Virus record (IMG/VR): IMGVR_UViG_3300046535_000113
Span: 1-31,188 of that record
DNA: 31,188 bases
DNA from: a virus
Reading direction: 5' to 3' (one strand)
Shown: positions 1-31,188 of the stretch, piece after piece
Layout: the number at the start of each line of letters is the position of its first letter
How positions within the stretch are numbered: the stretch's first letter is position 1
Notes under the pieces: model-generated
What the model was told of the DNA's origin: nothing
Seen by the model: only the letters and a program-made list of their open reading frames with translations
The model's database searches: none
Made by a program: the position numbers and the translations under genes

Positions 1-2
1 TG

Positions 3-215
3 GCGCGGAACGGCGGTTTCATGTCGTTTGAGGATTACGACGCGGTAATGCTGGGAGAGTATTATTTTGCGCCGTTGAGTTGGGCGGCTGGGTGGGAATT
101 GCCTTATGTGATGAAGAAGGGGAATGACGATAAGCTGTGCGCCTTTGCTGCCGTGGAGATGGGGCTGCTGGTGCAGAGCGAGTGCATTGGGTATCGCTGG
201 TCGGCGATGGGTTGA
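3..215 (+). CDS. Partial hypothetical protein, open at left edge
   Basis: An open frame runs in from the left edge and ends in TGA at 213-215. It encodes about 70 residues; the first internal ATG is at 21, giving 64 residues. The segment is rich in aromatic and small hydrophobic residues (MLGEYYFAPLSWAAGWELP) and has no motif I recognise. There is no convincing ribosome site before ATG 21, so the true start may lie outside the window. In many podoviruses a small terminase or a fibre or lysis gene precedes the large terminase, but nothing in this fragment lets me assign it to any of these. The reading frame looks more protein-like than the competing frames here. Confidence 0.45.
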   Translation, partial: ARNGGFMSFEDYDAVMLGEYYFAPLSWAAGWELPYVMKKGNDDKLCAFAAVEMGLLVQSECIGYRWSAMG

Positions 216-344
216 CCGCAAAAAAAAGCTTGCGACGCCGGCGTTTTCCTGCTAGTGCGCCTAATTCTGGCGGTCGGAATGCGTGTGCATACCGCTGCTG
301 CTGCAATTTTTGGATGAAGGTATTTGGCCGCCGAGGCTGAATGG
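216..344 (+). other. Short non-coding spacer before terminase
   Basis: About 130 bases separate the partial gene from the terminase. They hold a run of eight A (220-227) and the 10-base palindrome ACGCCGGCGT (235-244) followed by four T. The stem is too short for a confident terminator. GAGG at 333-336 sits 8 bases before GTG 345 and is the best ribosome site for the terminase. I see no promoter that I can defend. Confidence 0.4.
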
Positions 345-1781
345 GTGACGCAGCTCAAGGCTGCGGCGATACGGTGGCGTGCGCATCCCGAGATTTTTGT
401 GCGGGAGGTGTTTAAGACGACGCCGGACCCGTGGCAGGACGAGGTTTTGCAGGCGTTTCCGCACGAGCAGCGGATAGCGTTGCCGGCCAGTAAGGGGCCG
501 GGAAAGTCGGCCTGCCTCGCGTGGCTCGCGTGGAATTTTATTGTTGTTTACCCGTACTCTAATATCGCGATGACCTCGATCTCCGGACAGAACCTACAGG
601 ACGGGTTGTGGAAGGAGATCGCGAAGTGGCATGCGAAGTCGCCGCTTTTGCAGCAGATGTTCGAAGTGCAGGCGACGCGGGTGATTTCAAAGGAATCCCC
701 GAAGACGTGGTTCATGACGGCGCGGACCTGGCAGAAGACGGCGAATGTCGAGGAGCAGGCGGCGACGCTGGCCGGGTTCCATGCGGATTATCTGCTGTTT
801 CTGCTGGATGAGACCGGGGACATGCCGACCGCGGTGATGGCTTCGGCCGATGCGGCGCTTTCCACCGGCAAGGTTACCAAGATGGTGCAGGCCGGGAACA
901 CGCTGAAGCGGGAGGGGCCGCTGTGGCGGGCTTGCACGACCGAGCGCGGCCGGTGGTTCGTGGTGCGGATCACGGGCGACCCCGACGATCCGAAGCGCTC
1001 ACCTCGCGTGGATATAGAATGGGCGCGGCAGATGATCGCGCTGTGGGGCCGGGACAACGCATGGGTCAAGGTCAATGTGCTGGGTGAATTCCCGGAGCAT
1101 TCGATCAATGCGCTGATCGGGCCCGACGAGATGGCGGCGGCGGCGAACCGCTCGTATCGGGATAGCGATATCGGCAATGCGCCGAAGCTTTTGGGGATTG
1201 ACGTTGCCCGGCAGGGTGATGACGCGAGCGTGATGTTCCCGCGCCAGGGTCTTGTGGCGCTGACGCCTACCGTATGGCGAGGGGTCGATGGGATACAGGG
1301 TGCTGGCGCGGTGGCGCGGCGTTGGTCCGACTGGGGCGCGGACGCGGTATTTATTGATAATACCGGGGGGTTCGGGGCTTCGTGGATTGACAATCTGCGC
1401 CTACTCGGACGCTCTCCTATTGGTGTCATCTACAATGGCGAGCCGCATGATCGGCGGTATTACAACAAGCGCGCAGAGATGTATTTCCTGCTTGTCGAGT
1501 GGATCAAGGGCGGTGGCCAGTTGCCTCCGTGCCCTGAACTGGTCGAGGAATTGACGCAGATCACCTACACGCACAAGGGCGACCGGCTCTTGCTTGAGGA
1601 TAAGCTGCAATTGAAATCGCGGATCGGTCGTAGCCCTGATCATGCAGACGCCTTGGCGAGCACCTTCGCCGAGCCGATCACCTCGCGCCGGACAGCCGAG
1701 ATGCTGCCGAGGGCGTGGGGAGCGCGGCGGTTGCACCGGGCGGAATACGATCCCTATTCGATCGACCGGCTGGTGATCTGA
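345..1781 (+). CDS. terL: Terminase large subunit (DNA-packaging ATPase/nuclease)
   Basis: This is the motor that translocates phage DNA into the procapsid through the portal and cuts the concatemer. The protein is 478 residues from GTG 345, which has GAGG 8 bases upstream; a TTG at 324 would add seven residues, but its GAAGG lies only 3 bases away. The ATPase domain shows Walker A ASKGPGKS (about residues 48-55) and a Walker B with LLFLLDE (about 150-156). The C-terminal RNase H-like nuclease shows GIDVA (Asp about 286), FIDNTGG (Asp about 338) and DHADA (Asp about 432 and 435), matching the acidic triad of the family. Length is usual for TerL. The stop TGA overlaps the ATG of the next gene by one base. 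Assignment is firm; the exact start is not. Confidence 0.95.
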   Translation: MTQLKAAAIRWRAHPEIFVREVFKTTPDPWQDEVLQAFPHEQRIALPASKGPGKSACLAWLAWNFIVVYPYSNIAMTSISGQNLQDGLWKEIAKWHAKSPLLQQMFEVQATRVISKESPKTWFMTARTWQKTANVEEQAATLAGFHADYLLFLLDETGDMPTAVMASADAALSTGKVTKMVQAGNTLKREGPLWRACTTERGRWFVVRITGDPDDPKRSPRVDIEWARQMIALWGRDNAWVKVNVLGEFPEHSINALIGPDEMAAAANRSYRDSDIGNAPKLLGIDVARQGDDASVMFPRQGLVALTPTVWRGVDGIQGAGAVARRWSDWGADAVFIDNTGGFGASWIDNLRLLGRSPIGVIYNGEPHDRRYYNKRAEMYFLLVEWIKGGGQLPPCPELVEELTQITYTHKGDRLLLEDKLQLKSRIGRSPDHADALASTFAEPITSRRTAEMLPRAWGARRLHRAEYDPYSIDRLVI

Positions 1782-2011
1782 TGGGTTTTTTCAGTTCCCC
1801 GAAGGTTCCTTCGCCACCTCCGCCTCCGCCTCCCCCGCCGCCTCCGCCAAATCCGCCGACTGCGGCGACACAGACAACGGCGCAAGCTGGTGCGGCAGAG
1901 CGGGCTGCGGCGGCGGCAGCCGGCGGCGCGGGGTTCTCGAACACGGTGCTGACTAGCGGTTCCGGAGCGGTCGAACCAACAACTGATCAAAAGCGGCTCA
2001 CGGGGACGTGA
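1781..2011 (+). CDS. Polyproline small phage protein
   Basis: A 76-residue protein starts at ATG 1781, which overlaps the terminase stop by one base. After MGFFSSPKVPS it carries twelve consecutive prolines, then an Ala/Gly/Gln-rich helical-looking stretch and a C-terminus ending KRLTGT. Short proline-tract proteins ending in a Lys/Arg-Leu-(Leu/Thr)-Gly motif occur between terminase and portal in many podovirus-like genomes, so position and architecture support a real gene. Its function is unknown; a virion or portal-vestibule role is possible but unproven. Twelve prolines in a row should stall ribosomes and need EF-P, so this gene may throttle coupled translation of the genes below it. Confidence 0.75.
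   Translation: MGFFSSPKVPSPPPPPPPPPPPPNPPTAATQTTAQAGAAERAAAAAAGGAGFSNTVLTSGSGAVEPTTDQKRLTGT
1814..1849 (+). repeat. CCN repeat encoding 12 prolines
   Basis: Twelve consecutive proline codons (CCA, CCT, CCG, CCC mixed) form a C-rich strand with G-rich complement. The mixed third bases argue for selection on the protein rather than simple slippage of one trinucleotide. Confidence 0.85.
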
Positions 2012-2172
2012 TGGCGCTGGCTCTGGTCGGGGCCGCGATCGCGCTTGTCTGGCTCGGTTTGATTTGGCGGCAGAACACAAGCATCTGGGGATATAGCTGG
2101 CTGCCGATGGCCTTTATTTGTGCGTTGTTGCTGTCGTCGATGATGACCGCATGGCTGTTGGCTGATGGCTGA
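2011..2172 (+). CDS. Small two-helix membrane protein
   Basis: A 53-residue protein starts at ATG 2011, overlapping the previous stop (TGATG), and ends at TGA 2170-2172, eight bases inside the portal gene. It shows two hydrophobic segments, residues about 2-18 (ALALVGAAIALVWLGLI) and about 31-50 (PMAFICALLLSSMMTAWLLA), joined by a short polar linker with WRQNTS. That is the topology of a two-TM mini-protein. Class II holins share this layout but are usually longer with a charged tail, and no endolysin is adjacent, so I do not name it a holin. The tight overlaps on both sides support a real gene in the packaging operon. Confidence 0.65.
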   Translation: MALALVGAAIALVWLGLIWRQNTSIWGYSWLPMAFICALLLSSMMTAWLLADG

Positions 2173-3988
2173 ACAGTCTCCGGCGGCGCAGCCGGGGCCG
2201 ATGCTGCTTAGCGAACAGCCGCCGGTCTCGGGGCGTGCCGAACCCCGGTCGAATGATTGGGGTGATATCTTCGCGCACTTGGAAGCGCGGTTGGGGTCGC
2301 TGCGGACCTGGCGCTATACGTGGTGGCAATACTGGGCGCGGCTGGCGCAATTTATCCTGCCGCACCGGTATCACTGGGTCGTCACGTCGAACACGATGAA
2401 CCGGGGTCTCCCGGTCAACGAGGCGATCGTCGATTCGACCGCGACGCTGGCGATGCGGATCTGCGCTGCCGGGATGTCGTCTGGCCTGATGAGCCCGGCC
2501 CGGCCGTGGTTTCGTCTCGGCGCCGCACTCGAGGCTAAGCTGGACGCCCCGGCGCAGGAGTGGCTTGACGATACGACGCAGCGCATCTACGCGGTGCTCG
2601 GCGGCTCGAATTTCTACACCGAAGCCAGCCAGATGTTTCAGGATGTGTCGACCTTCGGCACATCTCCGATGATCATCTATGAGGATCATGAGGATATCGT
2701 CAGGGCTTATGTGCCGTGTGCCGGAGAGTATTTCCTGGCCACCGGGGCACGGCTCTCGGTCGACACGCTCTACCGCGAATTCACCTACACGGTGGCGCAG
2801 ATAGTCGATTGGTTCACGCTCGACGCGTGCCCACAGCAAGTGCGTACGCTGTGGGAGCAGGGTGGGGCCAATCTGGAACGTGAATTTGTCGTGGCTCATG
2901 CGATCGAGCCGAATTTTGCCATCGCCAAGCGGGGCGCGAACGGCGGCAAGGTCAATGTGGTGCCGGGACGGTTTCCGTTCCGCGAGGTCTACTGGCTAAA
3001 GGGCCAGCGCACCGAAGCCGAGCTGTCGCGCCGCGGTTTCCATGAGCGTCCGTTCATGGCGTGTCGTTGGTCGAAAACCTCGAACGATGCTTATGGGCGC
3101 GGGCCGGGTATGGATGCGCTCGGCGACACGCAGCAGCTCCAGCAGGAGACCCGCCGCAAGGGCGAGGCAATCGACAAGACGGTTCGCCCGCCGATGGGGG
3201 CCGATCCGGAACTGGAGAACAAGCCGTCCTCGATCCTGCCGGGCGAGATCACTTACGTTAATACGGGCAGCGGCGGCAAAAAGGGTTTCTGGCCGCTTCT
3301 CGATGTGAACCCGCAGGCGATCGCGGCGATCACGGCCGATATCGAGACGGTGCAGAAGCGAATTGACCGCGCGTTCTTTACCAATGTGTTCCTCTACATC
3401 TCGCAGATGGACGGGGTGCAGCCGCGGAACGAACTGGAAATAAGCGAACGCAAGGGCGAGCAGATCCAGCAATTAGGGCCGGTTATCGAGCTGTTCGAAA
3501 CCGAGTTCGCCTCGCCCGCCATTCAGCGCGTCGTCTCGATCATGTCGCGCCGCGGCCTGCTTCAGCCGCCGCCGCCCTCTCTCGCAGGTATCCCGGTCGC
3601 CATCGAATACGTTTCGATGATGAAGCTGGCGCAGCGCGCCGCCGAAACGGGGGGGATGGAGCGGACACTGGCGACGCTGGCGAAGCTTGGAGAGGGCGCG
3701 ATGGCGATGGGGCTGCCGAACCCGCTGCGCATCGTAAACCTGGATGAAACCGCGCGTATCTACGCCGACCGTCTAGGCTTCCCGGCAAAGGCGCTCTACA
3801 GCCAGGATCAGGTGGCGCAGAACGACCAGGCGAAGGCAAAGGCGTCAGCTCAGCAGCAGATGATGAATGCGGCACCGCAAGCGGTCGATGCGGCGGAAGG
3901 TCTATCGCGTATCCCGGTCGGCGGCGGTCAATCTGCTATTGGCGCTCTTCTTGGAACGGGCGCGCCGCCGCAGGGGCAAGCGGCTTAA
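2165..3988 (+). CDS. Portal protein (T7 gp8-type head-tail connector)
   Basis: The portal forms the dodecameric ring at one capsid vertex, docks the terminase and later anchors the tail adaptors. The 607-residue length is at the large end for podoviral connectors. The diagnostic family segment AAGMSSGLMSPARPWFRL lies near residues 101-118, preceded by NEAIVDSTATLAMRI. A Pro/Ala-rich start, the central clip/stem region and a C-terminal Gln/Ala-rich tail (QAKAKASAQQQM) ending in a Gly/Pro-rich stretch complete it. The start ATG lies inside the preceding membrane-protein gene, and the TAA abuts the next ATG with no gap. The family of T7-like head-tail connectors is recognised from these motifs; there is no sign of truncation. 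Confidence 0.93.
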   Translation: MAEQSPAAQPGPMLLSEQPPVSGRAEPRSNDWGDIFAHLEARLGSLRTWRYTWWQYWARLAQFILPHRYHWVVTSNTMNRGLPVNEAIVDSTATLAMRICAAGMSSGLMSPARPWFRLGAALEAKLDAPAQEWLDDTTQRIYAVLGGSNFYTEASQMFQDVSTFGTSPMIIYEDHEDIVRAYVPCAGEYFLATGARLSVDTLYREFTYTVAQIVDWFTLDACPQQVRTLWEQGGANLEREFVVAHAIEPNFAIAKRGANGGKVNVVPGRFPFREVYWLKGQRTEAELSRRGFHERPFMACRWSKTSNDAYGRGPGMDALGDTQQLQQETRRKGEAIDKTVRPPMGADPELENKPSSILPGEITYVNTGSGGKKGFWPLLDVNPQAIAAITADIETVQKRIDRAFFTNVFLYISQMDGVQPRNELEISERKGEQIQQLGPVIELFETEFASPAIQRVVSIMSRRGLLQPPPPSLAGIPVAIEYVSMMKLAQRAAETGGMERTLATLAKLGEGAMAMGLPNPLRIVNLDETARIYADRLGFPAKALYSQDQVAQNDQAKAKASAQQQMMNAAPQAVDAAEGLSRIPVGGGQSAIGALLGTGAPPQGQAA

Positions 3989-4513
3989 ATGATCACCGAA
4001 GCCGAAATCTGGGATTGCCTGCGCACCAATTTCCGTCTCGCGGCGGAGCATTGCGATGATCTGGCAAAGCTGCCGGCGCAGGGCCCGACCTATCAGTTGC
4101 TCCTAGGCGAATTGAGCCTGATCGAGGGTGCGTGCCGGCAAGCGGCGCATTGGCGCGAGGATGCCGGGGGTGTCACGTTGCCGCCTGGGCAGCCGGGAGC
4201 GCACGGGTTTGAAGCGGTGCGGCTGGGCGAGACCGATAGTGCCGGATGGCTCGATGTCGCGCACATGATGGGTGAAGTCCACAAGCGCTGCGGCGGCTGG
4301 ATCAGGGGTCGGTATCCCCGAGAGCTGTTTCAGAAAATGGCGCAGGTGATGCGTGAGATGCTGCGCCAACTCGAGCGGCGCTGGGAGCAGCCGCTGCGCA
4401 AGGTGGGGGCCAACTTGCCAACGGCGCTGCCGGCGCCGCACCGCGATACGATTCCCGTCTCGATGAGCGGTCTTGTTCTGCCGCCAGGATTTAAGGATAG
4501 GCGCGCTGCCTAA
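3989..4513 (+). CDS. Conserved portal-adjacent hypothetical protein
   Basis: This 174-residue protein starts directly after the portal stop. It is mainly alpha-helical by composition, with paired motifs such as FRLAAEHCDDLAKLP and LSLIEGACRQAAHWREDA, followed by WLDVAHMMGEVHKRCGGWIRG and a C-terminal PHRDTIPVSM...LVLPPGFKDRRAA. I recall similar AAEHC / LIEG-CRQAAHWR proteins beside the portal in alphaproteobacterial podoviruses and prophages, without an established function. Conserved position suggests an assembly or virion role. No enzyme motif, signal peptide or membrane segment is visible. Confidence 0.8.
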   Translation: MITEAEIWDCLRTNFRLAAEHCDDLAKLPAQGPTYQLLLGELSLIEGACRQAAHWREDAGGVTLPPGQPGAHGFEAVRLGETDSAGWLDVAHMMGEVHKRCGGWIRGRYPRELFQKMAQVMREMLRQLERRWEQPLRKVGANLPTALPAPHRDTIPVSMSGLVLPPGFKDRRAA

Positions 4514-4518
4514 TTGAT

Positions 4519-4920
4519 TTGAGCGATGATATTCCCGAGGCTGCGTCGGCGGAAGCCGGGGAGAGCGTAGAGCCGGAAGGAACAAACCCGAATGCCGCGG
4601 ACCCTCGCTCGCTGCGGCGCATTCGTAATAAGGCACGGCGGGAAGCTGAAGCGGCAAGCGAGTTCTGGCGCGGGATCTTTTCTACCGAGATCGGGCGCCG
4701 TGAGATGTGGGGCTTGCTCGCTTCGGCCTCGACCTTTGAAGAGCGCTTCGCCTGCGGTCCTAACGGGTTTCCGCAGGACATGGCGACCTGGCACCACGCA
4801 GGCGAACGGGATTTCGGGTTGCGGCTCTATCGCAGTTGGTTGCGTCTCTGCCCCGAAGGCGTGCTGGAGATGATGCAGGAGTGTGACCCGGCGATGATGC
4901 AATCGAAAAAACGACGGTGA
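4519..4920 (+). CDS. Bbp19-like phage protein
   Basis: A 133-residue protein from TTG 4519. Its acidic, disordered-looking N-terminus (about 30 residues) is followed by IFSTEIGRREMWGLLA, a middle FEERF and ERDFGLRLYRSWLRLCPE, and MMQECD near the C-terminus. This pattern (FxTxxGRRxxWxLL, then GxRxFGLRL, then CPExxLxMxxE) matches the family of Bordetella phage BPP-1 Bbp19, found between portal and scaffold in related podoviruses. The molecular role is not known to me. The TTG start is weakly supported; no better ATG or GTG precedes the conserved part. Confidence 0.75.
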   Translation: MSDDIPEAASAEAGESVEPEGTNPNAADPRSLRRIRNKARREAEAASEFWRGIFSTEIGRREMWGLLASASTFEERFACGPNGFPQDMATWHHAGERDFGLRLYRSWLRLCPEGVLEMMQECDPAMMQSKKRR

Positions 4921-4926
4921 GAAGAG

Positions 4927-5769
4927 TTGTCTGAGGTACCGACCACACCCATAGCCCCGAGCGAGCCGGTAGCGGCACCGCCCGTAGCAATTGAACCGGC
5001 CGCCCCCGCGGCTCCGGTACCCGTACAACCGGCAGCACCTGCTGCCGAGCAGTCGGGAGCGCCTGTCGCGCCGACCGTCTCTTCCCCGGACCCGGCTGCT
5101 GATACCGCAGGTAGCCTCCCTGCTGGTGCTCCCGATACCCCTACTGCTCCGGCGATCACGCCCCATACCGATACGCCGGGGCTGCTCAGTACCGGTGAGC
5201 CAAAGCCGACCGAGACGCCGACCGAGACGCCTGCGGTACAACCGGCGGCGCCCGAGCCACTGAAATACGAGCCGCTGACGCTCCCCGAGGGCACCACGCT
5301 CAACGCCGAGACGCTGACCAAGTTCGACGAATTGCTCGGCACAAATCAGGTCGCCCCGGAACTGCGGCAATCGCTCGCCGAGATGCACATGGCGGAAGCG
5401 CAGCGCTTCCAGGAGCATCTTCAGAACGAGCAGCACCGCATCTTTGCCGAAACGCGCTCGGAGTGGCGCAATCAGATCATGTCCGATCCCGATCTGGGCG
5501 GTTCCGGTTTCCAGACCAATCTCGCGGCCGCCCAGCGCATGCTTCAGATGTTCGTGCCTCCCGAGCGCCGCGTCGCAATGGATAAGGCGTTGGTGGATAC
5601 CGGCATGGCCGACCACCCCGAGTTCTTCCGGCTCATGGTCAATCTCGCAAAGTTCTACGACGAGCCGGCATCACCCCCGGTTGCCCAGAAACCGCCGCCC
5701 GATATCGGGCGTCGGAATGGAGCGGGGAGACGCAGTGACTGGTACGACCATCCCCGCTCTAACGGATAA
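4927..5769 (+). CDS. Capsid assembly scaffolding protein
   Basis: The 280-residue product sits immediately before the major capsid gene, the normal place for a scaffold. Residues about 1-120 are an extreme Pro/Ala/Thr/Glu-rich disordered segment. Residues about 120-245 are helical and charged: LTLPEGTTLNAETLTKFDEL, a coiled-coil-like MHMAEAQRFQEHLQNEQHRI, then SDPDLGGSGFQTNLAAAQRM and HPEFFRLMVNLAKFYDEP. Such DPxxGG...NL..A and HPE...L motifs are typical of podoviral assembly proteins whose C-terminus contacts the coat. The start is TTG 4927, with GGTGAGAAGAG just upstream. The protein should be transient and leave or be expelled before DNA packaging. Confidence 0.85.
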   Translation: MSEVPTTPIAPSEPVAAPPVAIEPAAPAAPVPVQPAAPAAEQSGAPVAPTVSSPDPAADTAGSLPAGAPDTPTAPAITPHTDTPGLLSTGEPKPTETPTETPAVQPAAPEPLKYEPLTLPEGTTLNAETLTKFDELLGTNQVAPELRQSLAEMHMAEAQRFQEHLQNEQHRIFAETRSEWRNQIMSDPDLGGSGFQTNLAAAQRMLQMFVPPERRVAMDKALVDTGMADHPEFFRLMVNLAKFYDEPASPPVAQKPPPDIGRRNGAGRRSDWYDHPRSNG

Positions 5770-5776
5770 GTGCAAT

Positions 5777-5782
5777 AGGAGG
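5777..5782 (+). promoter_or_regulatory. Strong Shine-Dalgarno for major capsid gene
   Basis: A perfect AGGAGG lies 5 bases before GTG 5788. An ATG at 5786 is in another frame and would give only seven codons, so the ribosome site decides for GTG. This is the clearest ribosome site in the window, fitting the most abundant virion protein. Confidence 0.85.
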
Positions 5783-5787
5783 CCAAT

Positions 5788-6834
5788 GTGGCTACCGGAC
5801 AATTCCTAACCCTTCTTGACTTGACCTCCCGCACCGATGGGATGGGAAAGCAGCGCCGCATTGCGGAGCTGATGTCGCAAACCAACGAAGTCCTGACGGA
5901 CATGCCGTGGATGGAAAGTTCGGAGATGAGCGGCCACGAGTTTGTCTACCGGACATCGGTGCCTGCGGGTGCATGGCGGCAGATCAACGCCGGCATTCCG
6001 TTCAGCAAGTCCACGACCGCTAAGGCGCGCGTCGGTTTGGGTGAACTTGTCGGCTACAGCCAGGTCGATCGTACGCTCGCCGAGCGCTCGGGCGATCTCG
6101 AGCAGTTCCGCTACAACGAGGACGTGGCCTTTCTCGAAGGCATGTCGCAGACGCTTGCGACCACGATCTTCTATGGCAACACGATCTCGACGCCGGCTCA
6201 GTTCATGGGTCTCGCACCGTTCTACAACACGGTGTCGACGGCGACCGCGATGAACGCCGCCAATGTGATCGACGGCCTCGGCACCGCCAGCAGCAACCTC
6301 TCGATCTGGCTCATCTGCTGGGGAGAGCGCACGATCAAGGGCCTTTATCCCCGAAACTCCAAGGCGGGTCTCGTCATGGAGGACAAGGGCGATACGGTCC
6401 CCGGCTACGACTCGCTCGGCAATCGGTTTGAAGCCTACACCAGCTTCTTCCGCCAAGAAGCGGGCCTCGTCCCCGAGGATTGGCGCTATGGCGTGCGCTA
6501 CGCCAATATCGACGTGACCAGCGCCGGCCTTGCCGGGCCGAACGCGCAGGATCTCTTCGCGGTCTTCGCCGAAGCCGTCCTCTTCCCGCCGACCCTCTCC
6601 AAGATGGCCAGCGGCATCACCGAGACGGATGCGCCAGACGAGCCAAGTCCCGGCATCCGCCCGGTGTGGTACATGAACAGAACGGCAAGACATTGGGCCG
6701 ATGTCCAGGGAATGCGCGACAGGAATGTCCTGCTTTCCCTCACCGACGCCGCCGGTCGTGTCACCGACTACATTCGCGGTATCCCCGTGCGCATCGTCGA
6801 CGCGATTTTAAACACGGAAGCGCGCGTGGTCTGA
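5788..6834 (+). CDS. Major capsid protein, BPP-1/epsilon15-type HK97 fold
   Basis: This 348-residue coat protein builds the icosahedral shell. It follows the scaffold and has the best ribosome site in the region. Recognisable family segments include TDMPWMESSEMSGHEFVYRT, then VPAGAWRQINAGIPFSKST, a YSQVDRTLAERSGDLEQFR region, a FLEGMSQTLATTIFYGNT helix, SIWLICWGERTIKGLYPRNS and VPEDWRYGVRYANIDV. I know this set from the coat family of BPP-1 and related podoviruses (Bbp17-like), where the protein adopts an HK97-type fold. It is followed after 36 bases by a Bbp16-like cement protein, as expected. No frameshift or truncation is seen. Confidence 0.92.
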   Translation: MATGQFLTLLDLTSRTDGMGKQRRIAELMSQTNEVLTDMPWMESSEMSGHEFVYRTSVPAGAWRQINAGIPFSKSTTAKARVGLGELVGYSQVDRTLAERSGDLEQFRYNEDVAFLEGMSQTLATTIFYGNTISTPAQFMGLAPFYNTVSTATAMNAANVIDGLGTASSNLSIWLICWGERTIKGLYPRNSKAGLVMEDKGDTVPGYDSLGNRFEAYTSFFRQEAGLVPEDWRYGVRYANIDVTSAGLAGPNAQDLFAVFAEAVLFPPTLSKMASGITETDAPDEPSPGIRPVWYMNRTARHWADVQGMRDRNVLLSLTDAAGRVTDYIRGIPVRIVDAILNTEARVV

Positions 6835-6870
6835 CGGCTCTGACGGCCAGAAAATCAGGAGTATAATTCG

Positions 6871-7428
6871 ATGTTTACAGATGCCCTTCTCAACTTCGTT
6901 GCGCCCGGCACGCCGCTCAGCATGGTCGGTGCCTCTGGCGTCAGCATCGTCATGGCGCCCGGCGGCACCGCGCTCGATCTCCTGGGATTGGGTGTCGGCG
7001 TGCTGTCGACCGGCAACGCGATTATCGGTGTGGAATCGGCCAAATTCGGGACCGATCTCGGCATCGGCGTTCGCAAGGCGCTTCTCGATGTCGTGATCGG
7101 GACGACGTTCACGACCGGCACCTCGGCGACGCCGAATCTCGCGCTGCAGCTGGCGCAGGATGACGGAACCGGAAACCCGGATACCTGGTACACCGCGGTC
7201 GAGACCGGCAATCTCGCGATTGCTCTCTGCACGGCAAACACGAGGATTGCGCGGTTCGATTGGCCGCCGGTGTGGCCGGAGACGCTTCGTCCGCGGTTCG
7301 CCCGATTGCTGATGCAGTTCGCGTCTGGTACGGACCTGACCGCCGGCACGATCGCCTATGCGATTGTCACGACCGATCGCGACGATCAGTCGAATTCGCA
7401 GGCCCAGCGCAACTATTCGGTCGCCTGA
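6871..7428 (+). CDS. Bbp16-like capsid cement protein
   Basis: This 185-residue protein begins at ATG 6871 with AGGAG at 6857-6861. It starts MFTDALLNF, the usual opening of the BPP-1 Bbp16 cement family, and has alternating beta-strand composition: DLGIGVRKALLDVVIG, TPNLALQLAQDDG, LRPRFARLLMQFASG and LTAGTIAYAIVT. Cement proteins of this family sit as jelly-roll trimers on the outside of the coat and stabilise the filled head. Position directly after the major capsid gene supports this. The mature role is inferred from family resemblance; no chemistry is expected. Confidence 0.82.
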   Translation: MFTDALLNFVAPGTPLSMVGASGVSIVMAPGGTALDLLGLGVGVLSTGNAIIGVESAKFGTDLGIGVRKALLDVVIGTTFTTGTSATPNLALQLAQDDGTGNPDTWYTAVETGNLAIALCTANTRIARFDWPPVWPETLRPRFARLLMQFASGTDLTAGTIAYAIVTTDRDDQSNSQAQRNYSVA

Positions 7429-7430
7429 CG

Positions 7431-8231
7431 ATGCCTCCCTATGGAAGCCGAGAGACGCGCGAGCGCGAATTGCGTGAGCGCGAGGCCGAGTTGCGCGGCG
7501 AGGGGCTTGTCCCTGCTGCTCAGCCGAAACTGTCTCCCGATGTAGACGCGCTGTTGGCGTCACCAGCGGTGCAGGCGGCGATTGCCGATCAGGTGGCAAA
7601 GGCGACGGCCGATATTGTTGCCAAGATCGAGGCGGCGCGCGGCACGGTCCCGGCCGAGGCCGGCGCCGACAAGAAGTTCGCCGAGCATCTGGCGGTCTCG
7701 ATTGCCCAGCTTATCGACCAGGGTAATCCACGGGCGAAGCGCGCTATTTCCCCTGACCTGCTGGCGTCTCGCGATGCGGCGCGGGGGCGGATGGAGCAGG
7801 CGATTATCGACGCACGCATGGCTGGACGCGTGCCGGAATACAAGCTCGTGGGTGAGGTCTACCTTTCGGAGACCTTCATTGCCCGCGAATATGCCGGTGA
7901 CGACCACAAGATGCGGCAGCGCTATGTCGCGTGGCCGCTGGCTCCGAGCCTGGCGATGCGGCCCGCTAACGAAACGGCGGAGGAAATCTTCCGTCATTTC
8001 TGCGCCTGGATCGGCCATTTGGTCGAGGACAATAAGGGGCCGGACGACCCGCTGATCACCGGGTTCCGCATCATTGACGAATCTGGCGGTGCGGCTCAGA
8101 CCGGCGCCGGTCAGGGTGCGTTGAGCAACGACGGCGTGCGCATTCGGGACAATGTGACGCCGGGGCACCATCAGGATGGTGTGCGCATTCTCGGCAGCGT
8201 CGCCGAGCCGGCGCGCCCAAACCCGTACTGA
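7431..8231 (+). CDS. Hypothetical protein with coiled-coil N-terminus
   Basis: Start at ATG 7431, one base after the cement-gene stop, gives 266 residues. Residues about 5-30 are highly charged and helical (TRERELREREAELRGEG), followed by an Ala-rich helix (VQAAIADQVAKATADIVAKI). The central part, with AEHLAVSIAQLIDQGNPRAK and RVPEYKLVGEVYLSETFIAR, looks globular, and the C-terminal about 50 residues are Gly-rich and repetitive (GVRIRDNVTPGHHQDGVRIL). Its place in the capsid operon suggests a virion or assembly protein. I do not recognise the family, and no enzyme motif is seen. Confidence 0.75.
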   Translation: MPPYGSRETRERELREREAELRGEGLVPAAQPKLSPDVDALLASPAVQAAIADQVAKATADIVAKIEAARGTVPAEAGADKKFAEHLAVSIAQLIDQGNPRAKRAISPDLLASRDAARGRMEQAIIDARMAGRVPEYKLVGEVYLSETFIAREYAGDDHKMRQRYVAWPLAPSLAMRPANETAEEIFRHFCAWIGHLVEDNKGPDDPLITGFRIIDESGGAAQTGAGQGALSNDGVRIRDNVTPGHHQDGVRILGSVAEPARPNPY

Positions 8232-8242
8232 GGACAAAGAAG

Positions 8243-8323
8243 ATGCCTGAGCCAATGCAGTCGACAACCAGACTTCCTGTCCGCCTGTTGCGGCCTGCGC
8301 CGCCGCCGCCTGCCAAGGGTTAA
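8243..8323 (+). CDS. 26-residue proline-rich mini-protein
   Basis: ATG 8243 has GAGGA about 8 bases upstream and opens a 26-codon frame ending at TAA 8321-8323, neatly filling the gap between two virion genes. The peptide is basic and ends in a PPPP tract (RPAPPPPAKG). Good ribosome-site spacing and gap-filling position argue for translation; extreme shortness argues for caution. It may be a translational coupling leader rather than a functional protein. Confidence 0.4.
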   Translation: MPEPMQSTTRLPVRLLRPAPPPPAKG

Positions 8324-8329
8324 GCCTCA

Positions 8330-8743
8330 ATGGCGACCCAGCCTACGGGCGTTTTCCAGACACCTGCTGCGCGTGACCAAGCCAACGCGGTTGTCTCGGG
8401 TGTCTTTGCGGATACGGGCGTCTCGGAGACATTCGTGCCGTGGGGGCCGTTCAACATCTTTATCTACGGCGACGGCGGGCCTAACGGGAATTGGAACGCT
8501 TCGGTGCGGCTCGAGCGGACCTTTGACGGTGGCACGACCTGGGTTGTCTGCGGCATTGGCGGCGACGGCACGCAGGCGGTGTGGGCGACGAACAACAGCG
8601 ATGTCTCGGTTGTCGCGGGTGAACCGGAAAAGGGCATGGGATATCGTCTCAACTGCACGGTCCACACCTCCGGCAACGTGAACTACCGCCTATCGGCGAC
8701 CGGCGCGGCAGCGCTCTCCTTGGCGATTGCCAGCAGCATCTAG
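8330..8743 (+). CDS. Probable beta-sandwich virion (decoration) protein
   Basis: This 137-residue protein has almost pure beta-strand character: WGPFNIFIYGDGG, SVRLERTFDGGTTWVVC, VAGEPEKGMGYRLNCTVH and SGNVNYRLSAT. The LERxFDGGTTW signature followed by Y-R-x-NCT and VNYRLS occurs in small structural proteins of phages, typically immunoglobulin-like or jelly-roll decoration or fibre-associated domains. The start ATG 8330 lies 6 bases after the mini-protein stop. It is probably on the virion surface, but the exact location is unknown. Confidence 0.7.
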   Translation: MATQPTGVFQTPAARDQANAVVSGVFADTGVSETFVPWGPFNIFIYGDGGPNGNWNASVRLERTFDGGTTWVVCGIGGDGTQAVWATNNSDVSVVAGEPEKGMGYRLNCTVHTSGNVNYRLSATGAAALSLAIASSI

Positions 8744-8756
8744 CGAGGAAATGGTA

Positions 8757-9263
8757 ATGAAGATTCTTGCCAAGGGCGTCCTGCTGGCGTTCGGCGTCGG
8801 TGCTGCACTGGCCGCAGGCGCGGTGATCGCCGCTCCCGTCACGACAATGCAGTTCCCGACTGCGGGGTGGGGTGGATTTGCGCCCGCCAGTGTGCAGTGC
8901 GGGATGCTGAAATCAGCCAACATGAATGTGACGACTGACCAGATCATTCCGATCGCGTTCCCGAGCAGCACCTATGAAATCACCGAAATCTCCATCGCGA
9001 ACGCCAGCACCTCGCTGACAACGGCGGTCGGCGGGTTCTACCAGACGACATCGAAGGGCGGCACGGCAATCGTCGCCAACAGCCAGGCGTATTCGACATT
9101 GACCGCAGCGGCGACGAATGCCGCCGGCAGTGTGATGCAAGCGACGCTGGCTATCCCCACGGCGGCCTTCAACCTCAATGCCATCTATTTTGCCTTGACC
9201 ACGGCGCAGGGCGCGGCGGCAACTGCCGACATCCGCGTGACGTGCCGCCCCCTGTATGGCTGA
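8757..9263 (+). CDS. Small secreted protein with signal peptide
   Basis: ATG 8757 is preferred over ATG 8751 because GAGGAA (8745-8750) would touch the earlier codon. The 168-residue product opens with a classical Sec signal: MKILAKG, a hydrophobic core (VLLAFGVGAALAAGAVIA) and a likely cleavage after an Ala-x-Ala-type site near residue 26. The rest is beta-rich and Thr/Ala/Ser-rich (STYEITEISIANASTSLTTA, GSVMQATLAIP, FALTTAQG) with two cysteines, which fits an exported beta protein. I do not recognise the family. A signal peptide on a gene inside a capsid operon is unexpected and is discussed as a finding. Confidence 0.72.
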   Translation: MKILAKGVLLAFGVGAALAAGAVIAAPVTTMQFPTAGWGGFAPASVQCGMLKSANMNVTTDQIIPIAFPSSTYEITEISIANASTSLTTAVGGFYQTTSKGGTAIVANSQAYSTLTAAATNAAGSVMQATLAIPTAAFNLNAIYFALTTAQGAAATADIRVTCRPLYG

Positions 9264-9286
9264 TCCTCTGGACACGGAGTAACATG

Positions 9287-9766
9287 ATGAAGCGCACACT
9301 CGCCTTCGCCGCAGCGCTGCTCGGCTCCGCGTCTCTCGCGGCAATCGCCTGGGCGCAAGCGACGCCGCCGATCTCGGCGCAGGTTTTTACCGATGACCTG
9401 ATCCAGGACATCCCGCACGGCTCGGCCGCGGCCGGGAACCGCTATATCTATCCGAAACAGATCACGACACAGTACGGCTACTACAAATCGGCGCCGGCTA
9501 CCGGTTTCACCTACACGTTCGCGGCGAATGTCAGCAAGGCCGCGTTCAGGCCGTCGACCACGCTTGCGACCGGGACGATCACAATGCCGGCGAGCCCGAA
9601 TGACGGGCAGCAGGTGTGCATGTTCTCGACGCAGATCGTCTCAACGCTGACCGTTGGCGCGAATACCGGGCAGTCGATCAACAACAATGCCACGGCTTTC
9701 ACCGCTCTTGGGCATCTTTGCTATCTCTACTCGCTGTCCAACGCTACGTGGGACCGTATCGAATAG
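9287..9766 (+). CDS. Secreted fibre-like bead-domain protein
   Basis: GGAG at 9276-9279 gives best spacing to ATG 9287, though ATG 9284 is equally open. The 159-residue product has a signal peptide (MKRTLAFAAALLGSASLAA, cleavage near AWAQA). The C-terminal half, PASPNDGQQVCMFSTQIVST, then LTVGANTGQSI and ending in NATWDRIE, matches the pattern of a small beta bead domain found near the C-terminus of phage fibre and spike subunits (PxDGQ...TxxITSLTV...GQSV...ATWxRI). It therefore looks like a short fibre-type subunit, but one built for export. The next gene overlaps its end. Confidence 0.7.
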   Translation: MKRTLAFAAALLGSASLAAIAWAQATPPISAQVFTDDLIQDIPHGSAAAGNRYIYPKQITTQYGYYKSAPATGFTYTFAANVSKAAFRPSTTLATGTITMPASPNDGQQVCMFSTQIVSTLTVGANTGQSINNNATAFTALGHLCYLYSLSNATWDRIE

Positions 9767-10902
9767 CGTGGCTATTCTTCGGAATAGCCCTCTCTGCGGC
9801 TTACTGGCCCGGTCTCCCGGCGGAAGCGCTGGCGCCGCGCTGGGCGATCATCGCGGTTGGCGTTCCGCTACTCTCCCGGCTCGACCCGAAGGCGCTCGGC
9901 GGCGGCGTCTCCTTCTTGCTGCTCTGGCTCATCGGATTGGGATGTGTCTCGCTGATAGCCTCGCCAGATCCGTGGGGCGGCGCGCTCGAGCTGTTCTATG
10001 CGATCATCCTGTCATTGGCCTTACTAGCTGCGGCGGGCCTCGACGACCTTGATGCGGTAATGACGGGGTTGGGGACTGGCCTTATCCCGTCTTCGATGTT
10101 GGCGATCGGGCAATGGCTTGGCTGGCACCCGGTCGCGCAAGGCTCGGGGCCGCCGCCGGGTCTCTTCTACAACAGCGAGGTTCTGGCCGAATTTTCGGCC
10201 ATTTTGTTTGTATGGGCTTCGGTGCGGCGGCGTTGGTGGATGATAGCGACAACGGCGATCCCGCTGTTTCTCTGCCAGTCACGCATCGCGGTAATCGTCG
10301 CGACACTGGGGCTTCTCTATGCCGTCCCGGGCGCGCGGTGGGTCAAGGCGCTCGGCGCGGCGCTGGTAATGGCAGGCGGTGCCGCGACGCTGGCAATCCT
10401 CGGGGCCGACAAAGTAGCGAGCGCCGGCACCCGGGTAATCGTTTGGCTGGCAATGGGGGAAGCGATCACCCCGCTGGGGCGCGGTCTTGGATGGGTAGGC
10501 ATGGCGCTGCCGGTTCACCAATTTGCGCACAGCGACGCGCTTCAGGCAGTTGTCGAAATGGGATATGGCGCGGTTTTTCTCGCAATTATCCCGATTTTGG
10601 CTTTTTGGCGAAAAAGAGGAAATATTGCTGAACGTGCTGCCTTTTTCGCCGTCTGCGCTGAAATATTGGTGTCCTTTCCGCTCAGAGTGCCTGCCACGGG
10701 ATTTGTCGCGGCTGCTCTGGCGGGGGTGCTGGTTGGTCGCGGGTCTATGGTTCGCATGGGCGAGCTTGTCGGCGGAGGTGATGCTGGGTCGCGTATTCGA
10801 TGGGCACGAAGCGACTGGGCCAGAATTCATGGCCCTTGCGGATGGCGCGGTCGCGCGTTTCCCGTTCGACCCCGACATTCGCAAGAACCGCATGTGGGTT
10901 AG
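9748..10902 (+). CDS. O-antigen ligase/polymerase-like membrane protein
   Basis: The product is about 384 residues from GTG 9748, a tentative start with no clear ribosome site and a 19-base overlap with the upstream gene; the frame is open to ATG 9616. It is polytopic, with roughly 10-12 hydrophobic segments. Two hallmarks of the WaaL/Wzy superfamily are visible: SRIAVIV (Arg about 179) in a membrane segment, and, after GRGLGWVGM, the periplasmic-loop motif AHSDALQAVVEMGYGAVFL (His about 261, Glu about 270), equivalent to the HNxxLQxxxExG of O-antigen ligases and polymerases. Family members join undecaprenyl-linked glycans to lipid A core, or polymerise them, in the inner membrane. Here it could alter host surface polysaccharide. 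The last about 55 residues overlap a better-looking frame and may not belong to the native protein. Confidence 0.75.
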   Translation: MGPYRIAWLFFGIALSAAYWPGLPAEALAPRWAIIAVGVPLLSRLDPKALGGGVSFLLLWLIGLGCVSLIASPDPWGGALELFYAIILSLALLAAAGLDDLDAVMTGLGTGLIPSSMLAIGQWLGWHPVAQGSGPPPGLFYNSEVLAEFSAILFVWASVRRRWWMIATTAIPLFLCQSRIAVIVATLGLLYAVPGARWVKALGAALVMAGGAATLAILGADKVASAGTRVIVWLAMGEAITPLGRGLGWVGMALPVHQFAHSDALQAVVEMGYGAVFLAIIPILAFWRKRGNIAERAAFFAVCAEILVSFPLRVPATGFVAAALAGVLVGRGSMVRMGELVGGGDAGSRIRWARSDWARIHGPCGWRGRAFPVRPRHSQEPHVG

Positions 10903-10930
10903 GAGTCAGGTTGATGCCGGCCGTCAGTGA
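10733..10930 (+). CDS. Small membrane-anchored protein overlapping ligase 3' end
   Basis: In the +1 frame relative to the ligase-like gene, a 65-residue product can start at TTG 10733, with a G-run (10722-10726) about 6 bases upstream. It has one hydrophobic segment (VAGLWFAWASLSAEVML) followed by a compact soluble tail containing FMALADGAVARFPFDPDIRK and ending VDAGRQ. Its codon pattern looks more natural here than that of the ligase frame, whose parallel translation is Arg/Gly/Trp-rich. Either it is a separate overlapping gene, or the two frames are one gene broken by a frameshift; joined, they would give the ligase one extra helix and a short tail. It overlaps the next gene by 17 bases. 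Confidence 0.5.
   Translation: MVAGLWFAWASLSAEVMLGRVFDGHEATGPEFMALADGAVARFPFDPDIRKNRMWVRSQVDAGRQ
10901..10905 (+). promoter_or_regulatory. Ribosome site for GFYD-motif gene 1
   Basis: AGGAG lies 8 bases before ATG 10914, inside the end of the preceding gene, and decides this start over the upstream in-frame ATGs at 10800 and 10911-region alternatives. Confidence 0.6.
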
Positions 10931-11096
10931 GTCTCAGCGCAGATTGATGTTTGCTGCTGCGGCGAAGAAAGGCGGCGCTGGTGGCGTGCCGCAGTCAGTC
11001 GGCAAGGATTTCGCTGCGGCTGATCCTGGCGGCAAGTTGCCAGAACACAGGGCCCGCCCGAAGCACGGCGGCTTCTACGATAAGAAGCAGGACTGA
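10914..11096 (+). CDS. Small basic phage protein, GFYD motif at C-terminus
   Basis: The 60-residue product begins MPAVSESQRRLMFAAA and continues with VPQSVGKDFAAADPGGKLPE, ending HGGFYDKKQD. The opening S-x-x-Q-R-R-x-M and the later P-x-x-V-x-x-x-F are typical of a widespread family of very short phage proteins of unknown function (DUF3008-like in layout). ATG 10914 is chosen because AGGAG is correctly spaced. It is the first of three consecutive small proteins that carry GFYD. It is probably virion-associated or capsid-assembly-related by context only. Confidence 0.75.
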   Translation: MPAVSESQRRLMFAAAAKKGGAGGVPQSVGKDFAAADPGGKLPEHRARPKHGGFYDKKQD

Positions 11097-11127
11097 TGCC
11101 GCACCTCACCATCGCCGACGCTGAATC

Positions 11128-11133
11128 AAGGAG
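11128..11133 (+). promoter_or_regulatory. Ribosome site deciding start at GTG 11141
   Basis: AAGGAG lies 7 bases before GTG 11141. The upstream in-frame ATG 11096 lacks such a site and adds residues that do not resemble the family, so the GTG is preferred. Confidence 0.7.
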
Positions 11134-11140
11134 CGGAACT

Positions 11141-11353
11141 GTGGCGAAGAAGTGGATCAAAAAGGCAACCTCGAATTCTCACGGTCAATTTCGCAAGAAG
11201 GCAGAGGCAGCCGGTGAGACGACGCGGCAGTTTGCAGCGGAGCACGCGGGCGATAGCGGCAAGACTGGCGCTCAGGCGCTTCTTGCCGAGACGCTGATGG
11301 GTATGCATGGCGGCGGCAAGAAGCGCCACGCCGGTTTCTACGACAAGAAGTGA
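11141..11353 (+). CDS. Small lysine-rich phage protein, GFYD motif
   Basis: From GTG 11141 the product is 70 residues: MAKKWIKKATSNSHGQFRKK, then TTRQFAAEHAGDSGKTGAQA, LLAETLMGMHGG and HAGFYDKK. The MAKKWIxKA...G...KKA and L-A-x-T-L-x-G-M pattern is a recurrent short phage/prophage protein, often called hypothetical. It is strongly basic, which could suit nucleic-acid or acidic-capsid contact, but that is only inference. The upstream ATG 11096 overlaps the previous stop and would give 85 residues; I judge it less likely. Confidence 0.75.
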   Translation: MAKKWIKKATSNSHGQFRKKAEAAGETTRQFAAEHAGDSGKTGAQALLAETLMGMHGGGKKRHAGFYDKK

Positions 11354-11361
11354 GGCACCAG

Positions 11362-11724
11362 ATGGCCCGTTCAAGCGGTTTCTATGATCACGAGACCAGC
11401 CAGAAGGCGCGTGGCGAGAAACACGGCGCGGAAGGCTCGGCCGAGGAAGAGCGGACGGAGAGCCCGTCCGAAGCAAAGGCCGAGGGCGACAAGCCTGGTG
11501 AAAAGCAGGCAGAAGAGCGGCAGGCCATGTTCAAGCGCCACGAGGTCGAGCGGCGTGATCTGCATGGCAGCCACCGCGACGATCACCGGAAGATGCAAGA
11601 CCGTCACGAGAAAGAGGTTGCCGCCATGATGGCGGCACACGAGCAGATGGCGGCGATGGGCAATGTGGCCAGTCAGCCGGGAGCTGCGGCGGAACCCGCA
11701 GCGCAGCCGGCACAGGCGGCTTGA
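11362..11724 (+). CDS. Charged coiled-coil protein, GFYD motif at N-terminus
   Basis: ATG 11362 has GAGG 6 bases upstream and gives 120 residues. It begins MARSSGFYDHETSQKA, so the GFYD motif here is N-terminal, unlike its two upstream neighbours. Residues about 25-90 are an uninterrupted charged helix rich in Glu, Lys, Arg and His (MFKRHEVERRDLHGSHRDDH, KMQDRHEKEVAAMMAAHEQM), likely a coiled coil. The last 20 residues are Ala/Pro-rich and disordered. No family is recognised; a structural or tethering role in the head is plausible from context. Confidence 0.7.
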   Translation: MARSSGFYDHETSQKARGEKHGAEGSAEEERTESPSEAKAEGDKPGEKQAEERQAMFKRHEVERRDLHGSHRDDHRKMQDRHEKEVAAMMAAHEQMAAMGNVASQPGAAAEPAAQPAQAA

Positions 11725-11726
11725 TC

Positions 11727-12041
11727 ATGGCGCGCTCGTGGAGCCGGATGGTCGACATGGAGCTTGACGACGAGGAAAAACTCGATGCCGTCATGCCTAT
11801 CGCGATGCCGGATCGGCCGGATTATCCCTACGGCTTGCGCATCTGCCTGACGCAGCGGGAGTTGACCAAGCTTGGCCTTGAAGCCGATTGCGAGATCGGG
11901 GATCTGATCGACATTCGAGCGTTCGGAGAGGTCACGAGCATATCCAAGAACGATGGGCCAAATGGCCCCGATTGTCGCGTGGAAATTCAGTTGCAAAGGC
12001 TCAGTCTAGAGGACGAAGCCCTAGAGGATATGGACGAATGA
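11727..12041 (+). CDS. Capsid staple protein (epsilon15 gp10-like)
   Basis: The 104-residue product (ATG 11727) has the conserved core DRPDYPYGLRICLTQRELTK, then LGLEADCEIGDLIDIRAFGE, VTSISKND and a final VEIQLQRLSLED. The YPYGL...L...LEKLGL...G..V.i.a.A.V..vS pattern is that of the small staple proteins described in epsilon15-like capsids (gp10, about 111 residues), which lie on the shell and clamp neighbouring coat subunits. Length agrees. Here the gene is about 5 kb from the coat gene, separated by the secreted/membrane cassette. TTG 11721 is an alternative start overlapping the previous stop. The next gene overlaps by ATGA. Confidence 0.8.
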   Translation: MARSWSRMVDMELDDEEKLDAVMPIAMPDRPDYPYGLRICLTQRELTKLGLEADCEIGDLIDIRAFGEVTSISKNDGPNGPDCRVEIQLQRLSLEDEALEDMDE

Positions 12042-12298
12042 GCGATAAGCCTGAACGCCGGTCGCACATGGTCGAGCGAGCGATCCGCCACCCTGACGAC
12101 ACGGCTACCCACATCGAACGGGTGAATGGTGCCAATGTCGTGTGGGCACCAGGACTTCCCGCTGTCCCCGATCAGCACACGGTTGAGGAGCGGGCTCAGC
12201 AGCAGCAGCAGCTGGCACATGATCAGGCGACGAGCCGGGAGAGAGCCGCTTCTCAGAAGGCACCTCCGTCACACCGGCGGACCCCGCGCCGGAAATGA
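12038..12298 (+). CDS. Hypothetical small protein, Gln-rich
   Basis: ATG 12038 overlaps the staple-gene stop (ATGA), giving 86 residues. It begins MSDKPERRSHMVERAIRHPD, has a central NGANVVWAPGLPAVPDQHT and then a Gln/Ala/Arg/Ser-rich tail (ERAQQQQQLAHDQAT) ending in basic residues. It is hydrophilic, with no membrane segment or catalytic motif. Coupled translation on both sides supports a real gene; function unknown. Confidence 0.65.
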   Translation: MSDKPERRSHMVERAIRHPDDTATHIERVNGANVVWAPGLPAVPDQHTVEERAQQQQQLAHDQATSRERAASQKAPPSHRRTPRRK

Positions 12299-12519
12299 TG
12301 AACCGCGGCAGGCTGGTCCCGCAGGTGCAGGGGAACGTGTTGACCGGGAACATCAACATGGGGCAATACGCGACGCCGCAATCGGCGCACCAGTCATCCA
12401 TCCCCGATCAGACGACGCATTTCGGGTTGATCTTGATGATGGGCGCACCGTGGTCGGCGCTGTCCGCCAGTTCGCTTTTCCCGACCGATAGCAGCCTCAT
12501 CACGATAGGCGTGCCATAG
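12295..12519 (+). CDS. Hypothetical small protein
   Basis: The 74-residue product starts at ATG 12295 (or 12298), overlapping the previous stop. The N-terminal half is Asn/Gln/Gly-rich (VPQVQGNVLTGNINMGQYAT). The C-terminal half is moderately hydrophobic (HFGLILMMGAPWSALSASSL) and could form a membrane helix or a buried strand. Its stop TAG is directly followed by the ATG of the next gene. No known family. Confidence 0.6.
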   Translation: MMNRGRLVPQVQGNVLTGNINMGQYATPQSAHQSSIPDQTTHFGLILMMGAPWSALSASSLFPTDSSLITIGVP

Positions 12520-13191
12520 ATGCCCAATATCCAAATATCCGATCGCAACGGCAATCCCGTTTCGATTGATTCCAACGGGGTTGGGGCGAACGTCGCCGCG
12601 ACGCAGGTTATCGCGGATCAAAGCGGCAACAAGTTCACTCTGGCCCCCGGCCTCATTGCCCTTCCAGTCAGCACCGATCTGATAAAGGCGGCCTACTGTT
12701 ACGCAGGGACGGCCTTCGCTCCGGTTGCCACGCCGACCGACATCATCCAAATCCAGGGGTCTGGCACGAAGACGGTTCGCATCAAGAGGATCAAACTGAG
12801 CGGCGGGGCGACGGCGGCGGGGAACATGCCGGCGCTGCTGTTTCGCCGATCGGCAGCCGATAGCGGGTCCGCGGTTCTGACGCCGGTCACGGCCGGGAAA
12901 CTCGATACGACCGACGCTAGTTCCACGGCTGTCGTCTCGACGATCGGGACCGCCAATGCGACGTCGCTTGGCGCCCAGGTTGGTGGACAGCTTCGTTCGG
13001 GGCGCGTGCAGATGCCGGCGATCGGCAGCGGCATCGGGGTTGCTGAACTGGTCTGGGAATTCGGCAGGGTCACGAAGTCCTGTGTCCTGCGCGGCACCAG
13101 CGATTTCATCTGCATCAATCTAAACGGCGCGGCGATCCCCTCTGGCGGGGTGATCGATTGGGAGATCTTGACCGAGGAAGACCTATCGTGA
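12520..13191 (+). CDS. Probable virion surface (decoration-like) protein
   Basis: A 223-residue protein starts at ATG 12520 with no gap. It is beta-rich and Ala/Thr/Gly/Ser-rich, with a recognisable block PTDIIQIQGSGTKTVRIKRI followed by LSGGATAAGNMPALLFRRSA and LTPVTAGKLDTTDASSTAVV. I recall this DxxxIxGSxTKTIRVxRI...KRS layout in structural genes of alphaproteobacterial phages, without a proven role. It ends VIDWEILTEEDLS. No signal peptide, in contrast to the spike that follows with a one-base overlap. Confidence 0.68.
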   Translation: MPNIQISDRNGNPVSIDSNGVGANVAATQVIADQSGNKFTLAPGLIALPVSTDLIKAAYCYAGTAFAPVATPTDIIQIQGSGTKTVRIKRIKLSGGATAAGNMPALLFRRSAADSGSAVLTPVTAGKLDTTDASSTAVVSTIGTANATSLGAQVGGQLRSGRVQMPAIGSGIGVAELVWEFGRVTKSCVLRGTSDFICINLNGAAIPSGGVIDWEILTEEDLS

Positions 13192-15188
13192 TGCAGCGCT
13201 TTCTTCTCGCGAGCGTGATGCTGCTGTGGGCCTCGGCTGCCTTCGCGCAAGGCTCAGTGCAGCAGCTAGGTCCGGTGGTGTCGGGTCACATCCCGATGTG
13301 GAACAGCAATGGCCGCATCATGGATGGCGGCGGTTCGCCGGGAGCGGGGCAGCAGCCCGCTAACAATACGAATGCCGGGACGTTGCCTACTGGCCTCGCC
13401 GTGGTCAACTCTGGTCTCGGCTATTGCGATTATAGCGCCTATGCGAGCGCGACTTACAATTCGTTGTGCTGGGGATTCGATGGCAGCGGCAATGGCCTGA
13501 TCGATCTAGAGGGACCGAACGCGACCTTCAGTATCAAAATTAATGGCACGACCTATCCGTTCCCCGGTACAGGGACGGGTAACGTAGTCGGGCCGGTATC
13601 GACGACGGTTGGGCACGCGGCTCTGTGGGCGAACACTGCGGGCTCGCTGCTGAGCGACGGCGGCCAGCCGCCTTCGTTTGCGCCCGGCGTCGTAGCGGAT
13701 GGGGTCATCGGTGCGACAACCGGTACCGACAACACGGCGGCGCTTCAGGCTATCGCCAATGGCATCACCAAGGGACAGCTCGTTCTGTTGCCTCCGGGGG
13801 TGATCAAGGTCACCAGCACGGTGACGTGGCCGGTCGGGGCTACAGTGTGCGGAGCCGGGTCGCCTGGTTACAACAACACGAACGCCGATTATGCGGGCGC
13901 CGGATTGAAGGGCACGATCGTCCAGACGACCTCCGGCTCAGGTGACGTGTTCCAGACGACGGGCGAGGACCGGTTCCTGTTCTGCAACTTTGCGTTTGAT
14001 TATTCGGGGGCTTCGCCGCGGTCCGGTGGAGCGTACATCAATTTTGTAGGGAATTTCATAACTCCCGGTTCGGGGACCGTGCAGCGCATGCCGGAAGTCA
14101 ATGCGGTACAGTTCCGCAAAGGATACGTCGATATCCAAGAAGGGTTCGTGGCGCAGCCGCGTGTCATCAACACCGCCCACGAAGATTTTGCTTTTGCTGG
14201 CATTTACATTGTCGAGAATGCTACCGGGGCAGATTATGGCGACGGGGTGTTCGAGGGTAATTTATTTACAGAACTGAACATCTCCGCCGGGACTTGCACG
14301 GCAGGCATTCTTAATCTTGCGACAGGATTGACGACGGTTACTGCCAACAAGTTCAACGGTTGCAAATATGGATGGGATTTAGAGCTTACCTACGGCCCTA
14401 CCGGGACCGCTCTTGTCCGAGGCAATTCGTTTGAAAACCAAACGAACACAGCAATTTTGATGAACCAGGCATCGTCAGGGATCGATTACGGGTCTGTGAC
14501 GATCGCCGACAATGAATTTCTCAGTTTTGCAAACCAGTTCCCGGCGAATGGATTGATACGGATTGCTGCGGGGACATCGAGTGCGCCTGATACACCGAAC
14601 TGGATTTGGCGCGTTAACATCCACGACAACCATATGTACGCGCCCTACACGTCAGCAGCGCCATTGATTAGCTTGCAAGACGGCGGCGGAGTGACCGTGC
14701 ATGACAACATCTGCGATTTGATCCTTGCCTCTTCGGGGCCGCCCTGTATCACCGTTGGCGGCAATGCGGGCGGCAGCGCCTCAGGGTTTGTAGCATTGCT
14801 GAACAATATGCCGGTTCGCTACGGCAGTAACATATTCTATGGACCAATCAAGGATGGAACGGTAATCAAGGATATCATCTATACAACCGGTAATTCGTTA
14901 GGTACTACGACAGAGCCGACAATTACCAGTTGTGGCACGTCCCCGACCGTTTCCGGGACCGATCAATTATTTCAGATAACCGTTGGCAGCGGTGGCCCTG
15001 TTACAGCTTGCACCGCGACATTGGGGGTCAAGCCGGCTGTAACTCCGTTGTGTGTCATCACGGGGCAGGCAAGTGGTGCTCTTGTCTTTTCGTATGCGCA
15101 GTCGATAGTCGCCGGTAAACAGGTGATCACGGTAAATTCGTCTGCGGACATGACTGGGGCTGCGGTTACGGTGAGCTGTTCGCCGTAA
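13191..15188 (+). CDS. Tailspike-like protein with signal peptide and beta-helix
   Basis: The 665-residue product starts at ATG 13191 (GAGGAAG at 13174-13180, about 10 bases away). Residues 1-20 form a Sec signal peptide (MQRFLLASVMLLWASAAFAQ). Two copies of a GPV-x-x-x-x-GH-x-x-x-W-x-(5-7)-DGG element (about 27-47 and 134-158) frame a small bead domain with CWGFDGSGNG. From about residue 165, GATTGTDNTAALQAIANGIT and LVLLPPGVIKVTSTVTW open a pectate-lyase-type right-handed beta-helix extending to about 560. The last about 90 residues (ITSCGTSPTVSGTD, VTACTATLG, TVSCSP) form a Cys-bearing C-terminal domain. Such proteins bind and often cut host surface polysaccharide as trimers. Catalytic residues cannot be assigned by eye. 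GC drops in the second half, suggesting exchange of the receptor-binding part. Confidence 0.82.
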   Translation: MQRFLLASVMLLWASAAFAQGSVQQLGPVVSGHIPMWNSNGRIMDGGGSPGAGQQPANNTNAGTLPTGLAVVNSGLGYCDYSAYASATYNSLCWGFDGSGNGLIDLEGPNATFSIKINGTTYPFPGTGTGNVVGPVSTTVGHAALWANTAGSLLSDGGQPPSFAPGVVADGVIGATTGTDNTAALQAIANGITKGQLVLLPPGVIKVTSTVTWPVGATVCGAGSPGYNNTNADYAGAGLKGTIVQTTSGSGDVFQTTGEDRFLFCNFAFDYSGASPRSGGAYINFVGNFITPGSGTVQRMPEVNAVQFRKGYVDIQEGFVAQPRVINTAHEDFAFAGIYIVENATGADYGDGVFEGNLFTELNISAGTCTAGILNLATGLTTVTANKFNGCKYGWDLELTYGPTGTALVRGNSFENQTNTAILMNQASSGIDYGSVTIADNEFLSFANQFPANGLIRIAAGTSSAPDTPNWIWRVNIHDNHMYAPYTSAAPLISLQDGGGVTVHDNICDLILASSGPPCITVGGNAGGSASGFVALLNNMPVRYGSNIFYGPIKDGTVIKDIIYTTGNSLGTTTEPTITSCGTSPTVSGTDQLFQITVGSGGPVTACTATLGVKPAVTPLCVITGQASGALVFSYAQSIVAGKQVITVNSSADMTGAAVTVSCSP

Positions 15189-15189
15189 G

Positions 15190-15753
15190 ATGCCGACGAC
15201 TGAAGCAGATATCGTCAATCGCTCGCTCGAGCTGATCGACTCGCAGACGACGATCACGAGCCTGACGGACGGGACGCCTGCGGCCAACGCCGCCCAAATC
15301 TATTTCACGCCGACCGTCAATCTCGTGCTGCGTGAGCTTGATCCGGCATTCGCGCGGCGCACGTCCGTTCTGTCGCTGGCGGTTGGCGCACTAGCGCCGG
15401 GTCCGTGGGTTTATGAGTACGTCTATCCTGCGGAGTGCGTAAGGCTGCGTCAGGTATGCCCGAAACTCTACGATCGCACTGATCCTCCGCAGGTGCTTTT
15501 CCAAGTAGCCTTTGATGTCGTTTTGGGCACGCCGACAAAGGTGATTCTGGCTAACACGCAATTTGCATTGGCGGTTTACACCACGACAGCCGCCACTCTG
15601 GATCAATGGGATCCTGCCTTTGCTGAGGCTGTGGCGCGCCGGCTTGCAAACCCGTTGGCTCTATCGCTTTCGGGGCGGCCTGACCTGGCTCGCGAACTTT
15701 TGGAGGAGGCGGAGAGGTACGCCCAATTGGCCGGGAGCGTAGATGAAGCCTGA
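15190..15753 (+). CDS. Tail adaptor protein 1 (T7 gp11-type)
   Basis: 187 residues, starting one base after the tailspike stop. Adaptor (tail tubular protein A) subunits form the ring between portal and nozzle. The N-terminal helical block shows ADIVNRSLELIDSQTTITSL, TDGTPAANAAQIYFTPTVN and LRELDPAFARR; the middle has the strand-turn YEYVYPAECVRLRQV; the end has LDQWDPAFAEAVARRLANPL. This matches the Gifsy-2/gp4-like and gp11-like adaptor families. It is the first of three paralogues in tandem and lacks the Trp found after LLxxxxW in the other two (DPAFARR here). Confidence 0.85.
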   Translation: MPTTEADIVNRSLELIDSQTTITSLTDGTPAANAAQIYFTPTVNLVLRELDPAFARRTSVLSLAVGALAPGPWVYEYVYPAECVRLRQVCPKLYDRTDPPQVLFQVAFDVVLGTPTKVILANTQFALAVYTTTAATLDQWDPAFAEAVARRLANPLALSLSGRPDLARELLEEAERYAQLAGSVDEA

Positions 15754-16373
15754 TGGCAACAACCGTATCGATCGAGATGATCATCAACCAGGCGCTACGC
15801 GAGGTCGGTTATCCGACCCCGATTGGCGACCTCCTGGAGGGCAGTCGTGCATCGCGCATAGCGGTAACGCTGTTTGCGCAGACCCGTGACGAGCTGCTTG
15901 ATGCACACGATTGGCCTTTCGCTCGCCGAACGCTGAGCCTCGAGTTGCTGAAGGGGCCGCCGCCGGCAGGGGGATATAATCCTCTCCAGCCGTGGAGCGC
16001 GGCAACCTATCCGCTTCCTGGGTTTCTCTACGAGTACCTCTACCCTGCCGACTGCTTGAACCTGGGAGCCATCATCCCGCCGCCGGGGCCGATGTTCGAT
16101 CTTGCTCCGACCGCTGCCGTCTGGCGGGTCGATAACGACAACAGCTATACGCAACCCAAAAAGGTCATCCTGACGAACGTCAAAAACGCGCTTGGGGTTT
16201 ACGTCGCCTCGATTACCGACCCGAACCTCTGGGAGCCAGGCTTCACGAAAGCCTATATCGATGCGCTGAAGCCGAAATTTGCATCGGCGTTCCAGCAGCC
16301 AATCGATAACGAGAAAGAGGCGCTTATCGAGGCGGTGCGGTCCGAGGCGCTGGCAGATCGGCGCAGGGGGTAG
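15753..16373 (+). CDS. Tail adaptor protein 2 (T7 gp11-type)
   Basis: 206 residues, starting on the last base of the previous stop (TGATG). It repeats the family plan: IEMIINQALREVGYPTPIGD, LLEGSRASRIAVTLFAQTR, DELLDAHDWPFARRTLSL, then YEYLYPADCLNLGAIIPP and a C-terminal DPNLWEPGFTKAYIDALKPK. The HDWPFARR segment is a textbook match to this adaptor family. Side-by-side reading shows clear homology to the genes on both sides, with moderate divergence, so duplication is old. Confidence 0.88.
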   Translation: MATTVSIEMIINQALREVGYPTPIGDLLEGSRASRIAVTLFAQTRDELLDAHDWPFARRTLSLELLKGPPPAGGYNPLQPWSAATYPLPGFLYEYLYPADCLNLGAIIPPPGPMFDLAPTAAVWRVDNDNSYTQPKKVILTNVKNALGVYVASITDPNLWEPGFTKAYIDALKPKFASAFQQPIDNEKEALIEAVRSEALADRRRG

Positions 16374-16378
16374 CATCG

Positions 16379-17263
16379 ATGATGTTGCCGGCCGATATCG
16401 TCAACAGGTCGCTGAATGCCCTTGGCATCGATATGTCGATCGGCGCCTTCAGCGACGGCACGCGCGAGAGCGAGGCGGCTCGCCGCATTTATCTCGATAC
16501 GCTCCGCCAGTTGCTGCGCGGAGCGAACTGGAATTTCGCCCGCAAGATGGCAGCGCTGCAATTGCTGGGAGATTCCAGCGGCCAAACGCTCGACCCGAGC
16601 GGCATCCCAATCTCAACCAACGTAGAGCCACCCTGGCTTTATGCCTATGCGTGGCCCACCGATGGCGTGAAGGCCCGCTGGCTGCCCTGGAATATGGTTC
16701 CACCTGGGACAGCTGTGCCGCCGATGACCAATATAGCCGCTGCCGCAAATGGGCAGATGGGGCTTCAGCCGGCGCGCTTCCTTGTCTCCTCTTCAGACCA
16801 ATTTCCCTCGATTGTTGGTCAAACGGATTGGGATAATCTCCCCGACCCGGTGGAAGGTGCCGGCCTCATCAACCGTCGCATCGTTCTCGCCAACGTGCCG
16901 ACCGCGATGCTGGTCTATACGAAACTCACCCTCGAGATCGAGGAATGGGATTCGCTATTCACCGAGGCGATGGTGGCATTGCTCGCCTCACGGCTTGCGA
17001 TGATCGTGATCGACGACAAGAAACTCGCGATCACCGAGCGAGCGCAGCAGATCGCCATCGCCAAGGAATCCATCGCTATAGCGCGCACCGCCAATGCGAA
17101 CGATGCCGGGTTCCCACAAAGCGTCAATCACGAAGCTGTCTGGATCAAGGCGCGCGTGGGTGGGACGCGGCGCTGGGGCGGGGCTTGGGATCAGGGCGGT
17201 TTTCCCGGCTACTTTTACCAGGGATTCGACGCAGTGGGTTTTGCGGACGGCAGTGTGTACTAG
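16379..17263 (+). CDS. Tail adaptor protein 3 (T7 gp11-type), extended
   Basis: 294 residues from ATG 16379, preceded by AGGGGG. It opens MMLPADIVNRSLNALGIDMS with TRESEAARRIYLDTLRQLLR and GANWNFARKMAALQLLGD, then YAYAWPTDGVKARWLPWN, and VYTKLTLEIEEWDSLFTEAM. It is about 90 residues longer than its two siblings, mostly an insertion after the central strand and a Gly/Trp/Arg-rich C-terminal tail (RRWGGAWDQGGFPGYFYQGF). The tail could contact the nozzle protein encoded directly after it. Stop TAG and the next GTG abut. Confidence 0.87.
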   Translation: MMLPADIVNRSLNALGIDMSIGAFSDGTRESEAARRIYLDTLRQLLRGANWNFARKMAALQLLGDSSGQTLDPSGIPISTNVEPPWLYAYAWPTDGVKARWLPWNMVPPGTAVPPMTNIAAAANGQMGLQPARFLVSSSDQFPSIVGQTDWDNLPDPVEGAGLINRRIVLANVPTAMLVYTKLTLEIEEWDSLFTEAMVALLASRLAMIVIDDKKLAITERAQQIAIAKESIAIARTANANDAGFPQSVNHEAVWIKARVGGTRRWGGAWDQGGFPGYFYQGFDAVGFADGSVY

Positions 17264-20254
17264 GTGGCCGTCAACGTCATCCATACCGCCTTCACGCGTG
17301 GCGAAATAGCGCCGGGGCTCTGGGGGCATGTAGATTGGGCTGGATGGGGTTCGGCAGCTACGACGCTGCGGAACCTTTATGTGGGATATCGAGGCGGTGC
17401 ATATTCCCGTGCGGGGACTGCATTTGTAGGACGGTCAAAGCAAAATCCGGCATCGGGACAGGCTCCTCCCCGCCTCGTCTCATTTGAGTTTTCGACCACA
17501 CAGACAATGGTTCTGGAATTCGGTGATTATTATATCCGGTTCATCAATCATGGAGCATTTGTAACAGAAAATCCTGTCGCCATTACGGGGGCGACACAAG
17601 CAAATCCCTGCCAGATTACGGCAGCCAACACCTACACCAATGGCGATTGGGTCGCTATTTCGGGCGTCAACGGGATGACGCGACTCAATGGCAACACCTA
17701 TGTCGTTGCCAACGCGACAGGGGCGAATTTCACGCTCAAGGACGCTGACGGCAACAATATAAATTCTACGGGCTATACCGCTTATACCAGTGGAGGGTCG
17801 GCGGCCAGGCTCTACGAGGTCATCACACCCTATACGGGCGCCAATGATCTGACGCTGTTGAAGTTTGCTCAATCGGCAGACGTGATTTCGATCACGCACC
17901 CGCTTTATCCGCCTTACGACCTGAAGCGGTTTGGGCCAACCACTTGGTCCCTTGCGCCGACCTCATTCGATGCCAAGATCGCGGCGCCGGGGAATGCCAC
18001 AGCCGTTGCTACGACGCACCCTAGCGGGTCGACCACGCCGCCGACGCTACCGGCTGCTTATGCTTATGTCGTGACGGCGGTCGACCCGAAGACTGGTGAG
18101 GAAAGCGTCGCGTCAAATGTCGCGAACGTGACGGATTCGGTCGATATTGCGGCCACGGCTGGGTCTATCATCGTCAATTGGGATACGGTCGCGGGCGTCG
18201 GTCATTACAACCTTTACAAGGCGCCGACCTCATACAACACCGGTAATTCGACGAACGCTCAGCCGGTTCCTGTCGGTGCGCAATTCGGGTTTATGGGGTT
18301 CTCGTACGGCAATCAGTTCGTCGATTCCAACATTTTCCCCGACACGTCACGCGCCCCTCCCAAACATCAAAACCCATTCGCTACCGGGCAAATTCTCAGC
18401 GTTACGATGGGCGCTAGCAGCGCGGACTGGACAGTGGCGACGCCCACGATTGCCACGTCTACGGGCAGCGGGTTCATCGGCAACTGCGTTATCATAAATA
18501 ATACGATAGTCGCTGTGATCGTTGACAATGCCGGAGAGAATTATCGAGATACGGATACTATAAGTTTTACGGGGGACGGCTCATCGGCGAGCGCTACACT
18601 TGACGTTGGGCCGCAAACCGGCACCTATCCTGGCGTTGTCTCATATTTCCAACAGCGCCGTGTCTATGCGGACACGTTGAATAACCCTGTAACCTACTGG
18701 GCATCTCAGCCTGGCGCGTTCACCAATTTCGACACATCGATCCCGGTCATTGATTCGGACAGCATCACGGCCACGGTGGCTTCGGAGCAGGTTAACGGCA
18801 TCCAGTGGATGATCCCGATGCCGCTCGGCCTCGTTACCTTTACCGGCGCGGGCATTTGGCAGATTTCGGCGCAAGCCAGCAGCCTCGCGGGTGGCGTGAC
18901 ATCGCTGACTCCGACGAGTGAAGTTGCAATCCCGCAGAGTTCAATCGGGTCAAGTGCGACTGTTCCCCCTATTCGGATTAATTGGGACATCCTCTATTTA
19001 CAGGCGCATGGCTTTACGGTGCGCGATCTTAGTTATCAGCTATTTTTCAATATCTATACGGGCATCGATATTTCGTGGCAATCTTCGCATCTATTGATCG
19101 GGCAGAAGCTTGTTTATTGGGCGTGGGCGGAAGAGCCATATCGGATATTGTGGTGTGTTCGTGAAGACGGTGCTTTGCTGAGCCTTACCTACCTCAAGGA
19201 ACAAGAGGTTATGGGGTGGGCGCGGCATGATACCTATGGACAAGTGAAAACAGTCTGCACGGTTAGCGAGCCGCCGGTAGACGCTCTGTATCTGGCGGTG
19301 CAACGAGCCACTGCGGGCGGGAAAACGGCCTATTACATCGAGCGCATGAATAATCGTATCTGGGCCGGCGTTGAAAGCTCGTGGTGCGTCGATTGTGGGC
19401 TGGCTCTGACCCAGCCAAACCCTGACGCCTTTATACTTTTCTCTAGTAACACTGGCGTCGCGATTGCGTTTTCCGATCCAGGGATTTTTGTTTCGGGGAA
19501 TGTCGGCAGCGTCATCCGCGCCAATGGCGGGATCGCCAAAATTACTGGCTACACGAGCGCAACACAGGTAACCGTGCAGTGGTTTTATCCGGCACCGGAT
19601 ACGCCGGATGCGCCGGCTGGTGTGGTGTCGTTTGTGGCAAAGCCAGGCGAATGGACGATGACGGCCCCCGTGACCAAGATAACCGGGCTAGATCATCTGA
19701 TCGGGCAGGTTGTGACCGGGCTCGCCGATGGCTTCCCAATAGCGCCGCAGGTGGTGCAGAACGACGGGTCGATCACGCTCGGAGTGCCGGCGAGCAGCGT
19801 CGTGGTTGGCTTGGGGTTCACGGCACAATTGCAGACGGATTACCTCGAGACGGGGCAGCCAACTGTTCAGGGACGCCGGAAGATGATTCCCGCTGTCACG
19901 GTACGCGTGGAGGCATCCTGCCGCTACCAGGTGGGTGCCAATCAAGCCGACGCGTCGGCGCAGGCCGTTCCAGTGAGTGTGTCGCCTTGGGGCACCCTGA
20001 CCTCTATCAAGGATCAAAGCGTTCCGTACACCTCTCCTGGTGGGGCGACTATAACGCCATTGTTTACCGGCGATGAGCGCGTCGTCATTCCGGGGAATTG
20101 GGACAAGCCGGGGCAGGTTGCCGTGCAACAGGTTTTGCCTCTGCCATTAAACGTCCTCGCGACAATTCCGGAATTTGTCCCTGGTGATCTTCCGGAGATG
20201 GGTTTGTCTGAGCGTCCGCAGCGCGGGCAGCAGCAACGGTCGGCTCCGCAATGA
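17264..20254 (+). CDS. Tail nozzle protein (T7 gp12-type tubular protein B)
   Basis: A 996-residue protein from GTG 17264. Tail tubular protein B forms the hexameric nozzle that conducts DNA and ejection proteins. The opening HTAFTRGEIAPGLWGHVDWA, with TTLRNLYVGYRGGAYSRAGT, is the family hallmark. Inserted domains follow: an FCCH-like beta domain (about 105-182; CQITAANTYTNGDWVAISGV, NGNTYVVANATGANFTL) and an Fn3-like domain (about 243-345; YAYVVTAVDPKTGEESVASN, INVNWDT-like, HYNLYKAP). The core resumes with YPGVVSYFQQRRVYADTLNN and ends with MGLSERPQRGQQQRSAPQ. The next gene overlaps by ATGA. The inserts usually lie on the outside and may bind fibres or host. Confidence 0.9.
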   Translation: MAVNVIHTAFTRGEIAPGLWGHVDWAGWGSAATTLRNLYVGYRGGAYSRAGTAFVGRSKQNPASGQAPPRLVSFEFSTTQTMVLEFGDYYIRFINHGAFVTENPVAITGATQANPCQITAANTYTNGDWVAISGVNGMTRLNGNTYVVANATGANFTLKDADGNNINSTGYTAYTSGGSAARLYEVITPYTGANDLTLLKFAQSADVISITHPLYPPYDLKRFGPTTWSLAPTSFDAKIAAPGNATAVATTHPSGSTTPPTLPAAYAYVVTAVDPKTGEESVASNVANVTDSVDIAATAGSIIVNWDTVAGVGHYNLYKAPTSYNTGNSTNAQPVPVGAQFGFMGFSYGNQFVDSNIFPDTSRAPPKHQNPFATGQILSVTMGASSADWTVATPTIATSTGSGFIGNCVIINNTIVAVIVDNAGENYRDTDTISFTGDGSSASATLDVGPQTGTYPGVVSYFQQRRVYADTLNNPVTYWASQPGAFTNFDTSIPVIDSDSITATVASEQVNGIQWMIPMPLGLVTFTGAGIWQISAQASSLAGGVTSLTPTSEVAIPQSSIGSSATVPPIRINWDILYLQAHGFTVRDLSYQLFFNIYTGIDISWQSSHLLIGQKLVYWAWAEEPYRILWCVREDGALLSLTYLKEQEVMGWARHDTYGQVKTVCTVSEPPVDALYLAVQRATAGGKTAYYIERMNNRIWAGVESSWCVDCGLALTQPNPDAFILFSSNTGVAIAFSDPGIFVSGNVGSVIRANGGIAKITGYTSATQVTVQWFYPAPDTPDAPAGVVSFVAKPGEWTMTAPVTKITGLDHLIGQVVTGLADGFPIAPQVVQNDGSITLGVPASSVVVGLGFTAQLQTDYLETGQPTVQGRRKMIPAVTVRVEASCRYQVGANQADASAQAVPVSVSPWGTLTSIKDQSVPYTSPGGATITPLFTGDERVVIPGNWDKPGQVAVQQVLPLPLNVLATIPEFVPGDLPEMGLSERPQRGQQQRSAPQ

Positions 20255-20700
20255 CCTACGAAATCCTGCCATGCCGGGTCGCGCACATCCGCGAACTTGC
20301 CCGTACGATGCGCTCAGAGGATCGCGAGGAAATAGAGTTGGTCGGGTTATCGCCGCGGCACCTGCTGCATGATCTGTGGCGGTCCTCGCTCGACCCGAAA
20401 GCTGCACTGATTGACGGGGAAGTGGCTGCGGTGTGGGGCGACAATGCGCCGATGCTGGCTCGGCAAGGCAGCATGTGGCTGTTCACCGCGCCGATCATCG
20501 CCAGGCTGCCGCTGGCCTACTTCCGGGAGGCCCGGCGGGACATACGCCAGCGGTTAGAGATGCGCGAGGTGCTTCATGCGCATGTCGCCTGTACCTATGA
20601 GCGCTCGCTGCGGTTTTTCGAGATGCTGGGGTTTACGGTTGGGGAGCCGATCGAGAATGCGCTGTTCCGCGAGATCAGGATAGAACGCTGTGGGCTTTGA
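20251..20700 (+). CDS. GNAT-fold internal virion protein (T7 gp13-like)
   Basis: 149 residues, with ATG overlapping the nozzle stop. The end, YERSLRFFEMLGFTVGEP (about 117-132), is the typical GNAT C-terminal helix-strand, and the start, YEILPCRVAHIRELARTMRS, is the usual first strand and helix. The acetyl-CoA pyrophosphate loop (R/Q-x-x-G-x-G/A) is not visible, so catalysis is doubtful. Podoviruses, including T7 (gp13), encode such a GNAT-like protein immediately after the nozzle; it is thought to act in virion maturation or as a minor internal protein. Position strongly supports that role here. Confidence 0.82.
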   Translation: MTYEILPCRVAHIRELARTMRSEDREEIELVGLSPRHLLHDLWRSSLDPKAALIDGEVAAVWGDNAPMLARQGSMWLFTAPIIARLPLAYFREARRDIRQRLEMREVLHAHVACTYERSLRFFEMLGFTVGEPIENALFREIRIERCGL

Positions 20701-21271
20701 CCTTGGCATTAGCGAAATAGCGGCCGGCGCGAGCCTCATTGGTACGGCAGTCTCGGCTGTCGGGGCTGTGTCGAGCGGGAATGCCGCAGCTGCTCAGGCC
20801 AATTATCAAGCGCAGGTCGCGGCCAACAATGCCATTACAGCCCAGCAGAATGCCGTCTACGCCACGCAGGCAGGCGAGGTTAAGGCAACTGATCAGGCGA
20901 TGCGGAACCGTGCGCAAGCCGGCGCTACTCGAGCGGCGTTGGCTGCCTCGGGGTTAGATGTCAACACCGGCTCGCCGGAAGAAGTGCAGCGAACGCAATC
21001 CGAATTGGGCCAGACAGATGTAGAGCGCGTGAGGCAGCAGGCGTCGCTACAGGCGTACGGCTACCGTACGCAGGCCACGAGTTTCCAGGCGGAATCCGGT
21101 CTGGACAAGGCTATGGCCAGCTTTGACAAGACAGGGGCCTTGTTCAAGGCGGGCGGCACACTCCTGTCGGGAGGAGCAAATCTGTTCGGAACAAAACTCG
21201 CTGGGTTGGATACAACGGGCGGAGCTGGTTCCTCGATCACCGATTCCCCATTCTTTTATGGGACGCCCTAA
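20690..21271 (+). CDS. Internal virion/ejection protein (T7 gp14-like)
   Basis: GTG 20690 (AGGA 9 bases upstream) gives 193 residues, overlapping the GNAT gene by 11 bases. Residues about 8-35 are a Gly/Ala/Ser-rich hydrophobic helix (IAAGASLIGTAVSAVGAVSS), followed by a long Gln/Ala-rich helix (QANYQAQVAANNAITAQQNA) and VYATQAGEVKATDQAMRNRA. ALAASGLDVNTGSPEEVQRT and YGYRTQATSFQAES complete the pattern. This is the hallmark layout of gp14-like ejection proteins, which insert into the outer membrane on infection. The order GNAT, gp14-like, transglycosylase-bearing protein, large core protein mirrors T7 genes 13 to 16. Confidence 0.85.
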   Translation: MGFDLGISEIAAGASLIGTAVSAVGAVSSGNAAAAQANYQAQVAANNAITAQQNAVYATQAGEVKATDQAMRNRAQAGATRAALAASGLDVNTGSPEEVQRTQSELGQTDVERVRQQASLQAYGYRTQATSFQAESGLDKAMASFDKTGALFKAGGTLLSGGANLFGTKLAGLDTTGGAGSSITDSPFFYGTP

Positions 21272-24200
21272 GTGGCGCACATACTCACGATTCCTGCTGC
21301 TTTATCGCCCGCTCCGACCGTCTCGCCAGCGGGTGAGCCGCCGCGTGATTACCAGAACATCCAGACCAGTCCGCGCCAGTTCGGCGCCCAGATCGGTCAG
21401 GGGGAGGAAGAATTAGGGGCCGGCTTTTCGGCTGCCGGCAAACTCTTTGGTCAGGTGGCGGCTGACCAAGCTTCCAACAATTACGAGACCGAGACGACAA
21501 AGCTGCTGTTTGGTGATCCCGATGCGGCTCCTGGCACGACTGAAAGTAAGGGGTTCTATGCTCTTCATGGGCAAGACGCGATGGACGCGATGCCCGCGGT
21601 ACGGGATAAGCTGTTGAATTTGCGGCAGCAAATGGGGTCATCGCTAACCACAGTCGATCAGCAGTTGATGTTTAACCAGCAGACCCGTTACCAGCAGTTC
21701 AGGCTACTAGGGGAAATCGGGCGGCATTACGACCAGCAGGCGCAATCGTGGGCGCAGACTGTCAACAAGAATTCCGTCGATAACGCGGTTCAGAGCATCA
21801 CAGCACGACCTGACGATGACGCTAATTTTAATGATCAGGTTGAGAAAGCTATCAATGCTGAGATGAAGATCCTGGAGAACTCGGGGCTTGGCGGCAGCGT
21901 TGAGGCTCGAGTTCACGCAATGAACGATGCTCGCGGTCGGGCAGATGCGGCAAGGGTGGAGGGATGGCTAGGCTCCAACAATCCGGCGGCGGCGAAAGCG
22001 TATCTGCAACAGAATCGTGATGCTATTGCCGGGCCGCTTTTCGATACGCTCTGGCGACGTGCGACGGCTGGCGACGACAAGGCGGAAACGGCGGCTATCC
22101 TTGACCGGATGTTTGGTGGGGCGATCGCTGGGACGGTGCCGCGTGGTAGCGGTGCGGCTCCGTTACCTCCAGAACAATATAAGCCGCTTATCAAAAAAGC
22201 GGCAGATCAATACGGCGTCCCCGAGGAATTGTTGACGCGTATGCTGTCGGCAGAAAACGGTTTCAAACCGACAGGTGTGTCATCTGCCGGTGCTCGCGGC
22301 ATCGCGCAATTCCTGCCGTCAACTGCGCGGGAATACGGCATCGACCCGGATGACCCAACGCAAGCAATCCCAGGTGCCGCGCATTACCTCGCTGACCTTA
22401 AGGCCAAAACGGGCACATGGAACGGCGCGGTGCGCGGCTATCTCGGCGGCGATCCGCACAAGGATGCCTCATACACACGCAATGGTGTACCGCAACTAAT
22501 CGATATCCTCGATCATGGCGGATCACCGACTGCGGCGGCTACTGGCGGTGGCGGAGAAATGGAGGTCTGGGGCGACAGCCTCGGCGTTGGCCTTCAAAGT
22601 CACCTAAAGACAGAGGGCCATGTTCACGGCGGAGACACGCCGCAAGCCATTTTTGACAACATCAAAGCGCAGCCGGCGGATTACTGGCAGGGCAAGACTA
22701 TCGTTCTTCCTTCCGGCACTAACGGCAATCAGATGCCGGCGGTCGAGGATACGATCAAGTACCTCAAGGACAACGGCGCCAACGTCATCGCGGTTGGCTA
22801 TGGCCCGAAATTTCCCGAGAAAAACGCAGAGCTTACGGCTATAGCCGGTCGTCAGAAGGTGCCTGTGATCGCAGCGGAGGGTGTAGGGGCAGCAGAAGGT
22901 GTCCATCCCGGCCCGCAGGGGTATGCGGCGATGGCGCAGAAAATCAGGGCGGCTGGAGTATCAAACCCGCAAGTCCAGCCGATCCCACCTGCTCAGCCAC
23001 AATCGCCGATGACGGCTCCTGTGCCAGGGATGCCGACGCGCGAGGAGATCATCCAGCGCATCCCGGAAGGATTGTCGCCCGAGCAATACAACCGCGTCTA
23101 TTCGGGGGCAATGCAGCGTTACAGCCGCCAGATGCAGGCGACCTCGGCCGATCGTGCGACGGCCCTTCAGCAGTACAAGGGCGGCCTCGCGATGCTGCAA
23201 GACGGTCGCGATTTTCAATATGACCCGAATACCTATCATCGGCTTTTCCCGACCGACCAAGCGAATGAGATGCTTGGCAACCTTCAGGATGCCCAGACGA
23301 TCGGGCAGCAGATCACGGCTGTTCGCAATATGTCTCTGTCGGATATCGTTTCGCAGCGCGTCGCGAACCAAACCGTTCTCTCGCATAGCACCGGGGTCGA
23401 TTACGAACAGCAGCGCAAGCGCGCCATTGCCTTTGATAGAGCGGCGGAAGTCCATATAAAGGCACTCGGGGAAGACCCTGCCGCCTACGTCACAACGAAC
23501 AATCCAGAAATCCTCTCGGCGCAGCAGGCGATCGGCACGCAATCGGCGCAGGATTCGGCTACCCTACGAGGGGCCGGTCAACCCGACGCAGTAGAAAGTT
23601 TTGCGGGCAAGCTGCTGGCCGAACAGGAGCGGCTAGGCATCCCGGCTGATGCGCGCCATGTGCTGACGAACAGACAGTCGCAAGCGACGATGCAGCAAAT
23701 TACGTCAAATCCGGAACAGGCTCCTGCGGCCCTACAGGAGATGCAGCAGCGGTGGGGGACTGCTTGGCCCGAGGTGTGGCGCGATTTGGTAACTGTCGGA
23801 AAAATGCCGGCGGCCTACCAGATGGTCGGCGCACTCGATAATCAAGGAGACGGCGCGTTACTGGCGCGAGCACTTGGTCACGCCAACAAGGAGGGGGTTA
23901 ATCGCGATCTTAGCGAGTTGATCGACAAGGGCGCTACCGGCGTTACAAAGCCATCGCAGGCTATCCGCACACGCATCGAAGGCAGCGAAGACATCCAGAA
24001 ATATGCCCGGTCGATGTTGGCCTCCGGTGCCTCGATCGCTCAGGTGAATGGCATCGTGTCATCGATCGATTTGCTCGCACAAGCAAAGGCTCTCTACCAC
24101 GGCGAGGATGCGGGCGCCGCAGCCGATCATGCAATCGAGAGTGCAATCGGGAAGTACGAGTTCATGCCGAACGGGGGAGCAAGGATTCCGCGCGCCAATG

Positions 24201-24496
24201 CGGATGCCATCACGGCAGCGGCGCGGGATTATGTTTCCTCTTTGACATTCAATGATGTTCAGCAGCCATCCTCTTATACTGCCGGTGCTCCTGTACCCGG
24301 TGCGGCGACAGGGCAGGACTGGTTTCGGGTGCTGCAAGCCTCGCCTAACTGGTTGACGGTCGGACAGGCAATTCGGCTGATGGATCAGCAGGGCCGCTTC
24401 GTCAAACGGGCTGACGGAAACTTTATCGAGGTGCCGTTCAACGCGGTTGCCCCAACAGCCGCGCCTCTGTCTCCGATTCCGACACCAGTATATTAA
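21272..24496 (+). CDS. Ejection protein with transglycosylase and SGNH domains
   Basis: 1074 residues from GTG 21272, directly after the previous TAA. Residues 1-290 are helical, Gln-rich core. At about 301-400 lies a goose-lysozyme/SLT-type lytic transglycosylase: YGVPEELLTRMLSAENGF (catalytic Glu about 328), SSAGARGIAQFLPSTAREYG and the later AAHYLADLKAK. After a Gly-rich linker, residues about 429-563 form an SGNH/GDSL hydrolase: WGDSLGVG (Ser about 436), PSGTNGN (Asn about 484), and EGVHPGPQGYAAMAQKI (His about 545). The usual Asp three residues before the His is Glu. Residues about 590-1074 are again helical, virion-core like. It probably enters the periplasm with the DNA, cuts glycan strands and removes ester-linked acyl groups. 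The pairing of these enzymes is unusual. Confidence 0.88.
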   Translation: MAHILTIPAALSPAPTVSPAGEPPRDYQNIQTSPRQFGAQIGQGEEELGAGFSAAGKLFGQVAADQASNNYETETTKLLFGDPDAAPGTTESKGFYALHGQDAMDAMPAVRDKLLNLRQQMGSSLTTVDQQLMFNQQTRYQQFRLLGEIGRHYDQQAQSWAQTVNKNSVDNAVQSITARPDDDANFNDQVEKAINAEMKILENSGLGGSVEARVHAMNDARGRADAARVEGWLGSNNPAAAKAYLQQNRDAIAGPLFDTLWRRATAGDDKAETAAILDRMFGGAIAGTVPRGSGAAPLPPEQYKPLIKKAADQYGVPEELLTRMLSAENGFKPTGVSSAGARGIAQFLPSTAREYGIDPDDPTQAIPGAAHYLADLKAKTGTWNGAVRGYLGGDPHKDASYTRNGVPQLIDILDHGGSPTAAATGGGGEMEVWGDSLGVGLQSHLKTEGHVHGGDTPQAIFDNIKAQPADYWQGKTIVLPSGTNGNQMPAVEDTIKYLKDNGANVIAVGYGPKFPEKNAELTAIAGRQKVPVIAAEGVGAAEGVHPGPQGYAAMAQKIRAAGVSNPQVQPIPPAQPQSPMTAPVPGMPTREEIIQRIPEGLSPEQYNRVYSGAMQRYSRQMQATSADRATALQQYKGGLAMLQDGRDFQYDPNTYHRLFPTDQANEMLGNLQDAQTIGQQITAVRNMSLSDIVSQRVANQTVLSHSTGVDYEQQRKRAIAFDRAAEVHIKALGEDPAAYVTTNNPEILSAQQAIGTQSAQDSATLRGAGQPDAVESFAGKLLAEQERLGIPADARHVLTNRQSQATMQQITSNPEQAPAALQEMQQRWGTAWPEVWRDLVTVGKMPAAYQMVGALDNQGDGALLARALGHANKEGVNRDLSELIDKGATGVTKPSQAIRTRIEGSEDIQKYARSMLASGASIAQVNGIVSSIDLLAQAKALYHGEDAGAAADHAIESAIGKYEFMPNGGARIPRANADAITAAARDYVSSLTFNDVQQPSSYTAGAPVPGAATGQDWFRVLQASPNWLTVGQAIRLMDQQGRFVKRADGNFIEVPFNAVAPTAAPLSPIPTPVY

Positions 24497-27168
24497 TGGC
24501 CTTCGACATTATCCCTGACGGGGCGCCTGTTGAAGAACCTCAACAGTCGGCAGATATTGCCTATGCTGGCATTCCGGCTACGGCGGCGCAAGCCTTGGGT
24601 GCAGAGGCGCTATCGACAACGCGTTCCCTCCAGCGCGTCACTACGCAAGGGTCATACGAGGGGGCTGATTGGTTTTCGCGCGCTCTCTACGCGGTAGGCG
24701 CTTATGGTGGCGCACGCCCCGAAGATCCGCTAGCAGCATCGCTTGAACCGCCGCCTCCGCCGCCAGCCAGTATCCCGACCCCGATGGCGGCACCGGAGGA
24801 ATACAACAAGCGATACGCGCCTATCGGTAACGACGGCAAGCCGGTCTCGCTCGGCGATAAGCCAATGCCTGACGCTATCGCCAAGCTGATCGGTGAGGCT
24901 AAGCGTGAGGAAATTGAGCGCAATAACATCCTCTCCCGCTATCAGGACGCTCATAGCTGGCCGGTTAATTTTGCAACCAGCGGGATTGGGTTCATGCTCG
25001 ATCCCTTGCGCGCTGCGACGGCCTTCATACCCGGCATTGGCGAAGAAGCGCTGCTGGCACGGTTCGGCTCCGGCATTCTCGCGAGAGGGGCCGCACGTAC
25101 CATTGCGGGGGGCGCTACCGGCGCGCTTGCGATGGCTCCGGTTGCGGCGCTCGAATACGGTCTGGGACAGGAAGAAGCATCCGATTACGGCCTGCGGCAG
25201 GCGTTGCGCGATGTGGCGTTTGGCGCCGCCGGCAATGCCATCATTCATGCGGGCATCACGGGCCCGGTCGGCGACATCCTTCGCTATCGCCGTGGTGAGG
25301 TGCAGCCGGGCGCCTTGAATGTTCCGGCGCCCGAAGCGGTGCCGACCGCTTCCGAGATTGTGCATGCCGATGCGCAGACACAGCACGCGGCGATGAGCGC
25401 CGCGGTCGCGGAACTGGCCGAGGGCAGGCCGGTTGATGTAACGCCGATCTTCCCGCCGCCGCTACGCACGCCGGAACCGGTCGAGGGGCTTCAGTTCCTC
25501 GAACCCGTCATCCCCGGCGCAAGGCGCGCGACGATTGCGGAGCGGGAAGCGGCGGGTGCTGTGCATCCTTCCGCACGGGTCGGGATTCAGGAAAACTCGG
25601 CCGGTGGATTTGATGTAGAGACGCCGCTTGAGGGAATTATGCATGCGGAAACGCGGGAGCAGGCTGAGCAGATTGCCGGACGCTACCGGCGGCTCGATCC
25701 TCAAGCGGCGGAAGCATATGAACAAATCACCGGTCGGAATTATGCGGAGGATTGGCGTAATAACGCTGTAGATGCTGCTGCGGCAGCCAGGGCCGCAGAA
25801 GTGCCGATGGGTCGGCAGCGCACCACCATCGTCATCAATGGCGAGCGAACGGTTATTGAAGGGCCGACCAGAACGCCGGCTGATCTCGCTGCCTCGCAGC
25901 AACAGCGCTACCGCGACGGATTTGCGCCCGGTGTGCCAGATAGCGAACTGCGGCAGACGGCGGCTGAGATTTACGATGCGAAGCTACAGCGGTTAGCTAC
26001 CCTTGAGATCGAAAACCAGATGCCGGAGGGCGGAGGCACCTTCTTTCAGCGCAAGGCTGAAGAAGAGATGCAAGCCGCCGCAGCTCCGCCAGCACCAGCA
26101 CGACCAGAACCTGTAGAGATGAAGGTTCCTCGCGAACCGACGCGGATAACCGAATTTCTACGCAAGTCAGGTGGCGTGCAGGATCAGGGTGGCGAGATCA
26201 GCCACGTCATCGGCGGCAAGCGCTTTCGTCCGGGTCTGATTAATGGGCGCGGAATGACGCTCGATGATGCCGCGCTGCGGGCATGGGAAGAGGGCTACTT
26301 CCCGGAAATGACCGAACGTCCGACGATCAATGACCTGCTGCAAGCCGTGCAGGATGAAGCGCAGGGAATAAGGCGCTATTCGGCCAAGGATGAGGCCGCA
26401 GTTACCGCTTACCAAGGGGCGTTGGCGCACAATGCCGAAGTGGATAGGCTATCAAACGAGACCGGGATTGAGACCGCCGGGAAGACGCGCTCTCAATTTT
26501 TTGACGCAGTGCGGGATCATCTATCTGTAGAAGAGGCAGCGCGCCGTGCCGAGACCCTTGCGACCGCGCATGAAATAAGCCTTGCTGCTGCGGAGCGCCG
26601 GGCCGCAGAATGGGCGGCTAGTCGTGGTGATGCGTGGGAAGCCGATTACGATGTCGGCAGGCCACGAACACTGGAAGAGTTGGAAGATGCCTATCGACAG
26701 GAAGAAGCTGCTCGATGGCCGAGAGCGGGCGCGGGCGGCGCTGGCGCACCCGGATCTGCCACAGGCGCTCCGCGACCAGTTCAAGCTGGCGCTGGACCAG
26801 GCGAACGCGGCATTGGGACTGGACGACTCGCTGAGCCAGCCACAGAACTTACCGACCAAGGTGAACAATTAATCTTCCCCGGTGCCGAACGATCGGCGCG
26901 GCAGGCGGCGCAGGCACGCGAAACGACTGGTCGCGGGATGATGCGCGGGGCTACTCCGCAGGAGGAGGCGGGCGGCCTTTTTGCGCTTCCTAAAGAGGCT
27001 CAGGAAGAATTGTTCGCCGCGCAGCAGCGTCTCTCGGAAATCGAGAGTGGATTAAGCGCCGAAGAACGCGAGCAAATCGCTGTAGCGCAAGCGGCTCTGC
27101 CGGAAGCTGAAGCCAAGGCGCAGGCTATTGCCGAAGCGGCGCTCTGCCTTAAAGACACGGGGCTCTGA
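24496..27168 (+). CDS. Large internal virion (ejection) protein
   Basis: 890 residues, starting on the last base of the preceding stop. An N-terminal region with a PPPPPP linker (about 85-90) leads to a Gly/Ala-rich, membrane-compatible block (about 170-255; FIPGIGEEALLARFGSGILA, AGGATGALAMAPVAALEYGL, FGAAGNAIIHAGI), the kind seen in podoviral ejection proteins that bridge the envelope. The middle is helical and charged. Residues about 735-785 are a Gly/Ala/Pro linker that coincides with an out-of-frame ORF, followed by TDQGEQLIFPGAERSARQAA and GGLFALPKEAQEELF, a motif pair I associate with phage internal proteins. No enzyme site is recognised. It sits between the transglycosylase protein and the second large core protein with overlapping starts and stops. 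Confidence 0.8.
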   Translation: MAFDIIPDGAPVEEPQQSADIAYAGIPATAAQALGAEALSTTRSLQRVTTQGSYEGADWFSRALYAVGAYGGARPEDPLAASLEPPPPPPASIPTPMAAPEEYNKRYAPIGNDGKPVSLGDKPMPDAIAKLIGEAKREEIERNNILSRYQDAHSWPVNFATSGIGFMLDPLRAATAFIPGIGEEALLARFGSGILARGAARTIAGGATGALAMAPVAALEYGLGQEEASDYGLRQALRDVAFGAAGNAIIHAGITGPVGDILRYRRGEVQPGALNVPAPEAVPTASEIVHADAQTQHAAMSAAVAELAEGRPVDVTPIFPPPLRTPEPVEGLQFLEPVIPGARRATIAEREAAGAVHPSARVGIQENSAGGFDVETPLEGIMHAETREQAEQIAGRYRRLDPQAAEAYEQITGRNYAEDWRNNAVDAAAAARAAEVPMGRQRTTIVINGERTVIEGPTRTPADLAASQQQRYRDGFAPGVPDSELRQTAAEIYDAKLQRLATLEIENQMPEGGGTFFQRKAEEEMQAAAAPPAPARPEPVEMKVPREPTRITEFLRKSGGVQDQGGEISHVIGGKRFRPGLINGRGMTLDDAALRAWEEGYFPEMTERPTINDLLQAVQDEAQGIRRYSAKDEAAVTAYQGALAHNAEVDRLSNETGIETAGKTRSQFFDAVRDHLSVEEAARRAETLATAHEISLAAAERRAAEWAASRGDAWEADYDVGRPRTLEELEDAYRQEEAARWPRAGAGGAGAPGSATGAPRPVQAGAGPGERGIGTGRLAEPATELTDQGEQLIFPGAERSARQAAQARETTGRGMMRGATPQEEAGGLFALPKEAQEELFAAQQRLSEIESGLSAEEREQIAVAQAALPEAEAKAQAIAEAALCLKDTGL
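26687..26872 (+). CDS. Candidate nested out-of-frame gene
   Basis: In the +1 frame within the large internal protein gene, ATG 26687 has GGAAGAG about 7 bases upstream and opens a 61-codon frame ending TAA. The product is a compact, highly charged, helical protein: MPIDRKKLLDGRERARAALA, HPDLPQALRDQFKLALDQAN and AALGLDDSLSQ. By hand count about four in five of its codons end in G or C, whereas the host-gene frame over the same bases has fewer than half and encodes only a Gly/Ala/Pro linker. This favours genuine dual coding. The function is unknown; no membrane segment, so not a spanin-type nested gene. Confidence 0.5.
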   Translation: MPIDRKKLLDGRERARAALAHPDLPQALRDQFKLALDQANAALGLDDSLSQPQNLPTKVNN

Positions 27169-29906
27169 TGGCAAGATCAACGGAAGCGTGCATAGCGCGC
27201 GTCGCCGCTAAAGGCTCGATAGGACAGGCGGAAGCGGCGCAAATCCTGGAAGATGTCGCCTTCCGAGCTGAGAAGATGCGGGCAAGCGGCATTGAAGATC
27301 CGATTGTGGCTGCGGCCGGCGCTGCTGCGATGGGGATCAAGGAGAAAGCACGCCGGGATTTGCTCGACGCCATCCGCAACGCCGACGCGCGATCGGCGAT
27401 GATCGCTCGTGCTGAAGGCGAGGCGGGTGGCAACATTGCTCCTCAACAGACACTTGCCGGTCGGCTTATTCCTGGGATGAAGGCGCTCGGCATCGCGGAC
27501 GGCATTCGCTCGATGATGTACTGGGTGCCTGGTGCGGCGCGCAAGGACAGCGCTGAAACGATGTGGCAAACGCAGGCGCGGAATGCGGTCTCGGTTGTCG
27601 GCAATAGGTTGCGTCGTGACGGTGTTGAGAAAGCCGCTCTCGCAATGCGTGGGACGCCGCTGGAAGGCGAAGTCGCCGAGGCGATGTGGCGCAACAACGG
27701 CGGCGACCCAAATAGCACGGTAACGATTTCGTCGACCGCACAGAAGATTGCCGATGCGTATTCGCCTGCGCTCGATCTGATCCGGCGACGGCAGAACGCG
27801 GAAGGCGCGCGCATCGGAACGGCCATCGATTACGTGACGCACACGAATTGGGACCCGCGCCAATTGCGTCTCGCTGCGGGATACGGAGCCGATCCCGAAG
27901 CGGCGTTTCAGGCGTGGCGAGCGCGTGAAGAACCTCGGATGGCCGAAAAGACGTTCGATGAGATCACGCCGCGCGAGGGTGAAAGCGAAGCCGATGCCAA
28001 GACACGGTTCCTACATTCGGTTTTCTACGCCACGGCTTCCGGCGTTCATTTGAGACAGCCGGGGATGGCCGGGATGGCGGCTGATGACGGCGGCTTTATC
28101 CCTCCGGCGTTTGAAGGGACGCACAATGTCGGGCGATCCGTCTCGCAGCCGCGGGTGATTTTCTGGAACAACGCAGGGGATTGGCTCGCCCATATGCGCG
28201 AGTTCGGTGGCGGCGACGGACTTTACGCGCAGGTGTCTCGCACTTTGCAAACCGGCGCACGGAAGACGGCGCTGCTGCACTATTTCGGGACGAACCCGGA
28301 AGCCAACCTCAATATGGTGATCCGCAAGATTCAGGAGAAATACCGGGAAGACCTAGACGGATTGGCGCGCTTCAATGCGCAGACGGACAGCTTGCGCAAC
28401 GCGATGGGGCGGCTTACGGGTTCATTGAACATCCCGTCAAATGCCGATCACGCTGCGGCTTTCGAGACGCTGATGAGCCTTGAAGCGATGTCGCATTTAG
28501 GCGGGGTGTCGATAACTCACCTTTCGGCTGCGCCGGGCACATTCGGGTCGGAAATGGCGCATCACGGCGTCGGGCGCTGGGAAACAATCCGCAATATCGC
28601 AAGCTCTATCGTTACCGGACGCGGTGGCCAGATCGAGCAGGACGCACTAGCCGATGCCGGTGCTTATGTGCATGGCTATGCCAACGCCCAAGCGCGATCG
28701 GCTGGTGCATTTGATCACGGAATTCCAGGTTTCGCGTCCTGGTCTGCCGGACACTTCATGCGGCTAACCGGCTTGCCGCAGGTGCTCGATAAAATTCAGG
28801 CGAAGGGCGTCAAGGGTGTTCTGATGGATCGCCTTGGACGCGCGGCGAACGGCACATTTGACCAGATCGAACTGCACCAGCGCACGGTGCTTGGCAGCTA
28901 CGGCATCGGCCCGGCGGAATGGGATCTGATCCGCAACGCAGCAGATCCCGCGATGGTTGAGGGGCGGCGGTGGGTAACGCCGCATGACGGCATTGCTGCC
29001 GATCCGGCTGCTACCGAGACCCTGTTGCGGCGGCAGGGTGTTATCTCTCCCGAGACTACGCCCGAGCAGGTCGGCGCAGCGGTCCAGCGCAAGCAATGGG
29101 ATATGGCTGACCGGCTGGGAATGTATCTCGACGACGCGGCTGATCACGGTGCGGTGCAGTCTGGTATCCGCGAGCGCGCAATGGTTCTCGGAAATCTCCG
29201 GCCGGGCGACAAGTCCTACATGCTCTGGCGGGCGCTGGCGCAGTTCAAGATGTGGCCGTTGGCGGCGGCCAATCAGATCCTCGGGCGCGAGATCGCCATG
29301 TCGTTGTCTGGCAAGGAGATGTGGTCGAACATCGGCGCACTGCTTGCTCTTGGCACCGCCGGGGGCGCACTCCGTATGGCGATCAATGATGCCGTCACCG
29401 GCAATACCCAGCGTGATTATCGCAATCCGGTCACGCTATTGGCGGCATTGGCGCAGGGCGGCGGCCTCGGCATCTACGGTGATTTTCTGTTCGGCGAAAC
29501 TAGCCGGCTTGGCGCAGGCGGCATCGCTACGATGGTCGGGCCGATCGGGAGCGATTTCGACCGGGCGATGCGGATGTTCTCCGACTTCAAGCTGGAATTG
29601 AAGGATCACCCAGACAAAGCGTTATCACACCTCTGGCCCGATCTGGCTCGTTTTGCATCCTCGCATGTCCCGTTTGCGAACCTGATTTATCTCAAGGGCG
29701 CGCTCGACTACCTATTGTGGTATCACTTGTACGAGGCGGCATCGCCGGGATGGTGGGAACGGACAAATCGCCGAATCTCTCGTGAGACAGGACGCACAAT
29801 GCTGGGATACGAACCGGGTGGAGGAGTGCCGTGGGGAGTGCCTGGGCTTTACGTCGGCGCCGGCTCCTCGGCGCATGGCCTTCTAGCAGGCGCGACGGTG
29901 CATTGA
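27168..29906 (+). CDS. Very large internal virion core/ejection protein
   Basis: 912 residues from ATG 27168, overlapping the previous stop by one base. It begins with a helical RSTEACIARVAAKGSIGQAE block, and the mid-region includes IGTAIDYVTHTNWDPRQLRL and MSLEAMSHLGGVSITHLSAA. A likely membrane-active segment lies at about 690-800 (KMWPLAAANQILGREIAMSL, SNIGALLALGTAGGALRMAI, NPVTLLAALAQGGGLGIYGD). The C-terminus carries ALDYLLWYHLYEAASPGWWE, then RRISRETGRTM (about 843-875), a signature I know from large internal proteins of many podovirus-like phages. It is the expected counterpart of the T7 gp16 position and likely forms the translocation conduit. No catalytic motif is evident. Confidence 0.85.
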   Translation: MARSTEACIARVAAKGSIGQAEAAQILEDVAFRAEKMRASGIEDPIVAAAGAAAMGIKEKARRDLLDAIRNADARSAMIARAEGEAGGNIAPQQTLAGRLIPGMKALGIADGIRSMMYWVPGAARKDSAETMWQTQARNAVSVVGNRLRRDGVEKAALAMRGTPLEGEVAEAMWRNNGGDPNSTVTISSTAQKIADAYSPALDLIRRRQNAEGARIGTAIDYVTHTNWDPRQLRLAAGYGADPEAAFQAWRAREEPRMAEKTFDEITPREGESEADAKTRFLHSVFYATASGVHLRQPGMAGMAADDGGFIPPAFEGTHNVGRSVSQPRVIFWNNAGDWLAHMREFGGGDGLYAQVSRTLQTGARKTALLHYFGTNPEANLNMVIRKIQEKYREDLDGLARFNAQTDSLRNAMGRLTGSLNIPSNADHAAAFETLMSLEAMSHLGGVSITHLSAAPGTFGSEMAHHGVGRWETIRNIASSIVTGRGGQIEQDALADAGAYVHGYANAQARSAGAFDHGIPGFASWSAGHFMRLTGLPQVLDKIQAKGVKGVLMDRLGRAANGTFDQIELHQRTVLGSYGIGPAEWDLIRNAADPAMVEGRRWVTPHDGIAADPAATETLLRRQGVISPETTPEQVGAAVQRKQWDMADRLGMYLDDAADHGAVQSGIRERAMVLGNLRPGDKSYMLWRALAQFKMWPLAAANQILGREIAMSLSGKEMWSNIGALLALGTAGGALRMAINDAVTGNTQRDYRNPVTLLAALAQGGGLGIYGDFLFGETSRLGAGGIATMVGPIGSDFDRAMRMFSDFKLELKDHPDKALSHLWPDLARFASSHVPFANLIYLKGALDYLLWYHLYEAASPGWWERTNRRISRETGRTMLGYEPGGGVPWGVPGLYVGAGSSAHGLLAGATVH

Positions 29907-31188
29907 TGCGCATCTCGGCGTTCGCGACCGCGCTTGTCCTGGCGGCAAGCGCAGCATTGGCCGGCCCTCCGGTGCAGACGGCTATCGATCCGGCTGATTT
30001 GTTCATTATCGTCCCGCGCGGCAATCCGAGTGCGCAGTCGCATTACATCCAGCCGCAGACAATGGGGAATTATTTTCTCTCGATGCCCACCAGCAATGCG
30101 GTGTTCGGAACAGGTCTCTTTTCCAAGAGCCATTTAAGCACCACCGGGATCGACTCAACACTTGACGCAATACATAACACTAGTGGAATTGCACCTACAG
30201 TAAACACTGGTGCACTTCAGGGCATTCTCGTCACGGATACTCCTACTATTAGCGCTAACAACCAAGGGGGCGCGGCATTCTTTGTAGGAGGTGTATTTTC
30301 GGCGACAGGCGACACTTCTAATGGAGGTGTCGGCACTGTGACTCTGACGGGCACTGTGCATTCGACCGACACAGTTCTTCCGGTCTCCAGTATAACAGGT
30401 ATCCGTAACGGCGACAGCATCGAGGTTACGTTGGATACTGGGGAACTATTCGTAACAACTATCAACGGCACCCCCTCTGGCGGCAACGTGACGATCTCGC
30501 CTGCTATGCCCGCCACTGCCACTTCTGGCAATAACGTATACGACTATGCCGGAGAGGTAACAGGTGCGATATCGCAGGGCATCCTCACTACAAAGGGCAA
30601 GCACTGGTTCGGAGCAGTCGGGTTCGAGGCCAGCAATTCTCTCCGCACTGGCTCTAGCGTCTTCTTCAAGTGCGTCCTATGCGCCTCCAACAACAACGAT
30701 GACACCGTTGCTGCGGATGGCCCTTGGGACATGATGATGGGGATGTCGGGGCAGCCGGGGTCGATTGGCGCTAAAGTGGGGCTTGGAGTTGGACCCTGGA
30801 GTAGTGCTCCCCCAATCCAAACCACCGGCACGATTATCAAAACGTTCGGCAAGGATACCGTCGCGAACGGTGTTGATTTCTCCTCTTACACTATCACTGG
30901 TGATGCTTGGAAATCGGAAGGCTTTGAAGTCGCTGGCAATGGGACTAATACACAGACCTCTAGCGCCCCCTCCTATGTTATGCGCGCTACAGGCACGGCT
31001 GTAACGGCAGGGGGGCTTTGGAGACTCGTCACCGCCGGAGGTGTCACAGTCTTACAAGTCAATACGGCGGCTGGTGGCGATTTCAGCACGCATATTGATG
31101 TGTTGAAATTTACCGATACCGGTGGGCTTCAACTTAGTGGCACTACCGTCGATCCAGGAGTCGGCGCGATAAACGCAGGCGCGTATGT
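29906..31188 (+). CDS. Fibre/spike-like protein with signal peptide, partial at right edge
   Basis: ATG 29906 overlaps the preceding stop (TGATG); the frame stays open for 427 codons to the right edge. Residues 1-19 form a Sec signal peptide (MRISAFATALVLAASAALA, then GPPVQ). Next is a phage-type linker (DLFIIVPRGNPSAQSHYIQP) and then long beta-rich, Gly/Thr/Ser/Asn-rich sequence with SATGDTSNGGVGTVTLTGT, an IRNGDSIEVTLDTGE strand pair and, near the edge, TDTGGLQLSGTTVDPGVGAI, a motif common before the C-terminal part of tail fibres (often a chaperone or bead domain). It is probably a second host-recognition protein. Base composition is closer to half GC at 30120-30560 than in the genes before it, as expected for an exchanged receptor-binding module. 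Confidence 0.75.
   Translation, partial: MRISAFATALVLAASAALAGPPVQTAIDPADLFIIVPRGNPSAQSHYIQPQTMGNYFLSMPTSNAVFGTGLFSKSHLSTTGIDSTLDAIHNTSGIAPTVNTGALQGILVTDTPTISANNQGGAAFFVGGVFSATGDTSNGGVGTVTLTGTVHSTDTVLPVSSITGIRNGDSIEVTLDTGELFVTTINGTPSGGNVTISPAMPATATSGNNVYDYAGEVTGAISQGILTTKGKHWFGAVGFEASNSLRTGSSVFFKCVLCASNNNDDTVAADGPWDMMMGMSGQPGSIGAKVGLGVGPWSSAPPIQTTGTIIKTFGKDTVANGVDFSSYTITGDAWKSEGFEVAGNGTNTQTSSAPSYVMRATGTAVTAGGLWRLVTAGGVTVLQVNTAAGGDFSTHIDVLKFTDTGGLQLSGTTVDPGVGAINAGAY

Follow-up and report, generated by a model that had tools for sequence, protein, structure and literature searches.

O-acetylation of the cell wall blocks lysozymes and lytic transglycosylases. Because lytic transglycosylases form a 1,6-anhydromuramoyl product, a 6-O-acetyl group on MurNAc precludes their reaction; Gram-negative bacteria whose walls are O-acetylated possess the esterase Ape to remove the acetyl group (PMC6174289). 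In Neisseria, the lytic transglycosylase LtgA and the esterase Ape1 are separate proteins that join in a complex, each enhancing the other (PMC7083599). Among phages, lytic domains are known in ejection proteins and are mobile between them (PMC8954989), and SGNH domains have been described in tail fibres and in the staphylococcal Tal protein (PMC10684548, PMC7048315, PMC5380687). No description of an SGNH domain joined to a transglycosylase in a podoviral ejection protein, or of the SGNH family traced here, was found in the literature searched, which mostly left out subscription journals and preprints.

The protein analyzed here is encoded in a stretch of viral DNA of 31,188 nucleotides (IMG/VR virus record IMGVR_UViG_3300046535_000113, positions 1 to 31,188), referred to below as the window. 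Its gene order follows that of Pseudomonas phage Ab31: terminase, portal, protease, capsid, tail protein B, two small internal virion proteins, the 1074-aa protein, and two large structural proteins. The genes around the protein of interest are as follows.

17264..20254, + strand: tail protein of the tail tubular B or nozzle type, context gene (PHROG 376, E=2e-154)
20251..20700, + strand: small internal virion protein, context gene (PHROG 308, E=4e-17)
20690..21271, + strand: gp14-like internal virion protein, context gene (PHROG 418, E=5e-22; T7_gp14 E=1.4e-4, below cut-off)
21272..24496, + strand: predicted ejection (internal virion) protein of 1074 aa with a GTG start (synteny with Ab31 gp14; PHROG 342/10475)
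24496..27168, + strand: further large structural protein of 890 aa, context gene (PHROG 3003, E=1e-14; position as Ab31 gp15)
27168..29906, + strand: large virion structural (internal) protein of 912 aa, context gene (PHROG 684, E=2e-101; homologous to Ab31 gp16)

The gene for the 1074-aa protein thus sits after the tail tubular B gene and a gp14-like gene, as expected of an ejection protein, and the product matched PHROG 342, "internal virion protein with endolysin domain" (E=1.7e-23). On this homology and synteny, it is predicted to be a T7-type ejection protein of an Ab31-like podovirus. Elsewhere in the window, the tail protein is longer than its Ab31 counterpart (996 versus 779 aa) and has an E1_FCCH-like match over residues 122-180. 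Between the capsid and tail genes (7260-15188), the tested ORFs 7260-8231, 9616-10902, 12520-13191, and 13158-15188 gave no PHROG match; the last of these, of 676 aa, weakly matched a pectate-lyase beta-helix and may be an unusually placed tailspike. No tRNA was found in the window, and Pfam matches to VWA and UBact were discarded as below cut-off.

Within the 1074-aa protein, two enzymatic domains lie between the halves of a scaffold, and the following features were mapped.

21272..22126, + strand: N-terminal scaffold, residues 1-285, common to relatives without SGNH (family HMM)
22187..22459, + strand: SLT (GH23) lytic transglycosylase domain, residues 306-396 (PF01464, E=2.2e-14)
22253..22255, + strand: Glu328 in an AENGF motif, presumed catalytic (residue numbering; SLT family knowledge)
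22460..22555, + strand: linker, residues 397-428, Gly/Ala-rich at its end (pLDDT <50 just before SGNH in the two-domain model)
22556..22960, + strand: SGNH hydrolase domain, residues 429-563 (independent HMM, AlphaFold2, Foldseek)
22577..22579, + strand: Ser436 of the block I GDS motif, presumed nucleophile (no exception in 13 family members)
22631..22633, + strand: Gly454 at the oxyanion position of block II (a Gly in 11 of 13 members, aligned to SpOatA Ser461)
22721..22723, + strand: Asn484, block III GTN motif (conserved; Asn in G(T/V)N of OatA, PMC5697884)
22895..22906, + strand: Glu542-Gly-Val-His545, block V, with ExxH for the usual DxxH (His in every member; an acid, D/E, at -3 in 11 of 13)
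22997..24493, + strand: C-terminal scaffold, residues 576-1074 (hhalign to the C-terminal part of Ab31 gp14)

Both ends of the protein are related to Ab31 gp14. A family HMM of the N-terminal 290 residues matched Ab31 gp14 (E=4e-18), MW202478 (E=2e-16), and Vibrio phage MZH0603 (E=4e-15), and the C-terminal 500 residues aligned with the C-terminal part of Ab31 gp14 by hhalign with 95.8% probability (E=7e-9), compared with at most 0.7% for shuffled controls. Ab31 gp14 occupies the same gene position; it has 699 aa and no Pfam SLT or SGNH match, and lacks a cassette of about 300 residues that is present in the window protein. Because both the N- and C-terminal parts match, the window protein is best described, by homology, as an Ab31-type scaffold with an SLT/SGNH cassette of that size placed between the scaffold halves.

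The first half of the cassette scored 53.4 bits against PF01464, well above the curated GH23/SLT cut-off of 21.3, and is the single SLT domain of the contig. Glu328, which we take to be the catalytic residue from knowledge of the SLT family, lies in a sequence that conforms to the E(S/N)xF signature around the catalytic Glu of GH23/SLT enzymes.

The second half is an SGNH domain. In Pfam, the isolated domain remained below cut-off (PF19040, E=0.009, 16.2 bits versus 27; PF00657, E=0.03, 14.8 versus 23.6), and for this reason the initial annotation, made from the letters alone, had called it from its motifs. The Pfam miss reflects the detection threshold, and membership of the SGNH superfamily rests on fold, motifs, and profile searches. 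An HMM built from four proteins of other phages and scaffolds (L027, L028, L036, and L039 among the relatives described below) matched residues 433-526 with E=3.1e-15, compared with E=0.08 for the best of 2000 shuffles of the window protein, and its top matches included not one of the other 272 window ORFs. When a 13-member SGNH profile was compared with PDB sequences, the top eight were all SGNH/GDSL enzymes (best E=1.4e-4), with SpOatA among the best, while phmmer of the single window domain against the PDB returned only noise. Structure prediction, proposed with the initial annotation as a check, gave an SGNH alpha/beta fold for the isolated domain: the AlphaFold2 model from an 11-row alignment had a pLDDT of 92.4 and a pTM of 0.88. 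Foldseek against the PDB placed the catalytic domain of S. aureus OatA first (E=7e-5, probability 1.00, TM 0.71/0.63), followed by E. coli thioesterase I (TesA), a GDSL-family protein, and PAF acetylhydrolase (PAF-AH); the probability of 1.00 extended to TesA and PAF-AH. The OatA match may come in part from both being compact SGNH domains. A model of the two domains together (pLDDT 76, pTM 0.51) is too uncertain for the relative placement of the domains or their active sites.

These results bear out the architecture given in the initial annotation, namely an internal virion protein of 1074 residues with an SLT-type domain at about 301-400 and an SGNH hydrolase at about 429-563. The virion assignment agrees with the Ab31 synteny, the PHROG 308 and 418 neighbors with their weak T7_gp14 match, and the N-terminal homology to Ab31 gp14; both sets of proposed domain boundaries hold to within a few residues, and the SGNH assignment is backed by the independent HMM, the PDB profile search, the predicted fold, Foldseek, and the motifs.

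Blocks I, II, III, and V of the SGNH superfamily are all present (S436, G454, N484, and H545), with Glu542 as the acid where Asp is usual. Even between deeply diverged members, neither the Ser nor the His changes and the Gly-Asn region of block III is retained; the acid at -3 relative to the His is Glu in the window, is lost in L040, and departs in L036 as well. Block II separates the domain from its best structural match. OatA has Ser in place of Gly in this block, preceded by Val/Ile, and its Val460 favors transfer, with V460G/A cutting transfer 10- and 5-fold and raising hydrolysis slightly (PMC5697884). The window has HGGD at this position, with neither the invariant Val/Ile of OatA nor its loss of the esterase Gly arrangement, and the N-terminal membrane acyltransferase domain of OatA was absent from the window protein in the Pfam scan. 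The Gly kept at block II in 11 of 13 members, together with the V460G/A effects, favors a predicted esterase over an OatA-type transferase.

To trace relatives, SGNH domain sequences alone, free of any lytic sequence, were used as queries. Eight members share the N-terminal scaffold (the window, L029, L030, L031, L033, L034, L035, and L040), and five more reside in other proteins: L027, L028, the giant proteins L036-L038, and L032 and L039, both environmental. With tblastn, the window domain gave no match in 50,697 phage records, relatives there being reached only via intermediate sequences. A whole-protein scan of viral contigs found no relatives, and neither did SGNH-alignment scans of 84,980 prokaryote genomes by a pattern-based method that reaches close relatives only.

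The pairing of SGNH with a lytic domain recurs in this set. The partner is an SLT domain in the window, L029, L030, L039, and L040, and an endolysin/transglycosylase PHROG domain in L031, L033, and L035, so that on the shared scaffold only L034 lacks a lytic domain recognized by Pfam or PHROG. Outside the scaffold, the partner is a phage lysozyme (Pfam, 5.7e-8) in the tape measure protein of a Helicobacter pametensis prophage (L027), a peptidase M15 (Pfam, 6.8e-7) in a protein of Synechococcus phage S-H38 (L028), and a tail lysozyme in L036 (1.9e-6), with a weak tail lysozyme match in L032 (0.036). Because this scaffold also occurs with a lytic domain and no SGNH (MW202478, L010), its eight SGNH members do not count as independent cases; MW202478 has an SLT match and no SGNH match in Pfam, and L008 and L009 are further scaffold relatives that lack SGNH. 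The independent pairings are L027, L028, L036, and L039, with L032 added weakly.

Several relatives deserve description in their own right. In the L027 tape measure protein (L027:4411-7113), the SGNH domain is followed by a GH24 phage lysozyme domain, and ten viral contigs (L043-L052) carry SGNH domains 91-100% identical to that of L027. In S-H38, a 1196-aa protein encoded near baseplate genes (L028:4273-7860) joins SGNH and the M15 peptidase. The giant phage proteins L036-L038 and L002 (PHROG 19273, at least 3369 aa) have SGNH directly before Phage_lysozyme2, at about 8001-8420 of L002. The closest relative of the window protein, L029, contains an extra insert of about 125 residues between SGNH and the C-terminal scaffold. 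In L034, whose SGNH domain is 68% identical to that of the window, the segment at residues about 305-480 may hold an undescribed wall hydrolase. Flanked by baseplate genes in Salmonella phage SeF6a is the gene for a stand-alone 141-aa SGNH relative that probably has a signal peptide (L041:4941-5366) and is annotated as "putative lipase"; a fused lytic partner is therefore not obligatory.

Comparison of the scaffold relatives indicates that the two modules have been exchanged separately. Against the window, L031, L033, and L034 have SGNH domains 61-73% identical, lytic segments that are unrelated (z about 0), and N-terminal scaffolds 30-37% identical. L033 and L035 have the lytic domain in common (53%) and differ in SGNH subtype (42%); for L035 and L040 the reverse holds, with one SGNH subtype (71%) and no relation between the lytic segments. 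That the modules should be exchanged separately and yet repeatedly co-occur is the best argument for a role of the SGNH domain in wall cutting, although it does not prove the substrate.

Taken together, these observations suggest, with moderate confidence, that the 1074-aa protein is a wall-piercing ejection protein whose SGNH domain de-O-acetylates peptidoglycan for the adjoining lytic transglycosylase. At infection, the protein would leave the capsid and reach the periplasm, presumably ejected with the DNA. The SGNH domain would there hydrolyze acyl esters of peptidoglycan, the 6-O-acetyl of MurNAc being the likeliest. Deacetylation would free the C6 hydroxyl that the neighboring lytic transglycosylase needs for its 1,6-anhydro product, in this putative order, and a local hole in the wall would be opened for the DNA channel. 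A peptidoglycan-linked role, with de-O-acetylation of MurNAc ahead of the lytic domain, is the most likely one for the SGNH domain judging from the sequence comparisons. In line with this reading, Ab31, whose version of the scaffold has no recognizable SLT or SGNH domain, has a host species that is listed as one without wall O-acetylation (PMC7083599). The initial annotation had proposed the removal of O-acetyl groups from either peptidoglycan or a surface glycan before lysis; the peptidoglycan version gains support from the OatA fold match, the block II Gly, and the repeated pairing with peptidoglycan-cleaving domains, and the surface-glycan version stays as a rival.

According to that rival, the SGNH domain removes acetyl groups from a glycan of the outer surface (O-antigen, capsule, or exopolysaccharide) in the manner of a tailspike and merely rides on the ejection protein. 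Phage tail fibres and spikes are indeed known to contain SGNH deacetylases (PMC10684548, PMC5380687), and several tail proteins appeared among the viral fold-search matches. An internal protein, however, is expected to act behind the outer membrane, the other enzymatic module of these scaffolds cleaves peptidoglycan, and the window encodes a separate beta-helix, tailspike-like protein at 13158-15188, by a weak match. We consider a surface glycan an unlikely target. A lipase, or a lipoprotein or LPS deacylase aiding membrane crossing by the ejected proteins, appears improbable: the best fold match is a carbohydrate acetyltransferase, the domain is compact at 135 residues, and it repeatedly shares a protein with wall hydrolases, even though thioesterase I and GDSL lipases are among its fold neighbors and the SeF6a relative bears a lipase annotation. 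Little weight is likewise given to a catalytically dead domain acting in peptidoglycan binding or as a structural spacer, which could account for the Glu in block V of the window and the departures of L040 and L036 at the acid position but fits poorly with the Ser, His, and block III Gly-Asn retained over such divergence. An O-acetyltransferase like OatA or PatB that modifies the wall, for example by resealing it or limiting lysis, is very improbable despite the structural rank of OatA, its good profile match, and the common GTN motif, as the OatA block II Val/Ile-Ser is replaced by the esterase Gly and no recognized part of the virion protein would provide an acetyl donor.

Some observations also speak against wall de-O-acetylation for a lytic transglycosylase as the best explanation. 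L028 has a peptidase as partner, which O-acetyl groups would not obviously hinder; the SeF6a relative is unfused; the acid at -3 varies as described, to Glu in the window and with its loss in L040; and L034 has no recognized lytic domain. More broadly, and tentatively, the family may represent widespread, hitherto unrecognized small esterase-type SGNH domains of OatA-like fold that phages carry in the proteins with which virions puncture the wall (ejection proteins of podoviruses, tape measure proteins, baseplate and giant proteins), serving as a portable wall de-O-acetylase shuffled among peptidoglycan-cleaving domains to counter wall O-acetylation; we regard this generalization as possible, though it is more doubtful than the reading of the window protein itself. 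If correct, a virion-carried esterase coupled again and again to whichever lytic domain a phage has would be a direct, testable answer to injection through an O-acetylated wall, and such small de-O-acetylase modules could be paired with lytic enzymes against bacteria with O-acetylated walls.

Compared with described systems, the window protein resembles the T7 gp16 and gp15-type ejection proteins in being an internal virion protein with an SLT domain encoded in a similar gene cluster. In T7 the SLT domain is at the N-terminus of gp16, whereas here it lies within a gp15-position scaffold of Ab31 type, and the window protein has an SGNH domain, which is not mentioned for T7-type ejection proteins in PMC8954989. 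The Tal proteins of the staphylococcal phages phi11 (gp44) and 80alpha (gp59) are also virion penetration proteins for which an SGNH/GDSL domain has been proposed in wall degradation (PMC7048315, PMC5380687); Tal is a hub protein of a long-tailed phage with a Gram-positive host and an endopeptidase partner in place of the transglycosylase, and its wall activity is predicted as well. The OatA C-terminal catalytic domain, the best fold match, has the GTN and (D/E)xVH motifs in common with the phage domain; OatA is a transferase with an atypical block II, and the phage domain has the esterase-type Gly. The functional counterpart would be LtgA with Ape1 of Neisseria, a lytic transglycosylase and a peptidoglycan O-acetylesterase (PMC7083599, PMC6174289), which are two cellular proteins there and would be united in one phage polypeptide here.
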